Under the pieces are notes generated by a model. It was not told where the DNA came from. It searched no databases and saw nothing but the letters and a program-made list of their open reading frames with translations. Source: Acholoe squamosa (lineage: Eukaryota > Annelida > Polychaeta > Phyllodocida > Polynoidae). From it: DNA of 64,000 bases. Position 1 is the first letter of the stretch. The number at the start of each line of letters is the position of its first letter. A program made the position numbers and the translations under genes. Shown here piece by piece: positions 1 through 64,000 of the stretch. Location of the stretch: NCBI GenBank assembly GCA_949317995.1, contig OX439043.1:59599339-59663338 (forward strand), given 5' to 3'.

Positions 1-594
1 TGAAAATCTACCGTTTCAATTGTAAACTAATGCTGTAAATTCCTCTAATAACTCAGCAAATGTTCTTTGCTGATATCAATGAAACATAACAAAAAAATAA
101 AGGAGAAAAAACTCTGTCCCTAAATCACTCAAACTGTTGAAAAAAATCTATATCCTCTTAAACTGAATGTCTATTTGTTCATAGACTTAAAGGTGTAACA
201 CCACATTTATGATTTCACTGCTGAGGTGGAGTATATAAGGAACGCAATGTCTGGGGTTAATTAAAGAGGTCTAGCCCTCATGTCACGAACCTCCACGCCT
301 GAAGCTCCAGGTACTAGCTTCAGTGTGAACAAAATCACGACTATTCGTGCGAGCTTGTTAACTTAGAACGGCTGATGCTCCCATTGTTGGTTGATGCGTG
401 TATGCTCCCATCAGTTGGTTGAAGCACCATACATAATAGTCCTCCTGTTTCAGTAACGTCATTCCTTAGAGAGCTGATCTGAAATTGAATGTATCTCTCA
501 ATCCTCCTCCTTCAATCCTCCTTCAATCCTCCTTTACTATTTCCAAAATAATCCTATTATCCAAAATAATAGGTATTTTCTGGATATTCAAAAA

Positions 595-646
595 ATATAG
601 GTCTTCTTTGGATATTTTTTTAGAAATATCCAAAGAAGACCTATAT
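595..646. repeat. perfect 23-bp inverted repeat (hairpin)
   Basis: Arms 595-617 and 624-646 are exact reverse complements around a 6-nt loop. A second small hairpin (8-9 bp arms) lies just upstream at about 553-573. It lies outside any gene I can see. It could be the core of a small foldback element or a small-RNA precursor; the sequence alone does not decide. Confidence 0.75.
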
Positions 647-732
647 ATATACTACTTATATGGTAGTGTAACATATCAAAAGAAAGGTCTTGGTGCCCCC
701 CTTGTGGATCCAATTAGAACTAACCCCCCCCC

Positions 733-776
733 CCCCGTATAAGACGCGCCTTATACGCAGGAGATTACGGTAGTAT
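733..776. mobile_element. end fragment of the CCGTAATC-TIR element family
   Basis: This short stretch carries the signature gcgccttatacgcaggag followed by gattacggta. The same motif forms the ends of the element at 55973-57122 and recurs at 11108-11350. Only one end is present, so this is a remnant. Confidence 0.5.
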
Positions 777-1216
777 TAGCCTATTTATGGTGGGGCGAGC
801 AAATTGAGAGGGGGGCATTTATTTTCAGGGTATACATATAGGCCTATTATTGGGGTAGGGTAGGGCCTAAATATTTTTAGGGTAGGCCTATTCTTACTAG
901 CCACTCTCGTAGCCCTACCAAAGTAGAACGGCCAACCCGTGACACAGACGAAACTCAGATTTGTTACTTTGGGTGACCAAATTATGGCCCTGCTATGGCC
1001 ATATTGCATCTCACAGTAGGTAATATGGCCATGTGTGCAAAATTCTAAAACATGAAATTATGAAAATAATGCATAGATATAATTCCGAAAAGAATAAATT
1101 CCCCAGGGGATATCTAAGCTACTTCAATATTACAAAAGATTCCGATAAAATAATGAAAGAAAAACTTTGAATAATAGCAGCATTTCTTTAATATGGGTAT
1201 ATCAGTTGCAGTTGTA

Positions 1217-2271
1217 GGGTAGGAAGGGGTAAGATGCCCTTTGGGGTAAAAGTACCTTTAGCCCTCATGTCTAAGGTAGTGGTTGTATACACCCATTTAA
1301 CACTTGGAAGTAAAGATTACCTCAAGGAGACCTCTTTTGTAGGTTTTCATTATGATTGGAGGAGAAATAGTCGACTTATCAGACATTCAATATTTTATAA
1401 TTGTTAAGATCATCATGTTCATTTTAAGATAATTAGAAATAGGCCTAAAATGGTCCTGAAATGTGCATGGTTTGTTGGAAAGCAAGTTAAAAGGGTTAAA
1501 AACATTAGCTCAGGTGCTATAAGGTAAAGGAGTTAAGAGTAGGCAATAAAGATACATTTTATTCACCTTCCCTTTTATTCCAACAGCTACATGGGCTTTT
1601 TATGTAAACATTATCTTAGCATCAGATTCATGGGCCTTTTGGCCCATCTGTGTGGGCCTTTTACCCCAGCCTTGCGACGTCCGGGGTAAAATGCCCCGCT
1701 TTTTGTCAGACGTTGAAATGGAATCTTCCATGAGGCTAGGCTGACAACCTATTCCACAATTATTATACCTTGTTCCATCCCTTGATTATTGTGGAAAATA
1801 TGCATCATTTGGGAATTATTTTCTTAGAACTAGCTCATTTACATTTCACCTTATCCTACCCTGTCATTCCTTGAACTTCAATATGAAATATCTAAAGCGT
1901 TACTTTAGGTTATTTACGATGTCCAAATCTTAGTTGTAGCTTATGAAGATTATTTTTAGTATCTTTTCTAATGATAAGAATTTGAATTGAGCATTTATTC
2001 CAATTATGATGCTCTTTTATGTGAATGGGGGCCATTTACCCCAAAGGCTGTGGGCCTTTTACCCCAGCCCCTAGATGATGGGGTAACAGGCCCACTTTTT
2101 TTCACACATGCTTTATCGTAAAATTCTATAAGGCAGGTCTGACAAGCTTTGGCACATGGAGAACATGTTATTCCATCCTTTGATTAATGTATAAGATATT
2201 CCGTAAGCAGCAATAAATTCCTTAGAAATTACACAGTTGTAAAATTAAGGGCATCTTACCCCACCCTACCC
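1217..2271. mobile_element. 1055-bp TIR element with TA target duplication
   Basis: The left end reads GGGTAGGAAGGGGTAAGATG and the right end is its near reverse complement (CATCTTACCCCACCCTACCC). Both ends are flanked by TA (1215-1216 and 2272-2273). The interior has several further blocks of the ggggtaaaatgcccc type, so subterminal repeats continue inwards. There is no transposase-like frame, so the copy is non-autonomous. TA duplication suits Tc1/mariner-like or related DDE families, but the family is not assigned. Confidence 0.75.
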
Positions 2272-2273
2272 TA

Positions 2274-4078
2274 TATCAATTGCATTGCTCCTAAGTACAT
2301 TTTTTGTGTAGGTCCTACAGCATTGAGAAATGACCCAGCATCGTGGTTTATTTACAAAATACAAAATGGAGAGATTTAATACAAATGTCCTAGGTATATT
2401 TGTGACCCCTGTGCTAGAAATAGAACTGGGAAATGGAGGGTGTTATGATGGTAGGCTCACATTTTTAGGTTTCTATGCCTATATGCCTCTGCCCAGGTAG
2501 CAAGGATACATCGGGCCAATGTCGGCTTATATTGGGCCAATGTCGGCTTATATTGGGCCAATGTCGGCTTATATTGGGCCAAGCATGGCTAAATGCTCCA
2601 TTGTTGATTGGGTGGGTCCTGAGCTGCTGCAGCTGGTTTCCACACACTCACTCATCAGTATGGTGCGCCTTCTAGTGGGTATCTGTGAAATGTGCAAGGA
2701 GGGTCGCCTCGGAACGGAACATGACTGACATCTTGTGGGTATTTTGGGTTTTAGATGGTGTGGGGTGGTCAGTGTGGGGGGGGGGTGAAAGCATCTCAAC
2801 CTTTTTACAATTAATATAATTGAATTACCCCTGATTATAACGAACTTTTTCAGGCTTAAATCTAGGTGTTTGTTGAAGCCAATCGCTATTGTACACCTCC
2901 CTGTATGATGCTCATCAAACATCGATAGTACGTGTTATTATGATCCATTAGTAGGTAACCCTGTATTTTCCTGTAAACAGGTGTATCCCATTTGTTTAGC
3001 ATTGTTTTAGGTCCATACCGCTCCTAGTCTGCTCATAATTATCATCCCTGGGTGGTTTTGAATGATGATAAAGAATATTTAGATGGCCGTGCTAAATGAT
3101 ATTTTAAATACTGTTTAGAGTTCAATTAATGGTCGGTCGAGTTAAGAGGTTTTTGTTACAGAGTATATTTCAGATATCCTTTTGAACAATTGTATTTGAT
3201 CGAGTTGGTTACAAAAGACGTTAGACTACCGATACTGTGACTAATTTTTGGGATGATGAAAGGTAGATTCTGTATTTATAACAATACATATGGATAATAT
3301 TATTTCCTGATTTAAAAAATCTTAAAAAAAAAACAACAATGAACATTTGGTTTGTTTTTGGGGGACTAGCAATCAAGGCCTACACGGCCCACCTCCATCC
3401 TAAATCTCTTTTATTAGAAAACTGCTATTATTACCATTCAATATGTTCACGAAGGAGAGGGGTGGATGCGTGAGATGTCAGTCTATAGTATGGAATCAAT
3501 AACCAGTGAAGCATCTCAGCTTGGCTCAGACCAGTGACTCAAGTAGGTCACTCTGTGAGTTCATACCACCTGCAGCTGAGAGGTGAATGCATGTTTCAGG
3601 TACACCTTGGTACGGTCATGTATTGACCTCCATATTGGAAGCCGATTGGATTATCCATTCCTAGGAGGACTAACTTATCGGAATATTCAATTTGTGTTTC
3701 AATTTTGTGTTGGACAGGTGGTGTTTGATATAGGCCTCCAGATGCTGAGCATTGCATTGCCGTTCTATGGGGCAGGGATTGTGTAGATGGATATTTAATG
3801 GCGTATCTAACAGATCATAACGTCGACACTGATTGCTATTCACAATCGAAAGGAAATCATTTTCATTTAATAGGTAGGTTGGATGTGTGGGGTGATTTTC
3901 AAATGCACCAGGTTCATGGCCTGTTTATAGGCCTATACTGTGTTCTATATAGCAGTTCTTTGATCATTCCTGGTGAGACCATATTGAATACAATTCTTAA
4001 GGGTTCAGATCGGCCTACATAACTGTCCCTGAGATTAGATGCTCGGTTAGCATCTTTTTTTTTTGCCCAGTAGGCCAT
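2274..4078. other. upstream region of gene A, no further gene seen
   Basis: Apart from the dispersed repeat at 2494-2625 and a G-run near 2777, the sequence is unique-looking. It must contain the promoter of gene A. A TATATA near 4079-4084 lies about 45 bp before the proposed start at 4130, and another TATA-like string is near 3946. Neither is strong enough to call. Confidence 0.4.
2494..2625. repeat. dispersed repeat with three internal 20-bp units
   Basis: A 20-bp unit gggccaatgtcggcttatat is repeated three times in tandem (about 2514-2577). The same dispersed sequence, including flanking text (cccaggtagcaaggatacat at the left, atgctccattg at the right), recurs at 45717-45830 with fewer units. 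Short frames here on both strands are products of the repeat. Confidence 0.7.
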
Positions 4079-4129
4079 TATATACTAAATTCACATGTTA
4101 TGCACATTTGTTTCTGGATTTCAGAAGGG

Positions 4130-4180
4130 ATGCATACCATTGGGGTAAGAGGAGGCAAGCTGAAGAGCCGTCACTATATG
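4130..4180 (+). CDS. gene A, small N-terminal exon (17 codons)
   Basis: ATG at 4130 opens a frame of 17 codons ending MHTIGVRGGKLKSRHYM at a donor GT (4181). It joins in phase 0 to the main exon at 5872. The last residues (KLKSRHYM) match KLSCRYM at the end of gene B exon 2, and the donor context gtatgtta is shared. An acceptor-like tttcag ends at 4124, in the same place as gene B's real acceptor. This exon is 8 nt longer than gene B's, so reading phase 0 from the acceptor hits a stop. Starting at the internal ATG restores the frame. The peptide is a short basic cytosolic tail. An upstream non-coding exon is possible. Confidence 0.6.
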
Positions 4181-4290
4181 GTATGTTATCTCCATTAGGC
4201 TTCATGAAGCCAGATCATATACATGTAGATTGCTGCATCCATAAACTGTGCTTAACTTTGCATATCAGCTAGTCATTTCTCAGACCCTTA

Positions 4291-4595
4291 GGGAGTGGTC
4301 ATTATTATCAACAGGGGGGTGGTGGGTTTTCACGCAGACGCGGGAGAATTTTTTACGCCCCCCTCGGCGGCAGTGTTTGCACGCCTCTGGCATGGAGAAT
4401 TTTCACACCCTCATTGATCTGTAGTAGCGCGCATGCTTTTTTGCTCTAAAAGGAGGGTAATCTTTTTTTAGCCCCCACTCAAGAGGAGTCAAAATTTTTT
4501 TAGCTTCCCCCCCTGGGAGGGGTCTGAATTCTTTCTGCCCCCCCCCTCAAACCCACCCCAGCCCCCCCCCCTGTTGATAAATAATGACCACTCCC
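4291..4595. mobile_element. 305-bp MITE, TTA duplication (Harbinger-like)
   Basis: The ends GGGAGTGGTCATTATTATCA and its inverse (...ATAATGACCACTCCC) are flanked by TTA at 4288-4290 and 4596-4598. A 3-bp TTA duplication with G-rich TIRs is typical of PIF/Harbinger elements. The interior is G/C homopolymer-rich. It lies inside the intron of gene A. A longer relative is at 18720-19546. Confidence 0.75.
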
Positions 4596-4599
4596 TTAA

Positions 4600-4910
4600 G
4601 GGCCGAGTAATTTATTGTCAGGTGGGGGGGGGGACTTGTTAGATATAGGAGGGGGTCATTTTGAAGAAAAAAATCTGTTGGTGGGAGGCCAAACCCAATA
4701 AACCTTCACACTGGGGTACGTGGGGGGTCAAAACTAATTTTGGACAATCCAAATACTCACGGTCATTTTGCAAATTCAGTTCTTAGTGGGGAGGGAGGCA
4801 CAATACTTTTCTTCATAGTGGTGTTGGGGGGGGGAGGGTCGGAATCAAATCTGCCGATTCAGTAAAATCCATCAACCCTCCCCCCAGCTGGCAATAAATG
4901 ACACGACCCC
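4600..4910. mobile_element. second MITE abutting the first, G-rich
   Basis: The left end (ggccgagtaatttattgtca) and the right end (gcaataaatgacacgacccc) are imperfect inverse copies. They enclose G-runs and C-runs. It starts immediately after the TTA of the neighbouring element, so one probably inserted beside the other. The exact boundaries and target duplication are unclear. Confidence 0.5.
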
Positions 4911-5327
4911 TATGTGTGGCCTACTCCTAGTACGATTTGGAGTGGCCATGGAGTTTCTTTGGAGTTTACACCACGATTTGGTGAGGGTCCACTCGTAGAA
5001 AATGACTTTCAGTGTAGGCAGAAACACAATGACAACTGGAGAAATTACTTACTGTGGTTGTATTATAACGTAGCTGTTTCAAGCAGTTGAATTATTATTT
5101 TGAATTTGAAATCAGATTCAATAAATGGAATTGAACTGTGAGTGGCATATAGAACAGTTGCATTTCTTCAGGGAAATGTATGGAACCAAGTAGGCACGCT
5201 ATCAGTTAAGATTTCGATCTAGAGCAGCTACTGTTTAGCATTGTCTGACTTTGAAATGTCTTTCTTTATGTAAATGGGCCTTCATCTGATTAATAAATGT
5301 AATATGCTATCATCATCAGTCCACTAG

Positions 5328-5688
5328 CAGAGGCGTAGGAAGCAAATCTTCATTGGGGGGGGGGCCCAGCGAGGGCCCCATCGCAGCGACCTAGAATTGT
5401 TGGCTCAAGCGAGACACCCCTCATACATATATGTACATGGAATTTGTTTAGAAAGGTAATTTCTAGTCAATTTTGCATCTGACTTTAGGCTCAGGCCCCC
5501 ATTTTTCCTATCCTATCACCATATCAATCTAATTTGAGATGCAAAGTTTTACCTTCTTTTCCATTTTGTTATGAGTTTGTAGCAAATTTTTTTTTGGGGG
5601 GGGGGCCCAGACATACTTGGGCCCCACCTCCTTTGTGATTGGGGGGGGGGCCCAGGCCCCCCTGCCCCCCCCTTTTCCTACGCCCCTG
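5328..5688. mobile_element. 361-bp MITE with CAGRGGCGTAGGAA ends
   Basis: The left end CAGAGGCGTAGGAA is the inverse of the right end TTCCTACGCCCCTG. ACTAG is found on both sides (5323-5327 and 5689-5693) as a probable 5-bp target duplication. Long G-runs with ggcccag are repeated three times inside. It lies in the intron of gene A, about 180 bp before the main exon. Confidence 0.7.
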
Positions 5689-5871
5689 ACTAGTTCTAAT
5701 AGTAATATACTGTTAAAGGCTCCTATTTCTATTGGTTAGTTAGATAAGTGGCAAATGCTGAAAAAGTTGGTTGGTAGTCCATGCGATGAGCAATTCTCAC
5801 AGTAGAATGCATTAAATTGATGTTGAATAGTATCAATTGTGATGTTACTTTCTTATTTCTCCTTTTTTCAG

Positions 5872-7443
5872 ATCATTTTCCTCTTTGGATTGTCAAGTAT
5901 TTCATTGATGGTCCTGATCCAGAACTGGCAAGGCTGCAAAAGTCGAGTTTTGTCTCTACCTTCAACAACCTGCTCTGACATCCATGTCAAGGGAGGTACA
6001 ACACAACCACCATTGAACATTAACAAAAACAGAACTAGCAACATTAGTCAAACTATTGGGATACTGAAAGCAGCACAACAGAAACATTCTGCTGCACAGG
6101 TCTTTTCCAATGTGCGCAAATCGCCAAACAATAGCACACATCAACCTCAACAGAAATCTTCTTCCAATATAAACCAAAAGGCCGCCACAATTCCCCGCAA
6201 CTCATATCAAATGCCAAATAAAACCAAGGCAAATATAAAGGTTGTGTTTGAAGCAAAAAGTAATGTTCTACCCAACTACCATCATGTATCTAAAGATGTT
6301 CTTCCTAATATTACTCTGATGGTTAGGGCAGCAGCCAGCCCACACTTCCTCACAAGATTCTACTGCATGTATTTCCGCACAGTCAGCATATTTTGGCCTT
6401 TCTCGTATGGCAGTATGGCACTGGTATTGGATGCTGAATCTACTGCTGACCATGCACTTGGTGACAAAGTCATTGAACAAATGCATAAATTCCGTCCTCA
6501 AGTTCCTGTTAGGGTTCACTACAAAAAACCACCAAAGCTGGCAATATTTTCCCCTGTAGGCAATGGGAGAGGACAGGGATACAATAGGCAACTATGGAGT
6601 ACATTCTTTGCAGATAAATATACTGACGACCCACTCATAGCCTATATGGATACAGATATACAAATTGTGACACCCATCACAAGAAACATTATGTTTCATG
6701 GAAACAAGCCCAAGGTCTTTGGAGAGGGGACAAAACTTGGATGGATAAGAGGATGGGAGAAAAGTACATTTGAAGCCATTGGGCTACCTATGGTATCCAA
6801 CTTCATGATAACATTTCCACAATTGATCTATAGAGACACTTACACAAAGTGCAGAAATTTCATTCTAAACAGATTGAAAACTGATGATTTTGAGGTTGCA
6901 TTTTCAAAATTCTTTCATGCTGGTTCAATAATAGCGCCAATTAATATAATCATGAGCTATGCCTGGTTCCACGAGTATGATCGATATGACTGGCATATAA
7001 AGACAAAGAATTTACTATTGAGCAATCACCCTCTACCACCACCAAATAAAATACGTCCTCGAGATATCATACCATCCATAGTAGGAGTTGCTCATATCAG
7101 TGACAAAAAGGCATTCAATTCAGACCTTATGATTCCTGGCTATTGTATGTCAGTTAAAGCCACTGGGAGATCAGTGCCAGGGTGTAGGGATATCACACAT
7201 AGTTTAGATTTGTTGTGTGATTACTGGGAGTCTTTCTTTCACTATCCTTGGCCAGCAGCTGACATATGGTGCAAGGCAGGCACCATGCACAAATGCTGTC
7301 ATGAGGCAATGGTGGAACACTACAAAGATGTTGCTGTATTAGCAAAAAATAATGTATTTACATTCAAAAAGGAAGATGTTTATCTAGTGGATAAATTTGC
7401 CAAAGAGATGAATGTCACTTGTCCTCGGGTATCTTTGCCATGA
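5872..7443 (+). CDS. gene A, main exon: type II membrane glycosyltransferase-like protein
   Basis: With exon 4130-4180 this gives about 540 residues. A membrane anchor (about residues 18-36, starting IIFLFGLSS) directly follows the splice junction. Next comes a low-complexity stem rich in Asn, Ser, Thr and Gln with several N-glycosylation sites. A conserved domain runs from about residue 163 to the end. It contains YMDTD (D277-T-D279), a DXD-type motif that in GT-A glycosyltransferases binds the metal and nucleotide sugar, and a Cys/His-rich segment WCKAGTMHKCCHEAMVEH near 483-500. The acceptor tttttcag ends at 5871; reading upstream to 5839 would cross it, so that start is rejected. Role inferred: a lumenal Golgi sugar transferase of unknown acceptor. 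Gene B is a close paralogue. I cannot name the family. Confidence 0.8.
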   Translation: MIFLFGLSSISLMVLIQNWQGCKSRVLSLPSTTCSDIHVKGGTTQPPLNINKNRTSNISQTIGILKAAQQKHSAAQVFSNVRKSPNNSTHQPQQKSSSNINQKAATIPRNSYQMPNKTKANIKVVFEAKSNVLPNYHHVSKDVLPNITLMVRAAASPHFLTRFYCMYFRTVSIFWPFSYGSMALVLDAESTADHALGDKVIEQMHKFRPQVPVRVHYKKPPKLAIFSPVGNGRGQGYNRQLWSTFFADKYTDDPLIAYMDTDIQIVTPITRNIMFHGNKPKVFGEGTKLGWIRGWEKSTFEAIGLPMVSNFMITFPQLIYRDTYTKCRNFILNRLKTDDFEVAFSKFFHAGSIIAPINIIMSYAWFHEYDRYDWHIKTKNLLLSNHPLPPPNKIRPRDIIPSIVGVAHISDKKAFNSDLMIPGYCMSVKATGRSVPGCRDITHSLDLLCDYWESFFHYPWPAADIWCKAGTMHKCCHEAMVEHYKDVAVLAKNNVFTFKKEDVYLVDKFAKEMNVTCPRVSLP

Positions 7444-7493
7444 TACCTCAAATGTCAATCCAGATTCACAGAAGATGTGCTCATTACTTCATA

Positions 7494-7942
7494 TGTGACC
7501 CATCCTTACAAAATGGTACGCACATCCAAAATGTTTAGTTATTGGCATATTCATTTACAGCTCATCAAGAGCTTTCATTTGGTATATAACACTTGCATAT
7601 TTAAACCAGGTGGTCCACTATGGATCTTCCATCGGTAAATTCAGTTCGATGAATTAAAAATCGATTAAACTGAGGTAATTGACATATTAAACATATGATA
7701 ATTTATGAATCCTATGTAATTCCTATGTAATTCTATATATCCAAGAACACTATGGCTATGTCTATCAGGCATTTGAAGCTTAAATTCCGTTTAGTAAGCA
7801 AGAATCCTGAAAAATATCTACCCATAGGTTAGAAAAATGCTAAAATATCAATTTAAAAAAATCTGATATTTTTAACACTATACCACTTGAGAAGCCTATA
7901 TCTAGGCTTCTAAATGTGCGACTTCAGTACCATTTTGTTAGG
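7494..7942. mobile_element. 449-bp MITE forming the 3' flank of gene A
   Basis: The TIRs TGTGACCCATCCTTACAAAA and the inverse of TGTGACCCATCCTAACAAAA are flanked by TA (7492-7493 and 7943-7944). It begins only 50 bp after the stop codon of gene A. ATTAAA strings inside (about 7654 and 7667) are the nearest poly(A)-signal-like sites for gene A. A second copy, split by an insertion, lies at 57968-58335 plus 59885-60119. Confidence 0.8.
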
Positions 7943-7944
7943 AT

Positions 7945-10110
7945 GGGTCACATATATGAATGTTATATATGAAGTTCTACATAGAACTTTCACCCAAAAC
8001 TTTCACCCTAATTATTGTTCTCTATTCTGTATAGAACAGCATAGGGAAGGCCATTCTCAGCAGTAGTGTGACAAAACTGGATCTCATTCTTCAGGATTGC
8101 GCTCCTCATCTAACTGCCCCTTATGACTGTTCATTACATAGATTATGAGTGTAGTTGTGGTGTGATTTCTTTTGCTGTTCCTCATCAGAGATCACATCAT
8201 AACTGTTGTGATCCACTTATGACTCATAGAATGCAAGTCACAAGTGGGTCACAAGTCATAAGTGATTCAAAAGTCACAAGTTATTGAGTCATAAGTCACA
8301 AGGTAATGATTAAGACTTGCCCACTCAAATTATAGATAATCAAAGTTCCACCACTGATTATGCTGTAGTTCACCCATTGTTACTTGTATAAATGTTCTCC
8401 TTGATTTATGTTTTGGTAAACTGGCACCACAAGGACTGATTCTACATGTATTCCTTTTGAAACAAAAGATGTGACCAGAAGTGGAAGAAACCTATTCCAT
8501 GCCCTTTAAAACATTACAAGCTAGAATTGAAAAATGAATAATGGTGGGCAAATATGGAACAGGATGAAAACCTTTAACTATGATAAAAAAAATATCCATA
8601 TCCTCACAAGCATCCAATAGTTGTGGGTCAAAAGTCATGAGTCACAACTTTTAATTCTGCCGGTAGGAAAAGTCATGTTCCGAGGCATGTATTTCAAGGT
8701 CTGATAATCATTGAGTTATTGCAGATTGAATGTTATTTCCCCATGTTCCTATCATCAGGGAATGATTGGTAATGTTAATTGATTTGATTTGAATGAGTTT
8801 TCCCAATATTATTCAGTTTTGAAAAGTTATTTCACCCTCAGGGTGTGCTCACAGCCTTTTGTGGTTTTTGGGGTTATAGGGGTTTGTGACTTGTGGCTCA
8901 CTAAAGTCACAAATTTTGAGGAACAAGTTTTGCAAAGTCACAGGAGTTGAGGAACAGGTTTTGGATCATAAAGAATCATTAGGAAATCATATCTCATGAG
9001 GAATGCAATCCAGGAGGTTAGACTGCATCACTCTTGACTCCATCTTATGCGATACAATATAACTTACTGCTCGTGAGGAAACTGGCCTTTTTGGGCAGAT
9101 TATCGTGAACCTCTGTCCATGTATTTTCCTGTGAACAGCCAAGCATAATGAGGTATAGTCATGGGTTGTGTTCAGTCTAAGTGAGTCCCCATTGGGGGTA
9201 CCACTTGGATATCTGGAAACTTGAGGATAGGGAAGATCCAATCATCCTTATTCATTGGCACTAGCTCTCTCTCCCTCTCACTACATAGTTGCGAGGATAC
9301 ATCATAAGTGAAAGCTGGCAATTATATTCGTATTACTGATTGTAACAATTGGACACCTCACTTGGGCACTCGGTTGCTGAATTTTTATGTGGACTTAAAT
9401 GACTTACCATCAGCCATGGATCCTGTTAATCATATTTCCTGGAGTCATAATGTTATTTTGGAAACATAGTGGAACTGTGGTTGAGAAATGATGTGGTGTT
9501 TAAAGCTGGAATTGCTGAATGATTACTGAAGCATTGGAGATTGAAAACTGAGAATTGGAGTCAATAAAACCCTTGGAGATGAATTACCCATTCGTGTCTT
9601 CTTTCCCAAATGGGCTGTGGGACCTAGACATGGCTGTGCCACTTGATGCTAGCTAAAGATTCCCCTAATCTAGTCATTTAAGCAGGAGTGGAGGTTTGAA
9701 AGAAGATTATTAATTTAATGGTGGAAATCCAGACTGGTAACTATCTTTGACGATTTTCCAGGACTCGACATTAGTACATAAAACCCTTCTTTCCCCTCTG
9801 CCTGTAATAGCCCAACAAGTGCAATCTTTTGGCCACCTAATGTTGTATTTTGTACCTATTACCACAACCACCTGTCGCCGCTCATGCTCAAACTCCCCAT
9901 TGGACTCTATATTATGTTTTAGTCGACTCTGACTCGACCACTAGATATTTTGGTACCTGCTTATATGGAGCACCCAAGACTTCTTTCAGCTGACATAGAT
10001 TTAGTATTTAATTGTACCTGATCAACTACAATAGCTAAACCTTGGAGTTGCCACATGCATTACTCGTAAATTGTTAATATAACCTATGATAGATGGGTGG
10101 TCGACATAAG
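7945..10110. other. intergenic, AP-1/CRE-like repeated strings
   Basis: No gene is seen. Around 8215-8305 the strings aagtcacaagt and cataagtcac recur many times with small changes, giving a degenerate array of TGACTT/AAGTCA half-sites. The frame at 8987-9241 (-) and other short frames show no recognisable protein character. Confidence 0.5.
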
Positions 10111-10111
10111 G

Positions 10112-10177
<66 letters not shown>
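10112..10177. repeat. (AT)n microsatellite
   Basis: About 66 bp of almost pure alternating A and T with a single interruption near the left end. An apparent frame of repeated Tyr-Ile on the minus strand is just this repeat. Confidence 0.95.
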
Positions 10178-10179
<2 letters not shown>

Positions 10180-10272
10180 CACGATTTCTGGCTTACTGGG
10201 TGCTTTTTGGTGGCTATTCCCATCCACATATCTGTCGATATTGCACACTCTGTAGGCTGTAACATCAATTTT

Positions 10273-10332
10273 GGATAACCTGTGCCCGGTGCGGGTTATC
10301 CATGGATAACCTGTGACCTGTCCAGGTTATCC
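10273..10332. repeat. two adjacent GGATAACC hairpins
   Basis: ggataacc (10273) pairs with ggttatcc (10294), and ggataacctg (10304) pairs with caggttatcc (10323). The four blocks alternate direct and inverted. The cluster sits just beyond the tail of the SINE-like copy at 10341-10456. Confidence 0.7.
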
Positions 10333-10340
10333 ATTCCCCT

Positions 10341-10456
10341 CCATGTGATATGTTACATGTTAAAACCCATGAAATATTCCAGGCCAGGGTAGGGATGGAA
10401 CCTGCAGTCTCACATCCCAAATCCAACTCCCTATGCACTGCGCCACAGGGACTGAC
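10341..10456 (-). mobile_element. tRNA-derived SINE copy
   Basis: On the minus strand the head reads ccctgtggcgcagtgcatag (A-box type) and later ggttccatccctacc (B-box type), the Pol III promoter of a tRNA. The tail contains gggttttaacatgtaacat. The plus-strand copy at 53740-53860 shares head and tail, so this is a dispersed family rather than a working tRNA. The family name is unknown to me. Confidence 0.7.
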
Positions 10457-10936
10457 GAGAGGTGGTTGGCTAGAACTAAACCAAACAAAGGAGGCCTAGT
10501 GTGTGTTAGCAAAGGCTAATAACACTCGGCCTACGGCCTAATGTCATTATCCTTCACTAACACACACTCGTCATGAATTATCCATTGGTTACTTGTTCAA
10601 TATACATGACACTGTACCAACATGCATAGTGGTTGAGTCAGGGCCGACTTACACTATGCATAAAGTGGAGAATTGCCGAGTATTGGCATTCTTATAAGAA
10701 TAATAATTCACCCTAACAGCATATCATTTTTTTAAAATTACATTGTCTATTTAGATAATAGATATTAGTGGCATCTGTCAAGATTTTCGTAGGTATGACA
10801 TTCACATGTGGCCATTATCATTTTTGGTTCCGAATGATCCCTAAATGTGCGTGTGTATGCTTATACATACATGTATATCATATTTACACATGCATAAACC
10901 TGGCAAATCTATTTAATAATTAGGAGCTTTTTATTG

Positions 10937-10941
<5 letters not shown>

Positions 10942-11014
<73 letters not shown>
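10942..11014. repeat. (TC)n microsatellite
   Basis: About 73 bp of CT dinucleotide repeat. It creates a spurious Ser/Leu repeat frame. Confidence 0.95.
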
Positions 11015-11016
<2 letters not shown>

Positions 11017-11107
11017 AGTCACCACAATTTGTCTCCTTTCTCTCTACGATTTCACACTTTCATTTTGCACATTCATTTCGACAATCAATTCTTGGCAGAT
11101 TCCCTCC

Positions 11108-11355
11108 TACCGTAGTACCTCGCATATGAGGTGCATCTTATACTCAAGGATAAATTCCTAATGAGCTTATCACTGAATTAGTCAAAGTTATGGGTGCGCA
11201 TTAGTATAGGCGATACAATAGAATAGTACTAGACAGCTCAAAATCAAGCTCAAGTAGACCTTATAGCGTCTCCTTCAACTCAGGGTGCACCTTATACGCG
11301 GAGCGCACCTAGGCCTATGCAAAGTATTACGGGATTTTACCCCGATTTTACCGTA
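11108..11355. mobile_element. diverged CCGTAATC-family element copy
   Basis: It starts near taccgtagtacctcgcatat and includes gggtgcaccttatacgcgga, the same motifs as in the 55973-57122 element. The right end is near ttttaccgtagtg. The ends are too diverged to fix boundaries. Confidence 0.45.
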
Positions 11356-12900
11356 GTGACTTTTACCAACCCCTGTGTCGCCAATACACCTCCCAGCACA
11401 CCTCCCGGGGCACACTTGCAGTGTCAAATGAGCTACAGGGTGGGGGGGGGGGCTATGTCAGGTTTGCTATAGCCTACCTATTACTTGTGAATATATAGCC
11501 CAGAGTATGGAATTGGTAAACTGGCGTCATCTCATGATATAAGGCATTGAACCCGGATAGCAAAACAGATATATTTATTGGTCCATATTTCAATTATAAC
11601 ATGTGTCTGAGTAACTGATGCATATCTAGGTGACTATTCAGGTTAATGCATGCGCATCTCATCATTCATCATGGTCTGTTGTGTTTGCCCATGTGTGGTC
11701 AGTATCTAGGTTAGTTCAACCATGAGCCAGACACATGAGTTTGACAATACACTGCGGGAAAAGGTGTTTAGATTTTGAACATGTTTAGCTCTGAACATGT
11801 TTAAAGTCTAAACATTTGTTGGATAAGATGAAATTAAACGATTTTGATGTAAACATCTAGATTTTTATGCTAAACGCGTTTGTGAATTTCCATTTTGCAA
11901 ACAAATATGTGGCGCGTTTTTCATAGCATGACAACCATACACATGATTTCAAGTGATAGTACATGAACATGTATGATGCTAAATGTTATATTTCTTAACG
12001 CTTTCAACATTCAAAAAAGGTACGTCTTTACAAATGTTCTTCTTCAAAGATTCTTTTGCCCAAACCCTATACAAATATAACATATATGTTTTTCTAGCCA
12101 AGTGGGCAGCCTCCACCACTCAGGGACTGCCATGCGATGGCCTCAGAACGCCCTCTAGAGCAAACTGGGCCTATTATGTGTGATCATAGAGTATATATAT
12201 ATATAGAATAGAGTCTAAGCTAAAATCCGTCTGTATACTACAAGGGTCTTAATGGCCATTTTCACACCCCTACATCTGAGAAATATACACCAGGACTGTC
12301 AGTTTTATTGCCCTGACACCCACTGGGCCAGAGAGCCTTTGAAGACCATGTTACCACCAGAAATTAGACATATTAAGGGCCACTTTCTGAGAACCCCCAT
12401 CAGACCCCATGGCCTACTTGAAAGAGTAGAAAACAGACAGGAAACTTTCACTTCTATCTCAGAGTTTGATGTGTGAAGTTGACATTCATTGAAGTCTGTC
12501 TGCAGATTGTTAAAAAAAAACAAGGTTCCCAAACATATGCACTTCTTCATGATAACTTCAAGGACACAGGTGCAGCAAGCATACAAACTTGATAAGTACA
12601 AATTGATAAGATGCCTTTATACTTTATTTGCACTTCATTGGTATAAGTCTCAACTGTACCCCTTTCAGACTAAGTGATAGGCTTTATCATTTACTTTGGG
12701 TTGGATTTTTAGTCATAGCGGTACTTTTGGTGCAATATGTTTATTTTATTTTTTGAAATAATTTTCTTTGTGCTCCATGGACATGTTACTGAACTGTCCC
12801 TCAAAATGCAGTCACACAACTATATGTATGTGGGTCCCTTCACCATCTCTTTGTAAATGAATATATCCCCTCATTAAATATGCATCTACAGCCCCATCCA
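11356..12900. other. intergenic, no gene seen
   Basis: A G-run lies near 11442-11451 and a short AT run near 12191. Short frames at 11983-12183, 12252-12476 and 12305-12601 have no protein-like features that I can defend. Confidence 0.5.
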
Positions 12901-12907
12901 GGCCTGG

Positions 12908-12943
12908 AGGAGCTGCTCAGCCCCCCTCTGGTGAGCAGCTCCT
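12908..12943. promoter_or_regulatory. 12-bp perfect inverted repeat upstream of gene B
   Basis: aggagctgctca (12908-12919) and tgagcagctcct (12932-12943) are exact inverse copies with a 12-nt loop. It lies about 165 bp before the TATA box of gene B. It could be a cis-regulatory palindrome; this is inference from position only. Confidence 0.4.
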
Positions 12944-13105
12944 TTACAACTTGGGGGCACTTTTCCCCTGCTGTGACATTTACTGACCATGTCTAAACGA
13001 AAATAAGCTGGTCCCAGATACCCCCATAGGTGCCCCCTTGTTATCCCTCCCCTCTCTGAAGTCCTCCTTTGTGTGATTCATGGTTCATCTACCCTAGCCT
13101 GTGAG

Positions 13106-13116
13106 TATATAAAAGG
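13106..13116 (+). promoter_or_regulatory. TATA box of gene B
   Basis: TATATAAAAGG lies 40-50 bp before the ATG at 13156, so transcription would start near 13135-13140 and give a 5' leader of about 20 nt. It is the best-formed core promoter next to a supported gene in this window. Confidence 0.75.
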
Positions 13117-13155
13117 GCTGTGGGGGACTTGGCAAGTGCTATATATCAACCAAAC

Positions 13156-13176
13156 ATGGGATCCGCCAATACAGAG
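13156..13176 (+). CDS. gene B, exon 1 (7 codons)
   Basis: ATG GGA TCC GCC AAT ACA GAG (MGSANTE) ends at a donor gtagga. It is in phase 0 with exon 2. It lies just downstream of a TATA box and no other in-frame ATG precedes it. Together with exon 2 it makes the cytosolic tail. Confidence 0.75.
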
Positions 13177-13368
13177 GTAGGATTTTCAATTATCATTACA
13201 TCGTAGCTACAGATCTACCGGGGTTGTTCATGCAATATCACTTGAGTTAGGTTTTTAAACTTTCACACACCTTGACAATGGTTGTGTTACCAGGTGTTTA
13301 TCTTAAATTTTGAAATTGGGGAACTTGTACTTTTCCCCTATCAATGTGTAGGATTTATTATATTTCAG

Positions 13369-13416
13369 AAGAGATGGACTCAGCGTGCATTTATCAAGTT
13401 GAGCTGCCGCTATATG
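13369..13416 (+). CDS. gene B, exon 2 (16 codons)
   Basis: The acceptor tatttcag ends at 13368 and the donor gtatgtta starts at 13417. The frame reads KRWTQRAFIKLSCRYM, basic, as expected for the cytosolic side of a type II anchor. It is in phase 0 at both ends. It is homologous to the gene A exon at 4130-4180, including both splice contexts. Confidence 0.8.
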
Positions 13417-13917
13417 GTATGTTACCTTATATGCCTTGACCTTTTTAGCATGAAGATATAAATGAGTGTCAAAAGATGGTGAAATGACCTGTGCATTAAG
13501 CAATGTTATCTCCTAACCCATCTTTAAGCTGCGTGGAGAGTTCAATAAGGAATCAAGCAGCGAGTAGTATATGGAAAAGTTACACTTCTCAAGGCAATGT
13601 GATGCAATATATAACATTTTGTCGAATAATATTTATGTAGGGCCTACAATATAATCCAGAAGAGACTAACCTTTGGATGAGTGATATATATACACATACA
13701 TCTGTACCGTCAATGTAATGCATTATTATTAGTACACTTGAACACTTTTTTCGAATAAGTTCCCCATTCTATCCTCTGATTGATTGTATAAATTGTAAAT
13801 GAAACAATGACGGTTGATACCCCTGTGAATATCATTGAATATCATTAAGGTTAAATTCACAAAGCCAGTATCGGGTATCACGGCATATCAATTACAATAT
13901 ATTTTCCCCTATTTCAG

Positions 13918-15453
13918 ATCATTTTCCTCTTTGGAGTGTTGATTATTTGGCAAATGACCTTGCACTGGCCAGGCTTGAAATATGGAGAGATGGGAGACAT
14001 CAAAGACAATACATTACAACCCCCAGCGGATATAGAGATGACCGCCATTAACACCAATACCAATAATAATGTAGGAATACACAAAACACCAAAAGTCCCA
14101 CGTATTGCAGCAAATGTTCTCACAAATACACATCAATCAGTCGCCAAAGTACCTCAAATAACACGGAAATCTATTTCCAATATACGCCAAATAACTTTGC
14201 AGGTTCTTCCCAATACACCTCAGATGCCAAATAAAACCATACATAAACAGTCTGTACTTACAACCAACACCGTTTCTTCCATTATGAATCAAGCGCCTAT
14301 CAAAGCTTTTCAAAATATAACCCTCATGGTTAGGACAGGTGGTAATCAAGAACTCCTCACCAGATTCTACTGCATGTATTTCCGCACAGTCATCATATTT
14401 TGGCCCTTTTCCTATGGCAGTATGGCACTAGTGTTGGATGCTGAATCTACTTCTGACCATATATTTGGAGACAAATTCATAATGCAAATGCAAAGGCTCC
14501 ATCCACAAGTTCCTGTGAAAGTTTACTATGAAGAACTACCAAAGACCAAGGGAATTTTGTCTTATAGTAAGAATTTCAGAACAGAGACTTACAATAGACA
14601 ATTATGGAGTACATTCTTTGCAGATAAATATACTAATGAACCAGTCATATCATATATGGATACAGATACACAGATAGTGACACCACTGACAAGAAAAATT
14701 ATGTTTAATGGAAATAAACCCAAAGTTTTTGGAGAGGGGACAAAGCATGGATGGGTATTAGGATGGGAGAAAAGTACATTAGAAGCCATCGGCCTACCTA
14801 TGGTATCCAACTTCATGGTAACATTTCCACAATTAATCTATAGGCACACCTTCACCAACTGCAGAAACTTCATATTAAAAAGATTTGAAACTGATGATTT
14901 TGAACTTGCATTTTCAAATTTTTTCCATACTAACTCACAGATATCTCCAATTAATATAATTATGTCCTATGCCTGGTTTCATGAATATGATCAATATGAC
15001 TGGCACATAAAGACAAAGAATTTGACATTGAGCAATGCCCCCCTGCCACCAACAAAGAAGATACAGCTTAAAGATGTCCTACCATCCATAATAGGAGTTG
15101 CTCACAACAGTCACAGAAAGGCGTTTCATCCAGAACAAATGATTCCTGGTTACTGTATGTCTGTTAAAGCCATTGGGAGATCAGTGCCTGGGTGTAGAAA
15201 TATAAGACATAACCTAAACATGTTGTGCGATTACCAGCAGTCCTTCTTTCACTATCCATGGCCGGCAGCTGACAAATGGTGCAAGGCAGGCACCATGCAC
15301 AAATGCTGTCATGAGGCAATGGTGGAACACTACAAAGATGTTGCTGCATTAGCAAAAAATAATGTATTTACATTCAAAAAGATAGATGTATATCTAGTTG
15401 ATAAATTCGCTGAAGAGATGAATGTAACTTGTCCCCATGTATTTTTGCCATGA
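13918..15453 (+). CDS. gene B, main exon: type II membrane glycosyltransferase-like protein
   Basis: With exons 13156-13176 and 13369-13416 this gives 534 residues. The membrane anchor (about 24-40, starting IIFLFGVLIIW) follows the splice junction. The stem contains degenerate repeats of about 14-16 residues with Asn-Thr and Ile-Xaa-Gln. The conserved domain starts near residue 156. It has the DTD motif at 271-273 and the Cys/His segment at about 477-494, and ends in NVTCPHVFLP. It is very similar to gene A throughout the domain and poorly similar in the stem. An ATG exists at 13936, but the upstream splice pattern and the intact anchor favour the spliced start. Likely role: a lumenal sugar transferase of the secretory pathway, inferred from topology and DXD motif. 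The family is not recognised. Confidence 0.85.
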   Translation: MIFLFGVLIIWQMTLHWPGLKYGEMGDIKDNTLQPPADIEMTAINTNTNNNVGIHKTPKVPRIAANVLTNTHQSVAKVPQITRKSISNIRQITLQVLPNTPQMPNKTIHKQSVLTTNTVSSIMNQAPIKAFQNITLMVRTGGNQELLTRFYCMYFRTVIIFWPFSYGSMALVLDAESTSDHIFGDKFIMQMQRLHPQVPVKVYYEELPKTKGILSYSKNFRTETYNRQLWSTFFADKYTNEPVISYMDTDTQIVTPLTRKIMFNGNKPKVFGEGTKHGWVLGWEKSTLEAIGLPMVSNFMVTFPQLIYRHTFTNCRNFILKRFETDDFELAFSNFFHTNSQISPINIIMSYAWFHEYDQYDWHIKTKNLTLSNAPLPPTKKIQLKDVLPSIIGVAHNSHRKAFHPEQMIPGYCMSVKAIGRSVPGCRNIRHNLNMLCDYQQSFFHYPWPAADKWCKAGTMHKCCHEAMVEHYKDVAALAKNNVFTFKKIDVYLVDKFAEEMNVTCPHVFLP

Positions 15454-15697
15454 CATTTAGTACATGTCCCAGGTTATCTGCTATTATTTACACATCCGCG
15501 GAGGTTTTTTGTCCATCATATAAATGATGTATATACATTAGGTGCAGCTAGGAAGGTGCGAGAGAGGATCTGAGAACCCGAAGAGCACGTGTACCTCTTT
15601 GGTAACTGTGCATTATCTTAGGTAGCCATATTCAGTTAATCTTTTAGGTCAAACTATCCACTTAACACCCCTTTAGAGTTGTTGTAACAGGTTCTGT

Positions 15698-15703
15698 AAT
15701 AAA
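15698..15703 (+). terminator. poly(A) signal of gene B
   Basis: AATAAA lies about 245 bp after the stop codon, followed by TG-containing sequence. It is the first canonical signal downstream of gene B. Confidence 0.6.
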
Positions 15704-17002
15704 TGTGATACTTTCGCATCAAGAAACGTAAATTTGACTATTTGTTGTACTTTTCACATACAGACAATTTTGATAAGATATCGACCTAGTGTATACCCTT
15801 ACGTTAGGCCATAGATGGCTGCGCAAATCCGTGTCAGAACGACCATTCTGCATAAATTTCTGACTTGGTCTCACTTATTTGCTCTTCAAATATTTACCAT
15901 AGATACCCCAGTAATGATCAAGGTATCGATGTGAAGCTATTGATCGTGTGCATGCACCAGACCTATCAGTTTTACATTTATCTTTGTCTTTATTGGTCTT
16001 ATGACTAAGGAATCACACAGGTAACTCTCATTTATGACACAGTGTGAGTAGGTAGCATATAACACCTATATTTGAAGTATTTGGAATTAGTGAAATAGTG
16101 CACCTATACCCATTATTATAGCTCACACAACTCTTGCATCCTGGTGGCAGAAGTAGGCCTATATTTTCCTGTCTTTTCTATACCTTGGCAAACCAGGATC
16201 AATTAACAGGAATAATTTGGCAGATACATAAATAAAATCATACTTACAGAAGTATTATATATCATGCCATTTACACTATCGCTTTTCCCACATTCAATAA
16301 CCCCTGAAAGCCATAAATGAGGTAGTTTCTTTTATCTTGTCCTGTGGCTACAGGCAGTGTGATCGCCCTGTGCTACATGGTCCACTGTGCACCAAAACAG
16401 GTGTCACTGCCCCCAGAGTCTATATATGTGACACGATCTGCTATTCCCTGGGTCCCTATTCCCAGTACATGTCACATATAGAGCAGTGGAGACATAATAT
16501 CAGTCACCTTTTCAACTTTCAATGAATATGGAAGTGAAAGAAGGCATTCCCTATTGAAAATATCAAAATTCTGTTTTGTACATTGCATTAGTACATCTCT
16601 TTTCTATCAGCTTCATTGTTTGGATATTGTGTGACAACATTGATTAATTTTCGAAGTAACACCCTACCATAGTTTTTTTTATCATGCATTGCCTTTGTCT
16701 TGTCGTTCTGTTTCCTTCAATTTAGGGGCCACCAATTTTAGTTGCTTCCTCATCATTCTTTTTACGGAAAAGATGTGGTCAGGTATAGTTATAGCATTTG
16801 ACACCAGGTGGCTGTTCTGTTAGGTATCCTACTCAATCCTAAGACCGACAAAGGTGAAATCGGAAAACGTCAGAGAATTGATCTTCTGCATCGATCTTGC
16901 TTTGCAAAATGTTATACATATCAATTTGTAAGATGAGACAAGAACCTCAGAGGGCTAGAAAACAAGAATAGTAAAACATATTCCGCAAACTGGTTTCTTT
17001 GA

Positions 17003-17004
<2 letters not shown>
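15704..17004. other. intergenic, no gene seen
   Basis: Ordinary AT-rich sequence without repeats that I recognise. The frame at 16337-16525 has no supporting features. Confidence 0.5.

Positions 17005-17061
<57 letters not shown>
17005..17061. repeat. (CA)n microsatellite
   Basis: About 57 bp of AC repeat. It creates spurious Thr-His and Cys-Val frames. Confidence 0.95.
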
Positions 17062-17064
<3 letters not shown>

Positions 17065-17236
17065 TTCCTTTGCTGTCTTGAATCTAACTATTACAGAGTT
17101 TCTTTTAAAAACACAAACAAATTGACATCCAGTCATATTTTTACCAATCGTTCCTTTAGTGATCCGTCAATTTCCAAAATCAACATGACACAGCCCATTG
17201 GGCACACCTGACTTTGATCAATGTTGATATAACATA

Positions 17237-17848
17237 TGTGAGCCAGCAAGCAGAAATGGGGGTTCCTGCGGGATTTAGTACCTGTTTTAGCCACCAGGGG
17301 GCACCACTATGGGCTAGAATAGGAAAAATATGCCTAAAACTGCTATAGGCTACTTTTTTATGGAGAATTCAAAGATTTTTGATAAAACGTTCTATTTTTT
17401 GGGGAAAAGGTTCCAAATTTGGCATTAAAAAGAATGTTTTTGGGCCAAAATAGGCATTTTTGTTGATTTCTGTTGCCATGGAAACATGATATTCATTCTG
17501 ATTAAGAAAATTGATGATCCTATTTGAAGTACGTTTCACAAGGTCCACTATGGTGAAAACGGAATGAAAATATCATCTCTAGATCAAAAGTTATGGGCAA
17601 AAGAATGAAAATTTATGCTCATTTAGCTAATTAGCATAAATTATGCTAATTGTAGTTGTATCTCATGACCATGGAGACGTAGGGCTTATTGACATTCACG
17701 AAATGGTCATACCTACCCCTATTTAGCAAGCTATTCCTCCAAAACTAACAGGAGTATCTTCTCATGTAATATATCACTGTAAAGCTAGTGATCTGAATTT
17801 TAAAGTTGACTATTAGCACGGAGCACCCTTTCTCCTTGCCTCTAGACA
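17237..17848. mobile_element. 612-bp repeat element, copy 1
   Basis: Almost identical to 21044-21656. The ends tgtgagccagcaagcagaaa and the inverse of tttctccttgcctctagaca form a degenerate TIR. TA flanks both sides (17235-17236 and 17849-17850). The interior holds ttagctaattagcataaatt. There is no coding capacity. The high identity of the two copies implies recent activity. Confidence 0.75.
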
Positions 17849-18719
17849 TATATATGAAGTTTGGCAATCAGTATTTTGCAAGGTTAAAATGTGGTTGAAT
17901 TTGAATGTTAACACAACATAATCAAATGATCCAGGATTCATCACCTACATATCAATGTCGTCTGCTACATCTGGTGGTCCATAGTATTCTATCATTTCAA
18001 TGCTGTGTAGTTGTTATGTTGACATACATATCAATACTGACATTGAAATTAACAGTGTTGATTTTAATGTAACAGTGTTGATTCAAATGTAAGAAATCCA
18101 ATTCATAAACAGTGTTTAATTAAGAACAATATTTCAACATTGCTAGATCTGCTGATGTGTGTTGAAATAGGTCATAGTTGACAAATTTGAAACGGCAATG
18201 TTGGATCACCGTTAATAACAGGTTGATCTACATTGTCAACATTGATTCAATATTCTATGTCCACTGGGTATAATGACCAAAAGGGTACAGATATATATGT
18301 GCAATGGCAGTAATCGAAAAGTCTTCAGTGAGTAAGGAAGAATGAGTAACGAATAGGGAGTCGAGCACGTTAGCACTACTTCTGCCCTGAAAAGGATAAT
18401 TGATCACCTTTTCTTTTGGCCAGAACCCTCCTCTAGCCCGTCACCAACTGGTCGTACAAAATCCAAACCACGATACCTTCCTTTCTCCCCTTCCTCAGAT
18501 CATTCTGTCGTACGCGCATTCATTTGTTTCCCCCCATATCTCTCCCTTAATCCTTCTTTAACATTACTCCCGCCTATAACTTCCTCCCTCCATCTCTTCC
18601 CCCACTCCCTCGTTTCTTTATCTTTAGCCTTTATCCACTATTCCCTGCTATTCTCCTACCTTCAAATTATTGCGTCCTTGTCCCCGTACAGAATGCACTG
18701 TACAAGTTAGGGAGTGGTC

Positions 18720-19546
18720 ATTACTTCACCCTTTAAGGGCAGAGCAAAAACTGTTGCCCTGGCTATGGGGATGGCCTCTGAAAAAAGTATAGTTCGTAGA
18801 GGACGAGCCTATTTTCAATTCCTATACTAATCCTATATAATGGGCGTCGACTATAGTCGATGCTAGGCCTGCCATGGTGTCGACTATAGTCAACGCTAGG
18901 CCTACCATGGTGTCGACTATAGTCAATGCTAGCCCTCAATGGGTTAAAAAGTGGGGGAGGGGGCTGGTTTGATGGGGGGGATAAAAACTTTCGACCACTC
19001 CTAACGGGGGTGTAAAACTTTTGAACCCCTCTTGAGAGGTGGGGGGCGTAAAAGATTAAGCCTCTTATTAGGCCAAAAATTGTGTTTCAAGTAACAGGTC
19101 GGATTTTCTTCTTTTTTTTTAAATCTTTTTTTTTTATTATTCTGTATAGAAATATATGGGCAGATACGTCAGATTCTTTGAAATTATGAAATACTTACGA
19201 GACAAGTGAAAAATATGCAAAAGATATACATATATAAGCTCTCAACTGTACACACAGAGATGATCTTCATGAAAAATGGATGAAAAATTGAAAAAAGTTT
19301 TATTGAAAAATGACCAAAAATTCTCTCTTTCTTTTACCCTCTTTTGCTAGGGTCGGTCGGGTAACTGGAAACAAACCTTTTTTTTAGGCCCTAGCAAGAA
19401 AGCCTGTGTGTTGCTATTGATAGAAAAGGCAAGGCGGAGGGGGGCACAAAAAAAAATGACCGCACATGAGGGGGTCGTAAATCTTTTTCTTGCGTCCGTG
19501 CCAAAACTCGCCACCGCCCCGCTGTTGATAGATATTGATCACTCCC
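18720..19546. mobile_element. 827-bp TIR element related to 4291-4595
   Basis: The left end GGGAGTGGTCATTA and the right end TGATCACTCCC are inverse and match the 305-bp MITE in gene A's intron. TTA precedes the left end; TAA follows the right end, so one side has mutated. It contains a 36-bp tandem array (18841-18935), G-runs and a segment ending gttactggaaacaaac-like text that recurs elsewhere (38190, 53350). Confidence 0.6.
18841..18935. repeat. three tandem units with a GTCGACTATAGTC palindrome
   Basis: The string gtcgactatagtc, itself nearly palindromic, occurs three times at about 34-36 bp spacing, each followed by a variant of tgctaggcc and catggt. It lies inside the 827-bp element. 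Confidence 0.8.
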
Positions 19547-20091
19547 TAAGCATTTGCTACAATGCATGTACAAATGTATATAATTATGTTCAAACCCAGA
19601 ACCCCATTGCACCTCCCCAGTTGCCCCACCTCTCAGCACACCCTCCCCTCCCTTACACCTGTCATTTGGCCCCCGGGCGGCGGCTATACTGGTCGCCCAT
19701 CACTCATCTGGAGACCTCTCCAGGGCGGGCCATGGATGAGGAGTAGGACTGGGAAGGGGCTGTCCCTCTGAATGGTGCACGTCTATTTGTATATACCAGA
19801 AGTACTGCAGCAATGGTGGCCACCTACCCGACCGACCTACTCCCTCCATGGTCTCCTCCTCTTGTGCCGATTCTCCAACCAAAGCTTATTACATTTGAGT
19901 CTCTGCTCCTACCTCTGCCAGCTGCCATTCACCACCCACGTCCCCAATAGTCCTACTCACTAGGTCATGACCTAACGGGACATATTCACTGGGGAATCTT
20001 AGAAATTCCAAAATGGCCCTATTTTCTGGAGCAATCTTCCAGGGGCATTCTCTGAAAAAGCCTTGTATACTGGGCCATGTCCTTATTAGTT
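19547..20091. other. no gene seen
   Basis: A C-rich stretch with overlapping short frames on both strands (19408-19746, 19562-19771, 19700-19882). None has a recognisable domain or convincing splice context. Confidence 0.4.
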
Positions 20092-20806
20092 CTACTCACT
20101 GATTTCTGAAGTGGTTTCACTCACTCACTGATTTGTGCAGTGACTTAGCTCACTCGCTTATTTGTGCAGTGGCTTCCTTCACTCACTGATTTCTGCAGCT
20201 TGCTTCACTTGCTGATTTCTGCAGTGGCTTCACTCAATCACTGATATTTGCAATGGCATCATTCACTCACTGATTTCTGCAATGGCTTCAGCCACTGATT
20301 TCTACAGTGGCATCATTCACATGCTTATGTCTGAAGTGGCTCCATTCAGCTGCTGATGTCTGGCGTGACTTCCCCACTTGGTGATTTTTGCAGTGGCTTC
20401 ACTCATTCACTGATTTCTTTTTGCGATGGTTTGATTCACCTACTGATTTGTGCAGTGGCTTCACTCACTGATTTGTGCAGTGGCTTCACTCACTGATTTG
20501 TGCAGTGGCTTCACTCACTTGCTGGTTTGTGCATTGGCTTCACCCACCTGCTGATTTGTGCAGTGGCTTCGCACACTTGCAGATTCTTGCAGTGGCTTCA
20601 CTTACTCACTGATTTCTGAAGTAGCTTCGTTTACCTGCTGATGTCTGCAGTGGCTCCATTCAGCTGCTGATGTCTGCAGTGGCTTCACAAACATTAACTG
20701 ATTTCTGCAGTGGCTTCAGTCACTCTCTGAAAATTACAGTGGCTTCAGCAGTGGCTTCGCTCACTTGCTGATTTTGACAGTGGCTTCAGTAACTCACAGA
20801 TGTATC
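20092..20806. repeat. minisatellite, left part (cagtggcttcactcactgat units)
   Basis: Degenerate tandem units of about 23-35 bp built on cagtggcttcactcactgat fill about 715 bp. The array resumes at 22923 with the same units and the same higher-order order, so it was continuous before the element at 20809-22920 inserted. Confidence 0.9.
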
Positions 20807-20808
20807 TA

Positions 20809-22920
20809 TAGGTCCCATCACCAAGAATAGGTAAAAAGTTTAAAAGTTCCCCCGTTTGTTTCAAGTAATCATTGATTATTTCGCAGCTCCTCCACATACA
20901 GCAGCAGGGTCGGATCCAGGATTTTGAAAAGGGGGGTGCACCCCTCATTTAGCCCCAAACGTTGGCTAAATTCTAGGGTAAAAATAGTTATGTAAACTTT
21001 TAAGTACAGGGAAAAATCCGCCACTGCAGCAGCAATTTAAAATTGTGAGCCAGCAAGCAGAAATGGGGGTTCCTGCGGGATTTAGTACCTGTTTTAGCCA
21101 CCAGGGGGCACCACTATGGGCTAGAATAGGAAAAATATGCCTAAAACTGCTATAGGCTACTTTTTTATGGAGAATTCAAAGATTTTTGATAAAAGGTTCT
21201 ATTTTTTGGGGAAAAGGTTCCAAATTTGGCATTAAAAAGAATGTTTTTGGGCCAAAATAGGCATTTTTGTTGATTTCTGTTGCCATGGAAACATGATATT
21301 CATTCTAATTAGGAAAATTGATGATCCTATTTGAAGGTACGTTTCACAAGGTCCACTATGGTGAAAACGGAATGAAAATATCATCTCTAGATCAAAAGTT
21401 ATGGGCAAAAGAATGAAAATTTATGCTCATTTAGCTAATTAGCATAAATTATGCTAATTGTAGTTGTATCTCCTGACCATGGAGACGTAGGGCTTATTGA
21501 CATTCACTAAATGGTCATACCTACCCATATTTAGCAAGCTATTCCTCCAAAACTAACAGGAGTATCTTCTCATGTAATATATCACTGTAAAGCTAGTGAT
21601 CTGAATTTTAAAGTTGACTATTAGCACGGAGCACCCTTTCTCCTTGCCTCTAGACAAATATCAACTTAACGCTTAGATAATGGGCTTTCTGACTGTGCCC
21701 TGTAGTCATGTTTTGAGAATCATGCTACTGGTTGCCATGGAAACCATGCCCAAACTTTGCCGAAATCTTCAATTTTTCCCTACCTTTTATCACTCTAAGT
21801 CCCAATGCGGAAAAGCTATTATGACCATTTGCAAGGCAAGTGGACAGAAGTTGAAGAACTACATTCTGCTTTTTTTGAGCCCAATTTGATAGCTTTAGCA
21901 TCTCTACTTCTGAAGATTTGGCTCTTTGAAGAGGCTGCCGAAATGTGTGAAATTGGAAGTTTTCCATAGGGAACCCGAGACCTCGCATTGTGAAAGATTT
22001 GTGTTGGATATGTGTGAGCTGTAAGATTTAGGAAGTATTGCAAAAGAGTCCCTATATAAAACCATCGATATTCCAGATGTGTGGGTGGGAGGTGAGCGGG
22101 AAAGGGTCCAGGAGAGCTAGACTGCACCCTAGGGTGGGCCCTGAGTGTGGTTTGAACATTGGGAACCAATCCATTGAATGTGCCTACACGGTAGTGATTC
22201 GATTCCTAAGCAGCATAGGCATACAAGTGAATTTTAGACCTAGCTGATAATGAATTTTACCAGCATCTTTGCCCCACTACAGACTCTCTCTTAGTATCAA
22301 TAGAATTCAAAAGGAAGCATTATCAAGCCATCAGAAAACTATAACAGCTTTTTTTCCCTTTTGTTAAGTCTATATCTGAAACCGCACAGAATTTTCTTAT
22401 GAAACTTGGTATACTGAAAGTACACATCTTTTGCTTTGCCTTGACATCTTAGTCGTGGATTCTGATTGAAAACTTCATATTACAGAATTATTCTTGTAAA
22501 AGATCTTTATTGTTTGGCAGCTTATTCTGATGTTCATGACCCTACAAGTCAATCTGAAATGCATCTTACAGCTTAGTAACTTGGTTGAAGTGAAAGCCAC
22601 TGGAATTCTGCACACATGCAAATCAGAAGAGAACCCGCGGTTTGGCAGCCGCAACAATAGAACAAGTGTGATTGCCAGACCTACAAAAGCGGGAGATTTG
22701 GGACTGTCGGGGTCAAAATGACCCCTATTTTTCAGGGCCCCAACTTGTCATAAAATGAAGATTTTTGCCCAAATACCCATTGCACATGCTTTGAAATGAA
22801 GTTCAGGCATGCTACCATATGGGCAGAATTGGAAAAAACTGGGGTAGAGACACCCATCCTAGTTATTTCCTTGACTGAACACACATGTTGGTGTTTACCC
22901 ATACTTGGTGATGGGACCTA
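20809..22920. mobile_element. 2.1-kb TIR element inserted in the minisatellite
   Basis: The TIR TAGGTCCCATCACCAAG begins at 20809 and its inverse CTTGGTGATGGGACCTA ends at 22920. Arms extend about 28 bp with few mismatches. TA stands on both sides (20807-20808 and 22921-22922), and the interrupted minisatellite on either side marks the empty site. The interior carries the 613-bp element (21044-21656) but no transposase-like frame, so it is non-autonomous. Short frames inside (21680-21889, 22038-22247 and others) are not convincing. Confidence 0.85.
21044..21656. mobile_element. 613-bp repeat element, copy 2 (nested)
   Basis: A near-identical direct copy of 17237-17848 lying inside the 2.1-kb TIR element. 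A TA duplication is not clear here (at/aa flanks). It shows three levels of nesting: minisatellite, TIR element, this repeat. Confidence 0.8.
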
Positions 22921-22922
22921 TA

Positions 22923-23118
22923 GTGGCTTCAGTCACTAGCTGATTTCCTCAGTGGCTTTATTTACTCATTGATTTGTGCAGTGTCTTCACTCACTGAACC
23001 TTACAGTGGCTTCAACAGTGGCTTGGCTCACTTGCTGATTTCGGCAGTGGCTTCACTAACTCACAGACTGCTGCGGTGGCTTCATTCCACTGTTGATTTT
23101 TGCAGTGGCTCCATTTAC
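22923..23118. repeat. minisatellite, right part
   Basis: Continuation of the array at 20092-20806 with the same unit. The block near 23003-23070 repeats the block near 20740-20803, so a higher-order repeat spans the insertion. Confidence 0.85.
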
Positions 23119-24160
23119 CCATGCATCCTTTCTTGTAACCTTATAGAGAACCAAAATACAATCAGGCCACATGGTGCAGAGATTGTCAATAGGTACCTAA
23201 GTGTGAAGATGGCTTTTGCATGGGAGGTGTCCCTCTTTGCTCCACCTGCAGTGCTCTGAGCCCCGCCCTGTACCTTCCTCCAGTACCCTACAGTGTGGGT
23301 AGTGTACTCCGCCACTGTGGGGTACAGACTGAAGGTGTGCTTTGTCCTGACTCTAACAGAGGGGAAGAATATGCTACAGCAAGGATATGTACAGACCGAG
23401 ATGGACAAGCGTATTTGTTGAGAGGGTGCTGTTATTGTTAATTGACCGTTCGAATCTGAAGAAAATTGTATACATTTATATCTGGTCTGTTGACTATTGA
23501 ACAAAAATCCTTTCAGAAATTATGAGGCAATCAAAATGAAAAGGCTTCGAAAAGAGGTTAGGGATGAATGTCGTGTCAAAGCCTGTTCATAATAATGGTC
23601 CCTCTTCTTCATTCGTCCACACACCAAGCCACCTTTCCCCTTTCCTCCTGTGCTAACCACATCTCATGCAGCTGGGGCTTGACACAACATACTGGAGAAG
23701 GTTCCCACCTGCGGGAGGAGCCGGTATAGCTAACTATTAAAAGGGCCGCGACTGGCTGTACCTGGTCGGACCAGAGGGCTGCTAGCTATACAGGTTGCTA
23801 CCTCCTTCAGGGAGGGGAAGGAGACGGCCCAGGAGGAGGCTGTCTAAGTGCTCTCAGGGACTCCTTCATACATCCTCCTTATCCTCTCTTATGTTCAACA
23901 GCCAGCTGAATTGTTTTCATGGATATCTACAAGGACATCGGAAGTTCCGTTGGACGCTAGACGTATACGTCATCTGACGTATACGTCATCTTGACGTCTT
24001 GATGTCATTGATACATGTGTGAACCACTTATGGTTGCTTTGCAGTTAGTTACATTTGATTGATATGCTAAATTTACAAAATTTACTTCAGGGAACTAGAT
24101 TTGTGTCATTGTTAATATTCGCGACCTCTGTTGGAGCGTCTCCTTGAGGACTTCCTGGAC
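23119..24160. other. upstream of the candidate CpG-rich promoter
   Basis: No exon is seen. Around 23945-23997 acgtatacgtcatc is repeated, with further gacgtc strings: a cluster of CRE-like half-sites about 350-400 bp before the candidate first exon at 24345. Confidence 0.45.
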
Positions 24161-24166
24161 GCGGCA

Positions 24167-24174
24167 TGACGTCA
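24167..24174 (+). promoter_or_regulatory. consensus CRE (TGACGTCA) in a CpG-rich region
   Basis: A perfect 8-bp CRE palindrome, the CREB/ATF site, lies about 170 bp upstream of the ATG at 24345. The surrounding 24150-24480 is rich in G, C and CpG, unlike the AT-rich background, with more cgtca strings nearby. This is promoter-like. Confidence 0.55.
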
Positions 24175-24344
24175 GAGATACGTCATTGCCGTCATTAGGT
24201 GTCGCCACCTTCACCAGAAGAGGCTGGAATTGGTAGGATCATCAGGTAGGTTAGGGAGGGTGGCTGACCTACACTGCCCCCCCTCTCCACCTACTCCCAC
24301 CCTCCCTCCACGTATATCTCCACTGGGTGACATCCTGAAAAAGG

Positions 24345-24506
24345 ATGGAGGGGAGGGTGGGTGGGGCGCGACGTCGGCGGCGGGAGGCTAAGTTGGTTTG
24401 GCGGCCGAAGGAGGCTGGAGGGCGGCTGGAGGGCGACTCGTCACCCCGGGAGGTGTCCTCCTCCTCCTCCGGGCAGCGACTGGAGAAGGAGCAGGAGGGC
24501 AGACAG
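24345..24506 (+). CDS. candidate first coding exon (54 codons, phase 0)
   Basis: The ATG is in strong context (A at -3, G at +4). The frame is basic, rich in Arg, Gly, Glu and Ser, and ends ...EGRQ at a donor CAG|gtaggg. CpG-rich DNA with a CRE upstream supports a promoter. The protein is not recognised. G-rich sequence gives open frames easily, so this could be chance. It may be one of several alternative first exons of a large plus-strand gene. Confidence 0.4.
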
Positions 24507-25341
24507 GTAGGGGCTACAGGGATAAGTATTATAACCACGACACTGGGGCGTTGATAGGTTACTAACCCCTTGTCTGGTTCAACAGGAGTGCTTATAGCCA
24601 GGCAGGACAGGGGAGCACAGCGTCTGACAGACAATCACTGGGATATATAGCAGGTATTATCAGGACAAAAAGTCTAATAGAGATAAGAGTACACTGGATG
24701 TGGATTGCATACATGTATATCACAAACCAACTATACAAATACATCTGCAGAGCAGCAGAAAGGAGCCAATGCAGATTTTCTGGATAATCCTCCAGAATTG
24801 GATTGCTGAAGTAGTTGGTGACATATTGAACCTGAGTGTGTAAGTTGCCAAACTTATGAATTAATGACTGGGTCTTGTCGTGTTTCCCATTTGGTTTACA
24901 CGTGCTGCATAGGTTGACACTTTGGTGGATTTACAGGAACCATTTACAAGAATATTTTCTCTTCTATGGATTAGCAACGGTATAACTGAATATGGAGCAT
25001 TAGATCGATGATAAGAAGTAGTATACTGAGAAAGAGAAACCATTTGACCAACTCTGGATATTGGGTCACATTTAACACATATCATTGAAAATACTGATTT
25101 GTTAGCAATGTTCAACCTACTGATTTATGGGGTCAACTGAAGAAGGCAATTTGATCTGGTATTGGTACTGATCCTGCTACTGGTGATGATGATGTATCGT
25201 CACTGACACTATTCCTTTTACACAAAAGCATCAAATGGGATATTTAGACCCAGGTCCTTGATGAAGAAAGCCTTGGCTTAGTGACACCTACAGCAGAAAC
25301 TGTGGATCCATTTAGTGGTTCCTCAAGACACAGGTGGCAGC

Positions 25342-25387
25342 ATGAGCAGCAGCCTGGATTACGAATTGGACCTGGAGGAGGATGAAG
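25342..25387 (+). CDS. candidate first coding exon MSSSLDYELDLEEDE (phase 1)
   Basis: The ATG (A at -3) is preceded by an in-frame stop, so it would be a true start. Fifteen acidic codons run to a strong donor GAAG|gtaagg. An acceptor-like tatttag ends at 25247, so this may be the second exon of a transcript with a 5' non-coding exon. The phase-1 end with a split G codon is the same as in the candidates at 43716 and 62421. Confidence 0.4.
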
Positions 25388-25562
25388 GTAAGGGGGGAAG
25401 CAATAACCAGTATATATACCCAATTGCAAATAGCTGTCAATTAATGTTATCTCTCATACTAGCTGTTTAGTTTTGATAGTACTCACGTTCACTTATATTA
25501 TCAACTTTTATCTCTAAATCTAGTCCTTGACACATAGTACTCAAGAAAACGGCCATATCTCC

Positions 25563-25679
25563 GTTTAGGTCGCTAAACACAGAGAATATTGGTCGCTAAG
25601 AAGTGGTCGCGATTTTCTGATATGGAATAAGCCACAATTCTGGTCGCTAAAACTGGTCGCTAGTATCAGCGACCTAAAC
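25563..25679. mobile_element. 117-bp mini-element with GTTTAGGTCGCT ends
   Basis: GTTTAGGTCGCT at the left is an exact inverse of AGCGACCTAAAC at the right. The string ggtcgctaa or ggtcgc occurs five times in the element. No target duplication is obvious. Confidence 0.5.
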
Positions 25680-27666
25680 TAAGTTCATGCCAAGAAGTCA
25701 ATTCCTGGCAAATATTATCGCTTTAACTGTGTGAAATTGCCATATATCATGCTTAATGAATACAGCCAAAATAGCCATACCAAAATCTGGGACTTTATGA
25801 GTGTTCCAGAACATCCATGGACAATGGTTTATTGTGCAGGCTTTATCTAAAGAGCTAGTTACTGTGTATCCCTATTTGAAATAAGATTACCTTGTAGATA
25901 CGGCAATGCGGAGGTGCAATGTCACATTTATATCCTGCATCATTTGCAAAATACATGGTAACCCTTATGGAAACCGCTGTTGAAATTATCATTAGGTGGA
26001 AGGGGGGATGATAAATCTACTTTTGTTCGGATACCATGCAGCTCAATCTATGCATTTGGGTCCAAATACATGGGAAATCCCAAAAGTAATTTTTTTGAAC
26101 GCCCCTGTACGGGGGGGGGGGGTTCTGAGGTTCGGCAATATAGTGAGAATACAGATAAATTTTGGACTTTCAGATTCCTAATCAAACCTCATAATGGATT
26201 CATGAAAGTGGTCAAAAACATTCATACAGGACCCAAAAAGATCCTTAGAAGCCATTTTGATCTGATTATAAGGGCTTAAGCCATCCTGGGGAGAGGAGTC
26301 GGACTTGCTAAAATACCAATAAATCAGCTATTTGGCAGATACTTGCTCCTATTCAGTCCAGTCCCTATGCTGCCATGATACATCGGGATGAGATTAGATT
26401 ATAGGCATCTTAGATCCGCCCTATATTGATCCTGTTCATTTTAAACACCCCCCCCCCCAGGTGACACTCTTTCCTCCCATAGGCAATATCTATGATAGAA
26501 TATTGTAGCATATGTGCCAGCCCACATATGCTATGATTCAAGTCAAAGGGCTTTGCAATCAACTTGAAATATTCTTCTCAACCCCAATACTTAGTAAAAC
26601 ATGTATAGCCAAACAAATCTAAATTAGGATTCAATCCTAGGTCTACATGCACCCTTGGACAGATACCCTTCTGTCTCTATAGACAAACACACTTTCACAC
26701 TGTAACTACTATGGTTAGAAGGATCTGGAATGTACTGGCATTTTCAGATGAACTGAATTAATATAAGGCATTTGTAATGGTAGTGTATCTAAAGAATCAT
26801 GTTATACCATCAGACATTATTAATCTGTCTTCTGATCATCTATCATATTCGGGATTCACAAGATAATACTTGGATACATCGATCCCCATTGAAAATCCTA
26901 CAATCTTCAGTTTCTGGCTCTGTGAGACCATTTTAGTGAGCAGTTACCTTAAAGGATTTTTCCTGAAAATTCCAATCAGGCTATCTGATGATCATATAGA
27001 TGTATTGTATTTCACTTTCCATTGACTATATTGCAACAGATATAACTACTAGACTGCCATCTGCAGCTGTTAACTCCCCCCCCCCCCCTATGTTTCTGCC
27101 ATATTCATCACTGAACTAAATGCTAGTAGATAGATATTGTTGTAAGGTTCATGTAAGTACCTCACCTGAAAGAGAGGCCTCTCAAATGATAGCTTTATTG
27201 AAGGTGAAAGTAAGTAGAATATTGGGGTACCCAACCCTCATAGGATTTGGTAAGAAAGTGTGTGTGTGGGGGGGGGAGTCATTCTAAAATTTGTATTTAT
27301 GCATTTAAATGGAGAGTGGCATCTTATTTGTGGTAACAGACTGTTGATGATACAAATTGTTCACTATATATCATGACATTATTGTTAATTACTGTTCATG
27401 AACGGGGACTGATGAGACGGAGTATCCATGGGGGGAGGCCCCTGGGGGGAGGGTGTAGAGCATTAGAAGGTTTATACTGCCTAATCTCATCTAATCCTGG
27501 TGTGTTATGGCAGTACAAGTAATGTATAGTATGAGAACAAAATTTAGTGCCTGTCAAATAACTGCTTTTTATGTCAAGGTGAATATCGTAGTTCCATAGA
27601 GAAAGCACTGAACCCCCATATTGCACCCCTGCGTTAAATAATCCGCACAATGACATCATAGGTCCA

Positions 27667-27713
27667 TTGCGCATGCGCAGCCTTTTTGAAACGTAAACAT
27701 CCAAGATGGCGGC
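27667..27713 (+). promoter_or_regulatory. NRF1-like and YY1-like site pair
   Basis: TTGCGCATGCGCAG (27667-27680) matches the NRF1 palindrome, and AAGATGGCGGC (27703-27713) matches the YY1 site often found at the start of housekeeping transcripts. A tgacatca string lies about 20 bp upstream. The ATG inside the YY1 site opens a frame of only eight codons, so no coding exon follows directly. Confidence 0.5.
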
Positions 27714-27812
27714 GGTCAGGATTTCGCGATGAAGACGGGAAATAAGGGTTTAATTTCAATCTTATTGATCAAATAACGAATAATTATCCACCCAAACACC
27801 TTGACATAAATG

Positions 27813-27961
27813 TAAAGATGAACTCTGACCAGTTTGAGCTTCCTGTTTCTTCACTCGCGTGTCCTGCCCGCTCCGCACTCGGCCTACCGGCCTCGTGCAG
27901 AACAGGCAGGACACGCTTGTGAAGAAACGGTCAGCTCAAACTGGTCATCGTTCACCTTTAC
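27813..27961. repeat. 150-bp imperfect palindrome
   Basis: Arms pair from about 27813 to 27961, centred near 27886 (gaccagtttgagct pairs with agctcaaactggtc; cgtgtcctgcc with ggcaggacacg). The right arm ends directly at the edge of the large inverted repeat. GC is higher than around. A frame running through it (27834-28064) is a by-product. Confidence 0.75.
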
Positions 27962-28358
27962 CATTATCTGTATTTTAGCAAGTCCGACCCCCCTCCCCAG
28001 GATGGCTTATACCCTTATAATGACAACAACATTGCTTCTAAGGGTCTCTTTAGGTCCTATATGACTATTTTTGACTACTTTTTATGAACCCATGATGATG
28101 TTTGATCAGGAATCTTGAAATCTGAATTTTGGCTGTATTTTCACTATAATTATGGTCGAACTTTGGAAAGTTCAGTACAGGGGGTTAGAGGGGTTCAAAA
28201 AATTATTTTTGTGATTTCCCATGTTTTTGGGCCCAAATGAATAGATTGAGCTGGTAACCCAAATCGTTTGCCAAAAAAAGCAAATTAACACCCCCCCTAT
28301 TATGTAAACCATGGTCACAAGTATCCACTAAGAATCCCATAAATATGATACTGTGGCA

Positions 28359-29035
28359 TAGGGATGTCATTGACATCCACTTTATTCCGATGACGATTAT
28401 CACAATTTTTGGTCTCGATATCGCGATTTATTGCGATATTTTGGTACATTTGAAAAGTGTATTGAAGTGCTAAAATATTGACATTAATAGGTGACTATAT
28501 AAAGTGGATTGGGGGGTGTCGGAATGGGGGGCATTGCTCCATCCCCCCATTTGGAGACCAACATAAAATTATTATACTTACATAGTGAACTGGTCATTTA
28601 CTCACAAATGTATGAAAAAATGTCTAAATTTTCAAGATTTGTAAAGATCAGGGTGTGCTCCCAAACCTGCTAATACATTTAAAAGTAATTTCACATGCTA
28701 TACTCAAAAAGGACTGTTGGGAGTGTGACTGCCTGAGTTTGTTCAGTTAACATATTTCTAGGCAGTAGAGTACAGGGTATTTCTACATCGAATATATCAT
28801 TTAAAGTAAAAATAAATCGAGTAATCTATATACCATTGCATTGCTGTCGTCATAAGCTTTAATTTGATACGAAATATGGCAATTCTTATCTGTTCTGCCC
28901 AAGGAATTGACTAGAGAAATGTGTTAATTTGATAAAGGACTTCTTAAAATATCGATATAATGATAATGTCGATACGATATTCAGCATCACAATATTGCCG
29001 ATATTTAGATATTGTAAATATCGATGACATTCCTA
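28359..29035. mobile_element. 677-bp hAT-like MITE with 8-bp target duplication
   Basis: The ends TAGGGATGTCAT and ATGACATTCCTA are inverse. CTGTGGCA occurs on both sides (28351-28358 and 29036-29043), an 8-bp duplication as hAT elements make. The subterminal parts are full of atatcgat strings. There is no coding capacity. Confidence 0.8.
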
Positions 29036-29044
29036 CTGTGGCAT

Positions 29045-31730
29045 CACATGGCAGCTGATAGTATAATATTACATACGTATAATTATAATGAATGGTCGAG
29101 GTTGCATCTGGAGTTTACATCATCAAACCATTTTATTTATAAATGTTACAAAGAAAAGTATATGAGCGTGGTATACATGTAAATGGGCAGGTTGGGGTAA
29201 GTTAACCATGAAACGTCAACATACCCTGAGATGTTCACCCGATAAAATGGCTATCACAATGGTTTTGCTGCTGCATTAACATTACACGCTGGTTGGTTCA
29301 ATGCTCATCAAGGATATTATTTCAGGAGCAACTACATTTGTATGGCCATCTTTTTGGGTGGACTCTCAAGGTATGAGGACGTGTCAAGGATACCCTCCCC
29401 CATTAGTATCAGATCACTTTCACTATTATCTTTATGTGAGTAAAGTTATTGGTGGTACAGATATTGAGTTTTAGAACGCTTAGAATGGTTTAGTGGGGGG
29501 GGGGCTGTTGATCATGGGCAGATCAAACAGTGATATTTCAAATGAATGAGAACCAAAACAGGGGGCTGCCATTTGACACATTAGAAAATGGAGAGGCTAT
29601 CAAAAAGGTGTAGCATGAATGTACATATTGAGGATAGCACTGACGAACAAATAGGTATATTCTTCCCCTTTTGAAAATAATAGATACCAGGTTCCGATTC
29701 TCATGGAAATTATCATTGGACCCGATGAAATAACCTTCTTACGATCAACATACCGGTAGTCAACACGGCTTAGAGATCATCATGTCTGGCTCTATGATGG
29801 TCTCATATTTCCCTCAAATCTCATGAGCTGAATTGGCAGATATCACATTGGGGATATTGTTACGGGAAACATACCCACTACATAGTTATATTACCATAGT
29901 TTGGCTGCAGGAGAAGGCCCTCAGAGTGTATAGGAATACAGGTAACAGGCGTCACATACACAACTTACATTCCATACATAATGGTACAATGTAGCTTTTT
30001 CTCTCTCACCCCTGTTTCTGTACATGTAGCCTGCATAGCCTCCCCTCTACCATTTTCCCACCTGCCCTCATGGCATATGCTACTTCCCTACTGGACAAAT
30101 TGCCTCAAGCAGAGGTATTAACTCAAGCAGGAGTTCTGGTGTTTTTTAAGGAAGAAAAACATAAGTTTTTCTTTATGTTCAGAAACATATTTACAGAGAT
30201 AACATAAGCTTGCAGAAACTTCAGATTCAGTTTGGGTGCAACTTTTATCTTAAGTTTTGGTTAGAACACTGCTGATGCTGATAGTGAGGGGGCGAACGTG
30301 TTGGGTTATTGGAAAAATATTCCAGGTTGGCCTAAATATTTACACATCATGTTGAGAAACATTCAAGATTCAGATTGTTAAAAACAACAATAACAACAAC
30401 ACATCAAAAAGCATGAGATCGGGTAGATCGAAAATGACCCAACCTGTCCATATTATATTTTACACACATACCTCAATTTCAATTACAAGGTCAAGTATAT
30501 AGCAGTGACCCATACATATTTCAGAACTATAAGACTATCATATAAGCATTCTTTAAATGGATCGCAGTATCTCTTTAATAGATATTGGGGATATTAGGAT
30601 CACCATACACATTGTTTAATTGTAAATATACTATTTGCACAAGAGGTTGCATGAAGGTGCCCATGATGATTTGGTCTTTCTCTGATATGTTCTTATAATG
30701 TCCCTGTGCCACAGGCAGCTGAATCTTTACAGAGAGAGGATTCTTCTTTAGGAATTCATTTGTCCAGCAATCCCTGTATACCCAGCAAATGTCTTAACAA
30801 CCACATTCTTTTCGACAATGTCCAGAAACCCAGTTATTGATGCACACATAAAAAATGAAACCTGATGGAAAAGGGTGTAAGAAAGTGGGGTGGCAGCTTG
30901 GCTAGGTAAATGTGCCCTCCCCCGCACAATTTCACTAAACCATAAAATGGATAAAAGTCACACATCTGACCATACTTTAGGCCCATAATTTAGTGGGATA
31001 AGGGAAACAGGGGCCAAGTTTAGAAATAAGCCACCAAGGAATGGAATTGCTAGATGTATTAGAATGAATGTTGGGGGATGGATTGAGGGTAGGTGAGTGG
31101 ACAAAATGGACCTCAAAAATGTTTGTTCGTCAGCCAATATTACAGCTGGGATATGAAGCAGAGACGTCCAAAACAAGTAATAGATCAGCAGAGTCAGCAA
31201 AGAAACCACAATATTATAATGGCTTTTGATCACTGCCTCAGTTTTCTGACATTATAACCATTCACAAAGTCCATGGAGTTACCGTAAACAAAATTAATAG
31301 CATAAAGAATAATGGTAAAAACTGGTTTGGCCTGTCCATATACTTTAGGGTCAGAAAGAGGATGGGATGGAGAGATATACTGAGGCATACAGGGAAGATG
31401 ATAGATAGGAAGTTCAAAGGGTATGGCTCCAGACGATTGATTCCCAAGTGCTACTTACAGTCAAGCTATTGTAATGAGCAATTCCACCCAACACTGCACT
31501 TGACTGACCCCTCAGTTGTCATTATAGACGTTTGGACCTAACTAAGATATAGTATGTTTCTGACTAGGAGAACACCTCTTCTCAGGTATGACTTACTGCT
31601 AGAGGAGAATAGGCAGGTAAGTATTCTCACCTGGCTATAATAAAGCAATGCCTGAAGGGTGTTAGAACAAACACACCTAGGTAAGAAACTGTAACTCATA
31701 CTCTTGTTGAGGACAGACAATGTAAGTCCC

Positions 31731-31733
<3 letters not shown>
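29045..31733. other. no gene seen
   Basis: About 2.7 kb of ordinary AT-rich sequence with one G-run (29497-29505). Minus-strand frames at 30958-31233, 31262-31447 and 31538-31720 contain hydrophobic stretches but no recognisable family and no splice support. Confidence 0.45.

Positions 31734-31797
<64 letters not shown>
31734..31797. repeat. (TA)n microsatellite
   Basis: About 64 bp of pure TA repeat. Confidence 0.95.
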
Positions 31798-31798
<1 letters not shown>

Positions 31799-31989
31799 TT
31801 TTTGTTTGAAGGGGATGGGCATTCTCATGTTTATTTATTTATTTTTGGGCAAGTTAATCTGGTAGGGAATCAAGTTTCATACCACTGTTGTTAATCTACA
31901 ACATCAGCAGAAATGACAGAGGATTGCCTTTGGCTTTTTACCTGGGTGAAACTCAGTGTGCAACCATAAGTGACGAGGAGGATATATAT

Positions 31990-32338
31990 TGTGGCGGTAA
32001 GACCGAGGGAGCACGGAGCCGAGTTGGAACCATCCTAGATGGGGCCGGCGGAGCTCCGGGCGCCTGGAGTCCGAGCCAAGGGACGGAGCGTCCAACGCTG
32101 GGTATGTGATACCAGTGTCGGAAGCTGCGGCGGCTATAAAAGCGCGTGTGCGTGTAGTTTCGGGGGAGACGGTTTCCCGGTAGAAAGCAAGGCGGACACA
32201 CAGCAGAGAAATAACACGACAGAACCTCCGATCCGGAGTTAGATGGTGTGGCCAGGTGCCAGGGTTTAATAAACTGTTAACTTGTATGTTCCGAGTTGTG
32301 TTGTGTTTACAGGAAGGGTGAATCGGATTATCGCTACA
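31990..32338 (+). repeat. 5' LTR
   Basis: Starts TG and ends CA. It contains a TATA box TATAAAAG at 32135-32142 and an AATAAA at 32268-32273, as expected for an LTR promoter and poly(A) signal. Confidence 0.9.
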
Positions 32339-32377
32339 TTGGTGACAGCTAGTGACGAACCCCGCTTCAACGTAAAC

Positions 32378-33388
32378 ATGGACGGATCGGATGACACCAA
32401 GGAAGCCGTGAAGATGGAAACCGCAGGAAAGGCGAGCTTGCTGGAAGTGGTAGACGAGGAAATCACCCTACGACGAGAGGGTCCCCCGCGGCGAGAGACG
32501 GGACCGGAGAGGCAGGAGGAGGGACGTGACAGGCCGATTCCAAGATGGCCGTGGGAGATGGGATCGGAGACGGTTGAGAACGGGCAGGAGAGGAAACCCC
32601 GCTGGAGGGTGGCGGGAAAGGATCCTAGACCAGATTCTGGCCCGAGAGAGGAGCTGTGGTGGACGGAGGAAGATTGGGCAGAGGCTGCAAGGAGAGAACA
32701 GCGGGGAGAGGCGGTTCAGCGGGGGCCGAACCCGGAGCGCCAGGGCAGGGCCCGAACTGAAGCTGGTACCGGGCGGTCCTGCTTGCCTCTGGAAGGGGAG
32801 CCAGGGAGCCGGGTTGTGGTAGTACCGGACTGTAAACTGAAACCAGGAGGAGACCAGCCCCGAGTCGTCTGTCCGCCACCAGTACAGAGGATACCACGGG
32901 AGGAGTTAGCGAGGGCGAGAAGGGCGAAGAAAATGTTCTGGGTTCCGGAATATGACGGCCCGACGACGCTGCGGGCATACGCGGAGATGCTGGGAATGAA
33001 CCCGGACCTTACTCCAGACCTGGTGGTGGTCCCGGGAGGAGGGATGGGCACCGAGATACGGCAGCTGCTGGAGGGACAGTTTGAGGTCGTACAGACATAT
33101 CGCACCCGGTTCGGGGAGCCAGTGGGATCGGCTCCGGGGAAGTTCTGCCATGAGTGTGGGAGTCGGCGGCAGCTGCTAGAGCCGAGCAACCCGGAGCAGT
33201 CGCCAGCACAGTCGGAGGGAGGCGAGCGTGGGGAGGACGAGGAGCCCGGAACCAGCGGAGAGGGACAGGGTAAGTGTGATTCTATTCATCCTGTTCCTAG
33301 TGACGGGTCGAATCCCGTTAAGCCCCGAGTACACGGCGGCAGAGGGCGGGGAAGGAAACGAAGGACGAGGGCAACCCACCCCGAGTAG
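32378..33388 (+). CDS. gag-position ORF of the LTR element (336 residues)
   Basis: ATG at 32378 (context aaacATGg) begins 40 bp after the 5' LTR; the longer upward reading at 32282 runs into the LTR and is not used. The product is rich in Glu, Arg, Gly and Pro, with an RRAKKMFWVPEYDG-like charged segment and one CHECG near residue 270. There is no full CCHC zinc knuckle. By position it should be the Gag-like structural protein, but I see no recognisable capsid domain. The frame is intact, fitting a young element or selection on it. Confidence 0.6.
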   Translation: MDGSDDTKEAVKMETAGKASLLEVVDEEITLRREGPPRRETGPERQEEGRDRPIPRWPWEMGSETVENGQERKPRWRVAGKDPRPDSGPREELWWTEEDWAEAARREQRGEAVQRGPNPERQGRARTEAGTGRSCLPLEGEPGSRVVVVPDCKLKPGGDQPRVVCPPPVQRIPREELARARRAKKMFWVPEYDGPTTLRAYAEMLGMNPDLTPDLVVVPGGGMGTEIRQLLEGQFEVVQTYRTRFGEPVGSAPGKFCHECGSRRQLLEPSNPEQSPAQSEGGERGEDEEPGTSGEGQGKCDSIHPVPSDGSNPVKPRVHGGRGRGRKRRTRATHPE

Positions 33389-33685
33389 ACGGGGCGGAGA
33401 GGCAAGGGTCCGGAAGCAGTAGAGTACTGGGGTGGCTGTTACCAAGGACGGAGAGGTCGAAAGCAGTGGCTCATCGGGTGCTTCATGTTTGGTACTTGCA
33501 GGATGGAAGCGATGAGGGTGGCAGCGGCAGCAGGGTCGGAGGCAGACAAGGGCCGCAGCTGTCGCGGGCGGACGGCGGAGGGAGCCGTGTGTACATAAGT
33601 TACGTGGAGCTAGGGACGCCGGGCCAGGCGGACGCAGTAGGGAGCGTCAGGAGGTCGGAGACGGTATCCCGGGGCCAGTTCCAGT

Positions 33686-34440
33686 TATCTCCGGGTTCCA
33701 GTTGACGTGCCTTTGGGGAAAGGCAGCAGCTATTCATCGGGGCGACCGGAGCGCCCAGAGGCGGAGTCCTCACCAAGTTATCTCCGGGTTCCAGTTTGAC
33801 GTGCCTTCGGGGAAAGGCAGCAGCTATTCATCGGGGTGATCGGAGCGCCCAGAGGCGGAGTCCTCACCAAGTTATCTCTGGGTTCCAGTTGACGTGCCTT
33901 CGGGGAAAGGCAGCAGCTATTCATCGGGGCGATCGGAGCGCCCAGAGGCGGAGTCCTCACCAAGTTACCTCCGGGTTCCAGTTTGACGTGCCTTCGGGGA
34001 AAGGCAGCAGCTATTCATCGGGGCGATCGGAGCGCCCAGAGGCGGAGTCCTCACCAAGTTATCTCTGGGTTCCAGTTGACGTGCCTTCGGGGAAAGGCAG
34101 CAACTATTCATCGGGGCGATCGGAGCGCCCAGAGGCGGAGTCCTCACCAAGTTACCTCCAGGTTCCAGTTTGACGTGCCTTCGGGGAAAGGCAGCAGCTA
34201 TTCATCGGGGCGATCGAAGCGCCCAGAGGCGGAGTCCTCACCAAGTTATCTCCGGGTTCCAGTTGACGTGCCTTCGGGGAAAGGCAGCAGCTATTGATCG
34301 GAGCGCCCAGAGGCGGAGTCCTCACCAAGTTACCTCCGGGTTCCAGTTTGACGTGCCTGCGGGGAAAGGCAGCAGCTATTCATCAGGGCGATCGGAGCTC
34401 CCGGAGGCCCGGAGTCTCCTCACCGAGTCACCTCCGGGGT
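33686..34440 (+). repeat. about eight tandem 93-bp units inside the LTR element
   Basis: Each unit contains ccgggttccagttgacgtgc, aaggcagcagctattcatcg and cagaggcggagtcctcacca. Units alternate between agttgacg and agtttgacg, so a two-unit (186-187 bp) period is visible. One unit near 34290 lacks the tcggggcga part. The repeated frames on both strands come from this array. Confidence 0.9.
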
Positions 34441-34605
34441 TCAAGGAGAAGAAACGAGGCCAAGACGGAGGAAGTTGTTATTATTTATTCAGCGCCCAGG
34501 GGATCCTGCGCTTGTAAATATGTTATGTAGAAGTTAGCTACCCTCATAAGGGTTTTTTTTGTTGTTTTGCACTTCACCCCGTAGTGTTATATTAGTAGGG
34601 GAGAG

Positions 34606-34954
34606 TGTGGCGGTAAGACCGAGGGAGCACGGAGCCGAGTTGGAACCATCCTAGATGGGGCCGGCGGAGCTCCGGGCGCCTGGAGTCTGAGCCAAGGGAC
34701 GGAGCGTCCGACGCTGGATATGTGATACCAGCGTCGGAAGCTGCGGCGGCTATAAAAGCGCGTGTGCATGTAGTTTCGGGGGAGACGGTTTCCCGGTAGA
34801 AAGCAAGGCGGACACACAGCAGAGAAATAACACGACAGAACCTCCGATCCGGAGTTAGATGGTGTGGCCAGGTGCCAGGGTTTAATAAACTGTTAACTTG
34901 TATGTTCCGAGTTGTGTTGTGTTTACAGGAAGGGCGAATCGGATTATCGCTACA
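34606..34954 (+). repeat. 3' LTR
   Basis: 349 bp, differing from the 5' LTR at six positions, with its TATA box at 34751-34758. It is preceded by the purine tract. Confidence 0.9.
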
Positions 34955-34959
34955 ATATG

Positions 34960-36046
34960 CTCAAGCTATATATCAACTACCCCTGAGAAGAACACACAAT
35001 ACATTTGTCATGATACTATTGTCTGAGATTTCCTTACACTTTAATATATCATATATATCTTAAGGTGGTAATCCACTTTAGACAAAAGGCAATTGAAGGT
35101 TATATATTGTAAATGTGTGAGCAATCAAACAATACCTTTTGGGAATTTACTACTGTTGTGTAAATTATTAGATCGAACTTCCTAAGATATCTACTTATTT
35201 GCTTTTTCTCATATTTGAAGGAATTGTCTAATTTATACCCAATTTCCTACTTTTGGAGTGCATGCCAAAAGTCCATCCACTTGAAATACACTGTAAAACA
35301 CATAAAGCTAGGTCCATGAGACCCCCTTTCTATGCTTGTATGAGCTGAAGATAACAGTAAATTGCCTGCAGACACCTAAATATGGTGCTATTACAGTGTG
35401 TGGAACATATTTGAACAATCGGAGTATGTCACTTTAAGTGGCTTTGCAGTTACCATTTACAGGCCGTATATTGGATAATTATAAAAATGATCTATGCACT
35501 GCTCCAACAGCCATAACTTTACATTTATCCATGTTTCATCTATCTATATATACACCAAGTGAAGGTGCTAATTCTGACTCAGCAAATAAGACCGCCTTGC
35601 TGAAGTGGCAAAGGGTCGACGTTTATAGCTTAGATCTCCCTATAAATGTGCAAGTGGTAGACCAAGTAGCACTAACTCACATCACCTCCTGACCCACTCA
35701 CCCTATACCAACCCCTCCCACCTGCACACACCTGCATCTAGACACATGATCCTACACTTACATGATAGAGACTCAGGCAAGTGCCTGAACTCCACTGGTG
35801 CGACACCAGTGGCGGGTTTAGATGGGGGCATGTGCCCCTCCTTTTTGCCTGTACTTAAGTGTATATTTGCATATTTTGTACCAAAATAATTGCTAAACTC
35901 TAGGGGCTGCGTCCCCTACTTCCTGGATCCGCCAATGAAGACTGAACCTGGTGTTCTCTGTGACAATAGAAATTCTTTGGTCTTCTTGCTGTCGTTTAGA
36001 TTTTTGTGTCAGCTTTGCATCAGTTCCTGACCAGTGTCAACCCAAA
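34960..36046. other. no gene seen
   Basis: Ordinary sequence. A stretch near 35810-35935 (gtggcgggtttagatggggg ... tggatccgccaat) resembles 20900-20985 inside the 2.1-kb element and belongs to a dispersed repeat. Confidence 0.45.
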
Positions 36047-36047
36047 T

Positions 36048-36329
36048 AAGGCCTAAAAAATTATTGTGTTTCAGGTAACGCTACCTACCCTAATTTTTTG
36101 GCCCTACCCTAACATTTTATGGGTATTTTGGGGAAACATTGGATACTTTGGCATTTATCAAGATATGAAATATTTTTTATGATCTCACATGTCAAATTCA
36201 CGTCGCGTGGGTGCGAAAATTTAAAGCCATCCACACAAAAAAAAAATCTTCGAAAAAAGAAAAAAATTCCCTACCTACCCTACTTTTTTTCGACCCCGTT
36301 ACCTGAACACAACAATTTTTTTAGGCCTA
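36048..36329. mobile_element. 280-bp MITE with AGGCCTAAAAAA ends
   Basis: The left end ggcctaaaaaattattgtgt and the inverse right end share about 28 bp, continuing with caggtaac. Related end sequences occur near 19350-19390, 38185-38215 and 53335-53390. Boundaries are within a few bases. Confidence 0.65.
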
Positions 36330-37300
36330 GAGGAAAAGCAGTGTCATAGACAAATTACAGGTGCTAGTGTTGAGCAAGTGGATTCCTGGCTTTATACTCT
36401 AGTACAGCCATGTGTATTCAGGTGTTGTGGCTGCATATAAAGGGCACACAGAGATCGTTATTTATTGAAAAAGTGCATTTTAGGCTATATTGCTGTATTA
36501 TATAAACTATAGAGGATTGTAAGCTTCCTGTTCATTTTGGTGACCGAATGTATGAGATAATATAAGTGATGGAGAAAAATAATGGGGGATAACCCTGATC
36601 CTTTCAAATGATAGAAAGACCTCTTCTGTTTTTTTTCTTGTTCCATGGGCGGCCCAGATAAATCAATGGCGTTCATATCACAAAATGTTACGTGCATGGG
36701 CGGATTATGGCAAAGGATGCCAGGTCTCTGATTATGGTCAGTAGATGGCAACACACCTGCAGTCAGGCAAAAGTCCTAGAGGTATCTATTTATTGCCTAT
36801 TCAAATACAGTTGTGTCTATTGTGATCATGGAAGGCTACAGATGATGGCAATATTCAGTGATAAGGGAGATTTATTCGAAGACAAGTAGGCTCCCTAGTC
36901 CATGCTGGCAGCAAAGCTGGATGCTATTATTCCAGATATATATCCCTGAAGTCAGGGGGTCGGGGATGCCTCCCAGGGTCATGACTTGGCCGCCCTCGGG
37001 GAGGGGGTGGGGTTATATACCTCCAGTAGGTAAATACAGGTGGGTTCCACATTGGTAACAGGTGTTCAGGGCTGTGTACAGGTAGGAAGGTATAGACATT
37101 GTATTGGTATCTATGTGCTGTAAGGCTAGCTCTATGAGCTATTGGAAAGCCACATAGGGATGGAACTAATTTCCAGTCCATGTCCAAGCTAGGCTACCAA
37201 TATCCATTTACACTCCAGGAAAGACTGTCCGCAATGATGGAACACGGAGGAGGTGATGTGGCAGATTATATATGACCCATATAAATCTCCCCAACCGAAA
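36330..37300. other. no gene seen
   Basis: Non-coding by inspection. The frame at 36485-36754 (-) and others show no supporting features. Confidence 0.4.
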
Positions 37301-37303
37301 ATA

Positions 37304-37607
37304 CACTGAAAACCTGGAAGATCCGAAACTAGTCAGCGGTGACCACTTTAGGTCCTCAAGTTGAAGATACCTAAAACTACAACTTTAGGTAGTCAAAATG
37401 ACGACTTTAGGTCATCATCCTGATGACCTAAGTCATCAGTATGACAACTCTGTTCTGTCAGTATTGTCATACTGACGACTCAGGTCATCAGGATGACGAC
37501 CTAATGTCATCATTTTGACTACCTAAAGCTGTAGTTTTAGGTATCGTCAACTAGAGGACCTAAAGTCGTCACCGCTGACTAGTTTCGGATCTTTCAGGTT
37601 TTCAGTG
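37304..37607. mobile_element. 304-bp palindromic foldback element
   Basis: The element is an almost complete palindrome, with CACTGAAAACCTG at the left and CAGGTTTTCAGTG at the right, and arms pairing all the way to the centre near 37455. TA flanks both sides (37302-37303 and 37608-37609). Within each arm, short blocks such as gacctaa, gtcatcagg and actttaggt repeat. It has no coding capacity. As RNA it would form a hairpin of about 150 bp. Confidence 0.85.
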
Positions 37608-37609
37608 TA

Positions 37610-39940
37610 ATTTGCACCCCTGTCTAATTGGATCTTAATGTATAGGTGAGGGTTGCATGGCTAACATTATCGACCATAATACAGTCGTAATGTGGCAGTA
37701 ATCATTTAACCCAATCAAACACTTAAAAACATCTATGCTGTCAATGAAATTTCTCCCATTGAAATAGGGAAATGCAGACGATATAACATGTTATTTCGGC
37801 AGCGGTGGTTTATATCCAATATTAGACTTTATGTGGGTTTCTGCATAGTATTTCCTTCTAAAGCCATTATATTCAAGCACGCACTGTGGCAGCAAGTCCT
37901 GCCTTTGATAGTCAAAATATAAAGGCTCAACAATTAAGCATTGTTGTGGCCATAGGCTGAAGTAATGATGTCACATAAAGCTCTCCTTGATGAGAGACAG
38001 GTCGACAGGCAGCGAGACAGAGGATGACAGAGACAGACAGACTTATTCGATCAGAATTATCCTCTGCTGGGTAAACAGAAAGACAGGACCTGGTCCGACC
38101 TTTATGCAGGATAAATAATAGAATTTCAACTCACCTTATCAGAGACAGATAGGCAGAGGCGTCCTGATCACTGCCTGTGACTAGGGCCTAAGAAAATGTT
38201 TGTTTCCAGTCACCTGAATTTAAGAGATTCCCCCTCCCCTCAACTTCCATCCTTTTTTCATGACTTTCCCCCTCTTTTTCATAAATATTTCCATGGGTCT
38301 CGAGGTAATAGCTTCAATAGGCATATCTTTTCCATATAATACATTTCTTACATACTTTTCGTATTTCTACCGCAAAATCAAAGAACCTGGCATATATAAA
38401 CCGTACATTAGTATACAACCTATAAAAAACAACAACAACAAAAAAAAAACACGACTTAGCGACCCTAAATGTGTGAACCATGTTACTGGAAACATAAGAT
38501 TCTTTTTTTTTTTTGCCTGACTCCTTGTGATGCAGTAGTAGCAATAGTCCACAGTATCGAAGGATGCACGTAACCAAGTACCCCAGAGAAAAGGGGAATC
38601 TGTGATTTCTCGGGGTGCCAACAAAGTCACCCTCAGCTGATAATCATTTGTAGATGAAACAAATTGCAATCAGTTGGAATGACCAGTGACAAAAGACAAA
38701 ATAATAATAAAAAAATCTGTTCTTTGTTTGTTTGCCTGTAAATATGAGGGAGGAATTTTGCAATCACACCAAGGTTCGAATTGGAAAATGAGAATTGGCG
38801 AGGAATTCATGAATTCTTAACTCAGCCTACATTATGTACTTTGTTCACAAGTGCAATTATTTGTCTGTTTTGACTTTGGCCTCATACAAATAGAAACAAC
38901 CGATAACTGAAACATCAGCATTCATACTGATGAAATGCTCTATTCGCACAAGCGGCTAAAAGTATACATATGTAGATATGTAGGTATGGCACTCAGCTAT
39001 GCCATACTGATGATAAGGCATGGTTAACACTTATCTCTGGCTGGTTGACAGTTGATTTAACTTAACATTGAACTATGTGCCTCGTAGATGGTTACCTGGG
39101 GCGGTGTAGGGGAGAGATGGGGAGTGTTTTACTACTTAAATATTGATGGAGAAAATGTGCCAATATTAACCATGTTTAAGCACTAGAAATGTATCATTTT
39201 CCCTTGCTATTAAAGGGAAACAATACCCCATTTTCATAATAGCCTATTTTGATAGCATTTATATCAAATAAAAAGATTCTGACATAGTTTGTGAAATACT
39301 TATCATCATAGATCAAAGAAACAGGCTTATCTGAAGGATCTGATGACGTCACCATTAGGCAAAATGCATCCCAGTATAGTGCTTACACAGCACTGATAGG
39401 ATGCATTAAGATGCATTTTATCTGGCAGGATTTACCCATTTCTTTGACACCATCACTAGATAACCCTGCACAGGTTCCTTATATAATACCATGACATTGG
39501 GCAGCTCAGTATCATAATCAAAACACAATTCATAAAACCCTCTATGCATAAACAACTCTGCATCTGATGCATTTGACCAACCGTGACATCCAACATATAA
39601 ACCTGCTGCTCTCCTCTAGGCATAATATAGTGATAAATATTTCAATAGAATTATTCTATGTCAGAATCTTCTTATTTGATATAAAGGCTATCATGGAAAT
39701 AGGGCAGTGTTTCCCAGTAGCAGCTGACAATCTGGTTAGTGTGTTCCAACTGGGACCAACACCATTTTGCTTGGACAGGCTGATTGAGAGGCAGGATTCC
39801 AGTACATGCAGCTGATTTAATTAAGACGGGAGGGGGTAGGGTTACTCAAGCAGCAATCGATCAAAAAGGATATCCATAATGATGCCTACTTCACACTCAT
39901 CACCATTGTCTTTTGTTAGCCCCTTTTCCGAATCTCTCTG
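37610..39940. other. no gene seen
   Basis: Includes A-rich and T-rich runs near 38435 and 38500. Frames at 38260-38577 on both strands are low complexity. I see nothing coding. Confidence 0.4.
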
Positions 39941-40347
39941 GTGGGACACGATTTTAAGAGTATATGGTACAGTTCCGGGGAATAGCAGAGAACTTAGCGA
40001 CCTTCTCTAGCAAAACAGCTCCCTGGGCAGGTAGGGAGGGGGGAGAGTTAGCAGCGCTCCTGGAGGACTGACTTGCACTCCTGCAGTGGAGCACCTGTTG
40101 GTGCCTGCCTCGCTGCCCTTTGACCTTTACCCACCCGGAGATAACACACCCGCGGTCAGATTCACATATCATCGCCCACCCTCCAAGCAACCTGGTATTA
40201 TCGCCCACCTGTCGATCCAGCCTCGTTTGGAAGCCACCGCTGGGCCCCCACGTGTCCCTGAGGAGACACCACTGGGTGAACTGAGGCGTTCCCAATGTGC
40301 ACCGAGAGCATAGAAAGCCTACCTTAAGTCAAGTGCAACAATCCAAG

Positions 40348-40383
40348 ATGGCCGACGGTTTGGAGGATCCTGCTGGGAACGAG
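40348..40383 (+). CDS. candidate first coding exon MADGLEDPAGNE (phase 0)
   Basis: The ATG lies in CAAGATGGCC, a YY1-like start context with A at -3 and G at +4. The frame runs twelve acidic codons to the donor GAG|gtaaac. The preceding 300 bp are GC-richer than the surroundings. The protein is not recognised. It could be an alternative first exon of the same plus-strand gene as the other candidates. Confidence 0.4.
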
Positions 40384-40669
40384 GTAAACGGGTAGGAGCC
40401 CTCTGGGTTTGTGGTGATTTATGGAGGCTTCCGGGTACTGGCAAATTGTAAATGTGCCTCCATGGTGGGGTAAATGTTCAGGGCAGCTGATGGGTCTTCC
40501 TCCAGGGGGTAAGGTCGGTACAGACTGGGTAAGTGGAGGGGGGCAATGACCCTATAAGTTCCATTCAATCCTGTGTGATATTATACACATTCCATTTTAT
40601 CATAAATCATCATCTCTGCAATAATTTGTATATAATTATATACAGCCACGTGCCTACACACTAAAGTCC

Positions 40670-40731
40670 ACTGGAAATGCTAGACAACAGTTCTAGCATG
40701 CATGCTACAACTGTTGTCTAGCATTTTCAGT
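40670..40731. repeat. 62-bp near-perfect hairpin
   Basis: The left arm actggaaatgctagacaaca pairs with the right arm tgttgtctagcattttcagt. The arms are about 25 bp with one or two mismatches, and the loop contains gcatgcatgc. Outer ctaaagt/actttag extends the fold. It has the dimensions of a microRNA precursor, but could equally be a small foldback element. Confidence 0.6.
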
Positions 40732-40749
40732 ATTTGCATGTATACTTTA

Positions 40750-43100
40750 GCGGCTCGTACTCCTCCTGGGCTTGCCTACTGGTATATAAGTTTCTGTAAA
40801 TCAAGTCTCGAGCTTTCTTCAGATTAAGTCTTGTGCTTTCTTCAAAATAAATTAATAGCTTCATTTCTGTCTTTGCGGGACTTATGTCTATTAACTGTAG
40901 TTTTCTCTCCATGAAAAAGACATTGGCTGAGGGAATGGTGTTCAACAATCTCTCCCTATTCGACAAAGTTGATCATCATTTCACGTAACGGACCAACAGT
41001 GCTCATCACACTTGGCCTACTCCCTGGCCTATATATACTGTCTGGAGGGTATGAATCAAGAGGGCCCACCTACTAACTATAGATCTATAAACAGAATATC
41101 AATGCTCCGCATTAACACATATTTTTACCCCCGGTAGATGGAAATGAATAAAATGTATCCTAGCAAAATATCTCCAATGGCAACCTTGGGCTAAAGGGGG
41201 GCTAGCACGGCTAAGACGTACCCGCCTTAGGAAGTCACGAGACCACCCCTTGACCAATCAAGGCAGCGCAAATTTCCCGCTGGTTCCCGCAGATTTATGA
41301 GCACTCTTTGAACAGGTACCCATAATGATAATTTCCATGCTAGCCCTCCTTTAGAGTAGTTTTGGAGTTTATTGAATTAATTTTTTTTTAAATGCTAAAT
41401 TGCATCATATACATCGTTAGGTGATGGGACATTTTCTTTCATCTATCAGACAGCTGTGTGTGCGTGGGACTGGGAAATGGGTAGGGGGCCAACCGTGTCT
41501 GGCAGTCCTCCAGAGTTTTTTACCATTTGATATGTGCAATATGTTCTGAGATATGCGGGACTCAATTGCACTGGATTGTACAGGAAAATATCATGCTTGC
41601 CAGAGCTCTGGTAATGTGTTGACATAAAGGAATTTTTCATTCAATGCACAGTTATCCAGGAAATAATAGGCCCGTCGCATATTATTATTTGTAGACTCTT
41701 ATTGAAAAGATTGAATTAAAAAAATTTCAAAATTTTGAACTCGACATCTGTAATTTGGAGCCTTTACATCAGCGACTTTACCAAAAAGAAAAATAGCAAT
41801 GATTAATGTTACCCTATTCTTCTACCAATTTTGGTTTTAGATATTGAAGGGCTAACTATGCACCTTGCTATATTGCTACAGCATAGCATGACATCTTAAC
41901 ATATATAGTTTAAAGTGGCGTTGAAGCCACTTCTGAAGCCAAGAGCACCTACTGTTTAGGTCACATTATGAAGACATATCGAAGCCATGGTAATATTAAA
42001 GGCAACACATTACATATTACATGATGTCCTGCAGCAGACTCAGCTGTTGAAGGTAATATCTTGAGAAGCCACGACAAGAAATAAAAGATGAAAAGAAACA
42101 CAGATGACTCAGGTGGCTGCATTTGTTCAGAAGCCACTTTTGAAGCCACAAGTGATTCAGAACAGTCATTAATCAGCTGCTAATGATATGATATGGTCTA
42201 GGATCCCGACTGAGTGCCTTATTTTCACAAATCAGATCTGTCTTTCTCATTATCTCAACTCACAAATATCGGTATCTATATGACTATGCCCCGTGACCTT
42301 CCATTTTTTTCTCTAGAGAGACTAGCATAGACCTATCTTCCACATACTGACGTCGGTACAATGATTGTGAAATATAATTTGCAATTTCCAGTTATACACA
42401 AATTCTTACTCTATGCAATGTACATCCTAGTGATGGTATAGAATAACCTACTGGAAAAGTGGCCTTATTCCCCCTGTAATAAGATCCCTTTTTAGCTGAT
42501 CGTGTCACAGAAAGGCACAGATGTGTCCACATAAAAACTGGAGTTTTCTTCATTAGTTGATAATTGGATAACTTCTACATGTCAGGATAGTATGTATTTC
42601 CGTTATGATAACAATTTGCCCCCTCATAAGTCAATGAGTGTGGCGCCTGCCAAAGGTCCTAAATCACTTCGTATGTGAGGTGCGGGGCTAGGTGGCTTCA
42701 CGCCTTGGCTTCACTGCAGACACACTCAATTCCTGTAGGTAGTGTTCTGTGCCTTCCGTCGCTCCGGAGATGGAGAGTTGAAGAGCCCAATTGCATGAAC
42801 GCCATTACATGATAGGGGCCCACTGTGGGTATTGGAGAAGAGGAAGAACGAGAGAGGGAGAGAGACAGAGACAGAGAAATATAGGGACAGACAGACAGGT
42901 GTAGGTTGAGATACAGACAGAGATTCAAACTTAGACAGGAGAAAAGGAGCCCGGGACTTGGAATCGAGGTCCTTGCAAGGGTTGCAAAGGGGGCAAATCC
43001 CAAAGATATCAAACCATAACCTCCATCTCAATATGGTTGCAATGCCTCTGGGGATAGATAGGGGTGCATTAAGTGGGGTGTTGACCCCGGGGGTGTTGAC
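40750..43100. other. no gene seen
   Basis: Around 41917-42160 the string gaagccac recurs about six times at irregular spacing, and GA-rich imperfect repeats lie near 42840-42930. There are no supported coding regions. Confidence 0.4.
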
Positions 43101-43419
43101 TGTTGGAGAATGTAAAGATGTTATTTAGGGGTGTAGTGTACATGTAATAGGGGGCGGGAACTAAGTACCTAGAGGCATGGAAGGCGGGCACTGTTCACAC
43201 GCCCTGAATCAGGCGGCAAGTCGGTCTAAAAGTCGGCTGCTGAACCAGGGCAGGCTCGCCGCGGTTATTACCAACATCTTATCTCCCCTCCCAGGAAACC
43301 GAGTCCGGCAAAAATCACATACTGCACAGCTTCTAGCGCAGGGAGAGGTAGGGGTAGGGATCCCGGTAGATATCAGCGAAAGAACCAACACCTCGCCGTT
43401 ACAAGCAGCAGACACCGAC

Positions 43420-43500
43420 GGCGCAGGCGCAGAAGCTGCCAACCCACCGCAGTGCGCATGTGTCATTAGTCATGTTCTCGCGGTAGGGGCGTGGCTATAC
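43420..43500 (+). promoter_or_regulatory. CpG-rich promoter-like region
   Basis: It contains ggcgcaggcgcag (NRF1-like half-sites), gtgcgcatgtg and a GC-box-like ggggcgtggc. It lies about 220-300 bp upstream of the ATG at 43716, within the CpG-rich island 43150-43880. The longer frame through it (43177-43683) is better explained as 5' leader sequence. Confidence 0.45.
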
Positions 43501-43715
43501 GAGAATCAGCGAGATCGTGGTGAGATATTCCCCGCCACTAGGGTAGAGAGGCACGGAGGGAGGGTGCTGGCCACAGACACGAGTAGAGAGACCTTTAGCC
43601 AGGAGGCACCTGTCGTTATCATTGTGTTCCGCGGCCCTGTAGCTGACCCCACACGGAGAGAGCGAATTTGCATTGCCCTGTGAGAGTTAACCAACTAAAG
43701 GTGGCGGTTGTAAAG

Positions 43716-43863
43716 ATGGAGAAGCGGCAGGAAGGGGATAGCAGCAGTGCAGCAGACGACAGCAGCACCACTGAAGAGGAAGGCACGTCTGGTGATGAGA
43801 CAGACGACGAAGATGACGGATCCACGACGTACTATTCCACGGGGTCCACGCTGGACGTGCCCG
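43716..43863 (+). CDS. candidate first coding exon, acidic Ser/Thr-rich (phase 1)
   Basis: The ATG has A at -3 and G at +4 (aaagATGgag). Forty-nine codons read MEKRQEGDSSSAADD, then continue with Glu/Asp/Ser/Thr-rich sequence to ...TLDVP and a split codon at donor cccg|gtacgc. A second donor at ccactg|gtatct (43878) keeps the same phase. The composition is that of a disordered acidic N-terminus with likely casein-kinase-2 sites. The CpG island upstream supports a promoter. The protein is not recognised. Confidence 0.5.
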
Positions 43864-44783
43864 GTACGCCCGCCACTGGTATCTATACACTTTCCATGTC
43901 ATTATCAAATCCTCCTGTACCATATAGCACCAATATGTAGCCTATTGCCTCAGCCTGGGGTGAGGTGGTGTGTGTGCTTAGATAAGGTGACCCAGGGTCT
44001 ATGGGCCCTGCTTCATTCTATCACTGGCTTCTCCTTTATTGAATCTGCATGTGTTGGTCTCCTGTGCTCAATAATGTGAAATGCTATATACATTGAGGAG
44101 CAGGTGTACACCCAGCATCTCAGATAGGCGGAAGTGATAAGATGGGTATTCTAGATGATGGGGTCTATAGATAGCATTGCAGGTGATACAGTCCCCAAGG
44201 TCTGGGGACTGTCAAAAAGCAGTTCAAAATACGACGATGTAGTCTAGATGGAAGAGATAAGGTGGGGGTAAAAAAGAACAAGGTACTGAATAATGGCAGG
44301 TGAAGGACCCAGGAGCAGGGGAACCTAGATCTGCTTTGTACAGGATTTCCTCCAGCCCCTACCCCAACCCCTCCTGCCGGCTTATATTAAACACCCCTGG
44401 TACCTGAGGAACCCACTGAGTGAGAGGCCTGAAAGTAAATACAAGCGACACCGTCAGCAGTGCTGGCTTCTTCTTTTCCCATCTCTCTTATCTAGGTCTA
44501 TTCAGTGAGCAACTCGTCGATTGAAGAAAAAAGGAGCAGGTCTTGGCGTATAGATCCCCATGAGGAGCTCCTCATGTTATCTGCAGGGGATCTTGTTTTT
44601 CCAGCCCTACTCACCTGTCTATGTCACCTGTTGGTCCGGTCTGATCACTTCCAGTTTTACTGGGGAGAGGGAGGGAGGGAGGGGATGAGAGACAAGAGGC
44701 AATGAGAAGGAATCCAGGCAGAGAGACAGAAAGAGGAAGAAAGGGAGCAGAGGTACAGAGAGACAAGAGAGAGAGACGGATGG

Positions 44784-44811
<28 letters not shown>
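44784..44811. repeat. (GA)n microsatellite in a purine-rich tract
   Basis: A pure GA run inside a wider AG-rich region (about 44665-44885). The long Arg/Glu and Ser/Leu frames here are artefacts. Confidence 0.9.
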
Positions 44812-44815
<4 letters not shown>

Positions 44816-45716
44816 GGACAAAGGGAAGGACACAGAGAGTTAAGAGAGAGAGACAGACAGAGAAACAGACAGAGAAAAGCATAGAATAAGAGTCATGCAT
44901 CTAGGGCATGTCTATCGAAAAGGACAGAAAGCAAGTGGAACTACAGTGATGTAGCAATGATAGATCTAAGGTGTTTCTACAGCTATAGGGGCAGAGGTAA
45001 TGCATACAGCTTGTTTCAGGGTACCTATGTAAATGGAATCGCTGCTAAATGGCGTGGTATCTAGACAAGGGAGTCTTATATCAGGAACAAGGGGTGTTTG
45101 GTGTCTCCCTCCAGGAGGTTCCACCCGCTGGGTGTGCCACCTGGAGGAGAGCAGGATACCTGTGGATGAGAGTGTGTGTGAGTGGGGGGGCAGGTCAAAC
45201 TACCCCCATCAATCCAGCAGGCAATCTCAGTCAAAGCAGCAGAACCGACAGCATCCATAACACTCTCCTACTACTTCTGATTAACATCTAGGGGTGGCGA
45301 TAGGAGTAGACTGATAGGAGATGGGTAAGAAAATATGAAAGAGAGAAAAGTGAGATAAAGAGGGGGAGCGTAGGAGATGGGGAGCGATAAATAATAAGAT
45401 TATGAAAAGAACATAGAAAGATTAGGATGATATAGATGCAGTCAAGAAAGTGTTTTTATTGTATATAGGTGGATTTGTATATATATGCTCTACATGAATA
45501 GTTTAAATAAATGAAGTGCAACTGATATGCATGAGATTAAATGAAGATTAAGCATGATGAGAGTACTCTTTGGAAAATGTAAGGAGAGGGGTAGAGTGTG
45601 AAGGCTTCAGAGAAATGAAAATTATGCCAAACGTTTAGCCACTTAGCATGAGGTGTGCCTCCTCCATTTATTCTTCCTAAAGGAGGAACATCGTTCCGTC
45701 CTTTTCCGAAATCATC

Positions 45717-45830
45717 CCAGGTAGCAAGGATACATTGGGCCAATGTCGTCTATATTGGGCCAATGTCGGTGTCGGCCAAGCATGGACAAGCAACGCCCAA
45801 TGCTCCATTGCTGATTGGGATGGATCCCTA
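45717..45830. repeat. second copy of the 2494-2625 dispersed repeat
   Basis: Shares ggtagcaaggatacattggg, gggccaatgtcg and atgctccattgctgattggg with the first copy, but has fewer internal units. Confidence 0.65.
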
Positions 45831-45956
45831 ACTGCAAATTCTTTTTTTGATTTTGAAGAATTTTGTCTCATTTTTTCATATTTTAAAGAAATTTTTTCAT
45901 TACTTTTTGATGATTTTTCCTGTATCCTTTTCGTGTTCTTTCCCTCTCTAACAGCT

Positions 45957-46010
45957 GTCAGCCTTGGGTCTAAGATAAAGCCAGAGGACGACTTTGAATC
46001 GTCACTTTGA
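45957..46010 (+). CDS. possible terminal exon ...VSLGSKIKPEDDFESSL
   Basis: A pyrimidine-rich acceptor (ctctctaacag) ends at about 45956. Joined in phase 1 to the candidate exon ending at 43863, it reads on as VSLGSKIKPEDDFESSL and then a stop. The phase fit and non-repetitive acidic sequence are the only support. The joined product would be only 67 residues. It could be chance. Confidence 0.25.
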   Translation, partial: VSLGSKIKPEDDFESSL

Positions 46011-46669
46011 CGACCCTTTTGGAGTGTTAGGGCTTACATCCAGTGCAATCAGTGTGAAGGATGCATGAGTATTGTCAATATACTGACATTGGGACTGTAT
46101 GATTCCGCTTAGGTTTCCTTGAGTTCCTATGTTTTACAGTTCCTCCCCGCCAATCTCACCCCTACCCACACCCATTACAACCTCCCTCCCCACTTCCCTG
46201 TGTCTGAAATCGTCTCAAAACTGTGGAGGTTTTGTGATATGTGAGTCCTGCCAGACATGGTTAGTGGAATAGTGACACAGTAGGCGGGAATGCCTTATGT
46301 CAGTGTTGTTTGGCACCTGCAATCAACACACATGTTGGCACTGTTTTATAATTGTACAGAGTTTCCCAGCAGGAACCCATGGATAGGCATTCATGATACA
46401 GGCATTCATGGTATCGGGCTTTTTGGGTGGGTTACTTACTACATGTTGTTTTGACAAGTCAATCCTGATACTTCCAAATGTAGTATCATACGCAAATGAG
46501 GTATGGTCAGTTCCTTTTTGGGAATATAGTGAATTCATGTCCTCTTTCAGCCATGACGACCCCAAACCTGTTAGCTATGATGACCTTCCCATAGCTCAAA
46601 TGTATTCAGTGTGCAATCGTCTACAGGGACCTGTTACTGAAACCCTCATCATGCACGCATGAATTTACC

Positions 46670-46860
46670 GTATTGGGTTGTATAAGCGCCCGGGTGCTCA
46701 TGAATTTCAAGTAGGCTCTACCCCCGGTGCTCATTCAAGACTGGCGCTTATTCAAGACTTAGATTACAGTGTATTTTGAAAATTTCAAAACCCCTGTACA
46801 CCCGACGCTTATTCAAGACTGGCGCTCATTCAAGACCTGGCGCTTATACAGGCCAATCAG
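46670..46860. repeat. degenerate internal repeat (cgcttattcaagact units)
   Basis: gcgcttattcaagact-type strings occur four or five times, and ccgtattgggttgtataagc opens the stretch. It looks like a dispersed element of the same general style as the CCGTAATC family, but the ends are not resolved. Confidence 0.4.
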
Positions 46861-47030
46861 GTAGGAACTCTGTGTCTGCGTTGCTTGGTACTCCTAGGTA
46901 CAACATGATCCTGGACTCTAAATGTAAACTAAGATGAGATTACAAATAAGTTCAAGAATGGGACGGTACCATGAATGGGACAAAGAACCTGGCTAACCTT
47001 GTTCTCATCAGGCCTGTAAAATCACATCAG

Positions 47031-47766
47031 GAGCTTAATTCAAAACATCCTGGGATCACGACCCCAGTGATCTTAGGAATAAATCAGCCTTATCCTATTA
47101 AGCGATCTTAAGAGTTGACTGGGTTCACATACCCTAGCCAGCATCGATCTTAGCCTCAGCCCTCCTACACTATTCCAAGAAGAACTGACTAGGCACAGGG
47201 CTAAGAGTCCCAAAATAAAGGAATAGCTGTGGAGTCACTCTTCTTCACAAGAGTGCTTATACCATCGTTCCCCGTCCCCATATGGGCTAACAAAAGAGCA
47301 CAGGGTGCAGTTGACCCCCGTACAGTAATCAAGAGTTGTTCCCATGAATGTATGATTTATGCTTGCCTATTAGAAGCATTGTGCCCTCCCCCCAGGACAA
47401 AGAGAGAGAAGGGAAGAATTACCTTACAGTGCACTTAACGCATGAGTAGCCCTAAGAGAGCCCTCAAGGACACTCAGCAAATGTCCTCCCTCCCCTCTTT
47501 ATGTATGCAGCAGGCTATTCACTCTTTTGATCAGGAGTGTTTCCTGTAAGCGCTCTTGTACTCAGGTGAAACCACTATGCATTTCTTTCACTAAGATCGC
47601 AGTGATCTTAGTGGTGGAAATGGAATAGTGAAGTGATCCCAGGACTATCTATTCTGGACAGGCCTGCAACCACTGCATTACATAGGGTAGATCAGCCAGG
47701 TCTTATGATATGTGCCTACACTAAGATCGCTGGGGTTGGGATCCCAGGATGTTTTGAATTAAGCTC
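47031..47766. mobile_element. 736-bp TIR element, copy 1, CAG target duplication
   Basis: The ends GAGCTTAATTCAAAACATCC and its inverse pair over about 40 bp. CAG lies on both sides (47028-47030 and 47767-47769). The interior repeats the palindromic theme aagatcgc/gcgatctt several times (for example near 47592-47611), giving subterminal repeats. A 69-codon frame at 47229-47438 recurs in copy 2 with similar length, but the sequence does not look like a transposase. Confidence 0.85.
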
Positions 47767-48151
47767 CAGGTCCCCTAAGAGCACAGAACAGATGGTGCAG
47801 GTACCTAAATATTTTGGGTATTTCTGAGCAATAGACCCAAGGAAGCAGCCTTCAAAGGATGAAAGTATAATTGTAGCCATAATGTTAATTTCCCTAGTGC
47901 CTTCAGTAATCTTTCATCTAGTGATACTAGTAGTTTGGTTTCAGGACACCCTATTTATAACTTATAGTATTCATTTGTAAATGTCACTGTAGGTGATCGA
48001 ATGGAGAACCCAGAGAGTGAAGACCTCCCAAGTTTACTTTCCAACATGGGCAGAGTAGGATGAGCTACAAATCAAAAGGGGAAAACACCAACGATGTCAT
48101 GGGGTTTTCTTTGACCCTACCCTCAATCAGCAATAGGTCGCAGGACTTCTG

Positions 48152-48896
48152 GAGCTTAATTCAAAACAACCTGGGATCACGACCCCAGCGATCTTAGGAA
48201 TAAATCAGCCTTATCCTATTAAGTGATCTTAAGAGTTGACTGGGTTCACATATCCTAGCCAGCACTAAGATCGCATCGATCTTAGCCTCAGCCCTCCTAC
48301 ACTATTCTTAGAAGAACTGACTAGGCACAGGGGTAAGAGTCCCAAAATAAAGGAATAGCTGTGGAGTCACTCTTCTTCACAAGAGTGCTTATACCATCGT
48401 TCCCCGTCCCCATATGGGCTAACAAAAGAGCACAGGGTGCAGTTGACCCCTGTACAGTATTCAAGAGTTGTTCCCATGAATGTATGATTTATGCTTGCCT
48501 ATCAGAAGCATTGTGCCCTCCCCCCAGGACAAAGAGAGAGAAGGGAAGAATTACCTTCCAGTGCAGTTAACACATGAGTAGCCTTACGAGCCCTCAAGAA
48601 CACTCAGCAAACGTCCTCCCTCCCCTCTTTATGTATGCAGCAGGCTATTCACTCTTTCGATCAGGAGTGTTCCCTGTAAGTGCTCTTGTACTCAGGTGAA
48701 ACCACTATGCATTTCTTTCACTAAGATCGCAGTGATCTTAGTGGTGGAAATAGAATAGTGAAGTGATCCCAGGACTAGCTATTCTGGACAGGTCTGCAAC
48801 CACTGCATTACATAGGGTAGACCAGCCAGGTCTTACGATATATGCCTACACTAAGATCGCTGGGGTTGGGATCCCAGGATGTTTTGAATTAAGCTC
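48152..48896. mobile_element. 745-bp TIR element, copy 2, CTG target duplication
   Basis: In direct orientation and highly similar to 47031-47766. CTG lies on both sides (48149-48151 and 48897-48899). The two copies together give a CWG target site. They are separated by only 385 bp. Confidence 0.85.
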
Positions 48897-49067
48897 CTGG
48901 TGATCTCAAGATCCAACTGAGGTCATCTGATCATAGAAAGCCAATTTCAAATGTGAGCTAGAACAAAATTCATGCGCAATGTATATATACAGTGTCTGCG
49001 TAATAGTACTTTTAAAGGTTATGCTAAATGAAGATTCATTGCCTAATTTAATTCAATGCATATGGAT

Positions 49068-49230
49068 ATCATGGTGTGCCTCATTATGATTTTCCTCATT
49101 AATCCAATAGATAGGAATATATTGATTTGCCTCATCATCCAAAAACATAGCAATATTTTGATTCACCTCATTAACCCAACACAGGGATATTATCATTTAT
49201 CTCATTAACCCGATGTATAGCATTATTATG
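49068..49230. repeat. about four degenerate 45-50-bp tandem units
   Basis: Each unit contains gcctcattaaycc-like text followed by a gatattattgat-like stretch. The copies are well diverged. Confidence 0.55.
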
Positions 49231-50096
49231 ATGAGAACTTACAGCCTACTTGGATGTAGATCTAAATGTAAGAACGGACACTTTCAGAAGCTTCAAGGCT
49301 TTACATTAGTTTAGGGCACATGGGATCTTTTCAATTCTCCTCAAATGCAATATCAATATGCTAAATGGATATGAGCCACACAATTCCTGAAACGCCTGTT
49401 TACAACCTAATCATTTCAAAGATACAATATAGATTGTGGTATGATGAAGAGTAACATTTTCCTTATTGCTTTTAGATTAGACATGCATTCATCATTTGTA
49501 ATTGTGCCATAGTTGTACAATCTATGAACACCTATCCTACAGCACAGCTAAGCTTTGACTAGCATCCACTGTCTCGTTTGAGTTAACTTTCAGTTCAAAT
49601 GATATAACACTCACACCACGAACCCTGTGGCAGTGGCCATCATGTAGCATTAGTACAAGCACAAGCACACAATATAACCTACCCTGGTGGCACAAGCTGA
49701 AAGTGGTTGATGAAAAATTGATTCATGACTTGTACCGTCGCCGACTAGGTGGCCGATGACGGTGAGGCTTATCACATGTATTCTAGGTTATCTGTCTGAG
49801 TGTCAAGCTGGTTGTGTAAACCATGGACGACTCAGCAGGCCCCAAGCAGGGTAGGGGTATAAGTAGGAGGCTGAAGGGGTACAAGGGGGAGAGGTGTACA
49901 TGGTGAAGCTGGATCCATCACTTCTTATTTTCTAGGCTACCAAGGGTGGGTCTCTTTTAGTAAATCCTGGGATTTGATATATAAACCTTATTAAAGTATG
50001 CACTGTTGTAGCGAAGCCTAACACATTTTATATTGTTCCACCGGAAGATTGGTCTATTCAATTAACTTATATATAAAACCTAATTCATCTTAGTTA

Positions 50097-50155
50097 GTCC
50101 ATGTTACTAACATAATAATAACTAAGAATGTCTAACTTATGTTAGTAACATGGAC
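50097..50155. repeat. 19-bp perfect inverted repeat with 21-nt loop
   Basis: gtccatgttactaacataa (50097-50115) pairs exactly with ttatgttagtaacatggac (50137-50155). The size resembles a microRNA hairpin. It lies just left of the MITE at 50163-50518. Confidence 0.7.
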
Positions 50156-50162
50156 AACCTTA

Positions 50163-50518
50163 TTCAGGAGGATATTTCCTAACATGTTACGACTGCACCC
50201 CCACCATGACTTGAAACTTTCAAAATCGTAGATTATGTCCTAAGACTGCGCTGGAGGCCATTTCTTAAGGTACTACGACTGCACACAGCCACTATGATTT
50301 GAAACTCCAAAACTTAGTGCCAGTAATCGTTGCCTATGACTGCTCTGTACGGACAGCCCTTATTTAGGCCTAGCTATTACATAGACTTTGGTAGGGCAGT
50401 CGTAGTGCTGCAGACGGTACATGACCAACATGATTGGGCTGTAATGCCACTAAGTTTAGGGTTCTAATTACGACCTGAAGGTGAGCAGTCGTAGTGTGTT
50501 AAGAAATGGTCTCCTGAA
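50163..50518. mobile_element. 356-bp MITE with TTCAGGAG ends
   Basis: The ends TTCAGGAGGATATTTCCTAA and its imperfect inverse continue to an inner gttacgactgc/gcagtcgta block, and acgactgc strings recur inside. A related fragment at 52430-52620 shares gggtttggtagagcagtcgt and gagggatcc text with 50540-50645. Confidence 0.6.
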
Positions 50519-50645
50519 GTATTAGCATAGGGTTTGGCAGTACATGTATTTACATAGGGTTTGGCAGTCGTATCAGTGCAATCATTAGTGACTATTAGGT
50601 GTAGGGCTGTACTCGTACATTGTATTAGAGTGAGGGATCCCACTC

Positions 50646-53330
50646 GGTCTTGAGAAATGCCTTCCATGCACACTAACTTGACTTAACTGTGAAAGAAAAT
50701 CAGTCACTTTGTCCAAGGGATACACAAACACTTTTCATTGAAACATATGTTTTCAGCTATGCAACGTCCATCCATTGAAAGATACATATCAAAATCTCTA
50801 CAATTGATATCAGGGCATTGATGCAAAAATGTGTGTTTACATGCTGAAATTGGATTTAGTGTGTTTTAGAACCAAAATATTAAAATAATGGTGATTTCAA
50901 TGGCTATTGACATAATTACGCTTTTACAATTCAACCTATTAAACATAACATTTAACAAAACACTCCTACTAAGCTGATACCTGGCAATTACGGTAGATCG
51001 CGTTACATCTACATGGCCAACAATCTTTAAAAAATCATTAAAGGAAAAAAAGGAAGAACACCTGTCCCGTGGATATAGAGGATATCCATGTATCCACATT
51101 GTTCGATCTCTGACCTTGTAACAAACCAGAGCCACTTCGTTCAGGGGTTGTAATTGAAAATGATGTGAGGCATGCTTCTTAGATGGCTTCTTAGATGATT
51201 GTAGGCAACTGAAATGGCCTATGAAACCTGGTCAGGTTGGGAAATTTTCCAATAGTTAGCTTTAAACTCTTGAGAAGGTTTTGGTGGAATGGCCATGTGC
51301 ACACTCCCAAGAATGTAATATATAATGAAAGGCATGAGTGCAACTCTAATCATTACACATTGCCCTTATAACATGGTTTTCACCATTAATTATATTTATT
51401 TACCTTTAAAATTGAAGAAATTTCAAGTTTTTCTCTTGCGACTGTAAGCGGATGAGAAGGAGCTCCGCCATATTGGATTTTTGTTGATGTCCCACTTGCA
51501 CAGACCACCGAGAAAAACAATCAATTTACACATATTATAGACTATGTGAGGCATCGTGAGATGAATAAAAAAAAAGATTATATATTCTATTTACTCCTAC
51601 CAAGCTCCTAAGGATGATTTGAAGTGTAAATGCTCTCAAAATGGCCAGAATACAATGAAATGTTATGGTACCGCATAGCAAATCCGAGCATTTGCAGAGG
51701 GAACATACAGAAAGGGTAGTAGTAGCATTGATTTTAATGGGTTCGCTATGGTTCCACTTCTATTAAGTTAATGCCTGTGGCTAGTTGATAGGCTATACAC
51801 CAGATGGCATGAGTGGTCATGTTGACAAACGTAATGGCGAAGACGCATGGCCAGTCACCTGCTTTGAAAGTTTAAGATTTTTTTTATATTAAATACAGCC
51901 ATAATATCAAGGAATCTACTTGACAGGGAGTTAGAATAATGTTTCAAGGATCTTATGTCCAAACCATATCATATAATTTGGTATATATGCTTCACAAATG
52001 GAGGATTTACGTTGGTGTCAACTCACTGTCAAGGTATGTTCAGTCCGCTGTCATTTTGGATTCTTGTATCCCAATATATGGGAACTCGTTTTATCCACTT
52101 TAAGAACCCAAATCAGTGCCGAAACTCGATAACCATGTTATAACTTGGCTTAAAAAGTTTACTGACAGAACTGGCCTTCAAATATCATGCCACCAAGGCA
52201 TGCTGTTACATGTACTTGGATTGGACAGTGCAAGTCTGATTCTGAACAATTATATTAGAAAAAGATCATTTGTACTTTTGAACTTTTGTACATTTGGACA
52301 AAACGTTTCTGTCTCTCACATAGTAGACCATACTTTTTTTAAAGCTTAAAACCACCCAAATACCATTACATGTATTATTGTGGGTTTTTTTTTTCACAAA
52401 ACGTATGTGTTACTTTTACCATCCGTAGGTAATGACTGCGCTCTATGATCAGCATTTAATGTAGTACATAGGGTTTGGTAGAGCAGTCGTACCAGTGCGA
52501 TCATTAGTAACCACTAGATGCAGGGCCACAATGGTATTAGACTGAGGGATCCAACTATGATTTGAAGGGGTCTAGCCATACCATCTTAAGAAATACAATC
52601 CAGTTCTCCGGGAGACACGGCATCTTAATCTGGTGTGTCAAATTCTATTTTGCATTCCAAAATTCCCTTTGCACATGAAGATCTATACATCTACCAAACA
52701 CATTGAGTTTTTCCCCTCCCATTCACTTCTTGTGAGTCATGCGCATTCAGACTCACGTCTGTATAGTTAAGGTGTGGCATGCGCATGCGTATCTTATCCA
52801 GGTGGGCCTGTTTCCTTTAAAACCCGACGATAAGGACGTACAACAAAAAATGTAGTATAAACGTTATATAAGCGATAGGTTAGGGTAAAGGGATGGGGCT
52901 GCAGCTGGTTAAAAAAATAAGGATCCCTGGGTAGAGGGGAGAGCAGCCAAATGTTATTGTAGGTTGGTGAATAATGCTTCAGACACGCCTAAAGATGGAT
53001 ACAGGGAGGTTGGATTTTGGTTTATGAGGTTGTAATGGGGGCTAGCAGTTAGAGCCGTGTTTTTGTTTTTTGTATATCATTTCTTTTTTTTTTAATAGCA
53101 TAAAAGTGTGTACTTCCATACTGATAACCTCCGTGATAACCGCAGGGAAATTGTCCAGAATAGGTTACTACCGTAGCTATGAAAATGGTTTTGGGGCAAT
53201 GATTTTCCCACGAGATTAGGACATGCAATATGCTGTGGCATGAAAGAAGCTAGACTGCTTTCAAGGAAATTGCTAGACAAAGTCACGGCTGCTTTTTCAG
53301 ACTGCAAAGTAAAATTACCTCATTATTTGT
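50646..53330. other. no gene seen
   Basis: Apart from the repeat fragment at 52430-52620, I see unique-looking AT-rich sequence. A YY1-like inverse motif (ccgccatattgg) lies near 51467. Confidence 0.4.
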
Positions 53331-53519
53331 ATGAGGCCTAAGAAAAGGTATGTTTCCAGTTACCCGACCAACCCTAGCAAAACAGGGCCGATCCTGGAAT
53401 TATTTTTTTTTATTTTGTGCATTTTTTATTCTTCACCTCCCCATGGGACTCGAAGCCTGCCATAGTGTCTGTACACACAAAGTTTGACAGCTTGCACTGT
53501 GAAAAAGATGAAACAGACC

Positions 53520-53586
53520 TGGAAGCGAACGCCTGTACCTAGGGTTAGGAGCGCGACTTGCTATCCATTATACCCTAGCCACAGGC
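53520..53586 (-). pseudogene. tRNA-Arg(CCT)-like pseudogene or SINE head
   Basis: On the minus strand the order is ggctagggtataatggatag (A-box part of an Arg-type tRNA), then an anticodon-loop-like ctcctaa, then ggcgttcgcttcc (weakened B box). The acceptor stem does not pair well. It is therefore a tRNA-derived sequence rather than a working gene. Confidence 0.45.
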
Positions 53587-53739
53587 GTCTGGACATTGTC
53601 GCAGTGTGATACTATTGTGATTGCCTCTATAATTACAATGCCATTCTCACCTTGCACACATGACAAGCTGGGGTCGCTACTGACCAGGCCAAACCTATGG
53701 AATTTTGTGTATATACAGGCAAACACACACTGTTACTCG

Positions 53740-53860
53740 TCAGCCCCTGTGGCGCAGTCCATAGGACGCTGGCATAGAGAGCAGTAGGGTATGGGTTCGA
53801 CCCCTACCTGTGGCAATGAAATTCTCTTAGGTTTTAACATGTGACATGTAAGGTGTGCCT
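53740..53860 (+). mobile_element. tRNA-derived SINE copy (plus strand)
   Basis: The head gcccctgtggcgcagtccat (A box) and gggttcgacccctacc (B box) are followed by aggttttaacatgtgacat. It shares head and tail with 10341-10456. Acceptor-stem mismatches argue against a functional tRNA. Confidence 0.7.
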
Positions 53861-53975
53861 GATATCAGCACACCTTACTGAGGTCATGATGCGTGCATCA
53901 TGGCATGCAATATCGACAGGTATCAGACTGGGAATATCCACAAAATGAACCCAAAATCCCAAAAGTCGTGTAATA

Positions 53976-54224
53976 ATGGCGAATACACAGAACTTTGAAA
54001 GGAACGAGGAAGCAGTCAGTAGAAAGAAAAGAGATAAAATTGGAGAAACGCAACCTTTCCCCCAAACCCCAAAACACCTATTAAATGGGGAGGTTGGCCA
54101 TCAAAGGCTGGAGCTCCACTGCGCATCACTGGTGTCTGCGAAACCTTGCACACTTTCCCCGGGCTCTTTTAGTTTTAGCAAGAAGCTAGACCCTTTGTTC
54201 AGTGTTCAGCTCAAGCTGACGTTG
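53976..54224 (+). CDS. candidate coding exon, 83 codons (phase 0)
   Basis: The ATG (A at -3, G at +4) opens MANTQNFERNEEAVSRKKRD and continues hydrophilic for 83 codons to a donor gttg|gtatga. The composition is mixed and not repetitive, more protein-like than most frames in the window. There are no domains that I recognise. It may be another alternative first exon, or an initial exon of a separate gene. Confidence 0.4.
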
Positions 54225-55970
54225 GTATGAGCCGACCAAAGCATGTGATCATTCAGAAGATTTTACCTATATATGAACAAAACCCTGATTGAATAGATTA
54301 ATGAGATGAGACGGGCATAGAAAAACACATTTTAAATGCAGCGGAGGCGGATCAGCTGAAAAGTGTGGGGATGGGGTTAGTAGCTAGAGCTTACCTGCCT
54401 TTGGTCTGTATGCATAGATGAGATGCTTGCTCCAAAGTTGATGATAAGTGTACTTTAATCCAGTTATGATTTCATGGCATTATATTGCATACTGGATGAT
54501 AAGCATTGTCACGACCTCAAAACTGTATTGCAAAAACAGAGATGGCCCTGAGATGTAGGCTAGAAATCGAGGATTTAATCACTGGATAGAAACTAGACTG
54601 CAAACCATTGTCAGTGTAAGTGTTGTTCTTTCTGTTACATGTAGTATTAGCTCTAACAGTAACAGGGTAGAGTCATCGACCAATGCGTCTCCCCCGCGTC
54701 AACACAACCCACCTAATCCATTTGGCTACTCAACATTATATGCATTATTCCGATAAGGCTATACCATCTATAAATACATGTGCCACAGGTCAATTCAGTA
54801 TATTGGTTTGTTTGCCTACAGAGACCCATAAATAGAAACAATCACTAACTGTAACTGAAGCTATGGGTTCATGTTGGGTAAGGTGAAATTATCTCTCTCT
54901 CTTGAATTTCATATACACATTGTAAATAGGCTCAAAATGCTCACCAGGTTCAGCGGTCAGCATAGGTAGCGCAGCTACCTTAGGGCAGAGGGGAGATATT
55001 TCAGAATTGCTTTATTTACAATTTTACACGTGGCATGTATACATTTGTTTGATCGGTTTGATACACCAGATGGCGTTCAGTAGCCCCCTGCATTCATGCG
55101 CATGTCCAGCATACGCTTCCAGGGCCCCATAGGTTTACCCTTAGTGCGCAGACAGTCTAAGCCGTTCACGAAACTCACTCAGTGCAGTGACAATCAGGTA
55201 TTTCCCCCACTTCTCCACCTAAACCCTTATTTACTATCACTTAGCCACAATAAAGATAGACAATATGCACACCAATGTGACACTATGTTTCCATTCTACA
55301 CATACATGAAGTGTTTCTTGTATTTTGTGAACTCTAAGTGGTATATTTGTGTTATAGAGTAAGGGGAAGTGGGTAAAAGGTGCTGCCTGTGGAGGGACCC
55401 AATTATGGTACTCAATCTATGAACAGCATGAGTTACAGATGTAGATTTCACCTATATATAGCCCTCTGTTGGCATTACTCTAGTTCCCCTTTATCCATTC
55501 CACCCAAAAATGAAGGTTTCCTGTGTTTTCTGAAAATAACCTGAACAGCCTAACAGACACCCATAACAAATATGCCCATTTGAAATGTGAAATAGAGATC
55601 CAAGTTTTAAAAATCAAAGCTACACATAGAGAAATAATCTCATGATACTCAGTATCAATATCTTACTAAAAGATTGATCCCAACATAAGGCAGACAGTTA
55701 CAAACATGGAACATGCCTGGACAGAACCTGTATGTATAAGAGCCATGACACGGGAAATACACAGCTGTAATCTTTTTTTTGTGGTCAGGAGTATTATAAT
55801 GCAGGAGCACTGAATGGTCAGTAGGCATGTTAAAAATAATGCCAATCATTATAAAAAAAAAGATGAAATCACTGCAATGCCTCCTCTAAAATGATCCAGG
55901 ATCCTGGATTATTTTCTCATAAGCTGGGGGTCTCACTGGTTGGTGCATTCCCTCATGTGCTACCGTAATC
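54225..55970. other. no certain gene; one weak exon-like stretch at 55096-55197
   Basis: A frame from 55096 (MRMSSIRFQGPIGLPLVRRQ, 34 codons) ends at CAG|gtattt in phase 0, but the ATG context is weak and no good acceptor precedes it. The remainder is unremarkable. Confidence 0.3.
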
Positions 55971-55972
55971 TC

Positions 55973-57122
55973 CCACGTATAAGGCGCGTCTTATACGCGA
56001 ATCAGATTGTGACTGGGTCTTACACGCGGGAGGGTAATTGCCTTGAGTTGGGGGTGCGCCTTATACGCGGGGTACCTCCACTTCTCAAACCAGAAAGATG
56101 TACACAGGGTCATGTATTTTCTTTAACCAAAGAAAAGGTGTAGTCTATACCATGGTGCTCTAAATACCCTTAAACTGCTGAATGAAACGTGCCATTATGC
56201 TCACCATAAAAGTGTTTGGAAATGTGTGTACACCCAACTCACTGAGAGCTTTGTTAATTACACTATTGACCTTTTAATCAAGAGAATTCATGCAGCATTA
56301 TAATCAATAATCCTGCCATAGTGTGTGCTGCCACCTGGTGTTCTTCTAGGAAGCATTTAACTCATTAACTACTATTGATGCCAATTGTCTTCATATGGCC
56401 CACAACTGATGTTATTTGGCATCATTTTGAAAGGTACAATACTGTTCATTTTTTGAAAGAAATAATCTTCTGATTTGCATTATTTGTTAACAAGTTATAG
56501 ATAAGACAGGTTCAAACCAAATTTGTTATTTGTTCATATCATACCCTCCCATTCATTATCTAGGCCCACACTGTTATAACAGGGAAATAGGCCTGTCTTC
56601 TAGAGACATGGCATGCTGGGATACCAGTAGTTTGTAATGTAGAGAATAGAGAATGACATACAGCTCATACAATACCAGGTGGCGGCACACACTATGGCAG
56701 GATTATTGATTATAATGCTGCATGGATTCTCTTGATTAAAAGGTCAATAGTGTAATTAACAAAGCTCTCAGTGAGTGGGGTGTACACACATTTCCAAACA
56801 CTTTTATGGTGAGCAGAATGGCATGTTTCATTCAGCAGTTTAAGGTATTTAGAGCACCATGGTATAGACTACACCTTTTCTTTGGTTAAAGAAAATACAT
56901 GCCCAGTTGGGGTATTGATAGTTGCAGGCAATATTTGAAATGCCCCTTTGGGTTGGGTCCTTTGGGTGGACCATGCTCCTTGAGTTAGGGGTGCACCTTA
57001 TACGCGGGTTTTTCAAATATTAGACTCAGGAGCAGCAGATGCGCCTTCTATGCGGATCTGCCTTCCCTGAGTTGGGGGTGCGCTTTCTACGCGGGCTACG
57101 CCTTCTACGCGAGAGATTACGG
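55973..57122. mobile_element. 1150-bp TIR element, TA duplication, with inner inverted repeat
   Basis: The ends CCGTAATCTCCCACGTATAA and its inverse (ending GAGATTACGG) are flanked by TA (55971-55972 and 57123-57124). Inside, 56112-56342 and 56680-56901 form a second, strong inverted repeat of about 225 bp. The outer parts carry several gcgccttatacgcg blocks. There is no transposase. Fragments of the family occur at 733 and 11108. Confidence 0.8.
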
Positions 57123-57142
57123 TAATGAATATTTATAAATTG

Positions 57143-57205
57143 AGCTGGGATCATTTTCTCATAAGGTAGGGGCCTCACTGGTTGGTGCATTCCCCCATGT
57201 GCTAA
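57143..57205. repeat. direct duplicate of the left flank (55904-55970)
   Basis: tcactggttggtgcattccc, with atttatraat text around it, occurs on both sides of the 1150-bp element. The element therefore sits inside an older tandem duplication. Confidence 0.7.
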
Positions 57206-57693
57206 TGGATATTTATGAATGGAGGTTGTTCCCCTGTGACTGTACCTGTTGCAACGTCATTACTAGAACCAGCAGGCTCAATGCAACTGCAAAAATATAG
57301 GCTTGGGCTGGGATCAAATTCACGAACCCTGTATGTGGAAACCTCTGCTCTCCCAACTGACCTAACCAGACAATCAATTTACAAGCAGCCAAGGGAATGT
57401 TATATTCTCTTACCTGTAGGTGCAGGTGGCCTGTAATGGAAATAGCACATTTCTATCAATGTTTTTCATGTATATATCCTACAAGGAGATTTTTGCTAGT
57501 AATTACTAAATGCCCAAATGTTCACATACCAAACAAAACTATGTAGTTGCCACTTAATTTTATGTAGATATTCCTGTCTTCATTAACCATACAGGAATTA
57601 TATCATGTGTTTACTGGGTCTAGGATATAGCATAGGTAAGTTTTTAACACCTGCTTTAACCTGTTGCAATGTCAGTGGATCCATAACAAGTCT

Positions 57694-57722
57694 CCCAGAC
57701 TGTATATATAGTACAGTCTGGG
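57694..57722. repeat. 11-bp perfect hairpin
   Basis: cccagactgta (57694-57704) and tacagtctggg (57712-57722) are exact inverse copies with a 7-nt loop, with outer agtct/agact pairing. Confidence 0.65.
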
Positions 57723-57967
57723 CAAGTCGGAGACTGTTTCTCAGAGTGCTAATCAATATTTCACGGGCTAGATTGGAAATAGTAAATCTGCATGTTATTC
57801 AGTGCAAACTGAGCCAGAATCGGGTGTTTTATGCAATGGACGTCGCTCAAAATTTTGTGGTCAATTCATGTTTGAAGTCAGTTCATATTATGAAGAAAGG
57901 ATATATCTGTTAGATTTATATTAGGGTGATTTCTTTTAGAAAAGGAACATCTCCCAATGAATGCGGA

Positions 57968-60119
57968 AGTCGCACATAGAAAATGTTTAGATATTGCCAT
58001 ATACTTTTGCAGCTCATCAAGAGCTTTCACTTGGTATATGTGTCCAATAATCACTCATGGTGATTATTGGCATATACTCTGCCAGGCGGAGTTCCTCCTC
58101 CAGTTGGTTCATTGTCTTACCATTGGGGGGAGACACCTCTACACCTCTACTGGTTTGTTGTTTATTCAAATCTCACTGTGACTTCCCGCTGAATGGTTCA
58201 ATATTTGTTCATTTTTTTCTTGGATCTTCTAGCAGTAAAAGAAGTCTGATCAATTAGTAAAAAATAAACTGAGATAATTAAAATATTGAACATTATGATA
58301 ATTTATATACCCTATATAATTCCTTTGTAGTTATTAGAGTGTGCCTGTTCTATATATAGAGAAGGCACACCCTTATTGGTGTTGGGGTGGGTAGAATGGT
58401 CTAAAATGGAAGTTTGCTTCTGCTCAGAAAAAAGCTATGTAGAGGTAAATTATCTCTCTAATCTATCTGTCATCTTATGCTTGACATAGATGTCCTTCCT
58501 ATTCTGTTCTCATTTTTTTTCAAAATATTTATGAAAAAGGTATTTTCAGGAGGGTTAAAACCTGAAAGACTAAATTGATTCTCTGTATGGCCCTAGATTG
58601 CCTGCAGAGGTTTCCTGCCTGGGGGGCACTCCCTATATGTTTAATGGTAACCATGTGTGTATATGGCCCTTGACTTGGTACCCCATTTAGTGAGGGGAAA
58701 TTCAACCAGAATACACCCCTTTTGATGGGAATCAGCTTGGAAAAGTACCTCTTTTGCTGCTGTTAGAGTGCAAGAAGACAAACTCACAATTTGAGCACCC
58801 TTTCAACAGATTTTTCACATAAAATGTACCCCTTTCCTGGCCATATTTGGAGATTTTTCAGAAAAAGATACCCTTTCCTGGCCAAAAATATCAGAATTTC
58901 CTGGAAAAAGTATCCCTTTCCTGGCCATATTATGAGGATTTGCCTGGAAAAAAGTCAAGATTTTAAGGAAAAAATATACCTTTTGATATCAAACTCTAAC
59001 TTTGGTTCTAATTGGAATATTTGAAAAACTACTTTCGCCTTTGAAAAGTTCCCGTTTTTTCCCAAGTTGGGCCCAAAAGGACCCCTTACAACGGGTCTGC
59101 TCCTAGGGTCCAAAAAGTTCAACTTTTTCCTGCTTGTTTCCACATATCCACAAGTGCCTCCCCCTGGTTTCCTGCCTGCATGGTCCTGAGCTACCCCCCC
59201 CCCCTCTACAGTTTGGTCATGGCACAGCAGTTCCAGCTGCCTCCCTTATACACCTGGATGAACAGATGGTTCTCACTTTTGCCACCTGGTCCTAATAGTA
59301 CATCCGCCGCAGTCAGTGGCAGGTAGCTTGGGCAGTTTCCACAGCTCTGCCTGGGCCCGGCTGGGCCTCAGTAGCCAATGGATTGTTGGCAGGGGGGGGG
59401 TATCCTTTGATGTATTGAATTAGGTGTGAAATATAACTATATGTATGGTATTAGCATTATCACTCACTATTTGTTTGAATTATTTGAAGTGTCTAAGACA
59501 ATAGGACATGCAAAGAAATCTGCCCGAGTCACAGCACAGGAAGTACTATAAGTGCCTAGCAGCAAACTCATTCCATATCTGTTCATCCAGGCGTATACAA
59601 TGCCATAACCATAATAACCCGACAGGTGCATCTGGGCCTTCTGCACAGCTTGGTCACGGCTCAGTAGTCCCAGTTACTAGTACCTGTTCTTAACCCTTTA
59701 AAGGCTGCTGATGCTTTGGGGCCCTCCAGGGAATGTATACTACACTTTGCCCCCACCCACCCATAATATAGCCACAGTATGCTATATTATGCTATGATTT
59801 CAAAATTCACTGCCAATCTACCCTAGAATAGCAGGCACACCCTTCCAGTAAAACATGTGTCACTCTCAACTACAATGTAGTATTGAAGTGTTGTATTTGA
59901 TATAACCACAAAAACTATAGCTATGTCTTTTAGGCATTTGAGGCTTTAATTCTGTTTAGGAAGCAAGGATTCTGAAAGACATATACTCATATGTTTAGAA
60001 AAATACTAAAATATCAATTTCGAAAAATTTGATATTTTTGACACTATTATAAATTGAAAAGGGTATATCTGGACTTCTAAATGTGCGACTTTAGAACCAA
60101 TTTGTAAGGATGGGTCACA
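57968..60119. mobile_element. second copy of the 7494-7942 MITE, split by about 1.55 kb
   Basis: 57968-58335 matches the left and middle of the MITE (including agctcatcaagagcttt), and 59885-60119 matches its right part to the TIR TGGGTCACA followed by TA. The left TIR is lost. The 1.55 kb between the halves is either a later insertion or a rearrangement; it contains gaaggcacaccctt-type strings near both of its ends. Confidence 0.65.
58830..58950. repeat. three diverged tandem units (ccctttcctggcca)
   Basis: ccctttcctggccat/a with a following gattt-ctggaaaaa stretch recurs about every 40-45 bp. It makes a repeated Tyr-Pro-Phe-Pro-Gly frame (58791-59024) that is not a gene. Confidence 0.7.
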
Positions 60120-60121
60120 TA

Positions 60122-61092
60122 TCATTAGGGACTTTTGGTAGACTCATTGAGCAATTTATGCAGCCAGCTTAACCCTGCACTCAGTTTTATAACCGAGTCT
60201 AAGCAGTAGAAGTCAAAGTTACACAGCAAATACATGTATCCAAATGTGATCCCTTACCAACCAGCTTCAGTGTACAAGGGATTGGTGTTTGGCCTGCTTC
60301 TTTTCTTCATAATCTATTAATGAATTGGAATCAATTTAATCAGATACTCCGCTATCGTCTCCTATGCTTTTTCACTTCATTTACAAAATATGCAGTGAAA
60401 TAGTTGGCCGTGAATCCTTGTATGAGGAGGCAGTAAAGCTGGAGTTTACCTCTCATCCTCCTTCCGATGCTAAGGTGCTCACCCCCTGGAGGACCCCCAG
60501 AAAACCAATACCAGTACACCTCCCTCCTCCAGCAGCCTGCATTGTGTCATACGATCACCCAACCAACACCTAACCAACATACAAAGAGAGGAGTAGAAAA
60601 ACACAAACGGGTTCAGACCCAGGAGGACAGCCTAAGAGGTGTGCTGGTGTGCAGGTGGTGGTTCCGTGAAGTTTCTACCAAAGCTGAATATTATCACCTG
60701 GGGAAAAAAGAAATAAAAAAATGACAGATTATGCATTTGGTCAATTGCGCTGAGAGGGGGTCAGACTCGTTGGAAGAGGGTAAATGTAATTAAAAACTGA
60801 ATATATTGCATTTCTTCCACGTTAATTGGATGAGGATAGCAAAGAGGTTTCATGTTTCCCCTACATTTACCCATCTATAAAGCAATATTTAAAGTACAAT
60901 TGTCCATGTATCTTTATTTGATCTATATTCAAAGTACCCAGGTCAACGGTGCAGTCGGTGATAGATGGTGTGTTTTATGGGTATTAGGATATGTTTTATT
61001 TATTTCTTTTACTAAATCCTTTATAGGATTATAAATGAGTAAGTTCTTTATCTTTTCATGTGTCATGATGCTTTTGTTTTCATTACATATAG
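60122..61092. other. no gene seen
   Basis: Ordinary sequence. The frames at 60364-60573, 60467-60724 and 60852-61034 lack supporting features. Confidence 0.4.
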
Positions 61093-61157
61093 GGCCTAAT
61101 CGTTGTGTTCATCATTCCTCTTATCCTTAAAATACTAGGGGCAGTAACCTTATTTGT
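61093..61157 (+). CDS. possible internal exon encoding a membrane segment
   Basis: An acceptor-like ttacatatag precedes 61093 and a very good donor gtaagt starts at 61158. The open frame reads GLIVVFIIPLILKILGAVTL, strongly hydrophobic, with phases 0 and 2. No flanking exon is identified, so this may be chance. Confidence 0.2.
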
Positions 61158-61428
61158 GTAAGTAAGTGCCACACTTTATATTGTATCATACTAGGGTTAA
61201 GACTCTGATTAGATAAGATTGTTAATCGCTATCAGAAAGGAAAATGAATAGGGTTACTTACATGCATGAAACATGGTTACTGAAGAACATAATGCATTAA
61301 TATTTCAGGTGGTTCTAGGCTTAGCCTTGGGAATTACACATTGGAGGCGATTGTAGACTTACGAATTGCATGTTGCATTGTTGGACGTGAAATAAAACAA
61401 CTCTGATTTGCATATTGTTTAGTTGGGT

Positions 61429-61432
61429 AAAA
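61429..61432 (-). terminator. Pol III terminator of tRNA-Gly
   Basis: AAAA on the plus strand, so TTTT on the minus strand, six bases past the tRNA 3' end: the usual Pol III stop. Confidence 0.6.
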
Positions 61433-61437
61433 CGTCT

Positions 61438-61508
61438 TGCACCGCCCGGGAATCGAACCCGGGTCGTAAGAATGGGAATCTTACATGATACCACTACACC
61501 AGCGGTGC
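61438..61508 (-). tRNA. tRNA-Gly (anticodon CCC)
   Basis: 71 nt including the discriminator A. On the minus strand it begins GCACCGCTGGTGTAGTGGTA, with a perfect acceptor stem GCACCGC/GCGGTGC, an anticodon loop TTCCCAT and a consensus B box GGTTCGATTCC. It matches the general animal tRNA-Gly(CCC) closely and looks functional. The short frames overlapping it on both strands are shadows. Confidence 0.95.
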
Positions 61509-62420
61509 TTCTCATTCAAGCTGGCAAATATAATGTAACTTATGCCAGGATGCAAACTTATTGTACATGGTTTCCAGTTTGTACCTTGGATTCAATTCAT
61601 ATAGTTTGTGTGATGATTCCCCTCACTCAGATGATAGATTAACCATACATAGACCTTTTTTTTGGGGCATATCTAGAATACATGTGAAATATCACACTGA
61701 TCACATTTGAAATCGAAACACACAGTCAAGACTGGGGGGGGGGGGGTTAAACCCCTCTTTGTTGGGATTTAAATTCACCCCCTTTTTTTAAGCAGTAGTC
61801 TATCAAACCCATATGCTCGGCATGACCCATAGATGGATCAATGCAGCATCTGCCTGTTGGTGTTGCTTTTATACCCACCCTGGTGGCAAAAAGGCACAAT
61901 TTATCAGGGGAAACTCTCTTTTTTTCTGATCCCATGTGGATCCACCCTTTCAGCTAACGTGCCATGTAGGCGTTTATTGCTACGGGCAGTAAGGGCAGTC
62001 CTATCAACTAACTGTGAATTTAAAACATAACGTGATATACAACCACTTTTATCGGTGAAATTCCAACTCGATTTGCAGCTGTAGCCCAAAGATCGCCATC
62101 TCTCACAGACTGCCTGGGCAACTCTAAATCTGCCAAAAATAGCCCTCAATAAAAAAAAGAACACACACACACACACGAAAAAAAAAACACAAAAAGATTA
62201 ATAGGGTCGGTCCTGATCTGGAGGGCCAGGTGAACTAAAACATGTTTCTTCTACCTCATCAATATCCATACACTGCTGATAGTGTACCACTGAAGCAGTT
62301 ATAAGATAAAGAAGGCTATGAATTTGCTATCTAAGTACCAGACAGGTACTTAAAGTTCATGGTGTATAAGGTCAAGTAGTAAACACCCAGGCAGACAGCC
62401 TCCACACCTTATCTGTAACC
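61509..62420. other. no gene seen
   Basis: Contains a G-run near 61734-61746 and a short CA run near 62162-62176. There are no coding features. Confidence 0.4.
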
Positions 62421-62463
62421 ATGGCTACGGGTGGTCTGCTGCTGATGGAGGGTTACACCCCAG
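62421..62463 (+). CDS. candidate first coding exon MATGGLLLMEGYTP (phase 1)
   Basis: The ATG is in an ideal context (aaccATGG). Fourteen codons plus one base run to a donor cccag|gtacac. It ends in the same phase, with the same split G, as the exons at 25342 and 43716, so all three could splice to one shared acceptor beyond the window. An acceptor-like site with a long pyrimidine tract ends at 62613, but the following frame in this phase stops after 12 codons. Confidence 0.4.
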
Positions 62464-64000
62464 GTACACTATAGATACCACTGCCCTTTAGTCACACCTG
62501 GTTTACATTATTTACATATGTAACTTGGAAATAGTCTCAGCATACCTACATGTCTTAATTTGTACTGTTTCATTTCAGTTTTTTTCTCTTTTTTTTTTCT
62601 TTTTTATTGTAGACAAGTGCTGTAATGTCATGGGCAAGAGCTATGAATAGAACACTACAAAATGTTCTATTAAGTATGAGGTATGAAATGCATTGCACCT
62701 ATTCAAGTATAGCAGCAACATAGTCCTATTTGTCACATCACCTGTGGGCTGGAGGCATCTGGAAAAAGGTAGAGATAAAGTTGCGTTGAGATTCATGATT
62801 TGCTATTTTGGGATTCAGATTCACAAAGTTTTTATATCGGTTCGTTGGCAGAAATGAACATTTTCTTTAATCTATTCATGAATTTCTCCTATATATAAAG
62901 AATGTTGGTGTATAGTCAACAAGTTCCATTGATATTCTCCTTTCATATAGTATTTCCTCTCAGATCCCTTACTGGTCCTATAATATTTGCTGGGTTCTTT
63001 GACGGGCCACACATGATGCCCGTTCAGTAGGCCTATATTTCTTCTCCTACGCCATTCAGCGATTCTGTGTAGCTCGATTTTAGTAATATCTGAATATCTT
63101 AGGCCTTTCACCTAACATTTGTTGGACTTGCTAACCTAAGTTGGGAGTTTGCACGTTGCCAAACCACCGAAGTTTTCTTGGGAGTTTACGCCTTACCCTT
63201 AGGAAAAATACCAGACTTGCCTGATATCTCCTATTAACTTGCCTTAGACTTTTTTTCACTAACTTCATAGACTTTCAAGCAATATAGAAATTCTTTTTAT
63301 CTTAATTGAAATGGTTAGTGCAAGCTCCACATAGTTTGAGACAACCTAGAACAGAGCCTCTTCATTTGAGAAGCAAGTTCTATGCCTCACATCATTTTCA
63401 TTTACAACCAGTGAACTAAGTTGCTCTTGGTTTGTCAAAAGGCTACAGATGTAGATATATGAGTAATTTGAATTTCCACAGAAAAGGTGTTTCCATTCTT
63501 CTTCCTTGCTCCTTCAATAACACGCAAATTTATTAGGTGTATTCTGTTAAATCCTATGCCAGGGTGAATTGTAAAGGTTTTATCATGTCAATAGTCATAG
63601 AAAGTGCCATGATTTTCACAATCATAGGCTTTCATGATATACATTTGCCAGAAAAATCCTCATGCAAACCACACTGCCACCTGGTGTGAAGAAATCTACT
63701 ACCCCTTAGACAAAGCTACTAGGTCTCAGCCATGGAAATACTTTTTCACTATATTTTAATGTAGCATGGCATGCCATAACTAGTGTGCCCCGGAGGTATT
63801 GAGCAAAAAATCCCACGTATATCTTTAGGGGCAACCTTGACTTATGCGCATCGATCACGGAAATCTTGAATGCTGGCCATAAATGTACAGACACCTGTAT
63901 AATTGGCATTTTTTGCAGTGAATAAATTCAGTTCAGACCCAATCCAAACAAGCCCAAAAATGAATGGGCATCGCTGCAATAATCTTGTTTTATTTTATAT
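62464..64000. other. no certain gene to the window end
   Basis: A pyrimidine tract and attgtag near 62580-62613 followed by open sequence to GAG|gtatga (62681) could be an exon, but neither phase gives convincing protein. The rest is unremarkable; the frames at 62872-63111 and 63706-63909 (-) have no support. Confidence 0.35.

Follow-up and report, generated by a model that had tools for sequence, protein, structure and literature searches.

Paralogous genes of Acholoe squamosa that probably encode type II membrane proteins with a predicted GT-A domain

The window, a 64,000-nucleotide stretch of DNA from the annelid Acholoe squamosa, contains two similar genes, here called gene A and gene B, whose products could be assigned to no family of the searched libraries. 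Which kind of membrane protein do they encode, and is their DXD motif a sign of glycosyltransferase activity? The features that bear on the question are collected in Table 1.

Table 1. Coordinates of the features of genes A and B in the window, with the evidence for each
Feature	Position	Strand	Evidence or remark
Gene A putative coding exon 1, MHTIGVRGGKLKSRHYM, encoding a basic cytoplasmic tail	4130..4180	+	splice signals (donor GTATG at 4181), reading frame; putative
Gene A last exon (anchor, stem, GT-A domain, stop)	5872..7443	+	open frame, acceptor
Gene A membrane anchor, beginning with the first codon of the last exon	5872..5928	+	hydropathy, acceptor
Gene A variable stem	5929..6306	+	alignment with gene B (33/113 aligned residues identical, dN 0.77)
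Gene A domain, predicted GT-A fold	6307..7440	+	AlphaFold2 (pLDDT 91.4, pTM 0.92), fold searches
Gene A DTD (DXD) motif	6649..6657	+	both Asp invariant, 21/21
Gene A His266, strand end, candidate metal-binding C-His	7093..7095	+	invariant; equivalence from topology only
71-nt tract identical between the genes, probable gene conversion	7266..7336 (gene A) = 15276-15346 (gene B)	+	codon shuffles
Gene B putative coding exon 1 (MGSANTE)	13156..13176	+	TATA-like element at 13106-13115 lies before the exon; putative
Gene B exon 2, KRWTQRAFIKLSCRYM, encoding a basic cytoplasmic tail	13369..13416	+	splice signals; putative
Gene B last exon (anchor, stem, GT-A domain, stop)	13918..15453	+	open frame, acceptor
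Gene B membrane anchor, beginning with the first codon of the last exon	13918..13974	+	hydropathy, acceptor
Gene B variable stem	13975..14313	+	alignment with gene A
Gene B domain, predicted GT-A fold	14314..15450	+	76% identical to the gene A domain; included in the alignment used for modelling
Gene B DTD (DXD) motif	14659..14667	+	family alignment

Gene models and membrane topology

Measured from stop to stop, the frame of gene A (5827-7443) has 538 codons and that of gene B (13855-15453) has 532; the spliced models encode 540 and 534 amino acids, respectively. The products are 63% identical over their full length and 76% identical in the domain, and both genes lie on the (+) strand, which confirms the original prediction of a same-strand paralogue pair. 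No further copy was found in the 64-kb window by tblastn. The idea that the family is local is not supported, as at least 21 near-complete copies are spread over 11 contigs of the genome.

In both genes a CAG acceptor is followed from the first codon by the anchor (IIFLFG...; 5872 in gene A, 13918 in gene B), so that the anchor begins at the exon boundary as originally described. A phase-0 acceptor immediately 5' of the hydrophobic stretch was detected in 19 of 21 family members, hence its placement is not a chance occurrence. The exceptions are L017, which has no site above the pyrimidine threshold, and L019, whose frame is devoid of the anchor part. The hydrophobic stretch opens the frame in every member other than L019 (20/21), with 19-residue means between 1.58 and 2.91 in windows that may take in a few codons 5' of the acceptor. 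Retention of the anchor-side acceptor in 19 of the 21 copies also led us to reject retrocopies.

Upstream of the last exon, gene B likely has an earlier first exon preceded by a TATA-like element, while the first exon proposed for gene A is a less secure assignment. The stretch from acceptor to donor comprises 56 bases in gene A and 48 in gene B, and the two genes are therefore out of phase there. The basic tails suggest a type II orientation. Hydropathy and tail composition reveal in both gene models the architecture of Golgi type II proteins (a short basic tail, a single N-terminal anchor, a stem and a luminal domain), in that order, in agreement with the topology initially proposed.

Divergence of the stem and the domain

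Comparison of the two genes yielded very different figures for stem and domain: 33 of 113 aligned residues are identical in the stem (dN 0.77, dS 0.97) versus 289 of 378 in the domain (dN 0.137, dS 0.506). The domain is under purifying selection, and the earlier view of a fast stem joined to a conserved domain holds. The stem had also been described as rich in Asn, Thr and Gln; its variability is clear, but the enrichment is only mild (N 11-12%, T 7-13%, Q 8%). N-glycosylation sequons are present in both stems, five in gene A and one in gene B.

An identical run of 71 nt, a length matched in 3 of 5000 codon shuffles, is shared by the two genes. The near-perfect identity of WCKAGTMHKCCHEAMVEH in genes A and B is probably a product of gene conversion. 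This segment had been regarded as a conserved C-terminal Cys/His segment, which is correct for the two genes but not for the family, where only C325, C333, C334, H341 and Y342 are invariant over 21 members. A zinc motif in the stretch was considered and rejected because the majority of its positions differ among family members.

Predicted fold and comparison with known families

A GT-A fold is predicted with confidence for the domain when AlphaFold2 is given the 21-row alignment; a two-row alignment of the same domain yielded a pLDDT of 27.6. In each of two structure comparisons, all 50 listed PDB rows are in line with a Rossmann-like GT-A fold, and no confident non-glycosyltransferase fold appeared. 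The fold matches do not single out a nearest family, since query-normalised TM-scores are low (0.23-0.39, Foldseek against PDB) and identities range from 6 to 16% over the two comparisons. The GT-A fold and DXD motif of the original prediction are supported, and the structure prediction suggested there came out in their favor.

Residues D118 and D120 are invariant in 21 of 21 members and lie immediately after strand 113-117; invariance across 21 paralogues led us to reject a chance DXD. H266, at a strand end in the predicted model, is equally invariant (21/21). A nucleotide-sugar site around the DTD motif is plausible as judged from topology. In inverting GT-A enzymes the xED motif supplies an acidic catalytic base; in the register assumed here it would fall on residue 216, a position occupied by N, C, I, A or S. 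The invariant E226 is another candidate for this base. A retaining mechanism is weakly suggested by the model because helix 214-225, in which the xED site was placed, starts without a conserved acidic residue.

These residues bear on the possibility that the family is catalytically dead and uses its GT-A fold as a lectin, a chaperone or a scaffold. Paralogue stems that change nearly freely would fit such a role, but the DXD motif and His266 are invariant in all 21 members, and one fragment copy with a stop codon (L025) no longer has the motif's first Asp. Loss of catalysis is thus highly improbable in our judgment.

The original prediction recognised no family, and this holds for searches of Pfam, NCBIfam, PHROGs and PDB sequences, which gave no more than weak and scattered matches. 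The Pfam HMM search recommended at that time listed no glycosyltransferase, Stealth or GT15 model at E≤10 for the 21 members, in a program whose filters discard most matches above ~0.1. Matches regarded as chance were PilI (0.0071, one member), IFT52_central (0.059, two members) and EHMT1-2_CRR (1.8, one member) in Pfam, the best matches in PHROGs (0.067) and NCBIfam (0.18), and streptavidin in PDB (E 1.7).

One might still consider that the proteins belong, in strongly diverged form, to a CAZy GT-A family already known, such as GT8, GT15 or GT24, an alternative that concerns classification and not mechanism. LgtC, LARGE1, XXYLT1 and WaaO are GT8 enzymes, and the family is 11-14% identical to GT8 structures. 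Glyco_transf_8 (PF01501) matched 0 of 21 members at E≤10, and over the species' own genome it matched a single place, on contig C1, and none of the 21 family loci. A profile comparison with GT8 by hhalign gave Prob 1.3% and a score of 23.2, which was exceeded in 2 of 60 column shuffles, a test of low power given a Neff of 2.8 and a GT8 set made mostly of enterobacterial WaaO-like sequences. Yeast Kre2/Mnt1 and Ktr4, which we take to be GT15 enzymes of type II topology, show 7-10% identity to the family and no Pfam match. With the Pfam filters and the power of the profile test in mind, we regard membership in a known family as unlikely.

The proteins might instead be sugar-1-phosphate transferases of the kind represented by GNPTAB and the Stealth proteins of bacteria, whose GT-A pocket passes a sugar-phosphate and not a sugar. 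GNPTAB and CpsY have the highest VIA scores against the family model (Z 13.6, with 234 residues aligned, and 12.8), above Kre2 (12.0, 242-250 aligned) and LgtC (11.1, 246 aligned); differences in Z under 1 are treated as ties, however, and the alignments with Kre2 and LgtC are of similar length. The catalytic core of GNPTAB has a Rossmann-like GT-A fold and its motif is NDD (PMC11418123), while the family has DTD with an invariant first Asp. Members differ from GNPTAB and Stealth proteins also in having a single anchor, at the N-terminus, and just one domain, which is short, and no Stealth model was listed at E≤10 for the 21 members. Transfer of a sugar-phosphate is, in consequence, a very unlikely activity.

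The lowest Foldseek E-values seen, which are not strictly comparable across the two libraries, belong to predicted structures of an EhV-86 protein, Q4A256 (E 1.7e-8, TMq 0.52), and a phage protein, A0A6J5LUI8 (E 2.5e-8, TMt 0.56). Both are 12-15% identical to the family domain; Q4A256 has 646 aa and is annotated for a methyltransferase domain. Sequence scans confirmed no relatives among 42 and 72 stretches of viral_contigs or 211 stretches of genome_contigs, plasmids gave no match, and the best phage matches (E 6 and 9) were regarded as chance; such scans require either similarity at the BLAST level or a short peptide pattern matched exactly, and relatives at ~15% identity would escape them. 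Word searches of the literature, which cannot find a sequence, showed no account of the 21-copy family among the matches listed.

Proposed function and host

We consider it very probable that the products of genes A and B are GT-A glycosyltransferases of the secretory pathway with a type II membrane topology, in a family that has no name in the searched libraries. The proteins would reside most likely in the Golgi, with a short basic cytoplasmic tail, one anchor, a variable stem bearing sequons and a GT-A domain in the lumen. Disulfides formed by conserved cysteines probably hold this domain together. D118 and D120, together with a divalent metal, may hold the phosphates of the nucleotide-sugar, and the strand-end His266 may complete the metal site. 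The enzyme would then transfer the sugar to an acceptor, either a glycoprotein or a glycolipid, an activity for which the fold is no proof.

A bolder proposal, which we advance tentatively and with slightly more doubt than confidence, is that this is a GT-A family outside CAZy and Pfam, perhaps retaining, with at least 21 annelid copies of varied stem and acceptor specificity that write glycans no known enzyme explains. Annelids make unusual glycans, for instance phosphorylcholine-bearing glycolipids (PMC6994554). One annelid genome paper describes over-represented carbohydrate-modifying families, including an uncharacterised Glyco_transf_92 group (PMC12403961). A 21-copy family missed by domain libraries would escape surveys of this kind. 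Family members may build glycans that are as yet unassigned; they provide 21 candidate enzymes for orphan linkages, and the confident model is a basis for testing donor and metal binding.

An earlier hint at an echinoderm-type host was not upheld, as the gene order and code of the mitochondrial contig are those of an annelid. The order, on a single strand, is cox1-cox2-cox3-nad6-cob-atp6-nad5-nad4L-nad4-gap-nad1-nad3-nad2, which we take to be the annelid order. Published scale worms include some that have 18 chromosomes (PMC10288160, PMC10541532). All 12 frames scanned have a match at E≤0.001 to a mitochondrial family of the respiratory chain or ATP synthase; two of the matches are weak, as nad6 scores 20.7 bits against a curated cut-off of 33.2 and nad2 matched nothing beyond the general Proton_antipo_M. 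AAA reads as Lys in the presumably conserved motifs NHKDIG of cox1 and LLLKLGGYG of nad4, and ATA reads as Met in cox1.

Gene A and gene B in a multicopy family

When the genome of Acholoe squamosa (1,481,437,319 bases in 63 contigs; the window corresponds to bases 59599339-59663338 of contig C9) was searched with the domain protein, 33 matches were found at E<=0.001. In 21 of these, the frame is stop-free, at least 356 aa long and nearly fully covered; 20 copies span residue 4 or lower to 378 or higher, and the copy on contig C1 matches 18-354. The remaining 12 are fragments or bear stops. Queries with two distant members recovered the same 21 plus fragments (39 and 35 rows at a limit of E<=10), and the counts are lower bounds. 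The gene family is real and coherent, and its defective relatives look as if copies had been gained and lost.

The eleven contigs that bear the family measure 53.9 to 127.1 Mb. Close pairs lie 8 kb (the window pair), 12.5 kb (C17) and 38.5 kb (C6) apart; a similarity search within the 64-kb window detected no third copy. A and B are sisters in the family tree, with 100/100 support (root for drawing only). In 19 of the 21 members, the membrane anchor is directly preceded by a phase-0, pyrimidine-rich YAG acceptor, so that copying of DNA is favoured over spread by reverse transcription.

Structure and divergence of the window pair

Genes A and B show 63% identity. As the original prediction held, the membrane anchor begins exactly where the last exon begins in both genes (acceptors ending at 5871 in A and 13917 in B). 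The cytoplasmic tails are basic in both gene models, matching the expectation for type II topology. The exons upstream are those that we infer; the stretch from acceptor to donor measures 56 bases in gene A as against 48 in gene B. The reading phase there is therefore not shared, and the start of A is the less certain one.

A fast-diverging stem beside a conserved domain had been proposed, and the comparison bears this out: 33 of 113 aligned stem residues are kept (dN 0.77, dS 0.97; NG86, with an uncertain stem alignment) versus 289 of 378 in the domain (dN 0.137, dS 0.506; NG86). These values indicate purifying selection on the domain and a stem close to neutral. Over the C-terminal Cys/His segment, A and B share 71 identical bases, and agreement around this tract reaches 113 of 117 bases; a run of such length appeared in 3 of 5000 trials with shuffled codon pairs. 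The tract fits gene conversion between A and B. Hence, the close match of the Cys/His segment in the pair tells less about function than had been assumed.

Coordinates of features in the window and elsewhere in the genome
Feature	Location	Strand	Remark
Gene A, inferred upstream exon	4130-4180	+	gives MHTIGVRGGKLKSRHYM
Gene A, stop-to-stop frame	end 7443	+	538 codons
Gene B, TATATAAAAG element	13106-13115	+	upstream of first proposed exon
Gene B, inferred upstream exons	13156-13176 and 13369-13416	+	together give MGSANTEKRWTQRAFIKLSCRYM
Gene B, stop-to-stop frame	end 15453	+	532 codons
Identical tract	7266-7336 (A), 15276-15346 (B)		
Direct repeats, 628 bases	17227-17853, 21035-21661		98% identical
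Degenerate 29-base tandem array	20094-20730		between the 628-base repeats
Direct repeats, 349 bases	31990-32338, 34606-34954		98% identical
371-codon open frame	32273-33385		in G+C-rich stretch between the 349-base repeats
94-base tandem array	33683-34438		between the 349-base repeats
Direct repeat, ~757 bases	47024-47771, 48145-48901		94% identical, copies ~370 bases apart
Contigs bearing the 21 copies	C1, C3, C6, C7, C8, C9, C10, C14, C15, C17, C18		
Defective relatives (fragment or stop-bearing)	C14:15239022-15275386; C10:70281931-70295779; C10:79571811-79572655; C15:9219135-9220397		several close to one another
Simple repeat, ~440 bases (locus L027)	C63 ~4417-4860		TAYATA-type, read from translations; between nad4 and nad1

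Predicted active site and classification

Both Asp residues of the DXD motif, D118 and D120, are invariant in the alignment of the 21 members, the residue between them being T in 19, A in one and S in one. In the predicted model, the motif directly follows strand 113-117; the DXD of GT-A enzymes sits at such a place, after this core strand. H266, at the end of strand 264-266, is invariant, and so are E226 and K271, the latter C-terminal of H266. The members are very probably Golgi GT-A glycosyltransferases, the reading first proposed. PMC7185993 counts DxD, xED, a C-terminal His and a glycine of the G-loop among the conserved parts of the GT-A core, and describes the xED Asp as variable in retaining families. 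If the DXD, H266 and xED positions of the family are equated with GT-A sites by topology, the presumed xED place (start of helix 214-225) has no conserved acidic residue (216 is N, C, I, A or S), and for this reason a retaining mechanism may be guessed.

Pfam listed no family for A and B at E<=10. Among the 21 members, only the mutually unrelated PilI (one member, 0.0071), IFT52_central (two, 0.059) and EHMT1-2_CRR (one, 1.8) appeared, with no Pfam-level match to Stealth or GT15. NCBIfam and PHROGs gave nothing or scattered weak matches; against PDB sequences, gene A by itself drew a single row (E 1.7), and the profiles built from 2, 8 and 21 rows drew nothing. Searches of viral, bacterial/archaeal, plasmid and phage collections by short peptide pattern or BLAST-level similarity confirmed no relative. 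As for GT8, PF01501 was listed for none of the 21 members, and its single place in the whole genome, on C1, is none of the family loci. When the family was aligned by hhalign with a GT8 profile (85 sequences, mostly enterobacterial), Prob was 1.3% and the score 23.2, with 2 of 60 column-shuffled controls higher; the best local alignment puts the family DTD on the GT8 DAD, without significance.

The kind of enzyme is already known, and the family itself is unnamed in the libraries searched, in keeping with the original failure to recognise one. It is likely to be new as set apart from Pfam, NCBIfam, PHROGs and PDB sequences, CAZy profiles lying outside the comparison. Invertebrates can be expected to have orphan glycosyltransferase families, but one of 21 copies that escapes Pfam merits an enzymologist's attention. 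Among the fold matches listed, the lowest Foldseek E-value is that of BFVD Q4A256 from the marine algal virus Emiliania huxleyi virus 86, a predicted protein and not a solved structure.

Animal group and repeats

Contig C63 (15,641 bases) is the mitochondrial genome: 12 of 12 scanned frames match mitochondrial proteins, all on one strand, with loose matches only for nad6 and nad2. Its genetic code is invertebrate code 5 and its gene order is the classic annelid one, which together remove the echinoderm setting of the original prediction and leave hemichordates and amphioxus without support. The thirteen contigs C19-C24 and C57-C63 measure 12 to 289 kb.

Within the window, the 371-codon frame gave no confident Pfam match, and the unit at 31990-34954 that contains it looks like a young mobile element.
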